A stretch of 64,000 nucleotides of DNA from Salinibacterium sp. PAMC 21357 (GTDB taxonomy: Bacteria > Actinomycetota > Actinomycetes > Actinomycetales > Microbacteriaceae). Positions 1 through 64,000 of this stretch are shown here, piece by piece (within the stretch, counting starts at the first letter, position 1; each line of letters begins with the position of its first letter). The translations under genes and the position numbers were made by a program. The notes under the pieces are model-generated. The model did no database searches. It was not told the DNA's origin and saw nothing but the letters and a program-made list of their open reading frames with translations. The stretch lies in assembly GCF_000247645.1 (NCBI RefSeq), contig NZ_AHWA01000006.1, positions 186,001-250,000 of the forward strand, in the 5' to 3' direction.

Positions 1-1
1 A

Positions 2-256
2 GACCCCGCCAACCGCGAACGCCTCGGCACCGTGCTGGCCACGACCGTCAATGGTTTGGGCACGCTCGCCATTTTGCTGTCGCCGGTGCTGCCCAAGGCA
101 ACCCACAAGCTCTGGACCGCAATCGGTGGTGTCGGCGAACTGCGCGAGCAGCGCATCGACGATGCTCGGAACTGGTCACACTCGGGTCGCGTCACAGCGC
201 TCGAATCGTCGCTGTTCCCGCGCATCGAAGTGGATGCCGAGAGCGGCACGGCGTGA
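2..256 (+). CDS. metG: Methionyl-tRNA synthetase, C-terminal end (partial)
   Basis: This is the 3' end of a reading frame that enters the window already open; 84 codons remain. The peptide is helical, with a stretch reading TLAILLSPVLPKATHKLW and then an RVTALESSLFPRIE ending, which matches the C-terminal anticodon-binding helical bundle of class I methionyl-tRNA synthetases, where the last residues commonly read 'LFPRI'. The enzyme charges tRNA-Met in the cytoplasm. Its TGA stop overlaps the GTG start of tatD (GTGA), so the two genes are translationally coupled. The catalytic HIGH and KMSKS motifs lie outside the window, so the assignment rests on the tail and on the metG-tatD-rsmA order usual in actinobacteria. 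Confidence 0.85.
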   Translation, partial: DPANRERLGTVLATTVNGLGTLAILLSPVLPKATHKLWTAIGGVGELREQRIDDARNWSHSGRVTALESSLFPRIEVDAESGTA

Positions 257-1263
257 CCGAACCGTTCATCAGGCAGCGGCACCGCAGCGCCGACGAGAAA
301 GCCTCTGAGAAGCTGCAGTATCCGCCGCTGCCCGAACCGCTCGAGGGCGTGGTTTACGACAATCACACGCACCTCGAGATCGCTGACGGCGGGCCCGACG
401 GCGCCCTCGACTTCACCGAGCACCTCGCCCGGGCAGCTTCGGTCGGAGTTCGCGGTGTGGTGCAGGTCGGCACGGATGTCGCTACGAGCCGCTGGTCGGC
501 CGCGCTCGCCGCCACCAACCCGCGGGTTCTCGCGGCGGTAGCCATTCACCCGAACGATGCTCCTGAGCTTGAAGCAGCGGGGGAGTTGGATGCTGCGCTC
601 GCCGCCATCGACGAACTCGCCGCGCTTCCGCGAGTGCGCGCCATCGGCGAAACGGGACTCGACTTTTTTCGCACGGATGACGAGGGTCGCCCCGCGCAAT
701 TCCGTTCTTTCGAAGAGCACATCGCGATTGCTAAGCGGCACGGCTTGGCGCTGCAGATTCACGACCGCGACGCTCACGACGAGGTCATCGAGACGTTGCT
801 GAGAGTCGGCGCTCCCGAGCGCACGGTCTTCCACTGCTTCTCGGGCGATGCTGCAATGGCACGCATCGCCGCCGACAATGGCTGGTTCTTGTCGTTCGCC
901 GGAACGGTGACGTTCAAGAACGCGGCGAACCTTCGCGAAGCGCTGTCGGTGATCGATCTCGACCGCATCATGGTTGAGACCGACGCTCCTTACCTGACGC
1001 CGCATCCGCTGCGCGGTCGGCCGAACGCTCCCTACCTGATGCCGCACACCGTGCGCGCGATGGCGGCGCATCTCGAAATCAGCGAGCTCGAACTCTCGGC
1101 GCAACTCGCGGCCACCACCGAGGCCGTCTATGGTTCGTGGGATACCGAACTCCCCTCCGGCATTGAGGCGGCCCCCGCAAGCGCACTCAGCGCGGCCTCG
1201 GCCTCCACCTCGACCTCGACCTCGACCTCAGCCTCGACCCCACAGAACGCAGGCACGCGATGA
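253..1263 (+). CDS. tatD: TatD-family metal-dependent deoxyribonuclease
   Basis: A 336-residue TIM-barrel metal hydrolase. Visible TatD signatures in order are DNHTHLE (metal-binding HxH, near residue 36), AIHPN, GETGLDFFR, QIHDRDAHDE, FHCFSGD and VETDAPYL (the metal Asp near the end of the barrel). Family members are 3'-5' exonucleases or hydrolases of the cytoplasm linked to DNA repair. The GTG start overlaps the metG stop and the TGA stop overlaps the rsmA ATG, so it sits in a tight operon. It has an extra N-terminal stretch of about 35 residues before the first metal motif and a low-complexity Ala/Ser/Thr tail of about 35 residues beyond the barrel, encoded by hexanucleotide repeats. No rpfB gene lies between tatD and rsmA, unlike in many actinobacteria. 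Confidence 0.93.
   Translation: MTEPFIRQRHRSADEKASEKLQYPPLPEPLEGVVYDNHTHLEIADGGPDGALDFTEHLARAASVGVRGVVQVGTDVATSRWSAALAATNPRVLAAVAIHPNDAPELEAAGELDAALAAIDELAALPRVRAIGETGLDFFRTDDEGRPAQFRSFEEHIAIAKRHGLALQIHDRDAHDEVIETLLRVGAPERTVFHCFSGDAAMARIAADNGWFLSFAGTVTFKNAANLREALSVIDLDRIMVETDAPYLTPHPLRGRPNAPYLMPHTVRAMAAHLEISELELSAQLAATTEAVYGSWDTELPSGIEAAPASALSAASASTSTSTSTSASTPQNAGTR
1195..1239 (+). repeat. Hexanucleotide microsatellite in the 3' end of tatD
   Basis: Imperfect tandem copies of a CCTCGA/CCTCGG-type hexamer run for about seven units and encode an alternating Ala-Ser then Ser-Thr tail on TatD. The repeats are in frame, so unit gain or loss would change only the tail length. The tail lies outside the TIM barrel and is probably a disordered appendage. 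Confidence 0.7.
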
Positions 1264-2090
1264 GCACCCTTCTCGGTCCCGCCGAAATCCGCGATCTCGC
1301 TGAACTGCTCGGCATCCAGCCCACTAAGAAGCTGGGCCAAAACTTTGTCATCGATCCCAACACGGTGCGCCGCATCGTGAAGGCCGCGCACGTCGTCTCG
1401 GGTGAGACCGTGGTCGAGGTCGGCCCCGGGCTGGGTTCGTTGACGCTCGGAATTCTCGAGACCGGGGCATCCGTCGTCGCCGTTGAAATCGACAAGCGTC
1501 TCGCTGCTCAGCTGCCCATCACGGTGAGTCAGCTGCAGCCGGATGGTCAGCTCACGGTCATCACTGACGACGCGTTGCGCGTCACCGAGCTGCCCGATGA
1601 CCCCCGTGTTTTTGTCGCAAACCTGCCCTACAACGTCTCGGTGCCCGTGCTGCTGCACTTCTTGGAGCACTTCGATTCGCTCGACCGCGGTCTCGTCATG
1701 GTGCAGGCCGAAGTTGGCAACCGCGTTGCCGCCGGCCCCGGCAGCAAGGTCTACGGCTCGCCGAGCATCAAGGCTGCGTGGTACGGCGAGTTCTCCACCG
1801 CCGGTCTCGTGAGCCGTCAGGTGTTCTGGCCCGTTCCCAACGTCGACTCGGTGCTCGTGCGCTTTGAGCGTCGCGAACAGCCCGGCACGATCGAGGAACG
1901 TAAAGCAACGTTTGCTCTTGTGGATGCCGCGTTCCAGCAGCGTCGCAAAATGTTGCGTCAGTCGCTCTCGAGTGTGTTGGGCAGCTCCACTGCCGCCTCC
2001 GATCGGCTGATTGCGGCGGGAGTCGCACCGACGGCCCGCGGCGAGGAGCTCACAGTGCACGACTTCCTCGCTATTGCGCGCGCTGCGTAG
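1260..2090 (+). CDS. rsmA: 16S rRNA (adenine(1518)-N(6)/adenine(1519)-N(6))-dimethyltransferase
   Basis: A 276-residue RsmA/KsgA enzyme, which dimethylates two adjacent adenines in the 3'-terminal helix of 16S rRNA during small-subunit assembly; loss of it gives kasugamycin resistance. Diagnostic motifs are KKLGQNFVIDPNTVRRIV near residue 25, the SAM-binding VEVGPGLGSLT, the catalytic VANLPYNVS (NLPY motif), and the C-terminal FWPVPNVDSVLVRF. Length is normal for the family. The ATG overlaps the tatD stop by 4 bases. The downstream order small gene-ispE-ABC-F is the usual actinobacterial housekeeping cluster. Confidence 0.96.
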   Translation: MSTLLGPAEIRDLAELLGIQPTKKLGQNFVIDPNTVRRIVKAAHVVSGETVVEVGPGLGSLTLGILETGASVVAVEIDKRLAAQLPITVSQLQPDGQLTVITDDALRVTELPDDPRVFVANLPYNVSVPVLLHFLEHFDSLDRGLVMVQAEVGNRVAAGPGSKVYGSPSIKAAWYGEFSTAGLVSRQVFWPVPNVDSVLVRFERREQPGTIEERKATFALVDAAFQQRRKMLRQSLSSVLGSSTAASDRLIAAGVAPTARGEELTVHDFLAIARAA

Positions 2091-2190
2091 CTAGCCTGAG
2101 CCCCGCGGGATGAGCGGCGGCGGGCCCACCGAGCCCGCTGACTCGCCAGCAACCATTCCGTTCGGTGCCGAACGACGGTAGGTTGGCATC

Positions 2191-2418
2191 ATGTCGGATG
2201 CAACGAGCCACACCCCCAGCGATCGTGACGTTCTAGAAGGAACGGGGCGGCATCCGGATGAATGGTTCGCATTTCTCGATATGGCTGGCGCCACCAAGTG
2301 GCCGCACGCCGACATCGTGGGATGGTTTGCCACGAACGCCGATCATCTCAGCGCCGAGTGGGCTGAGTCGGTTTCTGCACGGTACGCGGCCGCTCGCGGG
2401 CTTCCGATTCCGCAGTAG
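2191..2418 (+). CDS. Small DUF4287-like protein
   Basis: A 75-residue soluble protein. The segment EGTGRHPDEWFAFLDMAGA, then HADIVGWFA and a final helix with AEWAESVSARYAAARG, resembles the DUF4287 domain found in small actinobacterial proteins, where a helix-turn-helix-like bundle carries conserved GR..EEW and VxWL motifs. It stands alone between rsmA and ispE with about 100 bp on each side. A GC-rich hairpin (GCGGGC/GCCCGC, about 2118-2137) lies between rsmA and this gene but has no T tract. The ATG at 2191 follows TTGGCATC with only a weak ribosome-binding site. Function is unknown. Confidence 0.7.
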   Translation: MSDATSHTPSDRDVLEGTGRHPDEWFAFLDMAGATKWPHADIVGWFATNADHLSAEWAESVSARYAAARGLPIPQ

Positions 2419-2465
2419 TTATCCTGCCGTCGTGCTCGGTCCCTAACAGCGTCCGTCGCTGAGAG

Positions 2466-2474
2466 TTATCCACA
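2466..2474 (+). promoter_or_regulatory. Isolated consensus DnaA box upstream of ispE
   Basis: The 9-mer TTATCCACA, the strict DnaA-box consensus, lies about 45 bp upstream of the ispE start. A degenerate TTATCC occurs about 50 bp further upstream, at about 2418. There is no AT-rich unwinding region or box cluster, so this is not an origin. It could be a DnaA transcriptional site or a chance match. Confidence 0.35.
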
Positions 2475-2518
2475 CCCCCGCGCACAGACCGGTCCACTGC
2501 ACAAGGTAAGTTTGGTTC

Positions 2519-3457
2519 ATGACTTCCGTCCCGGCAGCCTCCACCATGGTTCACGCGCGAGCCCCTGGCAAGATTAATGTCTTCCTCAAGGTGGGCTCCC
2601 TGCTCGAGGATGGCTACCACGATGTGGCGATCGCCTATCAGGCTGTGTCGCTCTATGAAGATGTGCGCGCGTATCCCGCTGATGACTTCTCCGTCTCCGT
2701 TACGGGAACCGTAGATTTGTCGCGCGTCCCCACCGACGGTTCAAACATTGCGATCAAGGCAGCCCGGTTGTTGGCGCGTCGAAGCGGTTACCGCGGTGGT
2801 GTTCGGCTGGAGATTGACAAACATGTTCCCGTCACTGGCGGCATGGGGGGCGGGTCTGCGGATGCCGCGGCAACTCTCCTTGCCTGTGACGCGCTGTGGG
2901 GCACCAATACGTCGCGCGAACAGATGCTCGGCATGGCGGCAGAACTGGGTGCCGACGTGCCGTTCGCGCTGACCGGCGGAACAGCAATAGGAACAGGCCG
3001 TGGCGACCAACTCAGCCCGGCTCTGGCTAAGGGCCAGTTTCAGTGGGTGTTGGCGCTTTCTGATTCTGGGCTCTCAACTCCGGAGGTCTACAACGAGCTC
3101 GATCTGCACCGTGAACGTCACTCGCAAGATATCTTCCCGGCTGAGGTTGCCCCCAGTGTCGAGACGGATGTGCTGCAGGCGTTGCGCGCCGGCGACCCCC
3201 ACATGCTTGCCGAGAGTCTCCACAACGATCTTCAAGCGCCGGCCCTTCATATGGAGCCCTCGCTGGCTTCCGTCATTGAACTTGGCGAAAAGAATGGTGC
3301 GCTCGCGGGTATCGTTTCGGGCTCGGGTCCGACGGTGGCGTTCCTTGCCGCAGACCTCGATTCGGCCCTTGAACTGCAAATTGTGTTGAGTGCGGCCCAA
3401 ATGAATGTGGTGCGGGCAACCGGCCCAGTTCATGGAGCGCGAATTATCACCGATTAA
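2519..3457 (+). CDS. ispE: 4-diphosphocytidyl-2-C-methyl-D-erythritol kinase
   Basis: A 312-residue GHMP kinase of the non-mevalonate (MEP) isoprenoid pathway. It phosphorylates CDP-ME on the 2-hydroxyl using ATP. The N-terminal [14 protein letters not shown] motif and the glycine-rich ATP-binding loop [14 protein letters not shown] (near residue 105) are diagnostic; the C-terminal GSGPTVAFL is the third GHMP motif. The ATG at 2519 has AAGGTAAG about 9 bases upstream; an alternative ATG at 2546 would remove nine residues that precede the conserved ARAPGK and cannot be excluded. The ABC-F gene follows after 19 bases. Confidence 0.96.
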
Positions 3458-3476
3458 CCCGGCTAGGCTTGCCCGA

Positions 3477-5312
3477 ATGGCACACCTTCTTGGCGCTGAG
3501 TCCCTTCATCTTGAATTTCCGACCCGCGTAATCTTTGACAATGTCACGATCGGCCTCGACGAGGGCGACCGTATCGGCATCGTCGGTCGCAACGGTGACG
3601 GCAAAACTACCCTTATGCGGATGCTCTCGGGCAAGCTCGATCCCGACGAGGGGCGAGTCACCCGGCGCAACGGCGTCACCCTCGGCATGCTCGATCAGGC
3701 TGATGAACTCGATGGCACCAAGACCGTGCACGAGACCGTCATCGGCGATATCGATGAGCACGTGTGGGCGGGCGACCCCAAGGTTCGCGACGTCATCGCG
3801 GGTCTCGCGGCCGACATCCCGTGGGAGGCCAAAGTTGGCGATCTCTCCGGTGGCCAACGCCGTCGTGTTGCTCTTGCCGCTCTGCTTATTGGTGACTGGG
3901 ATGTCATCTTCTTGGATGAGCCCACTAACCACCTCGACGTCGAAGGTATTTCGTGGCTGGCCGGTCATCTCAAGCGTCGTTGGGGAACCAACGCCGGTGG
4001 GCTGTTGGTCGTCACTCACGACCGGTGGTTCCTCGATGAGATTTGTACTGCCACGTGGGAGGTGCACGATCGCCTGATCGAGCCTTTCGAGGGCGGTTAC
4101 GCGGCCTACATTCTGCAGCGCGTGGAGCGTGACCGCATGGCGGCCGCTTCGGAGTCGAAGCGTCAGAACCTGATGCGCAAAGAGCTCGCCTGGTTGCGCC
4201 GCGGTGCTCCCGCGCGCACGACGAAGCCGAAGTTCCGCATTGATGCCGCCAACGATTTGATTGAGAACGAGCCGCCCGCCCGCGATAGCGTCTCGCTGTC
4301 GTCCATGGCGATGCAGCGACTCGGCAAAGACGTTGTCGACCTTGAAGGTGTCACTGTCACCTACCCGGTAATCGATCCGGCAACGGGCGTTGCGGGGGAG
4401 AAGACGGTTCTCAACGACGTGACGTGGCGCATCGCTCCGGGGGAGCGCACGGGCATCCTGGGCGTCAACGGCGCCGGAAAGTCGACGCTGCTCTCGCTAG
4501 TCTCCGGAACGCTCCTGCCGACCAGCGGTCGAGTGAAGCGCGGTAAGACCATCAAGGTCGCCACCCTCACGCAGCAGCTCGCGGAGCTCGAAGATATCTG
4601 GAATGAACGTGTCAGCACGGTCATCGGTCGCCACAAGAGCACCTACGTTGCTGGTGGCAAAGAGATGACGCCCACCCAAATGTTGGAGCGCGTGGGCTTC
4701 ACGAGCGCCCAGCTGTCGACCCCGGTGAAAGATCTGTCGGGTGGCCAGAAGCGTCGTCTGCAGCTCTTACTGATCTTGCTCTCGGAGCCGAACGTTCTGA
4801 TTCTGGATGAGCCCACTAACGACCTCGACACCGACATGCTTGCCGCCATCGAAGACCTTCTCGACACCTACCCGGGCACGCTGCTCGTCGTGAGCCACGA
4901 CCGGTACCTGATCGAGCGCGTCACTGACCAGCAGTATGCGGTGATGGAGGGCGGCTTCCGTCACCTGCCGCGTGGTGTTGACCAGTATCTCGAGCTGCGC
5001 AACCAGCAGATCAAGGGCTCCACCGGCAACGCTTCTGGTGCAGCTGCGGGTGCTCCGGATGCCACGGCTGCCAAAGCGAAACCGAAGCTGGGTGGTGCCG
5101 AATTGCGCAACTCGCAGAAAGAGCACGCTGCGGCCAGCCGCAAGATCACGAAGCTGCAGAGCCAGATCACGGAGCTTCACCAGCGGATGGCCACCCACGA
5201 CCAGTCAGACTTCGCCGGTCTTGGCGCTCTCGTTGGCGAACAGCAGGCCCTTCAAGAGGCTCTCGACACTGTCGAGATGCGCTGGCTGGAGCTCGAAGAA
5301 CTTCTCGCCTAG
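3477..5312 (+). CDS. ABC-F family ATP-binding protein
   Basis: A 611-residue soluble protein with two ABC ATPase domains and no membrane segment, the hallmark of ABC-F translation factors (Uup/EttA group), which act at the ribosomal E site. Domain 1 shows GRNGDGKTT (Walker A), LSGGQRRRVALA (signature) and IFLDEPTNHLD; domain 2 shows GVNGAGKST, LSGGQKRRLQL and LILDEPTNDLD. The two are joined by a charged linker. The C-terminal 80 residues are rich in Lys, Gln and Glu and look like the Uup-type coiled coil. I place the start at ATG 3477, just beyond the ispE stop, because this gives the normal MAHLLGAESLHLEF beginning; an upstream ATG at 3405 would overlap ispE. The exact subfamily is unsure. 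Confidence 0.93.
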   Translation: MAHLLGAESLHLEFPTRVIFDNVTIGLDEGDRIGIVGRNGDGKTTLMRMLSGKLDPDEGRVTRRNGVTLGMLDQADELDGTKTVHETVIGDIDEHVWAGDPKVRDVIAGLAADIPWEAKVGDLSGGQRRRVALAALLIGDWDVIFLDEPTNHLDVEGISWLAGHLKRRWGTNAGGLLVVTHDRWFLDEICTATWEVHDRLIEPFEGGYAAYILQRVERDRMAAASESKRQNLMRKELAWLRRGAPARTTKPKFRIDAANDLIENEPPARDSVSLSSMAMQRLGKDVVDLEGVTVTYPVIDPATGVAGEKTVLNDVTWRIAPGERTGILGVNGAGKSTLLSLVSGTLLPTSGRVKRGKTIKVATLTQQLAELEDIWNERVSTVIGRHKSTYVAGGKEMTPTQMLERVGFTSAQLSTPVKDLSGGQKRRLQLLLILLSEPNVLILDEPTNDLDTDMLAAIEDLLDTYPGTLLVVSHDRYLIERVTDQQYAVMEGGFRHLPRGVDQYLELRNQQIKGSTGNASGAAAGAPDATAAKAKPKLGGAELRNSQKEHAAASRKITKLQSQITELHQRMATHDQSDFAGLGALVGEQQALQEALDTVEMRWLELEELLA

Positions 5313-5340
5313 GGGCACCGAACTGGGGTCGTGCTGGCGT

Positions 5341-5374
5341 TTTGCGCCAACACATTACCGGGTATAGTGAAAAT
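5341..5374 (+). promoter_or_regulatory. Candidate promoter upstream of the mycosin operon
   Basis: A -10-like TATAGT at 5363-5368 has a TTTGCG/TTGCGC -35-like element 15-16 bp upstream. It lies in the 229-bp gap between the ABC-F gene and the first protease gene. An ATG starts 6 bases after the -10 and opens a five-codon frame ending in TGA, which would be leaderless if transcription starts there. A 10-bp direct repeat, GTCGCCTAGT, occurs at 5377-5386 and 5424-5433. The call is by eye only. Confidence 0.3.
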
Positions 5375-5491
5375 ATGTCGCCTAGTTGAGTCTTCGCTGC
5401 GCGTCCATATTCTCCTAGGTGGTGTCGCCTAGTCAGGCTTGAGGGTCGGGCTGGGCAGGCTGCTGCGCTCGAACCTGAAAGAGGTAACCCC

Positions 5492-5545
5492 GTGGCAGTT
5501 TTCGGCCTAACCGCGCCTCGCGCAACGGATCTGGTGCGCAAGTGA
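5492..5545 (+). CDS. Possible 17-residue leader peptide coupled to the mycosin operon
   Basis: A GTG at 5492 opens a short frame, MAVFGLTAPRATDLVRK, whose TGA overlaps the GTG start of the first mycosin gene as GTGA. A good purine-rich site (GAAAGAGG) lies about 8 bases upstream of it, while the mycosin start itself has no clear ribosome-binding site. This makes translational coupling plausible. No homologue is known to me and the frame is too short for coding statistics, so it may be chance. Confidence 0.3.
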   Translation: MAVFGLTAPRATDLVRK

Positions 5546-6918
5546 AGCGCTCCGCACGATTCGCGGCGGCGACGGTTCTCGCCTCAACGCTGTTGCTATC
5601 GGGGGCGCTTCCCGCGTCGGGCCAAGACGAGGGTTCTTGGTATTTCGATGTTTTCAAGGTTGGTGCGGCGCACACGGCGGGGTTCACCGGTCAAGGTGTG
5701 AAGGTCGCTGTCATTGATGGGCAGATCAATCCGGATGTGCCGACGCTGAAGAATGCGAATCTTGAGGTGCAGGATCCGCTGTGCAAGACCGAGGGCTTCA
5801 TAGCGGATGTCCCTGCCGTATCGACAGTGGTCGAGGGCGAAGGCGAGGCGGTGCACGGCACAAATGTGGCGTCGCTCATCGTCGGCACGGGTGACGGATA
5901 TCCGGGCCAGACCGGCATAACGGGTGTCGCACCCGGTGCGACAGTGTTGTACTACGCAGCGTGGGTTGATCGAGGCAGCGAAGAAGATAGCCCCGCTCCG
6001 TACTGCTACCGAGACGAATTTGGTGGGGAATTCACTGCTATAGGCGATGATCTTCCTTCGTTTGCTATCGAGGAGGCGATGAACGATGCAATGGATGCGG
6101 GCGTGGACATCATCTCTGTCTCCGGCGGCCTCACTCCTGGCGACGAGTTGATCGCCGCGGTTGCTCGCGCTCTTCGAGAAGGCGTGATCGTTGTTGCGGC
6201 GATGCCGAACTCGCAGGCTTTCTCGATGATTTACGAGTTTCCGGCGCGGGGAAATGGTGTTGTTGCTGTGCAGGCGGTTGGTTCTGACGGCAAAATTCAG
6301 GAGAGTGTCGGATCGGTCGGCCTCGCACCGAATGCCGACAAGGACACTGTGGTGGCGGGTCCTGGGCTTGGTGTGCTCACTCAGGGTGGTCCCGACGGGT
6401 GGGAGTCACAGAGAATCGGCTACGGAACCTCGTATGCGACGCCGATTGTCGCTGGGTTTCTCGCGGTAGCCAAGAGCAAATATCCGACGGCAACCGGAAA
6501 CCAGTTGATCCAGTCGCTACTCAGAAACACCGGGGGTGTGGAACACGAGCTCAGATATGACGGTGAGAAGCTCTACGGCTACGGGATTGCGTCGATGACG
6601 GGCATGCTCGCTAGCGATCCGACCGTGTATCCCGACGAGAACCCGATAATCGATCCCAACGACGTTACTCCGTCGTATGACGAGATTTTCAATCCGGTCG
6701 AGCCCACTCCTGAGCCGGAGCTGACGGAAGAACCAGTGGATCAGCCGTCTGATCTCGACCTCACCGGCATCCTGACGGGCCTAGCGATCGCAGGTCTGAT
6801 TGGTCTTGTGGTGGTCGCCGGCATCGTGGTGCTGATCGTGGTGCTGGTGCGCCGGTCGGGAAAGAAGTCTGCCGCGATCGACCCCACCGCAGCACCCTCA
6901 GATTCGGAGAACTCATGA
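5542..6918 (+). CDS. Mycosin-like subtilisin-family (S8) membrane-anchored protease, type A1
   Basis: A 458-residue secreted serine protease. It has a signal peptide ending near PASGQ, an S8 catalytic domain with Asp59 (VAVIDGQIN), His105 (HGTNVAS), oxyanion Asn223 (VVAAMPN) and Ser297 (GTSYATP), a Pro/Glu-rich linker, and one C-terminal membrane helix (LTGLAIAGLIGLVVVAGIVV) followed by RRSGKK. This architecture is that of mycosins, the proteases of type VII secretion. Cys81 and Cys155 could form a disulfide outside the membrane. It is the first of four proteases overlapping by 4 bases each, so one transcript is likely. Type A differs from type B by the IDGQINPDVP motif and a longer insert around the second Cys. 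The substrate is unknown. Confidence 0.88.
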   Translation: MKRSARFAAATVLASTLLLSGALPASGQDEGSWYFDVFKVGAAHTAGFTGQGVKVAVIDGQINPDVPTLKNANLEVQDPLCKTEGFIADVPAVSTVVEGEGEAVHGTNVASLIVGTGDGYPGQTGITGVAPGATVLYYAAWVDRGSEEDSPAPYCYRDEFGGEFTAIGDDLPSFAIEEAMNDAMDAGVDIISVSGGLTPGDELIAAVARALREGVIVVAAMPNSQAFSMIYEFPARGNGVVAVQAVGSDGKIQESVGSVGLAPNADKDTVVAGPGLGVLTQGGPDGWESQRIGYGTSYATPIVAGFLAVAKSKYPTATGNQLIQSLLRNTGGVEHELRYDGEKLYGYGIASMTGMLASDPTVYPDENPIIDPNDVTPSYDEIFNPVEPTPEPELTEEPVDQPSDLDLTGILTGLAIAGLIGLVVVAGIVVLIVVLVRRSGKKSAAIDPTAAPSDSENS

Positions 6919-8239
6919 AGCGCGCAGCCCGACCTCTTCTTGCAACTGTTGTGGCTTCAACACTGTTGCTGTCAGGGGCATTACCTTCGTCAGCGCAGGA
7001 GGATGGCTTCTGGTATTTCGATCAGCTCGGGATTGGTGAGGTGCACGCGTCGGGGTTGACCGGGGAGGGCATCACGATTGCGGTGATGGATTCGCCTATC
7101 AATACTGATATTCCGACGTTGCGGGATGCGAACGTGACGGTTATTGAGCCGTCTCTGTGCTTTGATGAGGCGGCGCAGGACTTTTATCCGGCGGTATCGA
7201 CCGACCGCAGCGGAGTTCTCGATGCGATTCATGGCACGAATGTCGTGTCGATGATTTCGGGAACGGGTGATGGCTACCCCGGCCAGACTGGCATCAAGGG
7301 CGTTGCCCCCGACGCTGAGGTGCTTTACTACGTTGTTAATGTCACCGATGTCACTAGTGACGGTGATTCGATTGTCTGCGGTGACCCTGACGTGGGTTAT
7401 TCCGTATCCGATAATCGGCTTGGGGTAGCGATGGAAGCGGCGATGGATGCTGGAGCGGACATCATCTCGGTGTCGTCTCTGGTCAGCCCTGGCGGTCCGT
7501 GTTGACTCAGGCGATGGCTCGGGCGGTGCGTGAGGAAGTCATCATTGTTGCCGGCACTCTCAACACGACGGACATAATACTCGGGGCGGTTATGCCGGCG
7601 GGGGGAAACGGAGTTCTGGCGGTGCAAGCTGGCGGGACTAGCGTTGAGCAGATCCCAGTGGACAACATCTATACGCAAATTATTGCGCCGGGCTTGGGCG
7701 TGACCGTTCAGGGCGCTTACGGAGAGAGCTGGGAAGAGCAGGCGCTCACGAGCGGGTCGTCAATGGCGACCCCGCTGGCCGCCGGAATTCTTGCGTTGGC
7801 GATGCAAAAATATCCGGAGGCATCCCCTAACCAGTTGTTGCAGTCGCTGATTCGAAACACCAGCGGCGGTAACCCCGACGCGGTTCGGGATCAGTTCACG
7901 TACGGCTACGGTTACATCTCTTTGCGAACCCTTCTTGCTGCTGATCCGACCCAGTACTCGACCGAGAACCCGTTCGTGGTTATGAGTGACGAAGTGTCTC
8001 CCACGTTCGACGAGATCTACAACCCGGTCGAACCCACCGCTGCCCCGGAAGACTCCGCCGATCAGCCGTCTGATTTCGACCTCACCGGCATCTTGACGGG
8101 CCTAGCGGTCGCAGGCTTGATTGGTCTTGTTGTGGTCGCCGGCATCGTGGTGCTGATCGTGGTGCTGGTGCGCCGGTCAGGAAAGAAGTCTGCCGCGATC
8201 GACACCGCGGCAACGCCCTCAGATTCGGAGAACTCATGA
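6915..8239 (+). pseudogene. Mycosin-like S8 protease type B1, frameshifted
   Basis: The first part (6915-7505) encodes signal peptide, Asp (IAVMDSPIN) and His (IHGTNVVS) and then stops at SLVSPGGPC. The second part (7499-8239) carries the oxyanion Asn (IVAGTLN), Ser (GSSMATP), linker and membrane anchor. In the intact type-B genes at 9618 and 20653 the frame runs through this point as SPGG/D-x-VL. Losing one base near 7498 (GGTCCGTG here, GGTCAGGTG at 20653) explains the break, and the total length of 1325 nt is one base short of 442 codons. A GTG at 7499 overlaps the stop, so two separate chains could be made. It may be a true mutation or a sequencing error; the context is not a homopolymer. 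Confidence 0.8.
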
Positions 8240-9621
8240 TGCGCGCAGCACGACCTCTACTTGCGACTGTTGTGGTCTCAACTCTGTTGCTATCGGGGGC
8301 ATTGCCCGCGTCAGCGCAGGAGGATGGGACGTGGTATTTCGATGCCTTCAGCGTTGGTGCGGCACACACGGCGGGATTTACTGGTCAAGGGGTGAAGATC
8401 GCGGTCATTGACGCGCAAATCAATCCCGATATTCCCACGCTGAAGAATGCGAATCTTGAGGTGCAGGATCCGCTGTGCAAGACCGCGGGTTTTGAAGCCG
8501 ACGTTCCAGTTGTGTCGACTGTGGTCGCGGGTGAGAACGAGGCGGTGCACGCTACGAACGTGGTCTCGTTCATCATTGGTACTGGCGACGGATATCCGGG
8601 CCAGACAGGAGTGCAGGGTGTAGCGCCCGATGCCACGGTCTTGTTCTACTCGGCGTGGGTAGATCGGGGCAGCGAAAAAGATAGTCCAGCGCCGTACTGC
8701 TACCGCGAGGATTCTTCTACCGGCTCCGGTGAGTTCGATCCGCTTCTCTCGGATAACACTTCCGATTCGATTGCGGAAGCGATGAACGCGGCCATGGACG
8801 AAGGCGTCGACATTATCTCTATCTCCGCGGGCCTTACCCCGCACGACGCCTTGGTCGCGACGGTCGCTCGTGCACTTCGGGAGGGTGTCGTCGTGGTCGC
8901 CGCGATGCCGAACTCGCAGGCGTTTACGATGAGTTACGATTTTCCGGCGCGAGGTAACGGTGTCGTCGCCGTGCAGGCGCTTGGTGCTGACGGAAAAATT
9001 CAGGAAAGCGTAGGATCTATCGGCCTAGCGCCGAATCTTGATCAGGACACGGTGGTGGCGGGTCCTGGGCTTGCGGTCCTTACTCAGGGTGGTCCTGACG
9101 GGTGGGAGTCGCAGGAGATCGGCTACGGTACTTCGTATGCGACCCCTGTGGTTGCGAGTTTTATGGCAGTGCTGAAGAGCAAATATCCGACGGCGACTGG
9201 TAACCAGTTGATCCAGTCGTTGCTGAGGAATACCGGCGGCTCAGAGCACGATGTTCAATACGACACCACGGAAACTTTTGGTTATGGCACGGCTTCGATA
9301 ACGGGCATGCTTGCCGTTGATCCGACGGGGTATCCGGATGAGAACCCCATAATCGACCTAAACGATATCGATCCGACCTATGACGAGATTTTCAATCCGG
9401 TCGAGCCCACTCCGGAGCCGGAGCCGTCAGAGGCCTCAGCCGATCAGCCGTCCGATTCCGACGTCACGGGTGTCCTGACGGGCCTAGCGATCGCGGGCCT
9501 GATCGGCCTTGTGGCGGTCGCCGGCATTGTGGTGCTGATCGTGGTGCTGGTGCGTCGCTCAGGAAAGAAGTCTGCCGCGATCGACCCCACCGCAACGCCC
9601 TCAAATTCGGAGAACTCATGA
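8236..9621 (+). CDS. Mycosin-like S8 membrane-anchored protease, type A2
   Basis: A 461-residue paralogue of the protease at 5542, with the same order of signal peptide, S8 domain, acidic Pro/Glu linker, C-terminal membrane helix and RRSGKK tail. The catalytic Asp lies in IAVIDAQIN, Ser in GTSYATP and the oxyanion Asn in VVAAMPN. The His motif reads HATN rather than the usual HGTN, a Gly-to-Ala change next to the catalytic His that may lower activity. Two cysteines are conserved with A1 (DPLCKT and PYCYRED). Starts at 8236 and 8239 (ATGATG) are both possible; the first overlaps the preceding stop. DNA identity to A1 is high, so the A-B pair was probably duplicated as a unit. Confidence 0.87.
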   Translation: MMRAARPLLATVVVSTLLLSGALPASAQEDGTWYFDAFSVGAAHTAGFTGQGVKIAVIDAQINPDIPTLKNANLEVQDPLCKTAGFEADVPVVSTVVAGENEAVHATNVVSFIIGTGDGYPGQTGVQGVAPDATVLFYSAWVDRGSEKDSPAPYCYREDSSTGSGEFDPLLSDNTSDSIAEAMNAAMDEGVDIISISAGLTPHDALVATVARALREGVVVVAAMPNSQAFTMSYDFPARGNGVVAVQALGADGKIQESVGSIGLAPNLDQDTVVAGPGLAVLTQGGPDGWESQEIGYGTSYATPVVASFMAVLKSKYPTATGNQLIQSLLRNTGGSEHDVQYDTTETFGYGTASITGMLAVDPTGYPDENPIIDLNDIDPTYDEIFNPVEPTPEPEPSEASADQPSDSDVTGVLTGLAIAGLIGLVAVAGIVVLIVVLVRRSGKKSAAIDPTATPSNSENS

Positions 9622-10946
9622 TGCGCGCAGTTCGACCTCTTCTTGCAACTGTTGTGGCCTCGACGCTTCTGCTGTCGTCGGCACTTCCCGCGTCAGCGCA
9701 GGAGGATGGTTTCTGGTATTTCGATCAGCTAGGGATTGGTGAGGCGCACGCGTCGGGGTTGACCGGGGAGGGCATCACGATTGCGGTGATGGATTCGCCT
9801 ATCAATACTGATATTCCGACGTTGCGGGATGCGAACGTGACGGTTATCGAGCCGTCTCTGTGCTTTGATGAGGCGGCGCAGGATTTCTATCCGGCGGTAT
9901 CGACCGACCGCAGCGGAGTTCTCGACGCGATTCACGGCACCAATGTTGTGTCGATGATTTCGGGAACGGGTGATGGCTACCCCGGCCAGACTGGCATTAA
10001 GGGGGTCGCCCCCGACGCTGAGGTGCTTTACTACGTCGTTAATGTCACCGATGTCACTAGTGACGGTGATTCGATTGCCTGCGGTGACCCTGATCTGGGT
10101 TTTTCCGCTCTCGAAATCCAACTTGGCAGGGCGATGGAAGCAGCGATGGACGCTGGAGCAGACATCATCTCGGTGTCATCTCTCGTCAGCCCCGGTGATG
10201 AGGTGCTGAATCACGCGATCGCTCGGGCGGTGCGCGAGGAAGTCGTCATTGTTGCCGGCACTCTCAACACGACGGACGTAATGTTCGGGGCGGTTATGCC
10301 GGCGGGAGGAAACGGAGTTCTGGCAGTGCAAGCTGGCGGGTCTACCGGTGAGCAGATCCCGGTGCAGAACATATATACGCAAATTATTGCGCCGGGTTTG
10401 GACGTGACCGTTCAGGGCGCTTACGGAGAGAGCTGGGAAGAGCAAGAGCTCACGAGCGGATCGTCAATGGCAACCCCGCTGGCCGCGGGAATTCTCGCGT
10501 TGGCGATGCAAAAGTATCCCGAGGCTTCCCCTAACCAGTTGCTGCAGTCGCTGATTCGAAACACCAGCGGCGGTAACCCCGACGCGGTTCGGGATGAGTA
10601 CACGTACGGCTACGGTTACATCTCTTTGCGGACCCTTCTTGCTGCTGATCCAACGCAGTACTCGACGGAGAACCCCTTCGTGAGTATGGCTGACGGGTCG
10701 TATCCCACGTTCGACGAGATCTACAACCCGGTCGAACCCACCACCGCCCCGGAAGACTCCGCCGATCAGCCGTCTGATCTCGACCTCACCGGCATCTTGA
10801 CGGGCCTAGCGATCGCAGGCCTGATTGGCCTTGTGGTGCTCGCCGGCATTGTGGTGCTGATCGTGGTGCTGGTGCGTCGCTCGCGACGAAACTCCGCTGT
10901 TGCAACTACGCCATCAGCGACGGAGTCAACTCCGAAGCAGCAGTAA
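9618..10946 (+). CDS. Mycosin-like S8 membrane-anchored protease, type B2
   Basis: A 442-residue intact type-B protease and the last gene of the tandem array. It shows a signal peptide ending near PASAQ, Asp59 in IAVMDSPIN, His106 in IHGTNVVS, Asn217 in IVAGTLN, Ser283 in GSSMATP, a short linker and one C-terminal membrane helix. Its tail (RRSRRNSAVATTPS) differs from the RRSGKKSAA tail of the other three array members. Cysteines in EPSLCFDE and SIACGDP match type A positions. Long stretches are identical at DNA level to the genes at 6915 and 20653. The role is presumably trimming or quality control of secreted type VII proteins, inferred from family membership and from a relative inside the ESX locus. 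Confidence 0.87.
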   Translation: MMRAVRPLLATVVASTLLLSSALPASAQEDGFWYFDQLGIGEAHASGLTGEGITIAVMDSPINTDIPTLRDANVTVIEPSLCFDEAAQDFYPAVSTDRSGVLDAIHGTNVVSMISGTGDGYPGQTGIKGVAPDAEVLYYVVNVTDVTSDGDSIACGDPDLGFSALEIQLGRAMEAAMDAGADIISVSSLVSPGDEVLNHAIARAVREEVVIVAGTLNTTDVMFGAVMPAGGNGVLAVQAGGSTGEQIPVQNIYTQIIAPGLDVTVQGAYGESWEEQELTSGSSMATPLAAGILALAMQKYPEASPNQLLQSLIRNTSGGNPDAVRDEYTYGYGYISLRTLLAADPTQYSTENPFVSMADGSYPTFDEIYNPVEPTTAPEDSADQPSDLDLTGILTGLAIAGLIGLVVLAGIVVLIVVLVRRSRRNSAVATTPSATESTPKQQ

Positions 10947-10968
10947 CACGCGAGGGTCGGCGCGCAGT

Positions 10969-10984
10969 GGCGGCGTCAGCCGCC
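10969..10984. terminator. GC hairpin between convergent genes
   Basis: GGCGGC-GTCA-GCCGCC forms a perfect 6-bp stem in the 41-bp gap between the protease array and the convergent sensor kinase gene. There is no T tract on either side, so it is only a weak candidate for a two-way terminator. Confidence 0.3.
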
Positions 10985-10987
10985 GAG

Positions 10988-12130
10988 TCAGCTCACCGTC
11001 GTGGGCAGCGCGACGTTGAGCCTGAACCCTTCGGGGCTCTGCTCGGCGTTCACGCCGCCGCCGTGCGCTTCGACAATGCCGCGCACGATCGCAAGTCCGA
11101 GGCCTGCGCCTGCTGAGCCGCTTGACTCTTTTTCTGGGGTGCGAGCTTCGGTCGCGCGCCAGCCGATCTCAAACATGTGACTGAGGTCTTCACTAGCCAC
11201 GCCACTGCCCTGATCGAGTACCGACAGTACAAGGCTGGTGTCGTCGCGCTGGTCGGCGCTCACCAGAATCTGCGAGTCCGCGGGCGCGTACCGGATGCTG
11301 TTGGTGAGCAGATTCACGACCACGCGCGTGAGCTCGTGGGGGTCGGCCCACAGCATCCGCCCCTCCACGCCGGCATGGGTGATCTCGATGCCACGGGCCG
11401 CCGCCAGCTGCCTGACGTCAGAAACTGCATCCGACACAATATCGAGCAGTTCGATATTCTCGGGGCGAAGTTTGAGGGTTCCGCTCTGGATGAGTGAGAG
11501 CTCGAAAAGGTCATCCACGAGTCGGTTCATGGTGCCGACTTGGGTGCGGATCTGGCGTAGGTAGTCACTGGGGTCATCGACAACCCCTGCGTCGAGGGCT
11601 TCGGCGAGGGCGCTGATGCCGGTTAGGGGAGTGCGCAGGTCGTGCGAGATCCACGCGAAGAACTGGCGGCGCGAGGCATCGAGCCGAGCGATCTCGTCGC
11701 GGGCGGCAGCAAGGCGTTCGGATGCCTCCGAGAGCTGGGTAGAGACCTCAGCGACCTCTTTCCACGTGCCCGCCGCGGGCTCAACTACGTGGCCGGCACC
11801 CACTCGTTCCACGGATTCGCGCAGAGCAGCGAACGCTCGCCGCACGGCTCGTCCGCTCACGAGCGCGGCGCCGAGACTCATGAGTGCCGAGATGCCGACG
11901 ACTCCGAGCACGATCTGTAGGTCGTGGCTCGTGAAGTGCATTTGAGCGGTGATGACAACAGTGGAGAGCGCGATCGAGAGAATCGCCGCGATCACGACCA
12001 CGGTGAACTGGAACGCGATCGTTCGCCGGCGATTGAGGCGCAGCACGAGCATCGCGACGAGCATGACCGCGGCGGTGCAGACCGCGGCGGTGGCGAGAAT
12101 GAGGAGCCATTCGCTCAGGCTGAGAATCAT
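10988..12130 (-). CDS. Two-component sensor histidine kinase
   Basis: A 380-residue membrane kinase. Two N-terminal membrane helices (about residues 5-32 and 42-65) and a third hydrophobic stretch are followed by a HAMP-like linker and a HisKA domain with WISHDLRTPLTGI, where His is the phosphorylated residue. The ATPase domain has VVVNLLTNSIRYA (N box), VLDQGSGV (G1) and GAGLGLAIV (G2). It has little extracytoplasmic sequence, so it may sense the membrane or a small ligand. The start MILSLSEW at 12130 overlaps the response-regulator stop by 4 bases, so the pair is one operon. The signal is unknown; the divergent DM13/DoxX operon is a plausible target. Confidence 0.92.
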   Translation of the reverse strand: MILSLSEWLLILATAAVCTAAVMLVAMLVLRLNRRRTIAFQFTVVVIAAILSIALSTVVITAQMHFTSHDLQIVLGVVGISALMSLGAALVSGRAVRRAFAALRESVERVGAGHVVEPAAGTWKEVAEVSTQLSEASERLAAARDEIARLDASRRQFFAWISHDLRTPLTGISALAEALDAGVVDDPSDYLRQIRTQVGTMNRLVDDLFELSLIQSGTLKLRPENIELLDIVSDAVSDVRQLAAARGIEITHAGVEGRMLWADPHELTRVVVNLLTNSIRYAPADSQILVSADQRDDTSLVLSVLDQGSGVASEDLSHMFEIGWRATEARTPEKESSGSAGAGLGLAIVRGIVEAHGGGVNAEQSPEGFRLNVALPTTVS

Positions 12131-12825
12131 GCGGCATCCTTCACAGTGAAGCGGTAGCCCTTGCCCCACTCAGTGAGCAGGTAGCGCGGGTAGCGCGGTT
12201 CGGGTTCAATCTTTTCGCGCAGGCGGCGCACATGCACCGTGACGGTGGACGCTTCGCCGAAGCTCCAGCCCCACACCTCGCGCAGGATATCGTCGCGGCT
12301 GAGCACCCGGTCGGGGTTCTGCAGCAGAAACAGAAACAGCTCGTACTCGCGGGTCGTCAGCGTCATTTCGTTGCCCTCGAGCAAGATGGTGCGATGCGCC
12401 GGGTCAACGCGAAATTGGCCGAGCGTGAACGGTTCGGATGACACGTGCGAGCTGCGCGTGCGGCGCACCATGGCGTCCACGCGCAGTTGCAATTCCCGCA
12501 ACGAGAACGGTTTCGCGATGTAATCGTCAGCACCGTGTTCGAGACCATCGATGCGTTCTTCTACGGCATCCAGAGCGGTCAGCATGATGATGGGCAGTTG
12601 GGCGGATGCCGCGCGCGCCTGGCGGCACAGCTCGTCGCCGCCGACACCGGGCAGCATCCGGTCGAGGATGAGCACGTCGGGAAGGGGGCCGCGCAGAGCA
12701 TCGCGCGCCTCGATTCCGTCGCTAATGCCCGTAACGGAATATCCTCGCGCACGCAGGTATTCGCTGACAACCGAGAGCACTGTCGCATCGTCTTCCACGA
12801 TCGTGACACTCGGCTGATTTTCCAT
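12127..12825 (-). CDS. OmpR/PhoB-family response regulator
   Basis: A 232-residue regulator. The N-terminal receiver domain has the acidic pair in VTIVEDD, the phospho-acceptor Asp in LILDRMLPG, and the conserved Lys in YIAKPFSLREL. The C-terminal winged-helix DNA-binding domain is of OmpR type (TLTTREYELFLFLLQNP, then STVTVHVRRLREKIE and KGYRF). It is transcribed first, with the kinase gene overlapping its end. It is divergent from the DM13 lipoprotein gene, with 161 bp between, and that gap contains an inverted repeat at 12862-12886 that could be its binding site. Confidence 0.94.
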   Translation of the reverse strand: MENQPSVTIVEDDATVLSVVSEYLRARGYSVTGISDGIEARDALRGPLPDVLILDRMLPGVGGDELCRQARAASAQLPIIMLTALDAVEERIDGLEHGADDYIAKPFSLRELQLRVDAMVRRTRSSHVSSEPFTLGQFRVDPAHRTILLEGNEMTLTTREYELFLFLLQNPDRVLSRDDILREVWGWSFGEASTVTVHVRRLREKIEPEPRYPRYLLTEWGKGYRFTVKDAA

Positions 12826-12861
12826 AGCCCCAGCCTAGGGCGGCCGCCCTAGTGAATACCG

Positions 12862-12886
12862 GTTTCAATTCTTACGCTCTTGAAAC
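12862..12886. promoter_or_regulatory. Inverted repeat between the response regulator and the DM13 operon
   Basis: GTTTCAA and TTGAAAC are perfect inverted arms separated by 11 bp in the 161-bp divergent gap. Position and symmetry fit an operator serving one or both operons, possibly bound by the adjacent response regulator, although OmpR-type proteins more often bind direct repeats. No convincing -10/-35 pair was found here. Confidence 0.35.
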
Positions 12887-12986
12887 ATCCGTCACTTTCG
12901 ACGATCGCCCGGCTTAGGTTCGTAACCGTCACCGCGTCATTGACTCGCTGACTTCCTCCACACACTACGAACTTAGGAACTCCCTC

Positions 12987-13448
12987 ATGAGAAAAACAGC
13001 AATCACCGGCGCCGCCATCCTCGCTCTCTCGCTCATGCTCAGCGCCTGCAGCGGTGCAGCAACTGACACCACCAGCAGTGAATCCACTGCCCCGGAGTCG
13101 TCGGCATCGGAGACTGAGACCGGCACCGACACGGAAATGATGCACGAAGAGCACACCGGAACCTTCGAGGGCGCCGGCGAGCACTCCGTCGCAGGAACCG
13201 TCACTGTCAGTGGCACCGAGATCGTGCTCGAGGGCTACTCCTCTGACGAAGGCCCCGACCTCAACATCTACCTCACCAACGGCAATGACGAGGATGCCGT
13301 AGCGGGTGGCATGCAGATCGACGCCGTCGCCTACGACGAAGCCAGCCAGACCTTCACCTTCGACGCCATGGATGTTTCCGGTTACGACACCGTCGTCATC
13401 TACTGCGACAAGGTCAAGGCAATCTTCGGATCAGCACTCCTCTCATGA
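12987..13448 (+). CDS. DM13-domain lipoprotein
   Basis: A 153-residue secreted lipoprotein. The N-terminus MRKTAITGAAILALSLMLSAC is a lipoprotein signal with the LSAC lipobox, so the mature protein would be anchored to the outer face of the membrane by Cys21. A Thr/Ser/Glu-rich linker follows, then a DM13 domain (about residues 50-150: GTFEGAGEHSVAGTVTV, DLNIYLTNG and a closing YCDKVKAIFGSA with the conserved Cys). DM13 domains have been proposed to bind a redox cofactor or take part in extracellular electron transfer. Its stop overlaps the ATG of the DoxX-like gene, so the two are co-expressed. Confidence 0.85.
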   Translation: MRKTAITGAAILALSLMLSACSGAATDTTSSESTAPESSASETETGTDTEMMHEEHTGTFEGAGEHSVAGTVTVSGTEIVLEGYSSDEGPDLNIYLTNGNDEDAVAGGMQIDAVAYDEASQTFTFDAMDVSGYDTVVIYCDKVKAIFGSALLS

Positions 13449-13948
13449 TGAACCGTGCGCTTTCCCTCGTCGCTTCCGTCATCACGGGAGCGGCGAGGGT
13501 CGGCCTCGGCATCCTGTGGTTGAACGAAGGTCTCTTCAAGATCACGGCAGGATTCGACGGTGCCGACATCGGCCTGGTCGTCGACAGCACAGCATCCAAT
13601 AATCGGGTCGCTGACGGCTTCGAGGCCTTCACCGCCACCTTCCTCGGTGGTGCCCCCGGCTTCTTCGGCTGGGCCATTCCCGCTCTTGAGGTCGGCCTCG
13701 GCATCGCCCTCATCCTGGGCGTACTGACCTTTCCGGCCGCACTCATGAGTGCCGTAACGCTCCTGTCGTATTGGTCCGCCGATCAGCTGATCGAGGAATA
13801 CCCGATCATGCTGGCACTCTCCGTTGTCACGGTGGCTTTCATCGTCAGCGCATCACGGATCTCGGTCACCACGATCGTCGAGAAACTCGTCAAGCGAAAG
13901 AAGCCCGAAACCCGCTGGTTCTCAGCTCCCGTGCGGCGCTGGCTCTAG
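13445..13948 (+). CDS. DoxX-like membrane protein
   Basis: A 167-residue protein with four predicted membrane helices. The first contains ARVGLGILWLNEGLFKI, the DoxX-type helix with a conserved Trp-Leu-x-Glu-Gly followed by Lys; the second spans PALEVGLGIALILGVLTFP. Members of the DoxX/DoxD group occur with redox proteins and thiosulfate or disulfide chemistry, but this one's reaction is unknown. It overlaps the DM13 lipoprotein gene by 4 bases, so the two products probably act together at the membrane. Confidence 0.75.
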   Translation: MMNRALSLVASVITGAARVGLGILWLNEGLFKITAGFDGADIGLVVDSTASNNRVADGFEAFTATFLGGAPGFFGWAIPALEVGLGIALILGVLTFPAALMSAVTLLSYWSADQLIEEYPIMLALSVVTVAFIVSASRISVTTIVEKLVKRKKPETRWFSAPVRRWL

Positions 13949-13967
13949 CGCTCGACCTTCGTAGTTA

Positions 13968-14015
13968 CCTGCAGCCTCACCAATGGCCTGCAGCTCGCAG
14001 TTCGGGGGCTGCAGG
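13968..14015. repeat. Three CTGCAG-centred 8-mers forming alternative hairpins
   Basis: CCTGCAGC occurs at 13968-13975 and 13987-13994, and its reverse complement GCTGCAGG at 14008-14015, just after the DoxX-like gene. Either left copy can pair with the right one. No T tract follows, so it is at best a weak terminator. The rest of the gap to 14174 shows nothing clear. Confidence 0.35.
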
Positions 14016-14174
14016 CCGGGGTTTGCCCGCCTCGTTCGGATTCGTAATAACATAGAAAAGCTCAGTACGTTCCGGGGGTTGTGATCTCAGCCTCGCATCA
14101 TTTCTGTTCCGCATTAGCCCGACTACGAGCATCCTGACAGGATCGTGAGTACTCAACACCGAGGAGCAGGTTCG

Positions 14175-15236
14175 ATGGCCGAATATGAGCCGCAAGAGTT
14201 CGCTGCGATGATCGCGACGCTCGTGACGGTGGGCCTCCTTGGTGGCCTCGTCGTTCATGTCTGGTACGCGCTCGCGCTGGCGAAGCTGCTGCCCAAGGTC
14301 GGCGGCGAGTCCTGGAAAGCGTGGGTTCCCGTCGTCAACACGATGGAGATTCTTGACCGAGGCCGCGTGCCTAGCTGGTCGATTGTGTACCTGTTCATTC
14401 CCCTCGTGCAGTTGTATGGCATCTACCTCGTGATTCTCGCTCAACACCGCATCACTGTGCAGCTCGGCCGCGGGGCGGGCCTGACGGTTGTTGCAGCGCT
14501 GTTTCCCCCGGTCTGGGCGAGTGTGCTCGCGTGGGGCTCCAGGGCTGCCCCCGCCACCGCTGCCCACAGCAACGGCCAGCGGGCAGATCGCAATGCCGTT
14601 CTGGATGCCCCGGCCATCCAGTCTGCGCAGCCAGTGTCGTCGCCCCATTCTGACCTGTCGGGCTATGCCATGCCGGCCGCACCCCCGGTCATCCCTCCCG
14701 TTCCAGCAGTCGCCGAAGCGTCGGTCATTGCTCCCGCCCCGCCGGTCACCCAAGCTCCGGTCATTGCTCCCGCCCCGCCGGTCACCCAAACCCCAGTCGC
14801 TGTCGCTCCTCCGGTGATCAATCAGCCTCCGGTCATCGAACAACGTGCTGCCGTTGAGCTTCCTGTCGTTGAACCTCCCGCAGCTGTCCCGCCCCCGGTT
14901 ATGCAATGGTGGCTCACCGCAGATGGTGGTTTTTCGGTGGTGATCACGTCGACGACGGTGATCTTGGGGCGCAATCCAACGTCGGATCGTCCGGAGGTTC
15001 AAGCAATCGCGGTGCCGGACAGCACTCGAACGCTGTCTAAAGTGCACGCTCAGTTGGTCTTTTCCGACGGTGGTTGGCACATCACCGATCTGAATTCCAC
15101 TAACGGTGTGCTCGTTGTCGCTGTCGACGCTACGGAGCAGGCGCTGAGCACTGGCGGTTCTGCCCGCCTCGTCGAGTCTTTCGCGCTCGGCAAGGTTGGC
15201 GTTCGAGTGAGCTATACGGATGACCCGCAGCGCTAA
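14175..15236 (+). CDS. Membrane protein with C-terminal FHA domain
   Basis: A 353-residue protein. Three N-terminal membrane helices form a DUF5684-like domain (KAWVPVVNTMEILD between helices 1 and 2, as in putative signal-peptidase-like membrane proteins). A long Pro/Ala/Val linker contains a near-perfect 13-residue duplication (VIAPAPPVTQAPV, VIAPAPPVTQTPV). The C-terminus is an FHA phosphothreonine-binding domain, with GRNPTSDRP, SKVHAQL and DLNSTNGVLV. I start at ATG 14175, which has GAGGAG upstream; a GTG at 14145 is less likely. It is convergent with mycP and adjacent to the type VII locus, which contains a second membrane/FHA protein, so it may be an accessory of that system. Confidence 0.8.
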   Translation: MAEYEPQEFAAMIATLVTVGLLGGLVVHVWYALALAKLLPKVGGESWKAWVPVVNTMEILDRGRVPSWSIVYLFIPLVQLYGIYLVILAQHRITVQLGRGAGLTVVAALFPPVWASVLAWGSRAAPATAAHSNGQRADRNAVLDAPAIQSAQPVSSPHSDLSGYAMPAAPPVIPPVPAVAEASVIAPAPPVTQAPVIAPAPPVTQTPVAVAPPVINQPPVIEQRAAVELPVVEPPAAVPPPVMQWWLTADGGFSVVITSTTVILGRNPTSDRPEVQAIAVPDSTRTLSKVHAQLVFSDGGWHITDLNSTNGVLVVAVDATEQALSTGGSARLVESFALGKVGVRVSYTDDPQR

Positions 15237-15254
15237 CCTAGATTGCTAGCGTGG

Positions 15255-16559
15255 TCACGGCTTCTTGCGATTGAGGAGCCCGCCGCTAGCGGGCGGTGGC
15301 AGTTCGCTTGTCGGCCGCCGCCGATTGCGGAACACAATGATGACGGCGAGCGTGCCCAAGATTGTGAGTCCAGCAACGCCGGCGACCACCATGAGCTGTT
15401 GAGCTCCGAGCGAATCGGATGCCGCATTAGCGGGGGCGAGTGTCACCGGCTCGGCCTGCATGGCTCCGGTGCTGTCGCTGAAGAAGGCGCTGGCGGGGCC
15501 GCGGGTTGACGCATCCGGATACAGCGTCACGGCGTCGAGCGGCTGGATGATTCCCCAGCCCACGAGGTCGTCGCGGGCGTCGGGGTTCTCCCGAAGGGCG
15601 GTAGCAAGAAGGCGGTACTCCCATTGGGCCGGTGTTTCGCTGGGGTAGACCTGAGCGACGGCCGCGGCCGCAGCGCTCACGTACGCGGTCGCGAAACTTG
15701 ATGATGGCACCTCGCCGGCGTAGAGGCAGTCGCCGGCGCCCGTGGATGAGGTGAGAATCTGTGAGCCGGGAGCAGCAACGTCGATATGGGCTCCATGGAT
15801 GGAGTCTTCGGTGGCGAGCCCCCGACTATCAACGGCGGTTACCGCCAGAGCGCCCGCGTGGGCTGCGGGGTAGCGGGCTCCGTCGCTTTTCACTTCTGCG
15901 GTGGCGCGATTGCCCGCGCTCGCGACGATGAGGCTGCCGTTGGCAACGGCGTAGTCGACTGCTGCTCCCAGAGCGGGGGAGTCTGACGAGTTGCTGAGCG
16001 AAACGTTGATGATGCGTGCGCCGTTGTCTACTGCGTAGCGGATGCCGGCAGCGAGTCGCTCGCTGGTCGGCCCGAATCCTGCTTTGACGGATTCGTCGTC
16101 GGTTCCGCGATACACCCGCACTGACAAGATTTGTGCGGCGGGGGCAAGGCCGATCACTCCGGATTCCGGAATCTGGCGTGCGGCGATTTGGCCCGCAATT
16201 GCTGTTCCGTGGCCGTCGAGATCGCTGAGCCCTTGGCTGTTTTCGCCATCACCGACGAGGTTGATTCCGCCGATCACGGCGTCTCTCAGGTGGGCGTTGT
16301 TCGCGTCGACACCAGAGTCGATGACGGCGACAATGATTCCTGCACCGGTGGCACGGTTCCCGAGCGCCTCAGATTGGAGCATGGCGAGCGCTTCGGGAGC
16401 ATCAGCGCTGTAGGCCACGTTTCCCGGTGCGCATTCGCCCGCTGGTGGAGTTGCTGCGTGCGCTGTCGGCCCGGTGGCGGCAATCCCCAGACTGGCGAGG
16501 ATGACCGCCAGCGATGCGTGCACAACGCGGCGGGTGGTGAGCTGCCAGCGATAATTCAC
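15255..16559 (-). CDS. mycP: Type VII secretion mycosin protease
   Basis: A 434-residue subtilisin-family protease and the canonical mycosin of this locus. A signal peptide (about residues 10-36) precedes the S8 domain with Asp81 (IVAVIDSGVD), His117 (DLDGHGTAIAG), Asn217 (IVASAGN) and Ser288 (SSSFATAYVS); a C-terminal membrane helix (MVVAGVAGLTILGTLAVIIVF) and a basic tail follow. Mycosins are a structural part of ESX secretion complexes. The GTG start at 16559 shares one base with the TAG stop of the restored eccB frame (TAGTG), so the two genes are coupled. It is clearly different from the A/B mycosins elsewhere in the window, with the standard DSG motif rather than DGQ or DSP. Confidence 0.9.
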   Translation of the reverse strand: MNYRWQLTTRRVVHASLAVILASLGIAATGPTAHAATPPAGECAPGNVAYSADAPEALAMLQSEALGNRATGAGIIVAVIDSGVDANNAHLRDAVIGGINLVGDGENSQGLSDLDGHGTAIAGQIAARQIPESGVIGLAPAAQILSVRVYRGTDDESVKAGFGPTSERLAAGIRYAVDNGARIINVSLSNSSDSPALGAAVDYAVANGSLIVASAGNRATAEVKSDGARYPAAHAGALAVTAVDSRGLATEDSIHGAHIDVAAPGSQILTSSTGAGDCLYAGEVPSSSFATAYVSAAAAAVAQVYPSETPAQWEYRLLATALRENPDARDDLVGWGIIQPLDAVTLYPDASTRGPASAFFSDSTGAMQAEPVTLAPANAASDSLGAQQLMVVAGVAGLTILGTLAVIIVFRNRRRPTSELPPPASGGLLNRKKP

Positions 16560-17901
16560 TAGGTTCCCGGGGTGCTGGCCGCGTTCGGTGTCGAGCGCGC
16601 CGCCTCTACCGTCAACGCGGGGCCAAAGGTGAAGAACTGCAGCCACGGTTGGGGAAGTGTGGCGATGTTAGTGGTCTCGTAGCCGAGCTGGGCCACAATG
16701 TCATCATTTGCGCCGGGGATTGTGTAGGCCACTCCGGAGCCATCGATGAGATGCACACTCCGGATTCGGTGCCAGTGCCGCCTACTCTGACGAGGGCGCC
16801 TCCGCCGATGCTGACGTGTGTTCCAGGCCGAAATTCTGTGGTGGTGGTGGTGGCGGTGGCAAGCAGGGTAGAGGCGTTTCCTTCGTCGTCGTGCACGAGC
16901 AGCGCGCACGGTGGGGTCTCGGCGGCGAAACCAGAGAGCACATCGGTGGGCCATTCGTTGCCACCGGCTGGGTCAGTGGCGGTGGGTATCGCGGCGATCT
17001 CGGCGGGGCTCACTTCTCGTTCTCCGCCGAGTAATGCGCCCGAGCCAAGAAGGTATAGCTGGTACGCCAGCGGGCTGAGAGGTGCAAGTTGGCCGTCGTT
17101 GGTGAGCACGAAACGGGTGTCGGGATCGCTGCCTTGGGGATGCAGCACGGTGCCAATAACGAAATCGGTGCCGCTGAAGTCGTCACCGGCGTTGATCACC
17201 TCAAGCGGGGCGAGGGCGTCTCCCTGGGGGAAAAGATTGAGCCAACGGCCGCTGACTTCGACGGCTGCGGATGCGGTAAGCCCAACAGCACGTAAGACCG
17301 ATTCGGCTTCGGCGCTGTCGACTTCGAATCGGCGGTCACCGGCGATGACATAAATTTGGTCGTTGACGGTGACAACGGCGCCACGGTCGGTCGCGTCAAT
17401 TGGGGTGTCGTCCATCACCGCCACCGCTGATTCTGCGTCGGAGAGCGCGCAACTGGTCCACGACGAGTTGATGAGCGACTCAGGCATGGGGAGATCGTCT
17501 GGTGCACCCAGAATTCCGATGGTTGGACCGATTTCGATCCCCGCTAACGTATCGCTGTCGGTTGAGACGACCGAGAATTCGCCGGCCGGAATGATGAGGC
17601 GTGCGCTCGCGGTGTTGATGACTGGGTAGAGCACTCCTTCCATAGACACGTAGCGGGCGCCGGTGTCGCTGACAAGGATGAGGGTGTTGTCTTCCCAACC
17701 ATCAGGAAGGCCGGGGCGAATAAAGCCGTAGAACACTCCGGCGAGCAAGACCATTGCCGTGAGAGCTATGCCGGCAAAAACCGCGCGGAGCGGCTTGGCC
17801 GGTTCAAGTTCTTTGCCACCCGGCGCTCCGCCGGTGAACGCTGAGAGCAGGCGGCCGCGGCTGAACCCTTGAGCCTCGATGAGGTCTTTCTTTGATGCCA
17901 T
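16559..17901 (-). pseudogene. eccB: Type VII secretion core protein EccB, apparently frameshifted near the 3' end
   Basis: The N-terminus reads MASKKDLIEAQGFSRGRLLSAF, then one membrane helix (AVFAGIALTAMVLLAGVFYGF) and RPGLPDGWEDNTLILV, the standard EccB layout with a large extracytoplasmic domain. As read, the frame ends at 16612 in a non-homologous tail. In the +1-shifted frame the typical EccB ending appears (VHLIDGSGVAYTIPG, AQLGYETTNIATLP, WLQFFTFGPAL) and runs to a TAG at 16559 that touches the mycP start. One missing base at about 16755-16758 (GTGTGC here, GTGGTGC expected) explains it; 1343 nt is one short of 448 codons. EccB is an essential ESX membrane subunit, so the break would disable the system unless it is a sequencing error. 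Confidence 0.82.
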
Positions 17902-17909
17902 CGGAGGGC

Positions 17910-19250
17910 CTAGACAATTCCGGCGGCAATAGCGCCGAGAGGCAGCAGGATTGCCAGAATGAGGAGTTCGACGGAGTCTGCGAGCCGGGCCAGTCGCATG
18001 CGGGCCTTCGGATTAAGCAATGTAAGTCCCACCAGCACAGCTGTTGCGGCCAACAGCAGAATAAGCAGCAGTGAACGAAGTTCTGGCAGCGCTGTGGAAA
18101 CGGTAAGGCCGGTGAGCGTGAGCCCTGCCGCCCCGAGCAACATCACCACGAGCACTCCGAGGCGAGCGAAGGTTTGCCGAGATTGAAACATCATGCCGGC
18201 GAACGCGAACGCGCAGAGAAGTGCGCCGGCGACGCCCGAGGCTGCGACGAGCGGCGTGGCCAGCAACGTTGCGAGGCCAAGCGCGATGCGAAGCGACATC
18301 AAGACCCGTTGACCGGCGGCGGCGCGTGAAGCCACGTCGTTGGCGTCGATCGGCTGCGGTGGCGCAAAAACCTCAAGATCGGTTTGGGGCGAGATAACCC
18401 GAATACGGGTAGAGCTGAGTGCGACCCACGGAAGGCCGTTGGAGAGTGCCGCAATTACCGCGATCATGATGGCGTAGGGGGCGGGGTCGCCGGCGGGCAG
18501 TAGCGCCGCGATCATCGAGGTCGTGCTGAAGACTAGGCCAAAGACGATAGGGATGAGGTGAACTTCGGGGCCGTGCTGGGTGAAAGCGAGGGCTAGGCCG
18601 CCGACAACAACAGCTCCGAGACCGGCTGCGGCCAGCGGCCATCCCCAGATCGGTTCGAGGGGAACGGCAAGATAACCGCCGATAGCACCGAACAGTGCGG
18701 CGGCGAGGCCGAGGGCGTGCCCTGCCTCGGGCTGACCGGTGCGCGTCAGCACGGCTGCGGTGGCAATCAGTACTACTGCACCGCTCGCAGCAACGATGGC
18801 ACCGATGGCAAAGCCCGTGCCGGCGGTAACCAGTAGTACTGCGCACAACGCCAGAAAGCTCAGACTCACGGCAAGCGCGGTGCGCGCACCATCACGTTGG
18901 GTCCATTCGCCGTGCTGGGATGTTGTCGCGTCGATGACCGCTTCTACGATGTCGTCGTAGATGCGTGGCTCTGTAATGAGGCCGCCGCGCACGAGAGTGA
19001 CGAGCTCTCCGTCACGCACCCCTTGGCTGCCGAGTGCTAATGCCGGATCGAGTACGGTTGCGTCGGCGCGGTGAAGGGCATAACCACCGTGAGTGAGTGT
19101 GGGGTCAAGCACGCCTAGGCTGCGCGCGAATCCGGGCAGCAGCTCGATGAGCGGCACTTGTGCTGGCACACCGACATCGAGCCGTCGGCCTTCACTCACA
19201 ATGGAGATTCGAACGAGGGTTCCGCCCGAAACGATGGCCTGACTCAACAA
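17910..19250 (-). CDS. eccD: Type VII secretion integral membrane protein EccD
   Basis: A 446-residue polytopic protein. The N-terminal 90 residues form the ubiquitin-like cytosolic domain (VRISIVSEGRRLDVGVPAQV, ELLPGFARSLG), a hydrophilic linker follows, and about 11 membrane helices complete the protein. This is the EccD architecture, which builds the membrane barrel of the ESX complex. The start is TTG (19250 or 19247) after a GAGGAG site. It is first in the minus-strand operon eccD-eccB-mycP, 8 bases ahead of eccB, and divergent from the Esx genes. A second, very different EccD-like gene lies at 25510, so the membrane complex may be a heteromer. Confidence 0.85.
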   Translation of the reverse strand: MLSQAIVSGGTLVRISIVSEGRRLDVGVPAQVPLIELLPGFARSLGVLDPTLTHGGYALHRADATVLDPALALGSQGVRDGELVTLVRGGLITEPRIYDDIVEAVIDATTSQHGEWTQRDGARTALAVSLSFLALCAVLLVTAGTGFAIGAIVAASGAVVLIATAAVLTRTGQPEAGHALGLAAALFGAIGGYLAVPLEPIWGWPLAAAGLGAVVVGGLALAFTQHGPEVHLIPIVFGLVFSTTSMIAALLPAGDPAPYAIMIAVIAALSNGLPWVALSSTRIRVISPQTDLEVFAPPQPIDANDVASRAAAGQRVLMSLRIALGLATLLATPLVAASGVAGALLCAFAFAGMMFQSRQTFARLGVLVVMLLGAAGLTLTGLTVSTALPELRSLLLILLLAATAVLVGLTLLNPKARMRLARLADSVELLILAILLPLGAIAAGIV

Positions 19251-19535
19251 AGCTCCTCGGGGTTATTGCCACAGCGTCGGCGCTGGCGCACGGCGTGGAT
19301 CAAGATTGACTGTTACTCACAGTCTAGCGACCATGCTAGTACGCGGGGGAGGCTCAATTGCGTAGGATAACCCCAATAGTGGGGGTTGGCCGCAACGTTA
19401 ATCGTGTTGTGGCTAATCTACCTAGTGCTCTATCGTGAGTTTGTGTAGCTTTTTGTTTCAAGTCGGGTGAAGCGAGAATTTCGCGTGTTGTCTGGGGCAA
19501 TCCGGGCGAGATGCGACTAATGAAGGAGTGTGAGC
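19251..19535. promoter_or_regulatory. Divergent control region between eccD and the Esx genes
   Basis: This 285-bp gap separates the two divergent halves of the secretion locus. It contains a TTGACT within an inverted repeat (GACTGT/ACAGTC, 19308-19324), a hairpin AACCCC/GGGGTT (19369-19387), and a candidate promoter TTGTGG-18 bp-TATCGT (19407-19436) about 100 bp ahead of the first Esx start. All were found by eye; the last is the best guess for Esx transcription. No gene is seen in the gap. Confidence 0.4.
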
Positions 19536-19853
19536 ATGGCAGATGTAATCTCCGCAGAAGAGGGTGCCCTCAAGCGAGGCGCCCAGGCGGTCAACGAAGC
19601 AAAGGCTGGCATCGACCAGCAGGTAAAGAAAGTTCGCGGCGAGATCGATCAGCTGCGTGGTTTCTGGCAGGGCGGCGCTGCCGCATCGTTCACGGGTCTT
19701 ATGACCTCGTGGGATGAGCAGGCACGCAGGCTCAACGAGGTTCTCGTCACGCTCGAAGCAGCGTTGTCTGGCACAGAACGTGACCAGGCTGCGACTGAAG
19801 AAGAGCACTCCTCGACGATCTCGGGCCTCGGCTCGATGATGTCGAACATCTAG
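19536..19853 (+). CDS. WXG100 family type VII secretion target (Esx-like, first of pair)
   Basis: A 105-residue helical hairpin protein with the WXG motif as FWQGGAAASF near residue 44. WXG100 proteins form four-helix-bundle dimers and are exported by ESX/type VII systems in folded form. The C-terminus has a helical TLEAALSGTERDQAATEE segment followed by a flexible Ser-rich end. I start at ATG 19536 with AAGGAG 7 bases upstream; a GTG at 19530 is too close to that site. The second Esx gene begins 30 bases downstream. It lacks an obvious YxxxD/E export motif. Confidence 0.9.
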   Translation: MADVISAEEGALKRGAQAVNEAKAGIDQQVKKVRGEIDQLRGFWQGGAAASFTGLMTSWDEQARRLNEVLVTLEAALSGTERDQAATEEEHSSTISGLGSMMSNI

Positions 19854-19882
19854 TCGACCATCGTTTCGAGAGAGGTTTAATC

Positions 19883-20173
19883 ATGCAGTCAATGTCAGTC
19901 AACCCCGCGCAGGTCACCGCGCTCGCCGGCGAGATCCGCAACGGATCGCAGGGCATCAAGTCAACGCTCGACACCCTCGAGTCTGAGGTCGGCAAGCTTC
20001 GCGCATCATGGGGCGGAGAAGCGCAGCAGCAGTACGATGTTGCGCAACGCAAGTGGGCTACGACGCTCGGTGAGATGCAGCAGTTGCTCACTCAGATCGC
20101 GTCGAAGACCGAACAGATTTCTTCGCAGTACACGCAGAGCGACTCCGCCTCAGCAAACCGTTTCTCCATCTAA
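19883..20173 (+). CDS. WXG100 family type VII secretion target (Esx-like, second of pair)
   Basis: A 96-residue helical protein with the WXG motif SWGGEAQQQY near residue 43, flanked by two amphipathic helices. It is the likely partner of the product of the gene just upstream, since Esx proteins are exported as heterodimers. The motif WGGEAQQQYDVAQRKW has aromatic residues in the usual places after the turn. A GAGAGG ribosome-binding site lies 7 bases before the ATG. A perfect 14-bp hairpin follows the gene and may stabilise the Esx part of the transcript. Confidence 0.92.
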   Translation: MQSMSVNPAQVTALAGEIRNGSQGIKSTLDTLESEVGKLRASWGGEAQQQYDVAQRKWATTLGEMQQLLTQIASKTEQISSQYTQSDSASANRFSI

Positions 20174-20192
20174 CTATTTTCGCTGGCAGTGT

Positions 20193-20224
20193 TGCCCGGT
20201 CAGACTTCGCAGTCTGACCGGGCA
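20193..20224 (+). terminator. Perfect 14-bp hairpin after the Esx pair (attenuator or mRNA-stabilising element)
   Basis: TGCCCGGTCAGACT at 20193-20206, loop TCGC, and AGTCTGACCGGGCA at 20211-20224 form an uninterrupted GC-rich stem. No T tract follows, and the downstream genes read in the same direction with no obvious promoter, so it is more likely partial termination or a 3' barrier to RNA decay that keeps Esx expression above the rest of the operon. Confidence 0.65.
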
Positions 20225-20266
20225 CTCGCACGCCAACTAGTCGCAGCATTTTAGAGAGGTGCGCAC

Positions 20267-20656
20267 GTGTCTTACGGCAGCAGCATTAAAGTGACTCCCG
20301 AAGATTTCCTCAAAACCATCGATCTCGTGTTGGGGGCTTTGGAAGATGTGCCGAGCGATAGCCAGCTGAGGAAAACTGAGGGCGTCGAGGGCGGAGTCGC
20401 ATCTAATTTCAAACGAGAGGTCGATCGCACTGCGATTGCGCTGAGGGATGTAGCCGCCGTTTTCAGTGATGACCTTAAAACACTGCGGGACAAGTTAAGC
20501 GACACTCTTGCCGGTTTTATTGAGCAAGAAGCGATGGCTGGTGACGAGGCCAAGAATTTGCTTTCACGTCTGAACGAGCCGGGTGAGAAAACAGAATCGA
20601 CTGTCTCCCCGGCTCCCACGCCCTCGTCCCAGTCCAAGGAGAAGGTCTTCGAATGA
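20267..20656 (+). CDS. Small helical type VII-associated protein
   Basis: A 129-residue predicted cytosolic or exported protein that I do not recognise. Residues 1-100 are mainly helical (EDFLKTIDLVLGALEDV, REVDRTAIALRDVAAVFSDD, KLSDTLAGFIEQEA), and the last 25 are a Ser/Pro/Lys-rich tail. The size and two-helix pattern resemble WXG100-like proteins, but no WXG is present. The start is GTG with GAGAGG 7 bases upstream, and its TGA overlaps the ATG of the mycosin B3 gene. Position directly after the Esx pair suggests a secreted partner or chaperone. Confidence 0.65.
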   Translation: MSYGSSIKVTPEDFLKTIDLVLGALEDVPSDSQLRKTEGVEGGVASNFKREVDRTAIALRDVAAVFSDDLKTLRDKLSDTLAGFIEQEAMAGDEAKNLLSRLNEPGEKTESTVSPAPTPSSQSKEKVFE

Positions 20657-21966
20657 CGCGTCGCACTCGAGGAATTCTGGCAGCGGGGCTTGCCGCTGCG
20701 TTGACTCTAGGAATTGCTGGGCCTGCCGCGGCAGAATCCGACGGCTTTTGGTATTTCGATCAGCTCGGGATTGGCGAGGTGCACGCGTCGGGGTTGACCG
20801 GGGAGGGCATCACGATTGCGGTGATGGATTCGCCTATCAATACTGATATTCCGACGTTGCGGGATGCGAACGTGACGGTTATTGAGCCGTCTCTCTGCTT
20901 CGATGAGGCGGCGCAGGACTTTTATCCGGCGGTATCGACCGACCGTGGCGGAGTTCTCGATGCGATTCATGGCACGAATGTTGTGTCGATGATTTCAGGA
21001 ACGGGTGATGGCTACCCCGGCCAGGCTGGCATCAAGGGGGTCGCCCCCGACGCTGAGGTGCTCTACTACGTCGTAAATGTCACCGATGTCACTAGTGACG
21101 GTGATTCGATTGCCTGCGTTGACCCTGATCTGGGTTTCTCCGTATCCGATGATCGGCTTGGGGTGGCGATGGAAGCGGCGATGGATGCTGGAGCGGACAT
21201 CATCTCGGTGTCGTCTTTGGTTAGCCCTGGCGGTCAGGTGTTGGATCGCGCGATCGCGCGGGCGGTGCGTGAGGAAGTCGTCATTGTTGCCGGCACTCTT
21301 AACACGACGGACATAGTGTTCGGGGCGGTTATGCCGGCGGGAGGAAACGGAGTTCTGGCAGTGCAAGCTGGCGGGTCGACTGGTGACCAGATCCCGGTGC
21401 ACAACATTTATACGAAGATTATTGCGCCGGGCTTGGACGTGACCGTTCAGGGCGCTTACGGAGAGAGCTGGGAAGAGCAAGAGCTCACGAGCGGATCGTC
21501 AATGGCAACCCCGCTGGCCGCGGGAATTCTCGCGTTGGCGATGCAAAAGTATCCCGAGGCTTCCCCTAACCAGTTGCTGCAGTCGCTGATTCGAAATACC
21601 AGCGGTGACGGCAACCCCGACGCTGTTCGGTCTCCGAGGTTCTACGGCTACGGGTACATTTCTTTGCGGAAGCTTCTTGCGGCTGATCCAACGCAGTACT
21701 CGACCGCGAACCCCTTCGTAGTTATGGGTGACGAATTGTCCCCCACTTTTGACGAGATCTATAACCCGGTCGAACCCACCGCCGCCCCGGTGGCGCCGGA
21801 GGAAAAGGACCCTTTAGACGCCATTGTGCCGCTCCTCATCGGGATCGCGATTGTAGGGATTTTGTTGCTGATCGGAGCAGTCGTGCTCGTGATCGTTCTT
21901 GTGCGGCGGAGCAAGCGTCACAATCAACCCACTGACCCGTTGGGAGACGAAAATGGGCGAGTATGA
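20653..21966 (+). CDS. Mycosin-like S8 membrane-anchored protease, type B3
   Basis: A 437-residue type-B protease inside the secretion locus. It has its own signal peptide (MTRRTRGILAAGLAAALTLG) and its own anchor (VPLLIGIAIVGILLLIGAVV then RRSKRHNQ), but the core from about 20740 to 21780 is nearly identical in DNA to the genes at 6915 and 9618. Catalytic residues are Asp59 (IAVMDSPIN), His106 (IHGTNVVS), Asn217 (IVAGTLN) and Ser283 (GSSMATP). The unusual pattern of identical core and unrelated ends points to gene conversion. It overlaps the previous gene by 4 bases and the next by 14. Confidence 0.88.
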   Translation: MTRRTRGILAAGLAAALTLGIAGPAAAESDGFWYFDQLGIGEVHASGLTGEGITIAVMDSPINTDIPTLRDANVTVIEPSLCFDEAAQDFYPAVSTDRGGVLDAIHGTNVVSMISGTGDGYPGQAGIKGVAPDAEVLYYVVNVTDVTSDGDSIACVDPDLGFSVSDDRLGVAMEAAMDAGADIISVSSLVSPGGQVLDRAIARAVREEVVIVAGTLNTTDIVFGAVMPAGGNGVLAVQAGGSTGDQIPVHNIYTKIIAPGLDVTVQGAYGESWEEQELTSGSSMATPLAAGILALAMQKYPEASPNQLLQSLIRNTSGDGNPDAVRSPRFYGYGYISLRKLLAADPTQYSTANPFVVMGDELSPTFDEIYNPVEPTAAPVAPEEKDPLDAIVPLLIGIAIVGILLLIGAVVLVIVLVRRSKRHNQPTDPLGDENGRV

Positions 21967-23242
21967 AACCCAGCTGAAGACGATCGCTAATGCACAGTCG
22001 TGGGAGTTGACCGGTCTACCTAAGCTGCTCACTTATCTCGAACAGCTAGACAAGACAATGAACTCGATTACCGACAACCCTGGTTGGGAGAGCCCATCGG
22101 CTGAAGACGCCCGAGAATATTTCCAGGTAATGCGCAAGCGTTTTGCGGAGGTATCCATCGCCGCAAATCGCATGGGCGAGGTCGTTGAAGCTGCGAACCA
22201 CTTGCGCAACAGGGCAGCGGGCAACCTTGACGAGCTGCCCGGCGGCACAGTTGATCCGAATCTTGTGCAGGCGGCCGAAGGTGCTTCGCGAGTGCTTTAT
22301 GCCGGCCATACTTTTCCGGCAGACGTCACTGTCGGGGTGATCGAGTTGTTCCTGGGAAATCAAAGAGAGGAATCGGCGAAACTCGCGCTGGAAAAGCTTG
22401 GCGACGAATTGGAATCTCACCGCCAGCATCTCGCTCAAGCTCGCACTGAGTGTCGAGTCTTTCCCCAAGATCAAACTTGGGGCGAGGTGGAGAAATTCGA
22501 ACGAGATGATGATGGCACCACCACTCAGGGTACAACTCCCGGTGGGGGAACCGATCGCGGGTGGGGCCCTCCTCCTAGCGGATCGAGCACAAGCTACTCC
22601 AGCGGGTCGACGTCGCATTCCGGGGCTACTTCGGGGCAACAGTCGGGCGGTGGTCTCAGCTCCGGTGGTGGTTTCAACTCCGGCGGCGGTCTCAGCTCTG
22701 GCGGCAGCGGCAGCGGCAGCGGCAGCGGCAGCGGCAGCGGCAGCGGCAGCACGGGCCCTGAGCGGCTCGTTGCCGACAGTGGTGACCGCGGCAGCATGGC
22801 AGGATTCACCGCGGGCGGTGGAGCCGCGCTTGGCGGTGCAAGTGCACTCGCAGCCGGCGCGAAACTTGCTGGCGGAGGCATCGGAGGCATCGGAGGCATC
22901 GGAGGCATCGGTGGCTCGGCAGCGGGCGGAATTGGGTCAGGCGCACTAGGAATTGGCGGGCCAGCAGGTTCTGGCGGGCTACTCGGCTCGGGCGGTGGCG
23001 CTGCCTCCGGAGGCGCAGCCTCCGGCGGAGCCGCGGCTAACGGCACAGCAGCTGCCGGCGCTCGTGGTGCCAGTGGCACCGGGATGATGGGCGGTGGTGG
23101 CGCAGGCGGTTCCAGCAAGGAGAAACGCTCCAGCTCGGGAGGACTCATGGCCCCCAAGCTCGAGGATGACGCCGACACCGCACCGCGTTCACGCCGTGCC
23201 GGTGCTGGCGGCCGCGACCAAATCACACCACAGGGAGAATGA
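21953..23242 (+). CDS. PPE/WXG-like glycine-rich putative type VII substrate
   Basis: A 429-residue protein. The first 200 residues are helical and contain NPGWESPSAEDAREYF, a W-x-S turn similar to WXG100/PPE proteins. The remainder is a very low-complexity Gly/Ser/Ala region, including (SG)n and GGI repeats, and the last 60 residues carry a basic-acidic tail (KEKRSSSGGLMAPKLEDDAD). Actinobacterial PPE-like ESX substrates have this layout. I start at ATG 21953, which has GGGAGA upstream and overlaps the B3 protease end; upstream in-frame GTG codons are less likely. Its stop overlaps the next start. Function is inferred from position and composition only. Confidence 0.7.
   Translation: MGEYETQLKTIANAQSWELTGLPKLLTYLEQLDKTMNSITDNPGWESPSAEDAREYFQVMRKRFAEVSIAANRMGEVVEAANHLRNRAAGNLDELPGGTVDPNLVQAAEGASRVLYAGHTFPADVTVGVIELFLGNQREESAKLALEKLGDELESHRQHLAQARTECRVFPQDQTWGEVEKFERDDDGTTTQGTTPGGGTDRGWGPPPSGSSTSYSSGSTSHSGATSGQQSGGGLSSGGGFNSGGGLSSGGSGSGSGSGSGSGSGSTGPERLVADSGDRGSMAGFTAGGGAALGGASALAAGAKLAGGGIGGIGGIGGIGGSAAGGIGSGALGIGGPAGSGGLLGSGGGAASGGAASGGAAANGTAAAGARGASGTGMMGGGGAGGSSKEKRSSSGGLMAPKLEDDADTAPRSRRAGAGGRDQITPQGE
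22703..22750 (+). repeat. (GGCAGC)8 microsatellite encoding Gly-Ser repeats
   Basis: Eight uninterrupted GGCAGC hexamers lie in frame inside the PPE-like gene and encode alternating Gly-Ser. Slippage by whole units would vary the length of the linker without breaking the frame. Confidence 0.9.
22874..22909 (+). repeat. Four tandem copies of a 9-mer encoding Gly-Gly-Ile
   Basis: GGAGGCATC is repeated four times exactly, giving a (Gly-Gly-Ile)4 run in the PPE-like protein. The exactness at DNA level suggests recent expansion. Confidence 0.9.
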
Positions 23243-24279
23243 TGGCTGGCGAGATTCGAATAGAACCCGCAATATTCCCCGCAATCCGCGGGTACTACGC
23301 CGAGCAAGATGCCGCCCTCGGGCGTGCCCAGGTGTACCTCACCGAACACTGCTCCCTCAACAACGCAATGGGTTTGCTCCTCAGTTGTTTGCAACCCCAA
23401 TACGACACCGCACGAGACAGCATGACAAACGCCGTCGTCTCCCTTCGAGACACGATGACCGGGCTCACCGTCAACCTTGACGACTACGCCAAAGAATGCG
23501 CCGAAGAAGAAGAACAAAAGCAACAAGAGCTCAAAACAATGCACGACCGGCTCACCGCAATTGAAGACCAGCTAAGCAGCGGGGGCGGGAACGTAGGCCC
23601 GGGCGGCTCGACCGGTGGCGGCGGAGGAGTGGGCGGCGGCAGCGGAGGTGGAATGGGCGGCGGTAGCGGCTCAGTTGCTCCGGCCGTGCCAGATATGGCT
23701 GAAGTTCCTGAACCCACCATTGTTCCAGAACCAGAGATTCAGCCTGAGGCAGAGCCAGAAGTCGAAACCGAACCGGAGACGGTCACGGAGCCTGACGCAG
23801 AGATTCATCCCGAAACGGAACCAGAAGTCCTCCCCGACCCCGAGCCAGAACCTGAGGTTCCGCCGACACCGGGGGCAGAAGGGCAACCCGGGCCGGAGAT
23901 CGGCAACGGATCAGCAAACGCCGAGGTCGACATCGATGTTGATGTCGTCAACAACGGTAACGGCGAGGTCAACGTGAACGTCACCGTAGTCATCGAGCAA
24001 GAAATCGTCGACGCCCGCGACGCCGAAGAAGCCGCCCGAAACGCGGCCTACTCTGACGAACTATGGGCAGAACGAGCATCCGCTGACCCCCTCGGACGCA
24101 GTGCTGATGAGCTGCGCCTGGCGTGGGAAGCACGCGAGCCCATTCTGGTCGAAGACCTAGCAACAGGCGAGACAGCGTTCGGCTATCAGGCGGCACCATC
24201 CGTCTTCGACACCTCTCACCGTTTTGGTGTGTGGGTGCCAGACACTGCGGCCAGTGCCGCTCAACCGGTAGGGGTTTAG
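23239..24279 (+). CDS. Helical, Gly-rich and Pro/Glu-rich putative type VII substrate
   Basis: A 346-residue protein that I do not recognise as a named family. Residues 1-105 are helical, ending in a charged coiled coil (ECAEEEEQKQQELKTMHDRL). A Gly-rich segment follows, then about 80 residues of Pro/Glu repeats (PEPEIQPEAEPEVETEPE), a Val/Asn-rich beta-like segment (VDIDVDVVNNGNGEVNVNV), and a C-terminal domain of about 90 residues ending FGVWVPDT. The composition suggests an extracellular or wall-spanning protein, yet there is no Sec signal, which fits type VII export. ATG 23239 overlaps the previous stop; ATG 23242 is better spaced from GGGAG and may be the real start. Confidence 0.65.
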   Translation: MMAGEIRIEPAIFPAIRGYYAEQDAALGRAQVYLTEHCSLNNAMGLLLSCLQPQYDTARDSMTNAVVSLRDTMTGLTVNLDDYAKECAEEEEQKQQELKTMHDRLTAIEDQLSSGGGNVGPGGSTGGGGGVGGGSGGGMGGGSGSVAPAVPDMAEVPEPTIVPEPEIQPEAEPEVETEPETVTEPDAEIHPETEPEVLPDPEPEPEVPPTPGAEGQPGPEIGNGSANAEVDIDVDVVNNGNGEVNVNVTVVIEQEIVDARDAEEAARNAAYSDELWAERASADPLGRSADELRLAWEAREPILVEDLATGETAFGYQAAPSVFDTSHRFGVWVPDTAASAAQPVGV

Positions 24280-24281
24280 CT

Positions 24282-25103
24282 GTGACAATGACCGTGAGCC
24301 CGATGTACGACCCCATGAGTTACCTGTCCTACCCGGCAGCGAACTCAGGCGATCGTATCGGGCAAATCAGAGAATCAGCAGGCTTCGCGCTTGGCGCAAT
24401 TGACTGGGCCGTCAACCTGTTCGCCGGGTTCAGCCCGCTCGAAGAATGGGTAAGCAAACCACTGGGGGGCGACTGGTCAGCACTCGACCGCGGCGCCGTA
24501 GCATGGACCAACGTGGGCAAATCCATCGACGCCGTATCCGACAACATCAGGCACCTACCCGATGGGCTCGGAGACGCGTGGCAAGGTGAGACAGCTCGCG
24601 CATTCGCCGGGGCCCAGTACAAAGTCGCCACCGCAATCGAACCTGTGGCTGGCGCCTGCGACGCAATGTCACAGATGTGCACAGCACTCGCAGACATGGC
24701 ACAGGCAATCACCGAATTCGTGCTCGCCATCGCCGTGGCCCTCGCCGAATTCGTCACCGAAATGCTTATTGCTATCGCGACCGTCGTTGGGTCAGTCTCG
24801 ACGCCCGCGTGGATCACCAAACTCTCCATAAACCTCATGAGGTGGGTGCCGCAGCTCACCCGAATGATCACCCTATTCATGTCGAAATTGCCGATGATCC
24901 TGAAGATCTCGAAGATCTTGAAAACGGTCTTCAGCAACCTGACAAAAATGCTCAAGATTCTCATGACCCTCGCCAACAGCACTAGCGGCCCCGCGGGACA
25001 GATCGAGCTCTCCGCTAATCAAGTGGCTGCAGCGACAGGCAACGCCTCCTCCGGTGGAGCCTCAGGCAGCGGTGGCGGAGGAGGTGGCGGCGGTGGATTC
25101 TGA
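24282..25103 (+). CDS. WXG-motif helical membrane-active putative type VII substrate
   Basis: A 273-residue protein. A WXG100-like helical part carries the motif DAWQGETARAFAGA near residue 105. A long hydrophobic helical region follows (ITEFVLAIAVALAEFVTEMLIAIA and then LMRWVPQLTRMITLFMSKLP), with a basic amphipathic stretch (LKISKILKTVFSNLTKMLKI) and a short Gly-rich tail. The size and arrangement resemble WXG-domain proteins of actinobacterial ESX loci. I start at GTG 24282, just after the previous stop, with GGTAGGGG 7 bases upstream; ATG 24288 is an alternative. The hydrophobic C-terminal half could insert in membranes, which is inference. Confidence 0.68.
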   Translation: MTMTVSPMYDPMSYLSYPAANSGDRIGQIRESAGFALGAIDWAVNLFAGFSPLEEWVSKPLGGDWSALDRGAVAWTNVGKSIDAVSDNIRHLPDGLGDAWQGETARAFAGAQYKVATAIEPVAGACDAMSQMCTALADMAQAITEFVLAIAVALAEFVTEMLIAIATVVGSVSTPAWITKLSINLMRWVPQLTRMITLFMSKLPMILKISKILKTVFSNLTKMLKILMTLANSTSGPAGQIELSANQVAAATGNASSGGASGSGGGGGGGGGF

Positions 25104-25506
25104 GCTAGTAGCAATGCTCGCCGACGTGCGAGCAGCAACCGCCGAAATTCGCGCCACAACCCGCGAAACGCAGGAACGCGCCAAGCGAGAACGCGAAGAA
25201 TCCGAAGAAGCCAGCGGAGACATCGAAAGCGAACGCCGCAACGGTGACCACGGCAAAGCGTGGCAAGTTTTGCAATCGCGAATCGACATGAGTCAAACCA
25301 CCGTCAGCGACATCATTTCGGGCGTTGACCACTCGACCGAGGCACGAGAAGTGCGCAAGCAGATCGGGCAGTCCCTCGCGGTTGCTCGGGAACTCTTCCG
25401 CGAAGGCTTAGAAGAAGACGACTCCGAATTTCAGCGCGTGCAAGAAGCGCAAGACCAGCTCGCTAAGACAGTCGCCCAACTGCGTGAGCTCAGACTGGAG
25501 ATTTAG
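25093..25506 (+). CDS. Coiled-coil protein of the type VII locus
   Basis: A 137-residue highly charged helical protein. It has a Glu/Arg-rich coiled coil (TRETQERAKREREE) in the first third and helical repeats to the end (EAQDQLAKTVAQLRELRLEI). No membrane segment or signal is seen and no family is recognised. The start at GTG 25093 is chosen because the Gly-codon run of the previous gene supplies GGAGGAGG 8 bases upstream; an in-frame GTG at 25054 is possible but less well placed. It overlaps the end of the preceding gene by 11 bases. By position it might be a chaperone or an ESX substrate. Confidence 0.62.
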   Translation: MDSELVAMLADVRAATAEIRATTRETQERAKREREESEEASGDIESERRNGDHGKAWQVLQSRIDMSQTTVSDIISGVDHSTEAREVRKQIGQSLAVARELFREGLEEDDSEFQRVQEAQDQLAKTVAQLRELRLEI

Positions 25507-25509
25507 CCC

Positions 25510-26895
25510 GTGCAGGCTGCCACCGCCGAACGGCGCAAGTTTGTTGTGCTCACCGGCGATCGCCGCATCGACGCTGCGCTTCCCTTCGACGATACTCTCG
25601 GCGAGGCGATGCGCGGTCTCAACATCGTGCTCGAGCCCGCCCGCCATGTGGTTGTGGAACGGGGTGGCATCGAGGTGCAGCTCTCGACGCTCGGCGAAGA
25701 TCTCAGCGATGGCGGCGTGTATTCCGTCATCGACCTCTTCCACGTCGGAGCCGCCGAATCATTAGTGCGCGCGGAACGCGGCAACACTAGAGACGACAAA
25801 GGCGCAGTGTGGTGGATGCTCGGTGCTGTAGCCGCAGCATTCTCCGGCATCGTGCTACTCGACAACGGCGGCGCCAGCGAGTTCGCGGGCGTAGCGCAGC
25901 GAGTCATTGCCGCCACCGTGCTCGGCGGCGGAGCGGCCGCATCCGCCGTGGTCTGGGCGATGCGTCGCCCACGAGACGCGAGTGTTGAAGCCGTGCGGAT
26001 GATCGCCCCCCTCGTCATGGCCTTCGCCGCCGGTGTGGCAATTTTTCCCACCCATGTCGAATCAGGAAAACACCTCGGAGTGGTCATCGGTCTGATCTGT
26101 GCCGGCGTGCTCGCCACTCTTCTCACCGCCGCCGTCTCAGAACCTCGACTACGCAGTGCAGCCAGTACTGCGGCGCTAGTGCTGCTCGTGCTCTCCGCGA
26201 TCTGGGGTGCAACGCTGATGCTCGGCTGGGATGCCACGGCCGCCGCCGCCATCTCGGCAGGGATCGTGGCACCAGGGCTTCGAATTCTGCCGACAACCCT
26301 GCTCAACGTTGAGGCTGGCTACCACATCGAGTACAAACACTTCATGAGCAGCCGCTGGACGGTGCGGGGAGCTATCCCCGAATCACCCGGACAGATCGCG
26401 GTAGCTGACATCCGAGAAATCGTTGACGCATCCTGGACACGACTTCTTGTCGGCGCCGTGCTCCTCAGCGGAACCGCGGCAGTTTTTGCTCCCCTCGCGC
26501 TTTCTCGCCTCGCTATCGATGACCCCTTCGTATTCGGTGGCTCGGTGGGATTAGCCAGTGCGCTCATCATCGCCCTCGTTCTCACACCCCGGCACTACAC
26601 CAACCCGGTATTGCGCTGGACTCCTCGAGCCGCAGCAGCAGTGCTGATAGTGGCGGTCACCGTCGCATTCTCGACTACCTTAGACGGCCCCGCCCTCGTG
26701 ATTGTCGCTGGGGCGCTGCTCGCCGTCGGCGTTGCCGCCGCCATAATCGTGATCCCGATCGGTCGCGGTGCTCAATCACTCGTCTGGTCACGACTGGCCG
26801 ACGTCATTGAATGGATCGCGGTGGCGGCAGCATTTCCCGCCGCGCTGCTCGCCGCCGATATCCTGACCGCGCTTCGGGGGATGATGGCCTCATGA
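25510..26895 (+). CDS. Second, divergent EccD-like membrane protein
   Basis: A 461-residue protein with the EccD architecture. A ubiquitin-like N-terminal domain (KFVVLTGDRRIDAALPFDDTL, about residues 8-80), a linker containing SVIDLFHVGAAESLV, and about 10-11 membrane helices follow. A cytosolic loop between helices (about residues 270-310) carries NVEAGYHIEYKHFMSS, which is absent from the first eccD. It has little sequence in common with the gene at 17910, so it is not a recent duplicate. The GTG start is 3 bases after the previous stop. It could pair with the other EccD in the membrane complex or take the place of EccE, which I do not find. Confidence 0.72.
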   Translation: MQAATAERRKFVVLTGDRRIDAALPFDDTLGEAMRGLNIVLEPARHVVVERGGIEVQLSTLGEDLSDGGVYSVIDLFHVGAAESLVRAERGNTRDDKGAVWWMLGAVAAAFSGIVLLDNGGASEFAGVAQRVIAATVLGGGAAASAVVWAMRRPRDASVEAVRMIAPLVMAFAAGVAIFPTHVESGKHLGVVIGLICAGVLATLLTAAVSEPRLRSAASTAALVLLVLSAIWGATLMLGWDATAAAAISAGIVAPGLRILPTTLLNVEAGYHIEYKHFMSSRWTVRGAIPESPGQIAVADIREIVDASWTRLLVGAVLLSGTAAVFAPLALSRLAIDDPFVFGGSVGLASALIIALVLTPRHYTNPVLRWTPRAAAAVLIVAVTVAFSTTLDGPALVIVAGALLAVGVAAAIIVIPIGRGAQSLVWSRLADVIEWIAVAAAFPAALLAADILTALRGMMAS

Positions 26896-28160
26896 GTGAA
26901 GCTGTTTGTTGGAACTGCAACCAGATGCTGCGTGCCGGCTCGGCTCAGTGTCTGTGGTGCGGGGTTGCCCAGCGGCAAGCCCAACCAGCGCACGCGGTGA
27001 TCTCGCCGTTCGCTCAAGCAGCGGTGCCTGTTCTCGACCCAGCGACTCCGAGCGCGGTGCACCCCGTGCAGACCACGCCTGTGATTCCGCACATCGCTCA
27101 CGCCAGTGCACTGGGGGAGGCGTTTCATGGAGCCGCCGCCAGCACTGGTGCCCAAGTGATGGCATTCACAATCGACGTTGTTGCCGTGACGACGGTATCC
27201 GGGCTCGTTTTGCTACTCACCGGCTCCCCAATTTTCGCCCTGATCGCCATCGTCGAACTTGCGGTCGCGCTCTGGGTGCTCGAAGCGCGCACCGGCCTCA
27301 CCATCGGCAACGCCCTTCTGCGGCTCCGGGTGTCACGGGATGATTCACCATACTCACCCGGGGTTGGCCGCTCCTTTGTGCGCCGCTTTGTGACACAGAT
27401 AGGGTTTCTCGCCGGCGGCGTCGGAGCCTGGATCGTTGTCGCCTCCGGTGCTTGGAATTCGCGAGTCCGAGCGCGCAGTTGGGCTGATGTTGCCGCGCGA
27501 ACCGTCATGGTTTCCGTTCCGAAGCGAGCGCGACCGCAGCTCACCTCAGGCCTCGTCGAGTTGCAAACAGCGCGACAAAATTCCCCCGGCCTGCAAAGCT
27601 ACGCCGAAGCAGAAACACCCATAGCGCTGGCAGTGCCGCAAGTTATCAGCACCCTCGTTCGCCCCCAAGAGCCGGGAGAGAACTCGATCAGTCAGTCCTA
27701 CACGGGAGTGCCGCAGGGCGGATTCGCTGCCACGCCCCTGCAAGCAGCGCCCGTGAGCCAGCAAGAGCCAGCATCCACTGGCGCGGGGCTGAGCCTGCCA
27801 GAGACTGCAGACGGCACCGTCTTGCTCGTGTTCGATACCGGCCAGCGCGAGCAGTTCGCGGCCCCCGTCGCCGTCAACCTGGGGCGCAACCCCGTGCACA
27901 CAGAGGCGACAGATCAGCTCGTGATCGTGCAAGACCACGAGTCGACAGTGTCAAAGACGCATTTGCGGGTTGAGCACTCCCGCGGTCGAACCTGGGTAAC
28001 CGACTACGGCTCCACCAACGGAACAGAATTGTTGGGCGATGAGGGCGAAGTCACGACGCTCGAACCCGGAAATCGGGTGCTCCTCGATGAGGGCGTTCGC
28101 GTTCGCATGGGAAATCGCGCATTCACCATAAGCCTCTTGCTCGGTAGGGAATCTTCATAA
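26892..28160 (+). CDS. Zinc-ribbon/RDD membrane protein with C-terminal FHA domain
   Basis: A 422-residue protein. The N-terminus has a short zinc ribbon (CWNC...CLWC, residues 6-29). A central RDD-family domain (about residues 95-210) has two or three membrane helices and Arg and Asp residues typical of the family (ARTGLTIGNALLRLRVSRDD, GRSFVRRF). After a Pro/Gln-rich linker comes an FHA domain with LGRNPVHTEATDQL, STVSKTHLRVE and DYGSTNGTELL. FHA domains bind phosphothreonine, so a Ser/Thr kinase may regulate the secretion apparatus. The ATG at 26892 overlaps the EccD-like stop, and the stop overlaps the eccC start by one base. Confidence 0.85.
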   Translation: MSEAVCWNCNQMLRAGSAQCLWCGVAQRQAQPAHAVISPFAQAAVPVLDPATPSAVHPVQTTPVIPHIAHASALGEAFHGAAASTGAQVMAFTIDVVAVTTVSGLVLLLTGSPIFALIAIVELAVALWVLEARTGLTIGNALLRLRVSRDDSPYSPGVGRSFVRRFVTQIGFLAGGVGAWIVVASGAWNSRVRARSWADVAARTVMVSVPKRARPQLTSGLVELQTARQNSPGLQSYAEAETPIALAVPQVISTLVRPQEPGENSISQSYTGVPQGGFAATPLQAAPVSQQEPASTGAGLSLPETADGTVLLVFDTGQREQFAAPVAVNLGRNPVHTEATDQLVIVQDHESTVSKTHLRVEHSRGRTWVTDYGSTNGTELLGDEGEVTTLEPGNRVLLDEGVRVRMGNRAFTISLLLGRESS

Positions 28161-31100
28161 TGGCCGGTACTCGACTAGCTCCTCCTCGCGTTCCTGCAGG
28201 CAAGATCGCGCTTCAAGCACCACCCGAACTTGCTCCCGGCGACGGCGGCGGTGGGCTCATCAGCTCGATGCTTCCCATGCTCGGCAGTGTGGGCGCCATC
28301 GTCATGGCTGTCACCAGCTCGGGCGCCACCGGCCTCATTACCGGCGGCATGTTCCTCGTCTCATCGGTCGGCTTCGTCGCCGTCAACGGGTGGAGACAGC
28401 GTTCCCAACGGCAATCCGCGATCCTTTCCGCACGTCGGGAATACCTCGCCTACCTCGTCGAGCTTCGTCAGACGATCCGGGTCGCGGGAAAGCAGCAACG
28501 TCGTGCAGCGAACTGGCTAAATCCTGCCCCGGCCGCGCTTCCCTTCCTTGCCGAAGAACGCACACGGGTGTGGGAACGGTCCACCGACGACAACGACTTT
28601 CTGCTCACGCGGGTCGGCACTAACGATCAAGCGCTGTGCGTTCAGCTAGAAGCGCCCGAGCTGCCGCCGCTGGCCCAACTCGATCCGGTAGCGGCATCCG
28701 CAGCTCATAGGTTCATGCTCAGCCACGAGATTCAGAAGCACCTGCCGCTGGCAACCTCGTTGCGAGATTTTGCCCGCTTCGAAATCACCGGTGACGAAGA
28801 AGAGGCTCGCTCCCTCGTTCGGTCGATGCTGCTGCACGCCACAACGATGCATCACCCCGACGACCTTCACGTCGCGATCGTTGCCGATGACGCCGTCTTG
28901 AGTCACTGGGAATGGGCCAAATGGCTGCCGCACACGCACTCGCGATATGTCAACGACGGTCTCGGTGCTGCGCGAATGATTGGCTCGAACGTGGCCGAGA
29001 TTCACGACATGTTGCCGCCCGACCTCAAAGAACGACCCCGATTCGGTCGGGATGCGGAACGCAAAACCCCTCACATCATCATCGTCACCGATGGTGCCCG
29101 CATTCCCTCTTCTGATGCGATCATCACTGACGACGGTGTGCAAGGGGTCACCGTCATCGACTTGCCAGCGCGGTGGGGCGAGCTCGAGAACCCAAGCATG
29201 ATGCGGATCGCTCTCACCCCGGCGACCCCTACCGATGAGGCGACGGGCGAGCTCATCACGTTGCAGGGCTTGTCACTTCCTTTTGTGGCGGATGCCGTAT
29301 CCATCGTCGAAGCGGAAGCCACAGCCCGTCGGCTGATGCCCTTGCACACCGGCGCGGCCATCACCGCGGCGGCGGGCACTACGAGCACTAAGCAACTGGA
29401 GCTCGTCGATCTACTGGCGCTTCCGGACGTCAGCGAAATCGACTTTGCCGTTTCGTGGCAGGGGCGGCTTGAGCGGGATCGCCTCCGAGTTCCCATCGGT
29501 CAAGCCACTGATGGCTCGCCGATTGTGCTCGATATCAAGGAGTCAGCACAGCAGGGCATGGGCCCGCACGGTCTCATAATCGGGGCGACCGGTTCCGGAA
29601 AATCAGAAGTACTCAGAACACTAGTTCTGTCCTTGGCACTCACTCATTCTCCTGATCAGCTGAACTTTGTACTGATTGACTTTAAGGGTGGTGCCACCTT
29701 CGCGGGCATGGCCGAGATGCCGCACGTTTCTGCCATCATCACCAACTTGGGCGAAGAACTCACCCTCGTCGACCGCATGCAGGATGCACTACACGGTGAA
29801 ATGACGCGTCGCCAGGAGCTTCTGCGGTCCGCGGGAAACTTCGTCAACGTCTCGGAGTATGAGAAAGCCCGCCGTGAGGGGCGCACCGATCTCGCACCGT
29901 TGCCAGCACTGCTGATCGTGGCCGACGAATTCTCCGAACTGTTGGCCGCGAAACCAGAATTCGCCGACACCTTTGTAGCAATCGGTCGACTCGGCCGATC
30001 ACTGCAAGTTCACCTTTTGCTCTCCTCGCAGCGACTGGAAGAGGGCAAGCTTCGCGGGCTCGACTCGCACCTCTCGTACCGAATTGGTTTGCGCACGTTC
30101 TCGGCCGCAGAGTCGAGAACGGTGCTGGGCGTGCCCGATGCTTACACACTCCCGACTAGCCCCGGAGTGGGATTCTTGAAGTCCGACACCGAAACGATGA
30201 CCCAGTTTCGAGCGGCGTATGTCTCCGCGCCGCCCAAAAAGCGCAAGCGTGCGGCGACTGCGCAGTCCAGCGGCGGCGACGCCTCCGCCGATGTCGAATT
30301 GTTCACTGCGGCGCCCGTGTGGAAAGCCAAAGTTAACGAAGTCGAAATGGTGATGGAGCAGGATCTCGCGCCAGAGCTCGAAGAGAAGCGCAGCACCTTC
30401 GAGATAGCAGTCGCTCGCATGACCGGAGTGGGCTCGCCGGCACATCAGGTATGGCTGCCGCCGCTAGAAGTTCCCGCACCCCTGGATGAACTGATGCCTG
30501 ACCTGAGGATTGACCCTGTGCTCGGGCTGATCTCTGCGCATTGGCGACAGGGTGACTCGCTCACCATTCCTCTCGGAATCGTCGATATCCCGCTCGAACA
30601 ACGCCGAGAGAGTCTTACGGTCTCGCTCGGAGGCTCAGCCGGGCACGCCGTCATTATCGGTGGCCCGATGAGCGGAAAGAGCACCCTGGCGCGCACGATG
30701 CTGGTGTCGCTCTCGCTCGCCAACACCCCGCTTGAAGTTCAGTTTTACGTCATCGATTTTGGCGGCGGCAGCTTCTCCGGGCTCACCAAGTACCCCCACA
30801 TCAGTGGTGTCGCGACGCGATCAGAACCAGACGTTGTGCGCCGGATGGTCGCCGAAGTCACGAGCATCGTCAACGCCCGCGAGGTGTTCTTTCGGCAGCA
30901 CGGCATCGACTCAATCCAGACCTATCGGCAACGACGTGCTGAGGGGCGAGTCGATGACGGTTACGGTGACATCTTCCTCATCGTTGACGGCTGGGCGACG
31001 CTGCGCTCCGAGTTCGAGAGCCTTGAGCCACAAATCCAAGCAATCGCGGCCCGAGGACTCACCTTTGGTGTGCACGTTGTCATCACGGCCGGGCGCTGGC

Positions 31101-32128
31101 TTGACGTTCGCGCCAACATCAAAGACCTCTTCGGTACCCGCATTGAGCTGCGGCTTGGCGACGCCTCGGACTCTGAGATCGATCGCAAAGCGGCAGCGAA
31201 CGTGCCGATCAGTGCTCCCGGTCGCGGACTTAGCCCGCGCAAACTGCACATGCTCACGGCGCTTCCTCGCGTCGACGGCTCCGGTGACGCCACAACACTC
31301 GCGGCTGGCATCGAAGATCTGGTAGCTAAAGTCACCGCGGCGTGGCCGGGAGCCCAAGGACCCAAATTGCGGCTGCTGCCAGAGCGCATCACCCTCGATG
31401 AGGTTCGGGCGATCGCACCCCCTGACTCCAGAGAAATTCTGCTCGGAGTCGACGAAGCAAACATCGCAGCTTTCGGCATCGACCCGATGGCAGAATCGCA
31501 TCTCTTCCTCTACGGCGATGCCGATTCCGGCAAGTCATCAATGTTGCGGGCCTACGCGCATGAAATTATGCGGCTCTACGGCCCCAAGCAGGCGAAGATT
31601 TTTGTCATCGACTACCGCCGTGCCCTGCTGGGAGAAGTTCCCGCAGAGTACCTGGGGGCGTACCTGACCGCCCACGACATGGCGATGAGTGGTGTCGCTG
31701 AACTGGCCGCGTTCTTCCAGAGTCGCATTCCGGGCCCCGATGTCACGGCCGAACAATTGCGTTCACGATCCTGGTGGCAAGGGGCGGAAGGGTTCATCCT
31801 GATCGACGACTACGACCTCGTCGCGACCTCACAGGGCAACCCGCTCGCCGTGCTAGCGCCGCTGCTTGCCCAAGCAAGCGACCTCGGGCTGCACATCGTC
31901 ATGACTCGCCGCACCGGTGGTGCCGGACGAGCAGCCTACGATCCGATCATCCAGCGACTCACCGACCTCGGCACCACCGGAATTCTGCTCAGCGGCAGCC
32001 CCGAAGAAGGCCAGCTGATCGGCAAGGTCAAGGCGATGCCCGCGATTGCCGGACGAGCCCAAATTGTGAGCCGCGACCGAGGGTTGATCAGCGCGCAACT
32101 CGCCTACGTGGAACCGACCTACAGCTAG
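28160..32128 (+). CDS. eccC: Type VII secretion motor ATPase EccC
   Basis: A 1322-residue FtsK/SpoIIIE-family ATPase, the motor and substrate receptor of ESX systems, here as one chain. Two N-terminal membrane helices lie at about residues 33-75. Three ATPase domains follow: Walker A GATGSGKSE near residue 475 with Walker B LLIVADEFSE; GGPMSGKST near 835 with IFLIVDGW; and GDADSGKSS near 1118 with FILIDDYD. The Walker B Glu is present only in domain 1, as is usual, since domains 2 and 3 are mainly regulatory and substrate-binding. It is the last gene of the plus-strand operon and is convergent with the YeiH-like gene, overlapping its end by 4 bases. Confidence 0.95.
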   Translation: MAGTRLAPPRVPAGKIALQAPPELAPGDGGGGLISSMLPMLGSVGAIVMAVTSSGATGLITGGMFLVSSVGFVAVNGWRQRSQRQSAILSARREYLAYLVELRQTIRVAGKQQRRAANWLNPAPAALPFLAEERTRVWERSTDDNDFLLTRVGTNDQALCVQLEAPELPPLAQLDPVAASAAHRFMLSHEIQKHLPLATSLRDFARFEITGDEEEARSLVRSMLLHATTMHHPDDLHVAIVADDAVLSHWEWAKWLPHTHSRYVNDGLGAARMIGSNVAEIHDMLPPDLKERPRFGRDAERKTPHIIIVTDGARIPSSDAIITDDGVQGVTVIDLPARWGELENPSMMRIALTPATPTDEATGELITLQGLSLPFVADAVSIVEAEATARRLMPLHTGAAITAAAGTTSTKQLELVDLLALPDVSEIDFAVSWQGRLERDRLRVPIGQATDGSPIVLDIKESAQQGMGPHGLIIGATGSGKSEVLRTLVLSLALTHSPDQLNFVLIDFKGGATFAGMAEMPHVSAIITNLGEELTLVDRMQDALHGEMTRRQELLRSAGNFVNVSEYEKARREGRTDLAPLPALLIVADEFSELLAAKPEFADTFVAIGRLGRSLQVHLLLSSQRLEEGKLRGLDSHLSYRIGLRTFSAAESRTVLGVPDAYTLPTSPGVGFLKSDTETMTQFRAAYVSAPPKKRKRAATAQSSGGDASADVELFTAAPVWKAKVNEVEMVMEQDLAPELEEKRSTFEIAVARMTGVGSPAHQVWLPPLEVPAPLDELMPDLRIDPVLGLISAHWRQGDSLTIPLGIVDIPLEQRRESLTVSLGGSAGHAVIIGGPMSGKSTLARTMLVSLSLANTPLEVQFYVIDFGGGSFSGLTKYPHISGVATRSEPDVVRRMVAEVTSIVNAREVFFRQHGIDSIQTYRQRRAEGRVDDGYGDIFLIVDGWATLRSEFESLEPQIQAIAARGLTFGVHVVITAGRWLDVRANIKDLFGTRIELRLGDASDSEIDRKAAANVPISAPGRGLSPRKLHMLTALPRVDGSGDATTLAAGIEDLVAKVTAAWPGAQGPKLRLLPERITLDEVRAIAPPDSREILLGVDEANIAAFGIDPMAESHLFLYGDADSGKSSMLRAYAHEIMRLYGPKQAKIFVIDYRRALLGEVPAEYLGAYLTAHDMAMSGVAELAAFFQSRIPGPDVTAEQLRSRSWWQGAEGFILIDDYDLVATSQGNPLAVLAPLLAQASDLGLHIVMTRRTGGAGRAAYDPIIQRLTDLGTTGILLSGSPEEGQLIGKVKAMPAIAGRAQIVSRDRGLISAQLAYVEPTYS

Positions 32129-33258
32129 CCGAGGGCGGCAACTCCGGCGGCGCGGGCAATCTCGACCGCGCCGAGTGACAGCAGCGCGATGACCGCCCAC
32201 GAGATGAGGGCGACAACGAGCGCGCGACCACCGGTGCGGATGAGATTGCCGATGCTGATGGAGGCACCGAGACCGAAGAGGGCCATGCCCAAAACGAGCT
32301 CTTGGCCGTAAGACGCAACCTCCAGAAAGCTATCGGAGAGCGGCACGAACGTGCGCACCAGCACCGCAGCGAGGAACCCCACGACGAACAGCGGAAGGAT
32401 GGCGGGGCGCTTCGCTGGCTTCGGGGAAGCGGAACCAGCCCCTAATGTGCCGGCCTCCGTCGTTTCTGCGAGCGCCATTCCCGCCTCTGACGTGCCGGCG
32501 GCGTCCGCAGCCGAAGCCGCCGCCCTACGATCACTGCGAGCAACAACGACCCCTGCGAGGGCCACCATGGGGGCCAACATCGCCACCCGGGTGAGCTTGA
32601 CGACAACCGCAACAGCGAGGGCGGTGGCCCCAGCGATCTGAGCGGTGGCAACGACCTGGCCGACATCGTGCACACTCGCGCCCACCCACATCCCGAACTC
32701 GGCAGTATCAAGCCCGAGGAGGGGGCGCAGAGCGGGCAACAGGGCGATAGCGAGAGTTCCGCACAGAGTGACAAGCGCGACCGGTGTGGCCGTGTCTGAG
32801 TCCTTAGCGCGCGTCATTCCCGCCATTGCGCCGATGGCCGAGGCGCCACAGATGGAGAATCCGGCAGCGATCAGCATCGGCTGCTGACCGGGGAGGCGCA
32901 GCATTCGCCCCAAGCCCCACGTGAAGAAGAACGTGATCACGACGATCAGCACAATCATGCCCAGCACCAACCAGCCCAGCTCCGCTATATTCACGAGACT
33001 CAACTTGAAGCCGAGCAAAACGACACCGATACGCAGCAGACGGCGGGCAGCAATAGCGAGCCCCGGCTTCACTTCAGAGCGCACAGCACTACGCCACGGC
33101 AGTGCACTAAACAGGATGCCCAACACGACACACGCGGTAAGCGTGGGGATTGCGGGAATCAGAAAACTGATCAGCAGAGCGAGACCAAAAGCACCAAGTG
33201 CGAGACCAAGTCCAGGAGAAATGCGACGGAAGGTGGTCTGCTCTTGGGGGTTATTCAC
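32125..33258 (-). CDS. YeiH/UPF0324-family membrane transporter (putative sulfate exporter)
   Basis: A 377-residue protein with about ten membrane helices. It starts with a basic N-terminus and ISPGLGLALGAFGLALLISF, and has the family features RRLLRIGVVLLGFKLSL and FSICGASAIGAMAG and, later, GASVHDVGQVVATAQIAG. Members of this family are annotated as putative sulfate or taurine exporters; direct evidence is thin. There is an insert rich in Ala, Ser and Glu in a loop near residue 260. The start overlaps the end of the MarR-family gene by 8 bases, so the two form an operon and the MarR protein probably controls it. Confidence 0.87.
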   Translation of the reverse strand: MNNPQEQTTFRRISPGLGLALGAFGLALLISFLIPAIPTLTACVVLGILFSALPWRSAVRSEVKPGLAIAARRLLRIGVVLLGFKLSLVNIAELGWLVLGMIVLIVVITFFFTWGLGRMLRLPGQQPMLIAAGFSICGASAIGAMAGMTRAKDSDTATPVALVTLCGTLAIALLPALRPLLGLDTAEFGMWVGASVHDVGQVVATAQIAGATALAVAVVVKLTRVAMLAPMVALAGVVVARSDRRAAASAADAAGTSEAGMALAETTEAGTLGAGSASPKPAKRPAILPLFVVGFLAAVLVRTFVPLSDSFLEVASYGQELVLGMALFGLGASISIGNLIRTGGRALVVALISWAVIALLSLGAVEIARAAGVAALG

Positions 33259-33742
33259 CGTCGAGGCTCAACTTTCTGAGCAAGCCGCTCAATCGTTCTT
33301 GTTCGCCAGCAGACATTCGCGAAAGCAGCGCCGTTTCATCATGCACCAAGGATGTGATCGCTTCGTCCACCCGCTCACGACCGCTTGCCGTCATCAGCAC
33401 AATTACACCGCGGCCATCATTAGGGTCAGTGCGGCGCTCAACTAAACCACGAATCACCATGCGATCAATACGGTTCGTCATGGTGCCACTAGAAACCATT
33501 GTTTGTTGAACCAAAGCGGTTGGGCTCAACTGGTACGGCGCCCCCGCCTTGCGCAGAGCCGAAAGCACATCGAACTCCCACGGCTCAACACCCGCGACCG
33601 CGAAGGCAGACCGACGGGCACGCTCCAAATGCTTCGCCAACCGACCAACCCGACTCAAAACATGCAGAGGCGCAAAGTCGAGATCGGGGCGCTCGCGCGA
33701 CCACGCCTCGACAATTCGGTCGACTTCGTCGCGTTGGGGCAT
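33251..33742 (-). CDS. MarR-family transcriptional regulator
   Basis: A 163-residue winged-helix regulator. The central part PWEFDVLSALRKAGAPYQLSPTALV and SSGTMTNRIDRMVIRGLVER, followed by the DPNDGRGVIVLMT wing, is typical MarR. I place the start at MPQRDEVDRIV (33742), which gives a normal family length; a longer reading frame to 33835 has an unlikely Cys/Trp-rich beginning. It is first in a two-gene operon with the YeiH-like transporter and is divergent from the tRNA-Gln gene. Confidence 0.92.
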   Translation of the reverse strand: MPQRDEVDRIVEAWSRERPDLDFAPLHVLSRVGRLAKHLERARRSAFAVAGVEPWEFDVLSALRKAGAPYQLSPTALVQQTMVSSGTMTNRIDRMVIRGLVERRTDPNDGRGVIVLMTASGRERVDEAITSLVHDETALLSRMSAGEQERLSGLLRKLSLDGE

Positions 33743-33891
33743 CCGGTTATTATCCCAGTTTCGACACGCGGATGTGTGCAAATAGGCCACCCAGAAGGGG
33801 CAAGTAAACGTGTGTGAAGGCTCCGAATTGGGCAAGGTGCACGACAGAGGCCCAATGATCTGGCAGAATTGGTTAGCGCCTTCGGGTGCGG

Positions 33892-33963
33892 TCCGCTTTG
33901 GTGTAATGGCAGCACGGCAGCCTTTGGAGCTGTCCAGTCTAGGTTCGAATCCTAGAGGCGGAG
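33892..33963 (+). tRNA. tRNA-Gln (anticodon TTG)
   Basis: A 72-nt cloverleaf can be drawn by hand. The acceptor stem is TCCGCTT/AGGCGGA with discriminator G, the D arm contains TGGTGTAATGGCAGCA, the anticodon stem is GCAGC/GCTGT with loop CTTTGGA and anticodon TTG, and the T arm is CTAGG-TTCGAAT-CCTAG. CCA is not encoded. It lies between the MarR gene and the glmU region, and an intrinsic terminator follows about 70 bp later. Confidence 0.95.
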
Positions 33964-34033
33964 CTTTGAGGGGTTCTGGAAACCCCAGCGCTCCTATAGT
34001 CGAAATCCTTTCCGAAGGGCTTCAGCGCAAAGA

Positions 34034-34072
34034 AAAAGCCGGAACCGACTTCACGTCGAGGTTCCGGCTTTT
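34034..34072 (+). terminator. Intrinsic terminator downstream of tRNA-Gln
   Basis: AAAAGCCGGAACC and GGTTCCGGCTTTT form a perfect 13-bp stem around a 13-nt loop that can extend through GAC/GTC, followed by TTTT-CAC-TTTTT. It is symmetric enough to act on both strands. The stretch from here to the lipoprotein gene at 34274 shows nothing else. Confidence 0.88.
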
Positions 34073-34273
34073 CACTTTTTCAGGCCAGTCGCGCGACCTT
34101 TGGCGTTTGGTAGGTCGAGGACGGTGCATCCGGCTACTTCAGAGCTTACGTTTGGTTTTTGCGCGACCTGCGCTGAACCCTGAGTTGGGGGCTAGCTGAC
34201 GTCTGATTGCCGCTGTAATCTCTGGATGATTCCTGACTCGCCAACCGCATAAATCCGAGAGGCTTTGCCGCCA

Positions 34274-34639
34274 ATGTATCGCCGCTCTGTAGTTGTCCTG
34301 TTCGTGTCTGTGCTTGCGCTCGCGGGATGTTCGTCCTATTTCGACAGTCAATCCGGCTACGAGGAGCAGCTCGAGAGCAGAGACGACTATCAGCAATCTG
34401 AGGAGCACCTTCAAGCCGAAGGTGAAAACTACGCAGATCAACAACCTGCCGAGAGCGAAGCGAGCAGCGGATGGCGCTGTTACTGGGACCCGACTTTCGA
34501 CGACGACTGGCACGACGACTACCTGTGTTCGAACGGCACGAACGTCGATCGTCCATACCTGCTTCCGGAAGATCCGTTCGTGGAATCGTGGGAGATCGAT
34601 GCCGCGGCTGCTGCCTACGAAGACGGCTTGAACCGCTAA
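34274..34639 (+). CDS. Small acidic lipoprotein
   Basis: A 121-residue secreted lipoprotein with the N-terminus MYRRSVVVLFVSVLALAGCSS; the LALAGC lipobox marks Cys19 as the lipidated residue. The mature part is very acidic (about 30 Asp or Glu) and tyrosine-rich, with a central motif GWRCYWDPTFDDDWHDDYLC whose two cysteines may form a disulfide. No family is recognised. I use ATG 34274; an in-frame TTG at 34265 is only 2 bases from the GAGAGG site. Role unknown. Confidence 0.72.
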   Translation: MYRRSVVVLFVSVLALAGCSSYFDSQSGYEEQLESRDDYQQSEEHLQAEGENYADQQPAESEASSGWRCYWDPTFDDDWHDDYLCSNGTNVDRPYLLPEDPFVESWEIDAAAAAYEDGLNR

Positions 34640-34690
34640 CCCCACGGTGGCGGCGTTTTGAGCGCCGCTCATTCAGGGCAGAATAGGTTC

Positions 34691-36142
34691 ATGACCGAAC
34701 ACAAACTCGCCGTCATTGTTCTCGCCGCTGGCCAAGGCACGCGCATGAAATCTGCGAAGCCCAAAGTTCTGCACCGCCTTGCCGGTCGCGAACTCATTGG
34801 GCACGTTGTTGCTGCCGCCCGTGAGCTGAACCCCGATCATGTGATCGCCGTAGTGCGTCACCAGCGTGACGAAGTTGTCGCGACGCTCTCTGAGCTCATG
34901 CCCGACATCCTCATCGTCGACCAAGACGATGTGCCCGGAACTGGCCGTGCCGTTGAGGTTGCGGTTGATTCACTGCCTGCCGACTTCGACGGGGATGTTG
35001 TTGTCGTCAGTGGTGACGTGCCGCTTCTCGACTCCGCCACGCTCGCTTCGCTGCTTGCTCAACACCGTGCGCAGTCGGCTGCCGCCACCGTGCTTTCGGC
35101 GATCCTTGATGACGCAACCGGCTATGGCCGTGTCGTGCGCGATGCCAACGGTGGTCTCGACCGCATCGTGGAACAAAAAGACGCGACCGCCGACGAGATC
35201 GCGATCACCGAAATCAACTCCGGCACCTACGTGTTCAGCGTTGGGCCTCTTCGTGAGCAGCTCGTGCGCATCACCACCGACAACGCGCAGGCCGAGAAAT
35301 ACATCACCGATGTTGTCGGCCTACTGCGCGGAGTCGGAGCCGTCGTTTCGGCTATGCCCGTTCTCGCCGGCTGGATGGTCGCCGGGGTCAACGACCGCGT
35401 GCAACTGGCAGAAGCTGCCCGACGCATGAACGAACTTATCGTGCAGAAATGGCAACGCGCTGGCGTCACCATCGAAGACCCCGCAACAACGTGGATCGAT
35501 GCCGACGTCACCCTGAACCCGGATGTCGAAATTCTTCCCGGAACTCAGCTCAAGGGCGCAACGCTGGTGCAGTCCGGCGCCATCATCGGCCCAGACACCA
35601 CCCTCGTTGACTGTGAAGTTGGCGAGAATGCTGTCGTCAAACGCACCGACGCCACCCTCAGCGTGATCGGTGCTGGGGCATCCGTCGGGCCGTTCGCCTA
35701 CCTCCGCCCCAACACCAAGCTCGGTGCTGACGGCAAGATCGGTGCATTCGTGGAGACCAAAAACTCCACCATTGGCGAGGGAAGCAAGGTGCCGCACCTC
35801 AGCTACATCGGCGACACTGAAGTCGGCGAACAATCCAACATCGGTGCCGGAACGATCACCGCAAACTACGACGGTGTGAACAAAAGTCGAACGGTCGTTG
35901 GCTCGCATGTGAGAAGTGGGTCACACAACGTCTTCGTTGCTCCGGTTAGAATTGCTGACGGAGCGTATACCGGGGCAGGTTCGGTCATCCGAAAAGATGT
36001 ACCGGCAGGGTCTCTCGGTATTAATGTCGCTCCGCAGCGCAACATCAGTGGCTGGGTCGAAACCAATCGGGCGGGAACTGCAGCGGCTCAGGCAGCCAAA
36101 GCAGCAAGCGACGATAGTTCGCCTGACCGACCAACGCCGTAA
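34691..36142 (+). CDS. glmU: Bifunctional GlmU (UDP-N-acetylglucosamine synthesis)
   Basis: A 483-residue enzyme that acetylates glucosamine-1-phosphate with acetyl-CoA and then transfers UMP, giving UDP-GlcNAc for peptidoglycan. The N-terminal uridyltransferase domain has VLAAGQGTRMKSAKPKVLH and VVSGDVPLLD; the C-terminal left-handed beta helix has hexapeptide repeats, with the catalytic region VETKNSTIGEGSKVPHLSYIGD and TITANYDGVNK. Length is normal. The start at 34691 gives the standard MTEHKLAVIVLAAG. It is followed after 24 bases by prs, the common actinobacterial glmU-prs order. Confidence 0.97.
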   Translation: MTEHKLAVIVLAAGQGTRMKSAKPKVLHRLAGRELIGHVVAAARELNPDHVIAVVRHQRDEVVATLSELMPDILIVDQDDVPGTGRAVEVAVDSLPADFDGDVVVVSGDVPLLDSATLASLLAQHRAQSAAATVLSAILDDATGYGRVVRDANGGLDRIVEQKDATADEIAITEINSGTYVFSVGPLREQLVRITTDNAQAEKYITDVVGLLRGVGAVVSAMPVLAGWMVAGVNDRVQLAEAARRMNELIVQKWQRAGVTIEDPATTWIDADVTLNPDVEILPGTQLKGATLVQSGAIIGPDTTLVDCEVGENAVVKRTDATLSVIGAGASVGPFAYLRPNTKLGADGKIGAFVETKNSTIGEGSKVPHLSYIGDTEVGEQSNIGAGTITANYDGVNKSRTVVGSHVRSGSHNVFVAPVRIADGAYTGAGSVIRKDVPAGSLGINVAPQRNISGWVETNRAGTAAAQAAKAASDDSSPDRPTP

Positions 36143-36166
36143 CCGCGGCAGAGAGCGAGTCACCAC

Positions 36167-37144
36167 GTGGCCAGCATCAAGATCTCCGGTCAAAAGCGAC
36201 TCGTGCTTGTCTCCGGGCGAGCGCATCCTCAACTCGCGCTCGACATCGCTGAAGAACTCGGCAGCGACCTCGTGCCCACCGACGCCCGCACCTTTGCGAA
36301 TGGCGAGATCTATGCCCGCTACGACGAGAGCGTTCGCGGTTGCGACGCCTTCGTTATTCAGTCGCACACTGAGCCCATCAACGAGTGGCTCATGGAACAA
36401 CTGATCATGGTGGATGCCCTCAAGCGGGCATCGGCGAAACGCATCACCGTTGTCTCGCCGTTCTATCCCTACGCCCGTCAAGACAAGAAGGGTCGCGGTC
36501 GCGAGCCGATTAGTGCCCGCCTCATCGCCGACCTGTACAAGGCTGCTGGCGCCGACCGCATCATGAGCGTCGACCTGCACGCCGCCCAAATTCAGGGATT
36601 CTTCGACGGCCCCGTCGACCACCTCTTCGCCATGCCGGTACTGCTTGAGCACTTCCGCAAGCAGCTTGACCCCTCGACTCTCACTATTGTGAGCCCCGAC
36701 ATGGGCCGCGTGCGCGTTGCCGACATTTGGAGCCAGAAGCTTGACTCGCCACTGGCGATCATCCACAAGCGTCGTGATCCTCTCGTTCCTAACCAGGTCA
36801 CCGTTCATGACATCGTTGGTGACGTGAGCGGCCGTGTCTGCCTCCTCGTTGACGACATGATCGACACCGGGGGAACCATCGTCAAGGCGGCAGAGGCGCT
36901 CAAGAAAGCTGGTGCGCTCAAGGTTGTTGTGGCCGCAACGCACGCCATCTTCTCTGACCCGGCGCCGACGATTCTGCAGAGCGACTTCATCGACTCGGTT
37001 GTCGTCACCGACACCCTGCCGATCCCCGAGCACAAGCGGTTCCCGACCCTCACCATTCTGCCGATCGCACCGCTGCTGGCTCGAGCGATTCACGAAGTCT
37101 TCGATGACGGTTCGGTGACCTCAATGTTCGACGGCGCAGCCTAG
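36167..37144 (+). CDS. prs: Ribose-phosphate pyrophosphokinase
   Basis: A 325-residue PRPP synthetase, which transfers pyrophosphate from ATP to ribose-5-phosphate to supply nucleotide, histidine and tryptophan synthesis. Clear motifs are FANGEIYARYDESVRG, FYPYARQDKKGRGREP (the ATP/flexible loop), VDLHAAQIQGFFDGPVDH, VSPDMGRVRVAD and the PRPP loop VDDMIDTGGTIVKAAEAL. The GTG start at 36167 lies 24 bases after glmU, so co-transcription is likely. Confidence 0.97.
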   Translation: MASIKISGQKRLVLVSGRAHPQLALDIAEELGSDLVPTDARTFANGEIYARYDESVRGCDAFVIQSHTEPINEWLMEQLIMVDALKRASAKRITVVSPFYPYARQDKKGRGREPISARLIADLYKAAGADRIMSVDLHAAQIQGFFDGPVDHLFAMPVLLEHFRKQLDPSTLTIVSPDMGRVRVADIWSQKLDSPLAIIHKRRDPLVPNQVTVHDIVGDVSGRVCLLVDDMIDTGGTIVKAAEALKKAGALKVVVAATHAIFSDPAPTILQSDFIDSVVVTDTLPIPEHKRFPTLTILPIAPLLARAIHEVFDDGSVTSMFDGAA

Positions 37145-37152
37145 GGATTCAA

Positions 37153-37183
37153 CGGCACTACTAGACGGCACTACTAGACGGCA
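37153..37183. repeat. Short tandem repeat downstream of prs
   Basis: The 13-mer CGGCACTACTAGA occurs twice head to tail, followed by a partial third copy (CGGCA). A related GGCAGTTCTC is then repeated nearby. It lies in the 144-bp gap before the acyl-CoA ligase gene; no terminator or clear promoter is seen there. Confidence 0.7.
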
Positions 37184-37288
37184 GTTCTCACGGGCAGTTC
37201 TCCGTGGCAATGGTCGACGGTTTGTTGTCCCGGTTCGTGGGGGCGTATTGCGTAAATGAGTGGGTCTCGACAGGCATACAGTTAACGT

Positions 37289-38992
37289 ATGACTGCGTTG
37301 TCCGACCGCCCCTGGCTTGCTAACTACGCCGATGGCGTTCCTGATGAAATTCCGTTGCCCGATGGATCGCTTTACGATCTGGTCGCAGCCTCTATTGCTA
37401 AATACCCAAACGGTGTTGCGCTTGAGTTCTTTGGCAAAGAAACTACCTACGCCGAGCTCGGCGCGCAGATAGATCGCGCGGCCGAAGGCCTTCGCCTTTT
37501 GGGTGTGCAGAAGGGCGACCGGGTCGCTCTCGTGCTTCCTAACTGCCCGCAACACATCGTGGCGTTCTATGCGGTGCTGCGACTTGGCGCCATTGTCGTG
37601 GAGCACAACCCGCTCTACACGCCTCGCGAGCTTCGGCACCAGTTTGAAGACCACGCGGCAAGAGTTGTCATCGCGTGGAACAACGTTGTTGCCACGCTGC
37701 AAGATTTTCCGATGGATGTCATAGCCGAGACCATCATTTCGGTTGACGTCACCCAGTCGATGCCGCTGCTCAAGCGTGCTCTGCTCACATTGCCCATCGC
37801 GAAGGCGCGCGAGTCACGCACCGCGCTCACAACAAACGTGAGCGGAACGATCGTGTGGGAAGATCTGCTCAAATCTGAGCCCATCGACGAGCACATTGTG
37901 CGGCCAACTGCCGACGATTTGGCCCTCATCCAGTATACGAGCGGTACCACCGGATCTCCCAAGGGCGCGATGCTCACCCACCTCAACCTGGCGACCAACG
38001 CAGCTCAGGCGCGCGCCTGGGCGCCGGCAGTACCTCGCGGCACCGCGGTGGTCTACGCGGTGCTTCCGATGTTCCACGCCTACGGTCTTACGCTCTGTCT
38101 GACGTTTGCTATGAGCATGGGCGCCCGGCTTGTCTTGTTCCCTAAGTTCGACCCAGACCTGGTACTGGCCGTCGTCAAGAAGCGCCCAGCCACGTTCCTG
38201 CCGGCCGTGCCGCCCATCTACGAGCGGCTCACAGCAGCGGCCGACGCTGCTGGTGTTTCCCTCAAGGGCATCGAGATCGCGATCTCGGGAGCGATGCCTC
38301 TCTCCGCAACCGTGGTCGAGCCCTGGGAAGAGCGCACCGGAGGCACCCTCGTCGAGGGCTACGGGCTCTCAGAGACGAGCCCCATCCTCATTGCCAACCC
38401 TGTCGGCCCCACTCGCCGTGCGGGCACTGTCGGGCTTCCTCTGCCCAACACAGAGATTCGCGTTGTTGATCCCGAGAATCCCACGGTGGATCGTGCTGCG
38501 GGGGAGCAGGGCGAACTCATCGTGCGTGGCCCGCAAGTATTTTCGGGCTATTGGGACAAGCCTGACGAGACTGTCGAAGTGTTTGTGCCGACCTCAGATG
38601 GTGGCAAGGATTGGTTCCGCACCGGCGACATCGTCACCGTGGATCCTGATGGCTTCGTGACCGTCGTTGACCGCATCAAAGAGCTCATCATCACCGGCGG
38701 TTTCAATGTCGCGCCGAGTGAAGTCGAAGAGGCTCTGCGCCAGCACGCATCGATTGTTGATGCTGCCGTGGTGGGATTGCCCAGCGAGCACAGTGGCGAG
38801 GATGTTGTTGCGGCTGTGGTGCTCGCGAAGGGGGCGACTCTCGACGAGAAAGCGGTACGCGACTTTGTGCGCGAAAACCTCACGGCTTACAAAGTACCCA
38901 AGAGCATCGTGGTCGTCGACGAGCTTCCTCGGTCGCTTATCGGCAAGGTGCTGCGTCGCCAAGTTCAAGAAAAGCTGATCGCCGAACGCTAA
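37289..38992 (+). CDS. Long-chain fatty-acid-CoA ligase (AMP-binding family)
   Basis: A 567-residue ANL-superfamily enzyme that activates a carboxylic acid via an acyl-AMP and transfers it to CoA. Motifs are YTSGTTGSPKGAMLTH (P-loop-like), GYGLSETSP, WFRTGDIVTVDPDGFVTVVDRIKELI, and the C-terminal catalytic Lys in LIGKVLRR. The overall pattern matches FadD-type long-chain ligases, but the substrate chain length cannot be told from sequence. It stands alone, with no clear ribosome-binding site before the ATG, so a leaderless transcript is possible. Confidence 0.92.
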   Translation: MTALSDRPWLANYADGVPDEIPLPDGSLYDLVAASIAKYPNGVALEFFGKETTYAELGAQIDRAAEGLRLLGVQKGDRVALVLPNCPQHIVAFYAVLRLGAIVVEHNPLYTPRELRHQFEDHAARVVIAWNNVVATLQDFPMDVIAETIISVDVTQSMPLLKRALLTLPIAKARESRTALTTNVSGTIVWEDLLKSEPIDEHIVRPTADDLALIQYTSGTTGSPKGAMLTHLNLATNAAQARAWAPAVPRGTAVVYAVLPMFHAYGLTLCLTFAMSMGARLVLFPKFDPDLVLAVVKKRPATFLPAVPPIYERLTAAADAAGVSLKGIEIAISGAMPLSATVVEPWEERTGGTLVEGYGLSETSPILIANPVGPTRRAGTVGLPLPNTEIRVVDPENPTVDRAAGEQGELIVRGPQVFSGYWDKPDETVEVFVPTSDGGKDWFRTGDIVTVDPDGFVTVVDRIKELIITGGFNVAPSEVEEALRQHASIVDAAVVGLPSEHSGEDVVAAVVLAKGATLDEKAVRDFVRENLTAYKVPKSIVVVDELPRSLIGKVLRRQVQEKLIAER

Positions 38993-39003
38993 GCAGCGGC
39001 GAA

Positions 39004-39375
39004 TTACGTGTTGTCGGCTGGGCTGCGCGGAATAACGGCTGGCCCGGGAATTAGGCCCATCGAACGAAGCAAAGTTTCGGTGCCATTGAACGCGATTGCG
39101 TAGCACTTCCAGCCGGGTTCACCCTGCCCGAAAAGCTCAAAGCGGATGTCGAACGAGACAGCTTGGGGTGCCAAGTATTCGATATAGGTGCTGCACGTGC
39201 GAGTAGCGGTGTTGTTTGCGGTGCCAGCGGCAGACACGATGCCGGGTACGACAAGCCCAATGAGCCCCAGCACAACAACCACCCGCATAACCCAGATGAA
39301 AGTGCGAGAGCGCATTGGACGATCTCCGTGCGGCTCGTAGCCAGACAACTCCGGGTTGTCTTCATATTCGCTCAT
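39004..39375 (-). CDS. Small single-pass membrane protein
   Basis: A 123-residue protein with an N-terminal acidic cytoplasmic stretch, a basic patch and one membrane helix (FIWVMRVVVVLGLIGLVVPGIVSAA, about residues 26-50). An outer domain of about 70 residues follows, with two cysteines (TRTCSTYIEY and GWKCYAIAFNG) that could pair. The C-terminal EPGWKCYAIAFNG motif is seen in uncharacterised actinobacterial proteins, but I cannot name a family. It is convergent with the acyl-CoA ligase gene. Confidence 0.7.
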   Translation of the reverse strand: MSEYEDNPELSGYEPHGDRPMRSRTFIWVMRVVVVLGLIGLVVPGIVSAAGTANNTATRTCSTYIEYLAPQAVSFDIRFELFGQGEPGWKCYAIAFNGTETLLRSMGLIPGPAVIPRSPADNT

Positions 39376-39487
39376 CGTGCACCCATTCTGTCACTGCGAA
39401 CTGCACGCGGTGCTGTGCGCGGCGTTGTGCGCGTCAGGTAGTGAGAGTCGCGCTGTGCCTGCCAGTGCTGCGTTGCGTGTGTTGAGG

Positions 39488-39524
39488 CGAAAAGAATGGC
39501 GGCGAACACGAGGTTCGCCGCCAT
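39488..39524 (-). terminator. Intrinsic terminator of gnd
   Basis: On the minus strand a perfect 12-bp stem, ATGGCGGCGAAC/GTTCGCCGCCAT with loop CTCGT, begins 5 bases after the gnd stop and is followed by TCTTTTCGCC, a short T tract. This fits a rho-independent terminator for gnd. The rest of the gap to 39375 contains only GTGCGCG-type low complexity. Confidence 0.8.
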
Positions 39525-39529
39525 ATCGA

Positions 39530-40987
39530 TTAGTGCGAGTCAGTCGCTTCGATCTCGGTGCGATCGCCCGACCACAGGGTGTGGAAGGTGCCATCCATGT
39601 CGACTCGCTTGTAGGTGTGAGCGCCGAAGAAGTCGCGCTGACCCTGAACGAGGGCGGCAGGAAGGCGCGGTGCGCGCAGGCTGTCGTAGTACGCGAGCGA
39701 CGAGGAGAATGCCGGAGTCGGGATGCCCGCAGCGGCAGCACCGCCCACAACTCGGCGCCAAGAATCTTGAGTTCCACCGATCGCATCGCTGAAGTACGGC
39801 GCCGCGACGAGAGCCACGAGGCCGGGGTTCTCGGCGTAGGCCTCGGTGATGCGGTTCAGGAAGCGGGCACGGATGATGCAACCACCGCGCCAGATCTTGG
39901 CGATCTCGCCCTTCTTGATGTCCCAGTTGTACTCTTCAGCGCCGGCAACAATAGCGTCGAAGCCCTGGCTGTACGCAATGATCTTCGAGGCGTAGAGAGC
40001 CTGGCGAACATCCTCAATGAACGCGGCCTTGTCGTCGATGGCCGGCACAGAGCTGGGGCCGGGCAGTGCTGCGGATGCCGCACGCTGGGCAGGCTTCGAG
40101 GAGACGGCGCGGGCGAACACGGCTTCGGCGATTCCCGAGACGGGCACTCCGAGGTCGAGTGCGGTTTGCACGGTCCACACGCCGGTTCCCTTGGAACCTG
40201 CCTGATCGAGGATGATGTCCACGAGGGGCTTGTCTGTCTTGGCGTCGACCTGGCGCAGAACTTCGGCGGTGATCTCGATGAGGTAGCTCTCGAGTTCGCC
40301 CTTGTTCCACTCGGCGAAGATGTCGGCGATTTCGGCGGGGGTCGCGCCGGTGCCCTGGCGGATGAGGTCGTAGGCCTCAGCGATGAGCTGCATGTCGGCG
40401 TATTCGATGCCGTTGTGGATCATCTTGACGAAGTGGCCTGCACCATCGGTGCCGACGTGAGTGACGCACGGCTCACCTTCGGCAATAGCGGCGATCGACT
40501 TGAGGATCGGGCCGAGAGTTTCCCACGCTTCCGCGGAACCGCCGGGCATGATCGATGGGCCGAGCAGCGCGCCCTCTTCGCCACCAGAGATGCCAGCGCC
40601 GACGAAGTTAATGCCGGTCTCGCGCACGGCCTTCTCACGACGGATGGTGTCGGTGAAGAGTGCGTTGCCGCCGTCGACGATGATGTCGCCGGGTTCGAAA
40701 GCTTCAGTGAGAGCGTCGATCACAGCGTCCGTGCCTTTGCCAGCCTGCACCATGATGATGGCGGTGCGTGGCTTCGACAGCGACGCCGCAAATTCTTCAT
40801 ACGTGGATGCCGGAACGAAGTTAGCTTCGGGGTGCTCAGTGAGCAGAGTCTCGGTCTTCGAGTAGGAGCGGTTGTAGATGGCAACGGTGTTGCCTTCGCG
40901 GCTTGCGAGGTTGCGGGCGAGGTTGGAGCCCATAACGGCGAGCCCTACTACGCCAATGTTTGCGGATGCTTGCTCAGCAGCGGTCAT
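39530..40987 (-). CDS. gnd: 6-phosphogluconate dehydrogenase, decarboxylating
   Basis: A 485-residue enzyme that oxidises 6-phosphogluconate to ribulose-5-phosphate and CO2 in the pentose phosphate pathway. It shows the dinucleotide-binding start IGVVGLAVMGSNLARNLA, GGEEGALLGPSIMPGG, and the catalytic helix TDGAGHFVKMIHNGIEYADMQ with Lys and Asn in place; the C-terminus AHTYKRVD is standard. The start at 40987 is chosen over an upstream ATG because it gives the normal beginning. It lies close to the gluconate utilisation genes at 42-46 kb, whose kinase makes its substrate, but it is transcribed separately. Confidence 0.97.
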   Translation of the reverse strand: MTAAEQASANIGVVGLAVMGSNLARNLASREGNTVAIYNRSYSKTETLLTEHPEANFVPASTYEEFAASLSKPRTAIIMVQAGKGTDAVIDALTEAFEPGDIIVDGGNALFTDTIRREKAVRETGINFVGAGISGGEEGALLGPSIMPGGSAEAWETLGPILKSIAAIAEGEPCVTHVGTDGAGHFVKMIHNGIEYADMQLIAEAYDLIRQGTGATPAEIADIFAEWNKGELESYLIEITAEVLRQVDAKTDKPLVDIILDQAGSKGTGVWTVQTALDLGVPVSGIAEAVFARAVSSKPAQRAASAALPGPSSVPAIDDKAAFIEDVRQALYASKIIAYSQGFDAIVAGAEEYNWDIKKGEIAKIWRGGCIIRARFLNRITEAYAENPGLVALVAAPYFSDAIGGTQDSWRRVVGGAAAAGIPTPAFSSSLAYYDSLRAPRLPAALVQGQRDFFGAHTYKRVDMDGTFHTLWSGDRTEIEATDSH

Positions 40988-41162
40988 ATCGTTCACTCCT
41001 TGACTCTGGGACAAAGTGGCGGGCCCCACGCTGGCGCGGAGTTGGCCCAGTGATCAAGCCTAGGGCACACCGCGCAGCAGGCTCGCGGCATCCATTCAGC
41101 CTTCGCCGCCGCCGCCCTACTTACCTTGCGGAAACGCAGGGGGTGAGCGGTAGCGTGGCAGC

Positions 41163-41480
41163 ATGACCCAACCAGTGATCGTTACCGCCGTATTTCCCAT
41201 CCGCCCCGACAGCCGCGACGCGGTGGTTGAGGCGCTCCGCACCGCACTTCCTCTTGTGCATGACGAACCCGGCTGTGAGCTCTATGCGATTCATGAAGCC
41301 GCGGATGGCACGCTCGTCATGATTGAGAAGTGGGCGTCAGAAGCGCTTCTCGACGACCACGGCACGAGCCCCGCAGTCGCCGCTCTCGTCGGTGAGATTG
41401 GTCAGTACCTTACGGCCGAAGTTGCCGTAACGCGCATGACCGCGATTCCGATCGGCTCGACGGGCAAGGGGTCGCTCTAA
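41163..41480 (+). CDS. Antibiotic-biosynthesis-monooxygenase-like (ABM) small protein
   Basis: A 105-residue ferredoxin-like-fold protein. The pattern VTAVFPIRPDSRDAVVEALRTALPLVHDEPGCELYAIHEA and then LVMIEKWASEALLDDHGTSPAV is the ABM domain, found in quinol monooxygenases such as YgiN and in many stand-alone proteins of unknown substrate. It would work as a dimer in the cytoplasm. It is convergent with the PNP-oxidase-like gene and divergent from gnd. The substrate is unknown. Confidence 0.85.
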   Translation: MTQPVIVTAVFPIRPDSRDAVVEALRTALPLVHDEPGCELYAIHEAADGTLVMIEKWASEALLDDHGTSPAVAALVGEIGQYLTAEVAVTRMTAIPIGSTGKGSL

Positions 41481-41484
41481 GTCG

Positions 41485-41910
41485 CTAATAGCGCTCGGGC
41501 TCCGGCCCGAGCGTGAAGCGGCGCCCGGTAACTTCTGTCGGCCTGATTTCCACCCACACGTATTTGAGCGTGGGGATCAGCGGTGTCAGCGGCAATTGGT
41601 CGGCTTCGTAGATCTCGTCTTGAGCTTCGATAATGCGCGCTGTGCCTTTGGCAACGACGCTCCACGCTGTGTGCGGGCCCACGTAGTCAGTCTCGAACGC
41701 CACTCGATCATTGATCGTCAGCTTGAGCAGCTTGGTGCCCTGTGACGTGCGCAACATTAGTCGGTTGTTCACGGCGATGAAATTCACCGGGGTGATCTCT
41801 GGCTCTCCTCGAAAGCTGACCGCGATTCTGCCCAGAGTGGCAGTGCGCAGTAACTCCCAACAGGTGTCCGACGACAGTTCTTCAACTGGATCGTTCAGGT
41901 TCTCGCTCAT
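41485..41910 (-). CDS. Pyridoxamine 5'-phosphate oxidase-family protein
   Basis: A 141-residue split-barrel flavin-binding-type protein. It has CWELLRTATLGRIAVSFRGEPEITPVNF near the N-terminus, VAFETDYVGPHTAWSVVAKGTA in the middle, and a VWVEIRPTEVTGRRF end. Such small proteins are common in actinobacteria and bind FMN, F420 or haem; the real cofactor here is unknown. A GGAAGGAA-type site precedes the ATG. It ends 5 bases from the convergent ABM gene. Confidence 0.85.
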   Translation of the reverse strand: MSENLNDPVEELSSDTCWELLRTATLGRIAVSFRGEPEITPVNFIAVNNRLMLRTSQGTKLLKLTINDRVAFETDYVGPHTAWSVVAKGTARIIEAQDEIYEADQLPLTPLIPTLKYVWVEIRPTEVTGRRFTLGPEPERY

Positions 41911-42052
41911 GGCAATTCCTTCTTCCCTTCCTCAATGTTCCCACTGAGAGTGTTGATAAACCAGAGGTAGCCGGTATAGAAAGAAATCGTCAGCTATTTG
42001 CGTCCTGCTCGCTCGCTGACCTCGTGGGTGGTCCCGCGAGCCGAATTTGCAT

Positions 42053-42076
42053 TAAGTCTGCTTTAAGGCAGACTTA
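42053..42076. promoter_or_regulatory. Palindromic operator candidate upstream of gntK
   Basis: TAAGTCTGC and GCAGACTTA are perfect 9-bp inverted arms around a 6-bp spacer (TTTAAG). The site sits about 47 bp before the gntK start in a 212-bp gap. The symmetry suits a dimeric GntR-family regulator, and one is encoded at 46028-46744 next to the island, though that link is inference. Confidence 0.6.
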
Positions 42077-42122
42077 CCTGATTGATATCAGACGTAACGA
42101 CGCGTCCAATGTTAGGAAGACT

Positions 42123-42644
42123 GTGACTTCACAATTTCCACCCCTCATAGTGATGGGTGTCTCAGGATCGGGTAAATCGACCGTTGGTGCTGCCCTCGGC
42201 GAAGCGCTGGGGATGCAATTCATCGACGGTGATGACCTTCACCCCCGGGCTAACAAAGAGAAGATGGCCGCTGGCCACGCCTTGAATGACGAAGACCGCG
42301 CCCCCTGGCTCGAGATCATCGCCGACCGAATTGGCGCAGAACTCGCCGACGGCAACCCCATCATCGTTGCGTGCTCATCTCTCAAGCGCTCGTACCGCAC
42401 ACTCCTCACCGCCCACACTCCTTCCGCGGTCTTCGTTCACCTCAATGGCAGCCGTGAAGTGATCGCTGAACGCCAGTCGCATCGCAATCATGAGTACATG
42501 CCCAACAGTCTCCTCGACTCCCAGTTCAGCACCCTCGAACCACTCCAGGAAGACGAGCGCGGCGTGCTCGCCGACCTCACCCAAACTCCGGACGAAATTG
42601 TCCGGTCAATCAAAAAAGACCTCACCGACCGCTACGTCGGCTGA
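42123..42644 (+). CDS. gntK: Gluconokinase
   Basis: A 173-residue P-loop kinase that phosphorylates D-gluconate to 6-phosphogluconate. It has Walker A VMGVSGSGKSTVG near residue 10, the family signature DGDDLHPRANKEKMAAGHALND, then PWLEIIADRI, ACSSLKRSYR, and ESQFSTLE-like LDSQFSTLEPL. I start at GTG 42123 with AGGA 5 bases upstream, which gives the family's usual length; an upstream ATG would add a doubtful Arg/Ile-rich tail and run across the palindrome. It is the first gene of gntK-gntP-SDR. The product is the substrate of the nearby gnd. Confidence 0.95.
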   Translation: MTSQFPPLIVMGVSGSGKSTVGAALGEALGMQFIDGDDLHPRANKEKMAAGHALNDEDRAPWLEIIADRIGAELADGNPIIVACSSLKRSYRTLLTAHTPSAVFVHLNGSREVIAERQSHRNHEYMPNSLLDSQFSTLEPLQEDERGVLADLTQTPDEIVRSIKKDLTDRYVG

Positions 42645-42666
42645 GCTGCGCTAGAGAAAAAGGACA

Positions 42667-44076
42667 ATGATGACCGATCTCCAATTGCTTTGGGAGTTGC
42701 CCACGTGGGGTCTTCTCCTTCTTGCCGCGGGAGCCATAGCGCTCTTGCTGCTGCTGATTATCGTGGGCCGCGTTCACGCGTTCCTCTCGCTGATCATCGT
42801 GAGCCTCGTCACCGCGGTTGCGGCTGGTATCCCCACGAACCAGATAATCCCGACCCTCACGTCTGGCTTCGGTGGCACTCTCGCCAGCGTCGCCTTGCTG
42901 GTTGGTCTTGGTGCGATGCTGGGCCGGATGCTCGAAATGAGTGGTGGAGCGCAAGTGCTCGCCGACTCGCTCATCCGTCGCTTCGGTGAGAAGCGGGCAC
43001 CTCTGGCTCTGGCCGTTGCCTCGCTCATGATGGGTTTCCCCATCTTCTTCGACGCCGGTCTTGTCGTCATGCTGCCAATCATCTTCACGGTGGCTCGTCG
43101 CCTCGGCGGATCGCTCCTCTTCTACGCCTTCCCGTCAGCCGTCGCCTTCTCGGTCATGCACATCTTCGTGCCGCCGCACCCCGGCCCCGTTGCCGCCACC
43201 GGTCTTCTCGGCGCTGACGTCGGACTCGTCCTCATCTTCGGCCTCATCGTCGCGATCCCCACCTGGTACGTCGTCGGCTACAAGTTCGGCACCTGGACCG
43301 GCAAGCGTTTCGACATCGCGATCCCCGACATCCTGTTCGGAAGCCAAGATGACGAAAAGGCTGCTCAGTTCAAGTCAAACCCCAAGCTCGGCACGATCCT
43401 CTTCCTTCTCCTTCTCCCTCTCGTTCTCATCTTCATGAACACTGGCCTCAACGCCCTCGCCACTGCTGGTGTCGTTGACATTGAGAACCCGCTCGTTCAG
43501 GTGCTTCGTCTCCTCGGCGAAACTCCCATCGCTCTGCTCATCACCGTGGTCTTCGCGATGTGGTTGCTCGGCTGGAAGCGCAACAAGGAGCGCACGCTCA
43601 TTGAGACGATCGTCGACAGCGCCCTCGGCCCGGTTAGCTCGATCATCCTCATCACGGGTGCCGGTGGAATGTTCGGTGGCGTACTTCGTGCCAGCGGAAT
43701 CGGCGCCAGTATCGCCACGTCACTCGAATCAATCGGTATGCCGCTCATCGTTGCCGGCTTCGTGATTGCTGCGATCATCCGTGTGGCTCAAGGTTCGGCA
43801 ACCGTCGCTCTCACGACTGCGGCAGCGCTCATCCAGCCCGTCGTTTTGGCTGACGCCAGCCTCAACCCGGTCGAACTTGCCGCCATCGTGCTCGCACTCG
43901 CTGCCGGATCGGTGTTTGCTGGTCACGTCAACGACTCTGGCTTCTGGCTGGTCAGCCGCTTCTTCGGTATGGACACCCAAACCACGCTGCGCACCTGGAC
44001 AGTCGGTCAAGCACTCGTCGGTGTCATGGGCTTCGCGATCGCGTTCGTCATCTTCATCGTCGCCGGAATGTTTTAG
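42667..44076 (+). CDS. gntP: Gluconate:H+ symporter, GntP family
   Basis: A 469-residue permease with about 12-14 membrane helices that takes up gluconate or a related aldonate with protons. Family features include VGRVHAFLSLIIVSLVTA, LVGLGAMLGRMLE, GFPIFFDAGLVVMLPIIF, HIFVPPHPGPVAATGLL and GHVNDSGFWLVSRFFGM. It follows gntK by 22 bases with GGAC upstream of two adjacent ATG codons (42667 and 42670). L-idonate or 5-keto-gluconate could also be transported, as in the E. coli GntII system. Confidence 0.95.
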   Translation: MMTDLQLLWELPTWGLLLLAAGAIALLLLLIIVGRVHAFLSLIIVSLVTAVAAGIPTNQIIPTLTSGFGGTLASVALLVGLGAMLGRMLEMSGGAQVLADSLIRRFGEKRAPLALAVASLMMGFPIFFDAGLVVMLPIIFTVARRLGGSLLFYAFPSAVAFSVMHIFVPPHPGPVAATGLLGADVGLVLIFGLIVAIPTWYVVGYKFGTWTGKRFDIAIPDILFGSQDDEKAAQFKSNPKLGTILFLLLLPLVLIFMNTGLNALATAGVVDIENPLVQVLRLLGETPIALLITVVFAMWLLGWKRNKERTLIETIVDSALGPVSSIILITGAGGMFGGVLRASGIGASIATSLESIGMPLIVAGFVIAAIIRVAQGSATVALTTAAALIQPVVLADASLNPVELAAIVLALAAGSVFAGHVNDSGFWLVSRFFGMDTQTTLRTWTVGQALVGVMGFAIAFVIFIVAGMF

Positions 44077-44085
44077 GAGATAGCT

Positions 44086-44859
44086 GTGGCATCCACCATG
44101 TTTGACCTCACGGGGCGCATTGCGCTCGTTACCGGATCCAGTCGAGGAATCGGGCGCGTCATCGCTCAGGCCTTGGCGGTTGCCGGTGCAACGATCGTGC
44201 TGAACGGTCGCGATGAAGAGCGGCTTGCCGCCACTTACGCCGACTTCAGTGCCGAGTTTGGGGCCGAACGCGTCTACGCTCGCGCGTTTGACGTAGCGGA
44301 TGCCACAGCTGTCGCCACCGCCATTGCCGAGATCGAGGCATCCATCGGTGCGATCGGGGTGCTCGTGAACAACGCGGGCATCCAGCATCGCGAACCGATG
44401 CTCGACCTCGACGTGGAGGACTGGAACCGAGTCATCTCCACCAACCTCACGAGCGCGTTCCTCGTTGGCCGCGAAGTTGCGCGCCACATGCTGGTGCGTG
44501 GTGAGGGCAAGATCATCAACATTGCGTCGGTGCAGACCGACCTTGCTCGCCCCACTATCGCGCCGTACACGGTGTCGAAGGGCGGCATCCGCAACCTCAC
44601 TCGCGCCATGACGGCGGAGTGGGCTAGTGGCGGACTGCAGATCAATGCAATCGCGCCTGGCTACATCCACACCGAAATGACGCAGGCGCTCGTCGATGAC
44701 GACACCTTCAATAACTGGATCCTCGGGCGCACGCCTGCTGGTCGTTGGGGCACTCCCGCCGACCTCGGTGGCCCCGCCGTCTGGCTCGCCTCCAGCGGGT
44801 CGGACTACGTCAACGGCCAAGTCATCTTTATCGATGGCGGCATGACGGTCGTCGTCTAA
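44086..44859 (+). CDS. Gluconate 5-dehydrogenase-like SDR oxidoreductase
   Basis: A 257-residue short-chain dehydrogenase. It shows the cofactor motif ALVTGSSRGIGRVIA, the NNAG motif in VLVNNAGIQHREPMLD, the catalytic Ser within IINIASVQ, and YTVSKGG with Tyr and Lys. The pattern, especially NNAGIQHR, matches gluconate 5-dehydrogenases (IdnO), which reduce 5-keto-D-gluconate to D-gluconate with NAD(P)H. The GTG start is 9 bases after gntP with AGGAGA upstream, so it is the third gene of the operon. A strong terminator follows. Confidence 0.88.
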   Translation: MASTMFDLTGRIALVTGSSRGIGRVIAQALAVAGATIVLNGRDEERLAATYADFSAEFGAERVYARAFDVADATAVATAIAEIEASIGAIGVLVNNAGIQHREPMLDLDVEDWNRVISTNLTSAFLVGREVARHMLVRGEGKIINIASVQTDLARPTIAPYTVSKGGIRNLTRAMTAEWASGGLQINAIAPGYIHTEMTQALVDDDTFNNWILGRTPAGRWGTPADLGGPAVWLASSGSDYVNGQVIFIDGGMTVVV

Positions 44860-44873
44860 CAACCTTTCGAAAC

Positions 44874-44919
44874 ACGGGAGCGTCGTGCAGCATTGCGGCG
44901 CTCCCGTTTTCTTTTCAAC
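44874..44919 (+). terminator. Intrinsic terminator between the SDR gene and the idonate dehydrogenase gene
   Basis: ACGGGAGCG and CGCTCCCGT form a 9-bp stem with a 16-nt loop, followed directly by TTTTCTTTT. It should end the gntK operon, yet the next gene reads the same way only about 20 bp later, so that gene must use read-through or a promoter buried in this element. Confidence 0.87.
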
Positions 44920-44939
44920 ACCGAATAGAAACGAAGCTC

Positions 44940-45983
44940 ATGACTCTCGAACTCCCCACCGACACCCTCGCTGTTGTTGTCCACGCAGTAGATGATTTGC
45001 GGGTCGACACGATTCCGCTCGCTGCGGCGTCGGCTGATGAGGCTGTCGTTCAGGTCGCGTTCGGCGGTGTGTGTGGGTCTGACCTTCACTACTGGACTCA
45101 CGGTGCCGCGGGGGAGTCGATTCTCAAGGCCCCGATGATTTTGGGCCACGAAGTCGTTGGCACTGTTATTCAGCAGGCTGCCGACGGAACCGGCCCCGCT
45201 GCCGGAACCACGGTGGCCGTGCATCCGGCAACCCCCGGTGGCACTGAGCCGCGCTGGCCAGAAGACCGCCCCAACCTTTCCCCAGGCTGCACCTACCTCG
45301 GCAGTGCGGCGCGATTCCCTCACACCGAGGGCGCGTTCGCTGAATTTGTGACTTTGCCGAGCCGGATGCTGCGAGCACTGCCCGCCTCGCTCAGCCTGCG
45401 TGACGCGGCTCTCGTGGAACCCGCCAGTGTTGCATGGCACGCGGTATCTCGCGCCGGAGACGTTCGCGGAAAACGTGCTCTCGTTATCGGCGCTGGCCCG
45501 ATTGGTGCTCTCATCGTTGCGGTGCTCAAGCGCGCCGGTGCCAGCGAGATTGTGGCCGTCGATATGTTCGCTGGGCCGCTCGCGATCGCGCAAGAGGTCG
45601 GGGCGACAGAAATTCTCCACGCCACGGATGTGGATGCCATCGCCGCAGTCGACGCCGACATCGTCTTTGAATCCTCGGGCAGCTACCGCGGGCTCGAGTC
45701 TGCCGTGCGAGGGGCAACTCGTGGTGGTCGCGTCGTCATGGTCGGGCTCTTGCCTTCAGGACAGCAGCCGGCGCTCATCTCGCTCGCGATTACGCGTGAA
45801 CTTGAGCTCGTCGGTTCGTTCCGCTTCAACGACGAAATCGATGAGGTTATTGCGGCGCTCGCCGACGGCAGCCTCTTCGTTGAGCCCGTCGTAACGCACG
45901 AGTTTGCGGCATCCGAGGCTCTCGAAGCGTTCGCTATGGCGAAAGACTCCGAGCACAGCGGCAAAGTTCTGCTGCGCTTCTAG
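44940..45983 (+). CDS. L-idonate 5-dehydrogenase-like zinc-type alcohol dehydrogenase
   Basis: A 347-residue medium-chain dehydrogenase. The catalytic zinc site is visible (GGVCGSDLHYWTHG and LGHEVVG), as is the nucleotide-binding GAGPIGALIVAVLKRAG. The pattern fits L-idonate 5-dehydrogenase (IdnD), which oxidises L-idonate to 5-keto-D-gluconate, the substrate of the SDR encoded upstream. The usual four-Cys structural zinc lobe is replaced by TPGGTEPRWPEDRPNLSPGC with a single Cys, so the structural zinc is probably lost. The ATG at 44940 follows a weak GAAACGAAG site. Substrate is inferred from context. Confidence 0.82.
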   Translation: MTLELPTDTLAVVVHAVDDLRVDTIPLAAASADEAVVQVAFGGVCGSDLHYWTHGAAGESILKAPMILGHEVVGTVIQQAADGTGPAAGTTVAVHPATPGGTEPRWPEDRPNLSPGCTYLGSAARFPHTEGAFAEFVTLPSRMLRALPASLSLRDAALVEPASVAWHAVSRAGDVRGKRALVIGAGPIGALIVAVLKRAGASEIVAVDMFAGPLAIAQEVGATEILHATDVDAIAAVDADIVFESSGSYRGLESAVRGATRGGRVVMVGLLPSGQQPALISLAITRELELVGSFRFNDEIDEVIAALADGSLFVEPVVTHEFAASEALEAFAMAKDSEHSGKVLLRF

Positions 45984-46027
45984 CAGCAACGCCGCACGCG
46001 AGTCGCTCGGTGACTTGCCCCTCAGCG

Positions 46028-46744
46028 CTAGTCGAGGAAGATGCGTGCTTCGCCGGCCCAGATCGGCTCGACTTCTTCACTCGTGCGCGTCATGATGCGT
46101 TCCATGGACGCGAAGGCGTCGGCGGGACGTTTGCCCTGAATGGCATCGGCAACATCTACATGCAGTTGTAGTGCCTCTTCGTGCGGTGTTGCCGGCATGA
46201 GACCGCGGTGCGTGCGACCGGTCAGCACTTCGGCGATTACGCGGTCGAGGCGGGCGAACATTTCGTTACCGCTCGCCGCAAGAACCAGCGAGTGAAAGCG
46301 GATGTCGAGCTCAAGAAAGAGTTCGAGGTCGCCCGACCGCCCGACAGAACGCATTCGCGCGGCCAACGCCAGCAGCTCGGCGCTCGTCTCTTCAGAAGCA
46401 AAAGTTGCGGCAAGTTGGGCTGCCTGCGGCTCGATCGCAGCACGCAATTCAGTAAGAGAGCGCAACTGCTTACCGTTTTCGGCCTGCTCCAAACGCCAGC
46501 GGATGACGAGCGGATCGTAAAGACTCCACTGCGCCATTGGTTGCACGCGCATGCCGACCCGTTTCACCGAGGCGACCATTCCGAGTGACTGAAGCACCCG
46601 CACAGCTTCACGAACTACCGAACGGGAGACGCCGTAACGCTCCTCAAGCTGTTCCGCGAGAATTGTGGATTCGGGGCTGATCTCGCCCGAAACGATGTGG
46701 AGCCCGAGCTCATTGAGCACGCGTGCGTGAAGACTTCCGGGCAT
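46028..46744 (-). CDS. GntR-family regulator (FadR/FCD type)
   Basis: A 238-residue regulator. The N-terminal winged helix has VLNELGLHIVSGEISPESTI and LEERYGVSRSVVREAVRVLQSLGMV; the all-helical FCD effector domain contains the metal-binding pattern (LELDIRFHSLVLAASGN and the later HVDVADAI). FCD regulators generally sense organic or sugar acids and repress catabolic genes. It is convergent with the idonate dehydrogenase gene and follows uxaC in the same direction, so it could control the gluconate operon, the glucuronate genes, or both. The palindrome at 42053-42076 is a possible target. Confidence 0.93.
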   Translation of the reverse strand: MPGSLHARVLNELGLHIVSGEISPESTILAEQLEERYGVSRSVVREAVRVLQSLGMVASVKRVGMRVQPMAQWSLYDPLVIRWRLEQAENGKQLRSLTELRAAIEPQAAQLAATFASEETSAELLALAARMRSVGRSGDLELFLELDIRFHSLVLAASGNEMFARLDRVIAEVLTGRTHRGLMPATPHEEALQLHVDVADAIQGKRPADAFASMERIMTRTSEEVEPIWAGEARIFLD

Positions 46745-46783
46745 GCTTCTAGAGTACTGGTCGTGTCGTCGTGGGCACGTTAG

Positions 46784-48205
46784 CTACGCAGGCAAGCGGA
46801 ACGTGTCAATGGGCCGCGTCGATACAAGCGCGACCGCGATCTCGAGGGCGGATTCTTCGGTGATCTGGTGCTGCGCCACGAGTGAAGCAAGATAGGCAGC
46901 GTCGACCCGTCGAGACATATCGTGGCGGGCAGGGATAGAGCAGAATGCCCGCGTGTCGTCAATGAAGCCAGATGTCTTCGTGAAACCAGCGGTCTCGGTG
47001 ACGGCTTCGCGGTACCGACGCATCGCTGCCGGACTGTCCAGGAACCACCACGGAGCTCCTGCGAAAACAGCAGGGTAGAAGCCTGCTAACGGCGCGATTT
47101 CTCGGGAGAAAGCGGACTCATCCACGGTGAAGAGCACGAGATGAAAGCCCGGCGCCGTGCCGAAGTCGCGCAGCAGCGGCTCAAGGGGGCGAGTGAACGA
47201 GACGCGATCAGGAAGGTCATGCCCCGTATCCGGGCCGTAGGAATCAAAGGTGGGCTTGTGGTGATTGCGTATGACGCCGGCATGGAGTTGCATCACGAGA
47301 CCGTCATCCACTGACATAGCCGCGAATTGATAGAGCATGTTGTGGCGGTAGGCGACGGCATCGCCTGCGGTGAGCGTTCCGGCGAGGCCAGCGGCGTGCA
47401 ATCGTTCGGCAGCCTCGGGACTCAGGGGCTCTGCCCCGGCATCGACTACTCCGGTGTCCGTGGCGGTCGCGCCGTGCGCGATGAAGTACTCGCGCCGGGA
47501 ACGCAGCGCTGACAGCAAGCCGGCATAGCTGCCGCAGTCGATGTTCGCTGCGGCCGATAGCGAGGCGAGTTTCGCTGCCCACTGCGGCCCTAGCGGATTC
47601 ATATAGACATCGGCGCGCAGGGTGGGCAACACATGCCCGGCGAAAGTGGGGTCAGCGGCTAAGGCTGCGTGAGCCGCGAGGTCATCGGCGGGGTCGTCGG
47701 TGGTCGCAAGAACGCGGATGCCAAAGCGGTCAAAGAGCGCGCGGGGCCGCATCGCGGGGGTTGCTATTGCCGCAGAAAGTTGGTCGTAGATCGCATCTGA
47801 ATTCTCAGAAGAGGGAGTTTCGGCGACCCCGAAAACATCGCTGAGTTCGGTTTCGAACCAGGCCATCACAGGCGTTCCTTGAAAAAGGTTCCAGTTTTCG
47901 CTGAACCGGCGCCAGATTTCGCGACCGCTGTGGTCCGAGGGGATGCCGTGCTGCGCAAGGCCTAGCTTGTTCAGCGAAACGCCGTTGGCGTGAAGCAACC
48001 GGGTGACGTAGTGGTCGGGTGTTATCAGTAAGGCCGCAGGATCGGCAAAGGGCTCGTCCGCGAGCAGCATTGCAGCTTCGACGTGACCATGAGGTGAGTA
48101 AATCGGTGCATGCTGCACCTCGCTGTAGAGCCGCCGGGCAATGTCGCGTTCCTCGGGATTGCTGGAGAAAAGTCGATCGGGGTGAGGAAGCAGGATCGTC
48201 ATCAT
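46784..48205 (-). CDS. uxaC: Glucuronate isomerase
   Basis: A 473-residue uronate isomerase, which converts D-glucuronate to D-fructuronate (and D-galacturonate to D-tagaturonate). The N-terminal PIYSPHGHVE carries the HxH metal-binding pair, then come DHYVTRLLHANGV, IRVLATTDDPADDLAAH, VLPTLRADVYMNP and RNHHKPTFDSYGPDTGHD with a late GFIDDTRAFCSIPARHD. Length is normal. The gene overlaps the end of lacI by 4 bases, so the two are co-transcribed. It is the entry enzyme for the pathway completed by the fructuronate reductase and mannonate dehydratase genes at 55-58 kb. Confidence 0.95.
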   Translation of the reverse strand: MMTILLPHPDRLFSSNPEERDIARRLYSEVQHAPIYSPHGHVEAAMLLADEPFADPAALLITPDHYVTRLLHANGVSLNKLGLAQHGIPSDHSGREIWRRFSENWNLFQGTPVMAWFETELSDVFGVAETPSSENSDAIYDQLSAAIATPAMRPRALFDRFGIRVLATTDDPADDLAAHAALAADPTFAGHVLPTLRADVYMNPLGPQWAAKLASLSAAANIDCGSYAGLLSALRSRREYFIAHGATATDTGVVDAGAEPLSPEAAERLHAAGLAGTLTAGDAVAYRHNMLYQFAAMSVDDGLVMQLHAGVIRNHHKPTFDSYGPDTGHDLPDRVSFTRPLEPLLRDFGTAPGFHLVLFTVDESAFSREIAPLAGFYPAVFAGAPWWFLDSPAAMRRYREAVTETAGFTKTSGFIDDTRAFCSIPARHDMSRRVDAAYLASLVAQHQITEESALEIAVALVSTRPIDTFRLPA

Positions 48206-49248
48206 TCCTTCTTGTGGGAGGGGGAGGGGCCAGTGGAGTCGCGCACGGTGAGATGAGTAGGGAGGACTACCGAGCGCCGCGGGTTGTGTTGAGGCTCATT
48301 GGAAAGATTTGCCAACAGCATCGAGACGGCAACACGTCCTGCCTTTTCGATTGGAGCGGTCAGTGTGGTGAGCGGTGGGTTGCAGAAGTCGGCACCAAAA
48401 ATATCGTCACAGCCCACGATGCTCACATCGTGGGGCACTTGTACCCCTCGGTCGTGGAGCCGTGCGAGCATGCCGATTGCGAGCAAGTCGTTGAAGGCGA
48501 CACACGCTGATGCCCCGCTATTGATGACCGCGTCCGCGGCGGCTGCCCCGCCGACCTGTTTCGGCGAGAAGGGGCCTAACCGTCGCGCGGTAAGCCCGTG
48601 CCGCCCCATTGCTTTAGCGAACGCACGCCAACGCCCTTCGTTGGACCACGAGGTCTCTGGCCCAGAGGCGTACACGATGTCTCGATGGCCAAGTGAGATG
48701 AGGTGCTCTACTGCCTGATCGATCCCGAAGGGGGAATCGATAAACACGCTCGGTACGCCGGCCGTTTGCCGGTTGATCGCGACGAGGGGCATGGCTGTCG
48801 ACATTTCGGTCAGCTCACGATCAGTGAGTCGAGAGGCGGCGATAATTGCCCCGTCGAAGGAGCCGCGAAGGCTCTGAAGCATTGATTGCTCGAGTTCAGG
48901 AGATTCTTCGGTGTCGATAAGAAGCTGAGAGTAACCCGCCGCGCGTGCTTGCAGTTGAGTACCCCGGATGATGTCGAAATAGAACGGATTGCTAATATCG
49001 GCAACGAGTAACGCCACCGACTTTCCGCGCGTGCCGACGACCTCGTTGTTGCCGCCTTTGCGGGCGCTCGACGGAGCAACGTAACCGAGCTCACGGGCCG
49101 CTTGCTCGATGCGACTGCGCGTGCTGGCGTTCACGCGACTTGGAGTCGAGAGGGCGCGGGACGCGGTCGAGGTCGCGACACCGCTGCGCTCGGCGACATC
49201 TTTGAGTGTCGCGGGCCGATCTGAGCTCCGCGACGATGTGGTGTTCAT
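48202..49248 (-). CDS. LacI-family transcriptional regulator
   Basis: A 348-residue repressor. The N-terminal helix-turn-helix and hinge read ATLKDVAERSGVATSTASRAL, STRSRIEQAARELGYVA; the periplasmic-binding-like core has VALLVADISNPFYFDIIRG and SIVGCDDIFGADFCNPPLTTL near the end. It is divergent from the ABC sugar-binding-protein gene and is first in an operon with uxaC. The 158-bp divergent gap holds repeated TTTGGCAA half-sites, a likely operator. The inducer is probably a uronate or its pathway intermediate. Confidence 0.94.
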   Translation of the reverse strand: MNTTSSRSSDRPATLKDVAERSGVATSTASRALSTPSRVNASTRSRIEQAARELGYVAPSSARKGGNNEVVGTRGKSVALLVADISNPFYFDIIRGTQLQARAAGYSQLLIDTEESPELEQSMLQSLRGSFDGAIIAASRLTDRELTEMSTAMPLVAINRQTAGVPSVFIDSPFGIDQAVEHLISLGHRDIVYASGPETSWSNEGRWRAFAKAMGRHGLTARRLGPFSPKQVGGAAAADAVINSGASACVAFNDLLAIGMLARLHDRGVQVPHDVSIVGCDDIFGADFCNPPLTTLTAPIEKAGRVAVSMLLANLSNEPQHNPRRSVVLPTHLTVRDSTGPSPSHKKE

Positions 49249-49275
49249 AGGTCGAGATAATCAGACCTTCCATAT

Positions 49276-49314
49276 TTTGGCAATATTTGGCAAATTATTG
49301 CGCCCAAATTGCCA
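49276..49314. promoter_or_regulatory. Cluster of TTGGCAA half-sites, candidate LacI operator
   Basis: TTTGGCAA occurs at 49276-49283 and again at 49286-49293, exactly 10 bp apart (one helical turn), and the inverted half-site ATTGCCA at 49308-49314 matches TGGCAAT at 49278-49284. The cluster lies between the divergent lacI and ABC transporter genes, immediately upstream of where transcription of the transporter would begin. Confidence 0.5.
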
Positions 49315-49406
49315 CATTGCTTAGAGTTCGAGGCACGCCGTTGGAAATCTCCCGTTATGGGGCCGGTTGCCCGGTGTCCCGTCGCACCACTCAAAGAGGA
49401 GTCTCG

Positions 49407-50753
49407 ATGAATAACAAGAAAATGCTCGCAACGATGGCTGGCTTTGCCGTCGTCGCCCTTAGCCTTCAGGCCTGCTCCGCCACAGGCGGTGAGAATAATG
49501 GCGATGCTGTCGACGGCAGCGGTAAGTCCCTCAACGTGTTGATCGCCGCAAACACGCTTTACCCGACAGAGCAGCAATCGTGGTTCGACGATGTCTCTGC
49601 AAAGTTCGAGGAAGAGACCGGCGCGACCGTAGAGTTCGAGACGTTCGCCTCCGCGAACGATGAGCTCACTCGCATCCAAACGTCGGTACTGTCTGGGCAG
49701 GGACCGGATGTTTATTCATTGGGGACCACGTTCACGCCCACGGCGTATTCAACGGGCGCATTCGTGACACTCGGTGACGAGGAGTGGGAGAAAGTGGGCG
49801 GCCGCGACAAGTTCGTTCCCGCTTCACTCGGCATCTCCGGCCCCGACGAGGCGAACGAAATCGGCGTGCCATTGGCAAGCCGACCGTTTGCTCTCGCCTA
49901 CAACACTGAATTGCTTGCTGAAGCAGGGTTCGATGCCCCCGCCGACAGTTGGGACGGACTCCTCGAGCAAGCTAAAGCAATGACCCATGACGACCAGTAC
50001 GGCATGGCGGTTGCCTACGCCGACAACTTCAACCCGTGGAAGTTCATTTGGACTATGTCGCTCCAGGCTGGCAACCCGCTCGTCGTAGACGGCGAAGCTA
50101 CTCTTGACGACCCCACCACCGTGGAGGCGTACCGCACCTATTTCGAGTGGATGACCGTCGATAAGGTCGTCGACCCGTCGTCTGTTGGATGGCAAACAGC
50201 GCAGGCCGTTGCCGCATTCGCTGATGGCAATGCCGCGTTCCTGCCCATGACCTCGGCAACTTCTGCCGTCACTTTCGATAAGTCCGCTGTGGCAGGAAAG
50301 TATGCCTACGCCACGATGCCGCTGATCGCGCCGGGGGAAACATCCGCTCCTCAAGGGGCGATCGAAGCAGCAACGATCATCTCAGGTGACAACATCGTGG
50401 TCGCGAACTACTCGCCCAATCAGGATCTTGCATTTGCATTCATCAAAATGTTGACCGATCCAGAACAGCAGGAGATTTACTTCAATACTTTCGGCGAAAT
50501 GCCGACAAACGCCGAGGCCGCGGAGACGATCCAGAGTGAGAACGAGTTGCTCGCACCGCTTCTCGACGCTGGCGCTCAGTCAGTCGGCACACCCTTCAGT
50601 GGCGCGTGGGGAGACGTGCAGCTCGCGCTGGGCAACGTGGTTGTTCAGCTGATCCCCGCTATCGCATCCGGAGCTGTCTCCGACGCTCAAATCGAAGATC
50701 AGCTCAAGTCAGCTCAAGAATCGGCCCAGTCAGCTCTGGACCGCGCAAAGTAA
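49407..50753 (+). CDS. ABC sugar transporter, lipoprotein solute-binding protein
   Basis: A 448-residue extracellular solute-binding protein of family 1. The signal MNNKKMLATMAGFAVVALSLQAC ends in the lipobox LQAC, so it is a membrane-anchored lipoprotein. The mature domain has LNVLIAANTLYPTEQQSWFDDV, EEETGATVEFETFA and a DVYSLG segment, typical of carbohydrate binders. The ATG at 49407 has AAAGAGGAG upstream. It starts an operon of eight genes (binding protein, two permeases, five enzymes). No ATPase gene is present, so a shared MsiK-like ATPase elsewhere would energise transport. The ligand is probably a uronate or glucuronide, judged only from its neighbours. Confidence 0.93.
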   Translation: MNNKKMLATMAGFAVVALSLQACSATGGENNGDAVDGSGKSLNVLIAANTLYPTEQQSWFDDVSAKFEEETGATVEFETFASANDELTRIQTSVLSGQGPDVYSLGTTFTPTAYSTGAFVTLGDEEWEKVGGRDKFVPASLGISGPDEANEIGVPLASRPFALAYNTELLAEAGFDAPADSWDGLLEQAKAMTHDDQYGMAVAYADNFNPWKFIWTMSLQAGNPLVVDGEATLDDPTTVEAYRTYFEWMTVDKVVDPSSVGWQTAQAVAAFADGNAAFLPMTSATSAVTFDKSAVAGKYAYATMPLIAPGETSAPQGAIEAATIISGDNIVVANYSPNQDLAFAFIKMLTDPEQQEIYFNTFGEMPTNAEAAETIQSENELLAPLLDAGAQSVGTPFSGAWGDVQLALGNVVVQLIPAIASGAVSDAQIEDQLKSAQESAQSALDRAK

Positions 50754-50771
50754 TCGGAAGTACACCCACTC

Positions 50772-51755
50772 ATGACAGTGACTACTGCTCAATCCGACCG
50801 TCGCATCGATCCGGAAACGGACGATGCGGCGGGCGGAGGCACACAGCTTCGCCGGAAGAAGACACGGGGCTTAGACAAGCGCAACCGGCCGCTCTGGATG
50901 CTCGCGCCAGGCGGAGTGCTCATGGTGCTCGTGATCGTGATCCCCGTGCTGCTCGCGGTTTTCATATCGCTTCTCGACCTCGACCAATACTCACTGCGAG
51001 AGTGGATTCGGGCGCCGTTTATTGGCGTTCAGAACTACGTAGAAGCGGCAACGCGGTCGTCAATGTTCCATGCGGTCTGGCTGAGCGTTTCATACTCGGT
51101 TCTCGTCGCAATCATCACGTTGCCGGTTGGTGTGGCTGCAGCGCTCGCTGCTCAAAATCGCTTCCGGGGGCGCGGGTTTGTTCGCTCAGTTTTCCTTATC
51201 CCGTACATTCTTCCCGCCTTTGTCGTTGGCACTGTCTGGCGCACGATGTTGCAGCCAGGCGGGGTGGTCAACAGTCTGCTTGAAACGGTCGGAATCGATG
51301 GCGGTCTTTGGCTCAACGGCCCTCAGAGCTATTGGGCTCTTGTGCTCGTGCAGGCCTGGTCGTCGTGGCCGTTCTTCTACCTATTGGTGCTGTCTGGGTT
51401 GCAAGCGGTAGAAGCTGAAGTTCACGAAGCAGCAGCACTCGACGGCGCGGAATGGTGGACCAAGCTGCGCTACGTTGTGTTCCCGTATCTCAAGGGTCCT
51501 GTTGCGTTGGCGGCAATCATCTCGTTCCTTCACAACATCAACAGCTTTACGTTGCCTTTTGTTTTGTTTGGGGTTCCGACGCCGTACGACGTTGAAGTGC
51601 TGCCCCTCCTTACGTACCTCTCCAGCTTCCAGAGCTTCCGATTTGGGTTAAGCGCGGCTATGGCCGTGTTCTCGCTCGCACTCATCGCAATCCCTCTGGC
51701 CATCTATCTCCGTGCCGTCAAACTCGACACGGGGGATGAAGGGCATAAGAAATGA
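50772..51755 (+). CDS. ABC sugar transporter permease (MalF/UgpA type)
   Basis: A 327-residue inner-membrane permease with six core helices after a long basic cytoplasmic N-terminus (RRKKTRGLDKRNRP). The EAA cytoplasmic loop is seen as VHEAAALDGAEWWTKLRYVVFPYLKGP, the contact site for the ATPase. It follows the binding-protein gene by 18 bases and overlaps the next permease gene by 4, forming the membrane pair of a CUT1-type importer. Confidence 0.94.
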   Translation: MTVTTAQSDRRIDPETDDAAGGGTQLRRKKTRGLDKRNRPLWMLAPGGVLMVLVIVIPVLLAVFISLLDLDQYSLREWIRAPFIGVQNYVEAATRSSMFHAVWLSVSYSVLVAIITLPVGVAAALAAQNRFRGRGFVRSVFLIPYILPAFVVGTVWRTMLQPGGVVNSLLETVGIDGGLWLNGPQSYWALVLVQAWSSWPFFYLLVLSGLQAVEAEVHEAAALDGAEWWTKLRYVVFPYLKGPVALAAIISFLHNINSFTLPFVLFGVPTPYDVEVLPLLTYLSSFQSFRFGLSAAMAVFSLALIAIPLAIYLRAVKLDTGDEGHKK

Positions 51756-52654
51756 GTCTCGCCATCCGTTCGACAAGAGCTCGAACACGCCGGTCTCGCG
51801 AAGATGTAGTGATGCGGTTGCTGCCGCGACCGCTCATGGTGTCGATCGTGGTTTTTCTGCTGCTCGTTGTGCTCATCCCGATCCTGTATATCTTTATGGC
51901 GTCGATCAACTCAGACGTCAGTATCGTTCGTGGTGACTTTTGGCCGAGAGACATCTCATTCACGAACTATGTCGACATCTGGAGCACCGTTCAATTAGGT
52001 AAGGGCCTGATTAACAGTGTTCTGGTGGCGGGCTCGGTTGCCATCGTCAGCGCCTTCCTCGCGGTAGCGATGGCGTACGTCCTTGTGCGCTATCAATTCT
52101 TCGGGCGCCTCACGATTCTCCGCGCGCTATTGGCGTTGCAGTCCATTCCGGGAACTCTCATCCTGCTGCCTGTCTTCGTACTGTTCTCCAGTATTTCCAC
52201 CATTATCGGTGTGCAAATCATTGGTACCCGCGGAGCACTCTTCGTGACTTACCTGACGTTCGCGCTTCCGTTCTCGACCTGGGTGATGGTGACCTATCTG
52301 CGAGGACTGCCACGCGAGCTGGAAGAAGCGGCCCGCATCGACGGAGCGTCGTCGTGGACAATTCTTACCCGGATCATCGTTCCTTTGAGCTGGCCAGGCA
52401 TCGTCGTCTCCGGAATATTCGCATTCTTGCTTGGCTGGAATGACGTGCTTTTCGCTTCCGTCATTACCAACCCGAGCACTCGAACGGTGGCGGTGTCGCT
52501 CCAAATTTTCGGGGCAACCGCAGAAGGCGGCGCCGTTCCTATCTACGGGCAAATGATGGCGGCTTCCCTCGTCTGTGCGGTCCCCGTTGTCGTTTTGTAT
52601 CTCGTATTCCAGCGCTACCTCGTCGGTGGCCTCACTGCAGGAGGAGTCAAATGA
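51752..52654 (+). CDS. ABC sugar transporter permease (MalG/UgpE type)
   Basis: A 300-residue permease with six membrane helices. The EAA loop LPRELEEAARIDGASSWTI is clear, and ending helices lead to a YLVGGLTAGGVK tail, typical of MalG-type partners. The long basic start (SLAIRSTRARTRRSRED) precedes the first helix. It overlaps both neighbours by 4 bases, so translation is coupled with the other permease and the first isomerase. Confidence 0.94.
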   Translation: MSLAIRSTRARTRRSREDVVMRLLPRPLMVSIVVFLLLVVLIPILYIFMASINSDVSIVRGDFWPRDISFTNYVDIWSTVQLGKGLINSVLVAGSVAIVSAFLAVAMAYVLVRYQFFGRLTILRALLALQSIPGTLILLPVFVLFSSISTIIGVQIIGTRGALFVTYLTFALPFSTWVMVTYLRGLPRELEEAARIDGASSWTILTRIIVPLSWPGIVVSGIFAFLLGWNDVLFASVITNPSTRTVAVSLQIFGATAEGGAVPIYGQMMAASLVCAVPVVVLYLVFQRYLVGGLTAGGVK

Positions 52655-53490
52655 GTAATGGTGAATGGCTGCTCTCAGGGTTCGGCGATGAAATAGCGGA
52701 GGATCCGCACGTTCAGATTTCAGTTCTTCAAGCACTGGGGGCGAATTTCATTGAGGTGCGAAGCGCTTGGGGAATCAACATCGTCGATCTCGACACAGCT
52801 GACCTCGCGCGACTGAGGGCGATCCTTGGCGAACGTCACATGAAAGTTTCGGCGATCGCGAGCCCTGTGGGCAAGGTCGACGTCACTGTTCCGGTCGAAG
52901 CAGAAGTTGCACGCCTCAAGCGTGCCATCGCGGCGGCTCACCTTCTCGAGAGCCGCTACATCCGCATATTTTCATTCTTTCGTTCGCCCGATGTCACTGT
53001 TGAGAGCACCCGTGATGCCGTGCTCGAACGCATGAGCGCCCTCGCTGCTGAGGCAGAGCGCGAGGGGGTGGTTCTCGTTCACGAGAACGAGAAAGACATT
53101 TACGGAGACACCCCAGACCGGGTGCTGGACATCATTGAATCTGTCGGTTCAGCGTCGTTAAAAGTCGCTTGGGATAACGCGAACTTTGTGCAGGTCGGAG
53201 TGAAGCCGTTCACCGATGGATACGCGCAACTCCGGCCACACCTCGAGTATCTGCAAGTGAAAGATGCGATTGCGACGACCGGCGAGGTTGTCCCTGCCGG
53301 CGAAGGCGATGGTCAGCTTCACGAAACAATCGCCGCCCTGCACGACGACGGCTACGCGGGCTTCGCGTCGCTCGAGCCGCATCTCGGCTCCCAACACGTC
53401 CTGGGCGGATTCTCCGGTCCTCACGAATTTGGACGCGCAGCCCGCGCCTTCGCTCAACTGACCTCAACCATTGGAGTAAAGATCGTATGA
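52651..53490 (+). CDS. Sugar phosphate isomerase/epimerase (TIM barrel, first copy)
   Basis: A 279-residue xylose-isomerase-like TIM-barrel protein (AP endonuclease 2 family). Residues that suit the metal site are Glu in VLVHENEKD, Asp in KVAWDNANF, and Glu in ASLEPH near the end. The segment KVSAIASPVGKVDVT follows the second barrel strand. The substrate is unknown. Members include hydroxypyruvate isomerase, inosose dehydratase and tagatose epimerase-like enzymes. It overlaps the permease and oxidoreductase genes by 4 bases each, so it is part of the operon. A second relative lies two genes downstream. Confidence 0.87.
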   Translation: MSNGEWLLSGFGDEIAEDPHVQISVLQALGANFIEVRSAWGINIVDLDTADLARLRAILGERHMKVSAIASPVGKVDVTVPVEAEVARLKRAIAAAHLLESRYIRIFSFFRSPDVTVESTRDAVLERMSALAAEAEREGVVLVHENEKDIYGDTPDRVLDIIESVGSASLKVAWDNANFVQVGVKPFTDGYAQLRPHLEYLQVKDAIATTGEVVPAGEGDGQLHETIAALHDDGYAGFASLEPHLGSQHVLGGFSGPHEFGRAARAFAQLTSTIGVKIV

Positions 53491-54611
53491 CCGCGCTCAA
53501 CGTTGCCATCGTCGGAAACGGCATCATCGGTTACAACCACGCCAAAGCGATAGTCGCGCACGGCGGCCTCGACATCACCGTCCTTATCGATGCCGCGCCG
53601 AAAGCCAGCGCTGCGCTTGCCGATTTCATCGAAAACGATCTTCATCGGGAGCGGCCAACAATCGCATCCTCGATCGCTGAAGCGCCGCGGGTCGATATCG
53701 TCGTCATCTGCACACCGAGCGGGCTTCACGTGGCTCTCGCAGAGGAAGCTATCGCTGCAGGGAGCAATGTCGTCATCGAGAAGCCGCTCGACAGCAACCT
53801 GCCCCGAGCGCGGCGTATTGCTGAGCTAGCGCTCGCGGCAGAATCCAGTGGCCTCGTTGTCTCAGTGATTAGCCAGCATCGATTCGACCCCGCGAGCGTT
53901 GTGGTCCGCGAAGCGGTAGAGGGAGGGCTTTTCGGGCGCATCACCTCTGCTGTTGCATCTGTGCCGTGGTGGCGGTCGCAGGAATATTACGACTCCGGAA
54001 CATGGCGTGGCACGTGGGAACTCGACGGTGGGGGCGCGGTGATGAATCAGGGCGTGCACACGGTTGACTTGCTTCGCTGGTTTTTAGGGACCCCTGTCAC
54101 TGTGAGCGCCGAGACTGCGTGCCTTGCTCATGACAGCATCGAGGTCGAAGACACCGCTGTCGCGACAATTCGCTTCGAGTCCGGTGCGCTTGCGGTCGTT
54201 CACGCAACGACGGCGGCGTTCCCCGGGATGAGCGTCAGCCTGCATGTTCACGGATCTCGTGGCTCCGCGATCATCCAAGACGACCAACTCGCATATTTTC
54301 ATGTTGCCGATGCGGGCGACGATAGCGAGGTTCTCAATCAGGCTGCGTCCGTGGTTGATCCCGAAGAGATTTTCGGGGCGCCCAAGGATGAAGAGTGGTT
54401 CATGATCGGTCACCGTCGACAATACGAAGACATCGTGCACGCTATCGAAACGAGGTCAATGCCCAGTGTGCGCGTTGACGATGCGTTGCTTTCGCTCGCC
54501 CTTGTCGACGCGATTTACATCTCGGCGACCCGCCATTCCCCCGTGCTCTTTGCCGACGTACTCGCGGGAAAATACGACAACTCAACTCGCGTAACAGGTG
54601 GTGCTCTGTGA
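53487..54611 (+). CDS. Gfo/Idh/MocA-family oxidoreductase
   Basis: A 374-residue NAD(P)-dependent sugar oxidoreductase. The N-terminal Rossmann fold reads NVAIVGNGIIGYNHAKAI, followed by VVICTPSGLHVALAEEAI and VVIEKPLDSN, where the EKP Lys is the catalytic residue of this family. The C-terminal alpha/beta domain has GGGAVMNQGVHTVDLLRWFLG, with the conserved His and Asp. It sits between the two isomerase/epimerase genes, a combination used for stepwise oxidation and isomerisation of sugars, such as inositol or a glucoside keto pathway. The exact substrate is not evident. Confidence 0.92.
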   Translation: MTALNVAIVGNGIIGYNHAKAIVAHGGLDITVLIDAAPKASAALADFIENDLHRERPTIASSIAEAPRVDIVVICTPSGLHVALAEEAIAAGSNVVIEKPLDSNLPRARRIAELALAAESSGLVVSVISQHRFDPASVVVREAVEGGLFGRITSAVASVPWWRSQEYYDSGTWRGTWELDGGGAVMNQGVHTVDLLRWFLGTPVTVSAETACLAHDSIEVEDTAVATIRFESGALAVVHATTAAFPGMSVSLHVHGSRGSAIIQDDQLAYFHVADAGDDSEVLNQAASVVDPEEIFGAPKDEEWFMIGHRRQYEDIVHAIETRSMPSVRVDDALLSLALVDAIYISATRHSPVLFADVLAGKYDNSTRVTGGAL

Positions 54612-55483
54612 AATTCTCGGTGTTCACCGCCTCGACACCGGACTGGGAACCCGAAGAAGCTGCACGAGTTCTCGCTAAACAGGGCTGGGATGGTGTGGAA
54701 TGGCGCATCACTGACCAGAAACCGGCCGCTGAGCCGGGCTTTTGGCAAGGCAATCGCGCGACCTGGCCACTCACCGGCTTAGAGGCGTCGCTGCCCCATA
54801 TCGCCGCGGTCACCCGTGAGGCGGGGCTCGAATTCTCGGGAATCGGTGGCTACGCGCGCTGTGACAACCAGGTTGATGTCGAACGCATGCTCGCGGCCAC
54901 GGCCGAGCTCGGCGCTCGGCAGGTGCGGGTAACTGTTCCCAAGCGAGGCGACGGCGATTACCGCGATGCTTTTGCTCAGGCCCGCACTGACTTCGAGTGG
55001 GTAGCGTCGCGTGCTGAAGCGCATGGCGTTAAAGCGCTCGTGGAACTGCATCATGAAACGCTGACGGCGTCAGCATCCGCTGCTTTGCGTCTCGTTGACG
55101 GTCTCGACCCCGCCCACGTCGGGATCATTCACGACCTGGGGAATTTGCTGATCGAGGGTTACGAAGAGCACCTGTCGGCCTTTCAGATGCTGGGGGACTA
55201 CCTCGCGCACATTCATGTAAAGAACTTGGCATGGCACGCTGAACCGGAAGCCGACGGCGTAACGGGGTGGGCCCACAAGTGGGCTCCGTTGGCGACCGGT
55301 CAGGCAGATGTTCGCGCATATTTTAGGGACCTCGCCACTATCGGCTATGACGGTTGGGTTACCCTCGAAGACTTTTCGACCGAGGTTCCTCTTGAGCAGC
55401 GAACGCAGGAGAATCTGAACTTCGTGCGTGACGCCGCCTATCGAGCTGCCCACACCGTGGAGAAATCGCCGGGCGATGAGTGA
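54608..55483 (+). CDS. Sugar phosphate isomerase/epimerase (TIM barrel, second copy)
   Basis: A 291-residue xylose-isomerase-like TIM-barrel protein. Motifs are WDGVEWRITDQKP near residue 30, the metal-site Glu in VELHHETLTA, Asp and His in VGIIHDLGNLL and HIHVKNLAWH, and the terminal Glu in WVTLEDFSTE. It is different from the copy at 52651, so the two probably act on different intermediates. The GTG start overlaps the oxidoreductase gene by 4 bases; the stop overlaps the fructuronate reductase gene by 8. Confidence 0.87.
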   Translation: MKFSVFTASTPDWEPEEAARVLAKQGWDGVEWRITDQKPAAEPGFWQGNRATWPLTGLEASLPHIAAVTREAGLEFSGIGGYARCDNQVDVERMLAATAELGARQVRVTVPKRGDGDYRDAFAQARTDFEWVASRAEAHGVKALVELHHETLTASASAALRLVDGLDPAHVGIIHDLGNLLIEGYEEHLSAFQMLGDYLAHIHVKNLAWHAEPEADGVTGWAHKWAPLATGQADVRAYFRDLATIGYDGWVTLEDFSTEVPLEQRTQENLNFVRDAAYRAAHTVEKSPGDE

Positions 55484-56816
55484 CGTACGAGCGCCTGTGA
55501 GAATGGCGCACTTGGGCTTGGGGGCGTTTCATCGCGCCCACCAGGCGTGGTACACCCAGCGCGCGAACGACCTCAGCGACCTAGCGTGGGGCATCGAAGC
55601 CTTCAGCGGCCAACGTCGAGAGCTCGTTGATGCGCTGAACGCCCAGGGCAATAGGTACACCCTCATCATTCGCAACTCCGCGCGCGACGTGCCGCTCACG
55701 ATCTCCAGCGTGGTCCGTGCTTCTGCGGGCACAGACGGCGAGCGGTGGCGGACGGTGCTTGCGGATCCGGCGGTCAGCGTTCTCACCCTCACCATCACGG
55801 AATCGGGGTACTCTCTCGACGCTGCCATCGACGCGGACGAACTGGCTCTAAGCTCCGATAACGATGCGGCCATGTCCAGCGCTCCGGGGCGAATCGTCGA
55901 CGGCCTCCGCGCTCGCCGCCGGGCTGGCTCCGGTGCGCTTGCGATCATCAGTTGCGACAACCTCCCTCGCAACGGAGAGGTTACTCGCTCTTCGGTGCTT
56001 GGGCTCGCTGCGCGCTGTGATCCGCAGCTCGCTAAGTGGATCGATGAGAACGTCTCGTTCGTCTCGAGCATGGTCGATCGGATCACGCCAGCAACAACCG
56101 AGGACGATCTGGCTGCCGTGCTTTCCCTCACCGGGCGCCACGACCGTGTTCCTGTCATCACTGAGCCGTTCACTGAGTGGATTCTCAGTGGGGAATTCCC
56201 GGCCGGCCGGCCGGCGTGGGAGAAGGGAGGAGCCCGATTCGTCGATGATCTCGCCCCTTTCGAAAACCGCAAACTTTGGCTCCTTAACGCTGCCCACTCG
56301 CTGTTGGCCTATGTGGGCATCTTTCGAGGGCACGAGACGATCGATGAAGCTATGGCCGACTCGTGGTGCGCCGCTCATGTTGAAGTGCTATGGGGCGAAG
56401 CGCGAGCAATTCTTGACCTTCCGGATGTCGAGATCGACGCCACACTCTCCGCGCTCCGATCGCGCTTCAGTAACGTCCGCATCCGGCACCGCCTCGCACA
56501 GGTTGCCGTCGATGGCTCCCACAAGCTGCCGCAGCGCGTCGTCGATGTTCAGCGTCGTCGTATTGAGTCGCAATTACCTGTCGGCTCGGCCGGTGCCCTT
56601 GTGATCGCCGGATGGCTGGTGCACTTGCGCGACTACCCGTCGATGGTGTCAGACGCGAGAGTTGGTGAACTGTCCGAGAGTCTTCCGGGGCTGACAGCAT
56701 CCGAACAGATCGACGCGGTGCTGCACCTCGTCGCGCCCGACCTCGTCGGTGAGCTTGCGCCGCCCGTTGCTGAAGCATTGCAATCTCTCGAACTATCTCG
56801 AAAGGACCAACCGTGA
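55476..56816 (+). CDS. uxuB: Mannitol dehydrogenase-family protein, probable fructuronate reductase
   Basis: A 446-residue long-chain polyol dehydrogenase. The nucleotide-binding start [18 protein letters not shown], then [43 protein letters not shown] and [16 protein letters not shown] (the catalytic Lys-Asn-His set) mark the family. Fructuronate reductase (UxuB) reduces D-fructuronate to D-mannonate. The assignment to UxuB rather than mannitol or altronate enzymes rests on uxaC nearby and ManD directly downstream. The ATG at 55476 overlaps the previous gene. Confidence 0.85.
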
Positions 56817-58051
56817 TTATCCACTCTGCCGAGGTCATTGTTACAAGCCCGGATCGAAATTTTGTCACTCTCAGACTGACGACCGATGATGGGCTCGTCG
56901 GGCTGGGCGACGCAACGCTTAACGGCAGAGAGCTCGCGGTGGTGTCCTATCTTCGCGATCATGTCGTTCCACTTCTTATCGGCCGAGACGCCCACACGAT
57001 CGAAGACACGTGGCAGTTTCTCTATCGAAGCGCGTACTGGCGTCGTGGTCCGGTCACGATGGCAGCGATTGCGGCCGTTGACGTCGCGCTCTGGGACATT
57101 AAGGCCCAGGCGGCAGGTATGCCTCTTTACCAGCTCCTCGGAGGAGCATCCCGAACCGGGCTGTTGGCGTATGGGCATGCGTCGGGCAAGACAACGAGTG
57201 AATTATTCGACAGCGTGCGAGAGCACCAAGAAGCCGGGTACCAGGCGATTCGCATCCAAACGGGAGTGCCTGGCCTTCGGTCGATTTATGGAATTGCTTC
57301 GAACGAGACCTTCGACGGAAATAGTGGTGTGCGCTACGACCATGAGCCGGCTCAACGCGGCGCATTCCCCGCCGAAGAAGACTGGGACACTCGCAGCTAC
57401 TTGCGTCACGTTCCGACAGTCTTTGAAGCAGTGCGCAATGAGTTTGGCCCCGAGCTTCCCTTGCTGCACGATGGCCACCACCGGATGACGCCCATACAGG
57501 CTGCACAGCTGGGCAAGTCGCTCGAACCCTATGACCTCTTCTGGCTCGAGGACTGCACTCCTGCCGAGAACCAGGAGGCGCTGCGACTTGTGCGTCAGCA
57601 CACCACGACGCCGCTGGCTATCGGCGAGATCTTCAATAGTGTCTGGGACTACCAGCAGATCATTCGGGAACAGCTCATCGACTATGTACGGAGTGCTGTT
57701 ACTCACACCGGCGGAATCTCTCACTTGAAGAAGATTCTTGACTATGCCGGCCAATACCAGATCAAGTCCGGGATGCATGGGCCTACCGACATCTCACCGG
57801 TGGGCATGGCTGCTGCAATGCACCTCGGTATGGCTATTCACAACTTTGGCATTCAGGAGTACATGAAGCACGGAGAGAAGACGAATGCTGTCTTCAATCA
57901 GTCGTTCACTTGGAACAACGGAATGCTTCACCCGGGCAACAAGCCAGGGCTCGGAGTCACGCTCGACGTCGACGAGGCCGGCAAGTACCCCTACGAACAG
58001 GCTTACCTTCCTTACAATCGACTTGCCGACGGCACCGTCCACGATTGGTAG
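56813..58051 (+). CDS. manD: D-mannonate dehydratase, enolase superfamily (ManD/RspA)
   Basis: A 412-residue enolase-superfamily dehydratase that would convert D-mannonate to 2-keto-3-deoxy-D-gluconate. Visible features are [38 protein letters not shown], the metal and catalytic residues in [26 protein letters not shown], then [15 protein letters not shown] and FGIQEYM. The Tyr-Arg loop and His in DGHHR are hallmarks of ManD, unrelated to the iron-dependent UxuA. The GTG start overlaps the reductase gene by 4 bases. It is the last gene of the operon. KDG kinase and KDPG aldolase are not in the window. Confidence 0.92.
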
Positions 58052-58093
58052 AGCAGACTGCGACTTCCGAACGGATGCTAGTTAGGTAACGTG

Positions 58094-58304
58094 TATCATT
58101 GGCCGTTGAACTTCGGCGAGGGAACCATCCGGTTCCGTTATCGACGCGGCGGGCAAGTCACAGGGCTTTTCCTCACGTGGCAGATCACCGATCTGCCGGC
58201 GTTCGAGTTGAACAACAGACACTGATCTGGGCACTACTCCACAGGACACAATTGCACTGGGGACGACTGCCCATTACGGACCACTGGTCCTCTAGGAGAT
58301 AACA
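58094..58304 (+). promoter_or_regulatory. Structured 5' leader of rplY
   Basis: The gap before rplY contains three perfect hairpins: GGAACC-ATCC-GGTTCC (58121-58136), GGCAGATC-ACC-GATCTGCC (58179-58197) and GGACC-ACT-GGTCC (58278-58290). The last ends 4 bases before the AGGAG ribosome-binding site. A -10-like TATCAT is at 58094-58099 without a clear -35. The arrangement suggests a regulated leader, possibly autogenous control by L25, but I do not recognise a known riboswitch or leader class. Confidence 0.45.
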
Positions 58305-58925
58305 ATGGCTAAGCCAGGCGTTAACCACGTAGTCACGGATGCCCGTGAATCCTTCGGCAAGGGTGCTGCTCGCAAGCTCCGTGCCCTGGGCAAGATCCCC
58401 GCCGTCATCTACGGTCACGGCACCGACCCCATCCACGTTGCCCTCCCGGGTCACGAAATCGGACTCATCCTGCGCAAGTCGAACCAGATCTTGGACCTCG
58501 ACATCAACGGCAAGAGCCAGCTCGCGCTGGTCAAGGATGTTCAGAAAGACCCCGTTCGCCAGATCATCGAGCACATCGACCTCGTCGTCATCCGCAAGGG
58601 TGAGAAGGTCATCGTTGATGTACCGATCCACGTCACTGGTGAGCCCGCGCCCGGTACCATCTACAACCTCGACGCACCGACCATCTCGGTTGAGGCTGAA
58701 GCAACTCACATTCCTGAGTACTTCACCGTTGACATCGATGGCAACGAAGAGGGCGACCACGTCTACGCCAAGGACGTCACCCTCATCGAGGGCTCGAACC
58801 TGCTTTCCGACCCCGACCTTCTCGTGGTCCTCGTGAGCATGCCTCGTTCGTCGGTTGAAGCTGAAGCTGCTGAAGAAGTAGCCGCAGCCGTTGCTGCCGA
58901 CGCCGCTGCAGAGGCTGCTGAATAA
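58305..58925 (+). CDS. rplY: 50S ribosomal protein L25/CTC
   Basis: A 206-residue two-domain (CTC/TL5) form of the 5S-rRNA-binding protein L25. The N-terminal domain has [30 protein letters not shown] and binds 5S rRNA; the C-terminal beta domain starts near [11 protein letters not shown] and has [18 protein letters not shown]. The tail is an Ala/Glu-rich run ([19 protein letters not shown]), normal for actinobacteria. AGGAG lies 6 bases upstream of the ATG. Pth follows after 26 bases, a conserved pair. Confidence 0.97.
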
Positions 58926-58951
58926 TTCGTTTCTTTCGTAAGCGAGAAATC

Positions 58952-59533
58952 GTGGATGACCAATGGTTAGTAGTCGGGCTCGGTAACCCCGGGCCCGGCT
59001 ACGCCGGTAATCGCCACAACGTGGGCCACATGGTGCTGGCCCATTTGGCAGACGAGTCGTCTGCCACTTTCAAGAACCACAAATCCAATGCTGCGGTCGC
59101 TGAAGGCCGCAGCTTTGGTGCTGGCCCCAAGCTGATTCTGGCTAAGCCCAATTCATTCATGAATCTTTCGGGTGGCCCCGTTGCTGCCCTCATGCGGTTC
59201 TACAAGATTCCCGTTGAACGCCTCATCGTCGTGCACGATGAGCTCGACATCGACTTCGACACTGTGAAGCTCAAGACTGGTGGCGGTCACGGCGGTCACA
59301 ACGGCATCCGTGATATCGCTGCTGCCGCTGGCTCGCCAGATTTCACCCGTGTTCGAGTGGGCATCGGTCGCCCGCCCGGTCGCCAACCCGCCGCCGACTT
59401 TGTGCTGCGTGACTTTTCGGGCGAAGAACGCAAAGCCTTGCCCAATCTTCTGAGTGATGCTGCGGATGCGGTCACCATGGTCGCGAGCGAAGGCCTCGAA
59501 GCCGCGCAACAGCGTTTCCATAGCCCGCGCTAG
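58952..59533 (+). CDS. pth: Peptidyl-tRNA hydrolase
   Basis: A 193-residue esterase that releases peptides from dropped-off peptidyl-tRNA. The N-terminus [23 protein letters not shown] has the catalytic His and the Asn that binds the peptide; [13 protein letters not shown] and [30 protein letters not shown] complete the active site. The GTG start at 58952 has GTAAGCGAG upstream. It lies between rplY and mfd, the usual actinobacterial order. Confidence 0.96.
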
Positions 59534-59623
59534 CTGCCTCTGGTGCCCTAGCGACGCCGCTTGACCGCTGCGCTGTGGGTGAACTCGCACTGTGCTGTCG
59601 GTAGCCGCGAGTAGACTCCTCCG

Positions 59624-62600
59624 GTGACTCTTGACGGACTTATCTCAGCACTTTCGCGCGCCAAAACTGTGCAGAACGCGCTGCGATTTTCGCAGCACAG
59701 CGCAGACTTCTCCCTCGTCGAAGGTCTGAGAGCCCCTTTATTGGGCGGGCTATTAACGCAGTCGAAGGCGCCGCGCTCGCTGCTTGCGATCACAGCGACT
59801 GGCCGCGAATCAGAATCTTTGCGTCGTTCGCTGACCAGCTATCTTCCTGATGCGCAGGTTGTCGAGTTTCCGGCGTGGGAGACGCTTCCCCATGAACGGT
59901 TGAGCCCCAGTGCCGAAACTGTCGGCAAGCGCATGCAGGCGCTGCGCGATCTTGCGCGCTGGCAAGAGAACCCTGTCGGCCAATTTGTGTTGGTGGCTTC
60001 GGTGCGGGCAGCGCTGCAGCCCATCGCCGACAATCTCACAGCGATTGAGCCCATCGAGCTGAAGGCTGGCGGCCGCAACTACGATCTTTCGGCGCTGTCC
60101 GAGCGCCTTGTTGCATTGGCATATTCTCGCGTCGACATGGTGACCCGGCGCGGCGAGTTCGCGGTGCGCGGCGGAATTCTCGACGTGTTTGCGCCCAACC
60201 ACGAGCATCCATTGCGGCTTGAATTCTTTGGCGACGAGCTTGAGCAGTTGCGCGAATTCTCGGTTGCCGATCAGCGGTCCATCGATGGAGACATTCTGAC
60301 CGCCGAGCTGGTGCCGAGCCGCGAGGTGCTGCTGAGTGATTCTGTCCGCCAACGTGCGCGCGAAATGCAGCACGAGTTTCCGAGCCTCTCGACGATGCTC
60401 GCAAAAATCGCCGAGGGCATCCCCGTTGATGGAATGGAGTCGCTCGCGCCGGCGCTCGTCGACAAGCTCGTGCCCCTCACTCATTACTTGCCTGCGGATG
60501 CCGCAATCGCGGTGTTGTCGCCAGAAAAGGTGTCCTCCCGGGCCGTGAACCTCGCCGAAACGAACCGTGAATTTCTGAGCGCTGCGTGGAATGCGGCAAC
60601 GGCGGGAGCCGAAGCCCCCATTGATTTGGATGCCGGAGACTTTCTCACCCTTAATTCACTTCGAGAGTCTGCGGGTTCGCGCCCGTGGTGGACTCTCAGC
60701 ACGTTCGACTCGGGGGAGGCGGATGCCGAAAGCTTGCTCGATTCAGCGGAGGAAGCATCCGAATATGTGCGCATTGATGCCGCAGCAATGCCGACCTTTG
60801 CGGGAACCGTCGATGGCGCTCTCGATCATGTCGCACAGCTGCTGAACGACGGGTGGACGGTCGGAATCATTGCCGAGGGCGCTGGGCTTGTGGAGCGCAC
60901 CGCCAACCTGCTCGCTGAGCGTGAGCTCGCGGGGCGTGCTGTTGAGACGTTCCCGGCCGAGACTGAGCCGGGCGTTGCCTACCTGCTGCGGGCATCCGTG
61001 GATCATGGTTTTGCCGTTGAGAGCCTCAAGCTTGCGGTGCTCAGTGAAGGCGAGTTCTTTGGGCGTTCGGTGGGCTACGGCGCGCGCCCCACGCGCAAGT
61101 TGGCGACACGACGCAAGAACGTTGTTGACCCGATTCAGCTCAAGAGTGGCGACTTTGTGGTGCATCACACGCACGGCATCGGCAAATTCCTCGAGCTGGT
61201 GACGCGTGAAGTGAGCACTGGTGGCCGCAATGCGGTCAAGACTCAGCGCGAATTTTTGGTGCTCGAGTATGCGCCAAACAAGCGCGGTTACCCCGGCGAC
61301 AAACTGTATGTGCCCACCGATCAGCTCGACTTGCTGTCGCGCTATGTTGGCGGCGAAGCGCCAACCCTCAACAAGATGGGCGGCAGCGACTGGTCGGCCG
61401 CTAAGACCAAAGCGCGCAAGGCTGTGCGCGACATTGCTGTTGAGCTTGTGAAGCTCTACAGCGCCCGCATGGCCAGCAGAGGACATGCTTTTGGGGCCGA
61501 TACCCCCTGGCAGCGCGAGCTCGAAGAAGCGTTTGCCTTTGCCGAAACCCCCGATCAGCTCACCACGATCGATGAGGTCAAGGCCGACATGCAGAGCCCG
61601 GTCCCCATGGACCGGCTGCTGAGCGGTGACGTGGGATACGGCAAGACTGAGGTTGCGGTTCGGGCCGCCTTCAAGGCTGTTCAGGATGGCAAGCAAGTCG
61701 CCATGATCGTGCCAACTACTCTGCTCGTGCGTCAGCACATCGAGACCTTCGCTGATCGTTTTGCCGGATTCCCGGTGCATTTGCGAGCCCTCAGTCGCTT
61801 CCAGACCGACAAAGAATCGCGCGAAACCATCGCCGGCCTCGCCGACGGAACCGTGGATGTCGTTATCGGCACCCACCGTTTGCTGTCGAAAAATATTGCT
61901 TTCAAAGATCTCGGGCTCGTCATCATCGACGAAGAGCAACGCTTCGGTGTTGAGCACAAAGACGCTCTCAAGAAGCTCAAAACCAACGTTGATATTTTGG
62001 CGATGACGGCAACCCCCATTCCCCGAACTCTTGAAATGGCGGTGACGGGCATCCGCGAAATGTCGACACTGGCCACCCCGCCAGAAGACCGGCACCCCAT
62101 CCTCAGCTTCGTTGGCCCTTACTCGGAGCGCCAAGTTTCGGCAGCAATTCGCCGGGAATTGCTTCGCGAAGGGCAAATCTTCTACGTACACAACCGGGTT
62201 AGTTCCATCAACCGGGTGGCAGCGAAGCTTGCCGAGCTGGTTCCGGATGCTCGAATCGCTGTTGCGCACGGCCAACTACCCGAAGCCGTACTCGAGCAAG
62301 TGATGGTCGACTTCTGGGAGCGAAAATTTGATGTGCTCGTCTCGACCACGATCATTGAAACCGGGCTCGACATTGCTAACGCCAACACTCTGATCATCGA
62401 CCGTGCCGACAAGTATGGGCTCAGTCAGCTTCATCAGCTGCGTGGCCGCGTCGGTCGTGGTCGCGAACGGGCCTACGCCTACTTCCTCTATGACGAAGAA
62501 AAGCCGCTCAGCGAAACGGCTCACGAACGCCTCGACACCATAGCTGCCAACAACGAGCTGGGTGCTGGAATGCAGATCGCGCTCAAAGACCTAGAGATTC

Positions 62601-63283
62601 GTGGTGCCGGAAATTTGCTCGGTGGCGAACAGTCGGGACATATCGCTGGCGTCGGATTCGACCTCTATTTGCGGATGATCGGCGAAGCAGTCTCAACATT
62701 CCGCGGCGACGTAGCCGAAGGGCAAACCGAGCTGCGTCTTGAGCTGCCGATTGATGCCAACATTCCCGAAGACTATGTCGAAAGCGAACGACTGCGGCTC
62801 GAGGCATACCAAAAGCTCTCGACGGCCAGCGCGCCCGCGGCATCCGCCGACAGCATTGATCGCGTGCTCGAAGAACTCACCGACCGCTACGGCGAGCCGC
62901 CCGAGCAGGTTCAACACCTTATTGCCGTCTCACGGCTTCGCCGCATGGCGCAGAAGATTGGTTTGAGCGAAGTCGTCGTCATGGGCGACAAGCTGCGGGT
63001 GGCCCCCGCCGACTTGCTCGACTCGAAACAGGTTCGGCTGCAGCGCATGTATCCGGGATCGAAATATCACTCAGCGGCGGCCGCAGCGATTATTCCGCTG
63101 CCAACGGGGGCAAGCGACGGCCGACTCGTCGAGTGGACCAACGACCTCCTGATCTCCGTGTTTGGAGCAAAAGACACCGTGACCGAACTTGCCGAACTGG
63201 CTGAAGCCGAGAAAGTTGCCGCAGCCGAGGCTGCGACGGTAGCGCCCGCAGCGGCGAAGGCGGCGGGCACGAAGAAGGCTTAG
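59624..63283 (+). CDS. mfd: Transcription-repair coupling factor
   Basis: A 1219-residue ATP-dependent translocase that removes stalled RNA polymerase at DNA damage and recruits UvrA. The N-terminal UvrB-like part includes VEFPAWETLPHERLSPSAETVGKR and RRGEFAVRGGILDVFAPN. The RNA-polymerase-interacting domain contains DFVVHHTHGIGKFLELV. The helicase part has RLLSGDVGYGKTEVAVRAA, LVIIDEEQRFGV, ATPIPRTLEMA, and QLHQLRGRVGRG, with a C-terminal TRCF domain. An Ala/Glu-rich tail ends the protein. The start is GTG 59624. The stop overlaps the convergent CPBP gene by 4 bases. Confidence 0.97.
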   Translation: MTLDGLISALSRAKTVQNALRFSQHSADFSLVEGLRAPLLGGLLTQSKAPRSLLAITATGRESESLRRSLTSYLPDAQVVEFPAWETLPHERLSPSAETVGKRMQALRDLARWQENPVGQFVLVASVRAALQPIADNLTAIEPIELKAGGRNYDLSALSERLVALAYSRVDMVTRRGEFAVRGGILDVFAPNHEHPLRLEFFGDELEQLREFSVADQRSIDGDILTAELVPSREVLLSDSVRQRAREMQHEFPSLSTMLAKIAEGIPVDGMESLAPALVDKLVPLTHYLPADAAIAVLSPEKVSSRAVNLAETNREFLSAAWNAATAGAEAPIDLDAGDFLTLNSLRESAGSRPWWTLSTFDSGEADAESLLDSAEEASEYVRIDAAAMPTFAGTVDGALDHVAQLLNDGWTVGIIAEGAGLVERTANLLAERELAGRAVETFPAETEPGVAYLLRASVDHGFAVESLKLAVLSEGEFFGRSVGYGARPTRKLATRRKNVVDPIQLKSGDFVVHHTHGIGKFLELVTREVSTGGRNAVKTQREFLVLEYAPNKRGYPGDKLYVPTDQLDLLSRYVGGEAPTLNKMGGSDWSAAKTKARKAVRDIAVELVKLYSARMASRGHAFGADTPWQRELEEAFAFAETPDQLTTIDEVKADMQSPVPMDRLLSGDVGYGKTEVAVRAAFKAVQDGKQVAMIVPTTLLVRQHIETFADRFAGFPVHLRALSRFQTDKESRETIAGLADGTVDVVIGTHRLLSKNIAFKDLGLVIIDEEQRFGVEHKDALKKLKTNVDILAMTATPIPRTLEMAVTGIREMSTLATPPEDRHPILSFVGPYSERQVSAAIRRELLREGQIFYVHNRVSSINRVAAKLAELVPDARIAVAHGQLPEAVLEQVMVDFWERKFDVLVSTTIIETGLDIANANTLIIDRADKYGLSQLHQLRGRVGRGRERAYAYFLYDEEKPLSETAHERLDTIAANNELGAGMQIALKDLEIRGAGNLLGGEQSGHIAGVGFDLYLRMIGEAVSTFRGDVAEGQTELRLELPIDANIPEDYVESERLRLEAYQKLSTASAPAASADSIDRVLEELTDRYGEPPEQVQHLIAVSRLRRMAQKIGLSEVVVMGDKLRVAPADLLDSKQVRLQRMYPGSKYHSAAAAAIIPLPTGASDGRLVEWTNDLLISVFGAKDTVTELAELAEAEKVAAAEAATVAPAAAKAAGTKKA

Positions 63284-64000
63284 CTCTCGGGCACCGTTAC
63301 CTCGGGAACAACGGGGGTGCGTTTGGGCGGAAACGCGAGTGGATTGAGCCGCCCGTCGATGCGGTGCACGTGACCAATCGCCATCGGGATGACGACGAGC
63401 GACCGCAGGTCGAGCACGGCATGCGCGATGATGGCGACCAGGATGCTGCCGCTCAGCACGTAGAGCGCCATGAAGATCATCCCGATCACCGTCGTCACGA
63501 CAATTCCCGCAACGCCCTGATACGAATGCATAAGCCCGAAGAGCAGCAAACTGCCCACGACAGCAACAATGGCGTTGCCGGTGGTAGCAAAAAGCAGTGC
63601 GGGCAAGGCGAGTCTGAACAGCAGTTCTTCGACAACACCGGCGTTGATCGAAAGTAGCCCGCCGAGAACCAACTCTTGACGGTTACGGGGCAGGATGGCC
63701 TGAATATCGCCGACGGCAATGATCTCGTCGCCCTCTTTACGCACCGCGATGACGCCGGCAATCGTGAGACCCACAATCCCGATGATGATGCCGACAATGA
63801 TGCCGACCGTTACCGAAGGTCGCGCAGCGAGTACAGACAGCAGCCAGGACACCCACGACCAGCCCTGCACCTCGGTGAGCAGGTCAGGGGCAAACTGCCC
63901 GCTGGCGAGCAGGGTGACCAATGACATTCCGCCGAAGAGGGTGAACGAAATGATGAGCCACCGGCGCAACATGAGTTGGCGACGTTTTGTGGTGCGAAAC
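63280..64000 (-). CDS. CPBP-family intramembrane metalloprotease (5' end cut by the window)
   Basis: At least 230 residues of a polytopic membrane protein with about seven helices. The protease motifs are VVEELLFRLALPALL (EExxxR), FGLMHSYQG (FxxxH) and HAVLDLRSLVV (HxxxD), all in place. CPBP proteins (Abi family) include Rce1-like prenyl-protein proteases and bacteriocin-immunity proteins; substrates here are unknown. An ATG at 63972 could start it, but the frame stays open upstream to the window edge with a basic stretch (TTKRRQL), so the real start is probably beyond position 64000. It is convergent with mfd. Confidence 0.88.
   Translation of the reverse strand, partial: FRTTKRRQLMLRRWLIISFTLFGGMSLVTLLASGQFAPDLLTEVQGWSWVSWLLSVLAARPSVTVGIIVGIIIGIVGLTIAGVIAVRKEGDEIIAVGDIQAILPRNRQELVLGGLLSINAGVVEELLFRLALPALLFATTGNAIVAVVGSLLLFGLMHSYQGVAGIVVTTVIGMIFMALYVLSGSILVAIIAHAVLDLRSLVVIPMAIGHVHRIDGRLNPLAFPPKRTPVVPEVTVPES

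Follow-up and report, generated by a model that had tools for sequence, protein, structure and literature searches.

The four-gene subtilase operon described here is, with a probability of about one in two, an amplified, partner-less set of a protease that normally sits in a U-protease-W1 cassette of type VII loci with a MycP-class mycosin. By sequence comparison, the four proteases form one lineage with B3, the subtilase encoded in the type VII (ESX) locus of the same window, a 64,000-nucleotide stretch of the Salinibacterium sp. PAMC 21357 genome. This suggests that a secretion-linked protease was multiplied and diversified, rather than that a two-part enzyme was invented.

Layout and products of the protease operon

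The first-pass annotation had recognized four consecutive S8 genes in an A-B-A-B order, and our analysis agrees: the genes lie on the plus strand and overlap by 4 bases each (6915-6918, 8236-8239, and 9618-9621). A1 (5542 to 6918, 458 amino acids) and A2 (8236 to 9621, 461 amino acids) of type A and B2 (9618 to 10946, 442 amino acids) of type B are intact. Pfam Peptidase_S8 (PF00082, gathering cutoff 21.8) matches A1, A2, B2, and B3 with 99.8, 86.4, 84.5, and 87.4 bits, and all four carry the catalytic Asp, His, and Ser and the oxyanion Asn, at positions that we take to be those of subtilisin. By hydropathy, each has basic residues followed by an N-terminal hydrophobic stretch, resembling a signal peptide, and a C-terminal membrane helix; in A1, A2, and B2 this helix has a Kyte-Doolittle value of 3.2 to 3.3 and is followed by RR. 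The fold predicted for B2 from an input of five window proteins is so weak (pLDDT 51.8, pTM 0.58) that a fold search with it, in which the 50 PDB matches listed were mainly bacterial subtilisins, along with PatA/PagA proteases and no mycosin, indicates just a subtilisin fold.

B1 (6915 to 8239, plus strand, type B) is frameshifted near 7490-7505. Its 5' open reading frame (ORF; 6915-7505, 196 amino acids) has the Asp and His and lacks the Ser and the anchor; the 3' ORF (7499-8239, 246 amino acids) has the Ser and the anchor and lacks a signal peptide. Hence, the earlier statement that a signal peptide and an anchor are present in all four products applies to A1, A2, and B2 but not to the B1 pieces, neither of which has both. 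The window does contain six S8 loci, as had been counted, but five are intact and B1 is broken. Both B1 pieces still exceed the PF00082 cutoff (35.7 and 44.8 bits), and purifying selection is still visible in them (core w of 0.12 to 0.23 versus B2 and B3). B1 was probably either damaged recently or assembled incorrectly.

The type VII locus and the conserved neighborhood of its protease

The operon lies outside the type VII locus, as stated previously, with mycP about 4.3 kb away and four resident genes and the FHA gene of the locus in between. Two-component genes occupy 10988 to 12825. On the minus strand the locus contains mycP (15255 to 16646), eccB (16612 to 17901; Pfam T7SS_ESX1_EccB, E = 3e−49), and a first eccD copy with a YukD domain (17910 to 19250). 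The plus strand encodes two WXG100 Esx proteins (19530 to 19853 and 19883 to 20173), followed by a small helical protein with an S/P-rich tail that we label U (20267 to 20656), by B3 (20653 to 21966), the start of which overlaps U by 4 bases, and by a protein with a WXG100-type head and a long Gly/Ser/Ala-rich tail, labeled W1 (21953 to 23242). Next come two further proteins labeled in this analysis, W2, with a Pro/Glu-rich stretch (23239 to 24279), and W3, which is WXG100_2/PPE-like and has its true start probably 3' of the ORF start (24123 to 25103), and then a second eccD copy (25510 to 26895), an RDD-FHA protein (26811 to 28160), and the EccC ATPase (28160 to 32128).

Type VII loci had been assumed normally to carry one mycosin each. 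This does not describe the family of the host, in which 24 of the 25 genomes with MycP also have the second type of protease, at a distance of less than 20 kb from mycP or eccC in 23 of these 24. Among 398 genomes of the family, 24 have MycP and the protease, 1 has MycP only, 9 have the protease only, and 364 have neither (Fisher P = 4.8e−30), with E-value limits of at most 1e−40 for MycP and at most 1e−20 for the protease. Counted by genus, the numbers are 13, 1, 2, and 69 (P = 1.9e−12), and with a looser protease limit of 1e−10 they are 24, 1, 38, and 335 (P = 1.1e−20). Of a further 31 genomes in which EccC but not MycP had a match, 1 contained the protease. The suspected connection of the proteases to type VII secretion thus finds support, because the protease co-occurs with MycP-class ESX systems and mostly resides inside or near ESX loci; in one genome (G045), all proteases are located away from its own ESX locus.

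The neighborhood of the protease and W1 is conserved in MycP-class type VII loci. W1 adjoins the protease in 27 of the 27 genomes with MycP and the protease whose loci were read (for G337, adjacency was assessed over the junction between two sequence stretches) and in none of 11 protease-only genomes. In the window, B3 is the protease in this conserved position. U often lies upstream of the in-locus protease, on the side opposite W1, and its family profile has only weak similarity to EspC and EsxA. Pfam WXG100 matched 13 of 26 W1 members at an E-value of up to 0.1 (best, 6.4e−07), and the head of the window's own W1 gave an E-value of 0.053, below the cutoff. The alignment of W1 heads comprises 26 rows, leaving out an out-of-frame row (L184), and the window's W1 carries two extra residues in it, as its start was placed 6 bases before the ATG at 21953. 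A single-sequence fold of the W1 head was uninformative (pLDDT 44.7). Protease-adjacent ORFs made up most of the seed of the W1 model, and the loci read were also chosen around proteases; the check least touched by this selection is a class-wide W1 search in 221 genomes, in which 4 of 4 matches were directly beside such a protease, one being the window's own W1 and the other three lying in genomes read before. W1 does not always need the protease, since U and W1 are immediate neighbors in G330, where no protease separates them, and G337 has a second W1 at 1.4 kb from the protease.

Could the operon instead be a surface proteolysis set that descends from an ESX-locus protease but works apart from type VII secretion, in nutrition, in protein quality control, or against foreign proteins? 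The protease does occur without a MycP-class ESX system: in 9 of the 33 protease-containing family genomes MycP has no match, and no W1 was present in the stretches read around these proteases. Moreover, the operon itself contains neither U nor W1. However, in the sole genome having the operon it lies 4.3 kb from mycP, and its B cores look homogenized with that of the in-locus B3 (see below), which suggests a shared target. We consider an independent function rather unlikely.

One lineage with two cores

The two types are distinguished by GTSYATP (A) and by MDSPIN and GSSMATP (B), as originally described, but the motif IDGQIN given for type A occurs in A1 alone and reads IDAQIN in A2. Synonymous divergence (dS) in the catalytic cores is 1.3 to 2.1 between A and B, about 1.0 (1.03) between A1 and A2, and 0.16 to 0.31 among the B cores, with about 0.2 for B1 and B2, so that A1 and A2 have diverged approximately 5 times as much as B1 and B2. 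The B-type cores of the operon are nearly identical to the core of B3, while their signal and tail regions are common with type A, as seen from mosaic dS values and third-position tests. The operon B cores look as if they had been homogenized with B3.

In a tree with 59 such proteases, A1, A2, B2, and B3 group in a single clade specific to their lineage (support, 99), and paralogues elsewhere in the tree are mostly grouped by genome or genus. The tree was built from 86 of 96 S8 ORFs, leaving out nine with fewer than 260 matched residues, among them both B1 pieces, and L042, which is almost a duplicate of L041 and L039.

The first-pass annotation had proposed that A and B act as an obligate pair, perhaps as a heterodimer, and that the A-B unit was duplicated; a mixed ring or cap is another conceivable form of such an assembly. 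The strict alternation of overlapping genes, their regular spacing (2,694 to 2,703 bases from A to A and 2,704 bases from B to B), and the retention of catalytic residues and purifying selection in both types would fit such a hetero-oligomer. However, no other genome in the tree has an A/B pair, and the split is private to the lineage of the window. Relatives have a single undivided type in at least one copy, and to this extent A and B are independent of each other; relatives with several copies have no alternating types in the tree. B3 resides in the ESX locus without an A neighbor, one of the two operon B copies is broken, and duplication of a single A-B pair is insufficient to explain a dS of 1.03 for A1-A2 versus about 0.2 for B1-B2 without later homogenization of the B copies with B3. 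An obligate hetero-oligomer is thus very unlikely.

The repeats within the operon also raise the possibility of a neutral or selfish amplification in decay, in which tail and signal regions that are almost identical undergo unequal crossing-over and the resulting copies are later lost. Consistent with this, 300-base repeats with 86 to 88% identity span each tail-to-signal junction, B1 is broken, and relatives have broken or short extra protease copies (L175 in G236, L177 in G272, and L178 in G162). Other seemingly broken genes in relatives (e.g., in G004, G025, and G102), suspected because of listed internal stops, were dismissed, as the stop was the terminal one and the ORFs are open. Against mere decay, three of the four copies are intact with their catalytic residues, and core dN/dS is 0.13 for A1-A2, 0.22 for B2-B3, and 0.24 to 0.36 for intact A versus intact B genes. 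The intact copies are under purifying selection and have kept their catalytic residues, and we regard a neutral or selfish amplification in decay as improbable.

Both the operon and the ESX locus are accessory in the genus. Block 1, with the protease operon (5313 to 11000, 5.7 kb), is absent in 7 of 7 genus-mates, namely, those keeping an orthologous flanking histidine kinase gene, and in all 7 the ABC-F and histidine kinase genes are adjacent at the empty site. The same 7 lack block 2, the whole ESX locus (13950 to 32125, 18 kb), at the corresponding site. No tRNA gene is present at the borders of either block; the window has one tRNA-Gln gene, at 33892.

Relationship to mycosins and proposed role

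The operon proteases and B3 resemble the mycosins MycP1 to MycP5 of mycobacterial ESX systems in their S8 fold, catalytic residues, signal-like N terminus, and C-terminal membrane helix. Their family is likewise linked to EccB/EccC/EccD loci, and the best NCBIfam match of A1, A2, B2, and B3 is the mycosin model TIGR03921. However, their scores (119.8, 110.9, 119.8, and 114.8 bits) are far from the cutoff of 278.75, and the locus with B3 has a separate MycP, which at 244.3 bits also stays under this cutoff. Unlike mycosins, the family has two invariant cysteines (C82 and C155 of B3) and its own consensus, GxGxxGxxGVxGxAPGA, in a 17-row alignment; the tree separates it from the MycP rows (support, 99); and the in-locus protease adjoins W1 and not eccB. 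The catalytic positions are well conserved in the 59 family rows (Ser in 59, His in 57 with 2 gaps, Asp in 53 with 4 Glu and 2 gaps, and Asn in 56). Whether the family and MycP group together against other S8 proteases was addressed with an approximately unbiased (AU) test, which did not reject that grouping (P = 0.415) with an outside group lacking the family members L140 and L141; this test is weak, because a MycP query had been used to collect the other S8 rows, among which distant mycosins may be present, and one of these rows, the S8 protease of G069, lies near its eccC.

MycP1 cleaves EspB, described in PMC5082899 as the sole known substrate of any mycosin at the time of its writing, and the same paper states that mycosins are needed for the stability of the ESX membrane complex. 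MycP1 and EspB offer an analogy for the protease and W1, since there too one ESX system links a subtilase held in the membrane with a protein that is exported. The present case differs in that the locus encodes MycP in addition to this protease, which directly adjoins its putative substrate, and in that the W1 profile matches EsxA/EsxB, whose structures came first among natural proteins (best E-value, 0.001), while EspB was absent from the list. The table line on toxin genes in PMC3482391, the Ntox38 entry, has a mycosin-like subtilase near type VII-exported proteins, which there are WXG-type polymorphic toxins; unlike our case, that line describes neither a U-protease-W1 cassette nor a protease-only operon. 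In the literature searched, which includes few subscription journals, we found no description of the cassette and no account of a second or additional mycosin or mycosin paralog.

Returning to the preferred reading of an amplified cassette protease, we hypothesize that Sec exports the proteases and that the C-terminal helix holds them at the outer face of the membrane, where the catalytic domain would sit in the space reached by W1-type proteins after their export by EccC. There, the proteases would cleave exported proteins of the W1 kind, probably within their long and flexible tail, by analogy to the action of MycP1 on EspB, and MycP would keep its role as a component of the complex. Type B would retain the specificity of B3 via gene conversion, raising its dose, and type A would have diverged to a second specificity. 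The most likely role of the operon would then be the cell surface trimming of exported W1-like proteins with two specificities; its substrate is guessed from B3, as the operon has no U or W1 of its own.

Mycosins combine structural and proteolytic jobs, and in this locus both seem to be split over two enzymes. With the second enzyme adjoining its likely substrate, this offers a clean natural system for asking what proteolysis does in type VII secretion, and the operon provides further natural variants, with two cores on the same scaffold. A bolder and doubtful extension is that U-protease-W1 is a second dedicated protease cassette of MycP-class type VII systems in actinobacteria, not described before, and that it serves the maturation or release of a single exported WXG100 protein. 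Here, its protease would have been multiplied into a chimeric operon with two specificities on one common signal-and-anchor scaffold, with gene conversion tying one of them to the in-locus enzyme, and the proteases might assemble into a mixed cap or sheath that encloses the secretion channel on its outer side.

A promoter scan of the operon found 1 site versus 1.8 expected by chance, and 10 terminator-like sites were present versus 4.1 expected, all of them within operon genes. A plasmid search with B3 yielded no match at an E-value of up to 1e−15. We encountered the operon in a single genome, and a scan of genome contigs with B2 returned one distant S8 locus, with 26% identity, in a Bacteroidales metagenome-assembled genome.

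The ESX locus and the protease-W1 neighborhood

The ESX locus (14145 to 32128) contains genes for an FHA protein, the mycosin (mycP, 15255 to 16646, reverse strand), EccB, EccD, two WXG100 Esx proteins and a small protein, U, followed by the type-B protease gene B3 (20653 to 21966, forward strand), W1, W2, W3, a second eccD, an RDD-FHA protein gene and eccC. U and W1 to W3 are our own designations. Against the mycosin model TIGR03921 (cut-off, 278.75), MycP scored 244 bits and the intact A/B-type proteases scored 111 to 120. W1 has a long tail behind a head that looks like a WXG100 domain: searched against the PDB, its 26-row profile matched EsxA (3zbh; E-value, 0.001) and EsxB (1wa8; 0.005), a designed coiled coil ranking second, and 13 of the 26 members matched Pfam WXG100 at an E-value of ≤0.1 (best, 6.4e-07; the window's own W1, 0.053). 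The links of U are weak, namely EspC in 3 of 21 members and EsxA at an E-value of 0.04, below coiled-coil chance matches.

We read the loci of 27 genomes with MycP and an A/B-type protease (23 of the 24 from the family count below, leaving out G166, plus G004, G015, G072 and G076), and in all 27 W1 lies directly beside at least one protease gene (for G337, the call spans the seam between two separately retrieved stretches). None of the 11 genomes with the protease alone (nine from the family, G025 and G060) had W1 in the 16 to 20 kb read around the protease. W1 was found at 36 places in these loci (E < 1e-10), and 34 adjoin a protease; the others are the second W1 of G337 and that of G330, whose ESX locus has adjacent U and W1 genes with no protease between them (L274, 7643 to 8954), a natural case of protease absence. 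The order is often U-protease-W1, with overlapping genes or short gaps, and U was recognized upstream in most, not all, such loci; in one genus (g21: G046, G224, G273 and G353) W1 precedes the protease. G162 and G272 have two tandem cassettes with extra proteases, and in G314 two extra proteases come after a single cassette; such extra copies often lack their own W1 (G043, G112, G162, G182, G272, G314 and G356). In G045 the cassettes are scattered and no protease lies in the ESX stretch. Of its five protease copies (L038, L039, L041, L042 and L043), all but L039, which is truncated by a contig end, are followed by W1; three copies are nearly identical to one another, and two of this trio lie close to contig ends.

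Co-occurrence with MycP and EccC

Among 99 relatives, including the genome itself, A1 found matches in 12 genomes (E ≤ 1e-10), MycP in 10 (E < 1e-80) and EccC in 11 (E = 0). The protease was present in all 10 MycP genomes; G025 and G060 had it without MycP at this limit. G069 has EccC and, nearby, a distant match to the MycP query (E-value, 1.2e-32); A1 found no protease there at an E-value of ≤1e-10.

In 398 genomes of the family, 33 had the protease (E ≤ 1e-20) and 25 had MycP (E ≤ 1e-40): 24 had both, 1 had MycP only (G330), 9 had the protease only and 364 had neither (Fisher P = 4.8e-30). The protease limit was chosen after the matches had been seen, at a gap in best E-values between 1.9e-23 (G353) and 1.2e-16 (G350); at an E-value of ≤1e-10 the counts become 24, 1, 38 and 335 (P = 1.1e-20). 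Because the genomes are related, these P values overstate independence, and the count by genus is fairer (85 genera: 13, 1, 2 and 69; P = 1.9e-12). Protease copy numbers in the family are lower bounds, since four candidates were scored per genome. The shortest distance between a protease and mycP or eccC is below 20 kb in 23 of the 24 genomes with both (median, about 4.5 kb) and 42.6 kb in the remaining one, G045.

The 25 MycP genomes are those with an EccC identity of at least 49%. A further 31 genomes had an EccC match (E ≤ 1e-150), 30 at 35 to 43% identity and one as a 392-residue fragment at 65%, and perhaps represent a different type VII class within the family. None of the 31 had MycP at an E-value of ≤1e-40, a limit that leaves room for more distant MycPs, and one had the protease.

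A search of 221 genomes of the class with the protease profile gave matches in 55 (E ≤ 1e-30), many of them probably through other S8 enzymes. At an E-value of ≤1e-8, the W1 profile matched four places in three genomes, each immediately next to a protease of the A/B-type family. We also read six more protease sites, in five genomes belonging to three other families. At G464 C1:2020718 and in G529, EccD-like, MycP-like and WXG100-like or W1-like ORFs flank the protease; G478 has MycP-like, EccD-like and W1-like ORFs around the place, the protease being masked by a longer ORF in the ORF set read. A weak W1-like neighbor is present at G464 C1:4013085, and the stretches read in G534 and G541 had none of these ORFs around the protease.

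Possible function

S8 proteases with a link to type VII secretion are already known. The literature searched, which included partial texts, yielded no account of a second protease cassette next to MycP in Actinobacteria; the available part of one paper has a single table entry for a mycosin-like protease near WXG-type toxins (PMC3482391). According to the available part of another, MycP stabilizes the membrane complex, export does not depend on mycosin protease activity, and the only mycosin substrate known at the time was EspB (PMC5082899). By analogy with MycP1 and EspB as described there, we consider a division of labor most likely, in which MycP would serve the complex and the second protease, predicted to be membrane anchored, would cut exported W1-type proteins, the tail being the most likely site. 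The type-B proteins of the operon would then most likely raise the dose, and type A would supply a second specificity.

The protease operon and two accessory blocks

The first-pass annotation described four S8 genes of alternating type with 4-base overlaps (A1, B1, A2 and B2; 5542 to 10946, forward strand), and this arrangement was borne out. It also gave each a signal peptide and an anchor, which does not hold for B1: a frameshift near 7490 to 7505 divides this gene into an N-terminal ORF (6915 to 7505) with Asp and His and without Ser or anchor, and a C-terminal ORF (7499 to 8239) with Ser and anchor and without a signal peptide. The other three genes are intact. Extra protease copies that are broken or short and adjoin intact ones, comparable to B1, occur in other loci (L175, 5440 to 6530; L177, 14229 to 15269; L178, 15332 to 16054).

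Pfam PF00082 matches A1, A2, B2 and both B1 pieces. The nine matches in the genome (3.11 Mb, 6 contigs) represent eight genes: five full genes and the two B1 pieces in the window, and two genes elsewhere (L001, C1:258130 to 258903; L002, C3:461652 to 463109). One of the latter pair sits in a 1217-residue open frame and the other clusters with an S8 protein found in genus-mates.

A search of 26 genus-mates for the orthologous histidine kinase gave seven positives (G025, G010, G026, G006, G011, G001 and G020; 85 to 96% identity), all read at the site. In 7 of 7 the ABC-F and kinase genes are adjacent, without window positions 5313 to 11000, and the gene at 32125 comes next after DoxX, without 13950 to 32125; the remainder is collinear. 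The count covers genus-mates with the kinase; G017, G005 and G012 (ABC-F, 92 to 94% identical) are among those that lack it. This double absence makes the operon and the ESX locus two accessory blocks, located 3 kb apart at separate sites. The G+C content of the operon (59.1%) is lower than that of the left flank and the kinase-DoxX genes (62.5 to 63.2%) and similar to that of the right part of the window (59.9 to 60.5%). Three copies of TCGCCTAG and a related CTCCTAGG (5306 to 5440), between the ABC-F end and A1, lie at the left border of the operon block. A 17-codon ORF (5492 to 5545) with a GTG start and an AGAGG-like site upstream, which could be a leader peptide or chance, overlaps the A1 start codon by 4 bases; U and B3 are coupled in the same way.

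Mosaic structure, selection and ancestry

The B1, B2 and B3 cores share 81 to 100% nucleotide identity (100-column windows); in the signal and anchor regions B3 is about 50% identical to the others. Core dS is 1.03 for A1-A2, 0.23 for B2-B3, 0.16 to 0.31 between the B1 pieces and B2 or B3, and 1.3 to 2.1 for A-B pairs. Tail dS is 0.16 to 0.49 within the operon, A-B pairs included, and saturated or nearly so against B3. Third-position identities in core versus tail are 0.39 and 0.67 for A1-B2 (P = 1.3e-4), 0.37 and 0.67 for A2-B2 (P = 2.6e-5), 0.39 and 0.90 for the B1 C-terminal piece and A1 (P = 2.5e-11), 0.56 and 0.79 for A1-A2 (P = 7.5e-4), and 0.84 and 0.27 for B2-B3 (P = 1.4e-15). Hence, the operon genes of both types have a signal-and-anchor shell in common, and the B cores are shared with B3 in the ESX locus. 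Each tail-to-signal junction in the operon lies within repeats of 300 bases. The simplest reading of these sequence patterns is repeated recombination, in which B cores would have been gene-converted between the operon and the ESX locus. The dN/dS ratios (A1-A2 core, 0.13; B2-B3 core, 0.22; intact A-B pairs, 0.24 to 0.36) indicate that both types are kept by selection.

We built a tree of 86 S8 proteins, 59 of the A/B-type family and 27 MycP or other, from 96 ORFs after leaving out 10 as short or near-copy. A1, A2, B2 and B3 form one clade (99*), arranged as (A1,A2) and (B2,B3), and the A/B split is thus private to this lineage. Paralogues cluster within their own genome in G043, G112, G113, G182 and G314 and within the genus in G162 and G272, and multicopy sets thus have repeated origins; in G356 two copies form a close pair and the third groups with a G274 protein, and the paralogues of G274, G045 and G296 are scattered over the tree in part or in full. 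Placing the A/B-type family and MycP together within S8 gave an AU P value of 0.415, a weak test because the comparison set was recruited with MycP and may hold distant mycosins. In four proteases of genus g21 (L048, L197, L199 and L200), the aligned catalytic Asp is Glu, which may reflect misalignment or altered enzymes.
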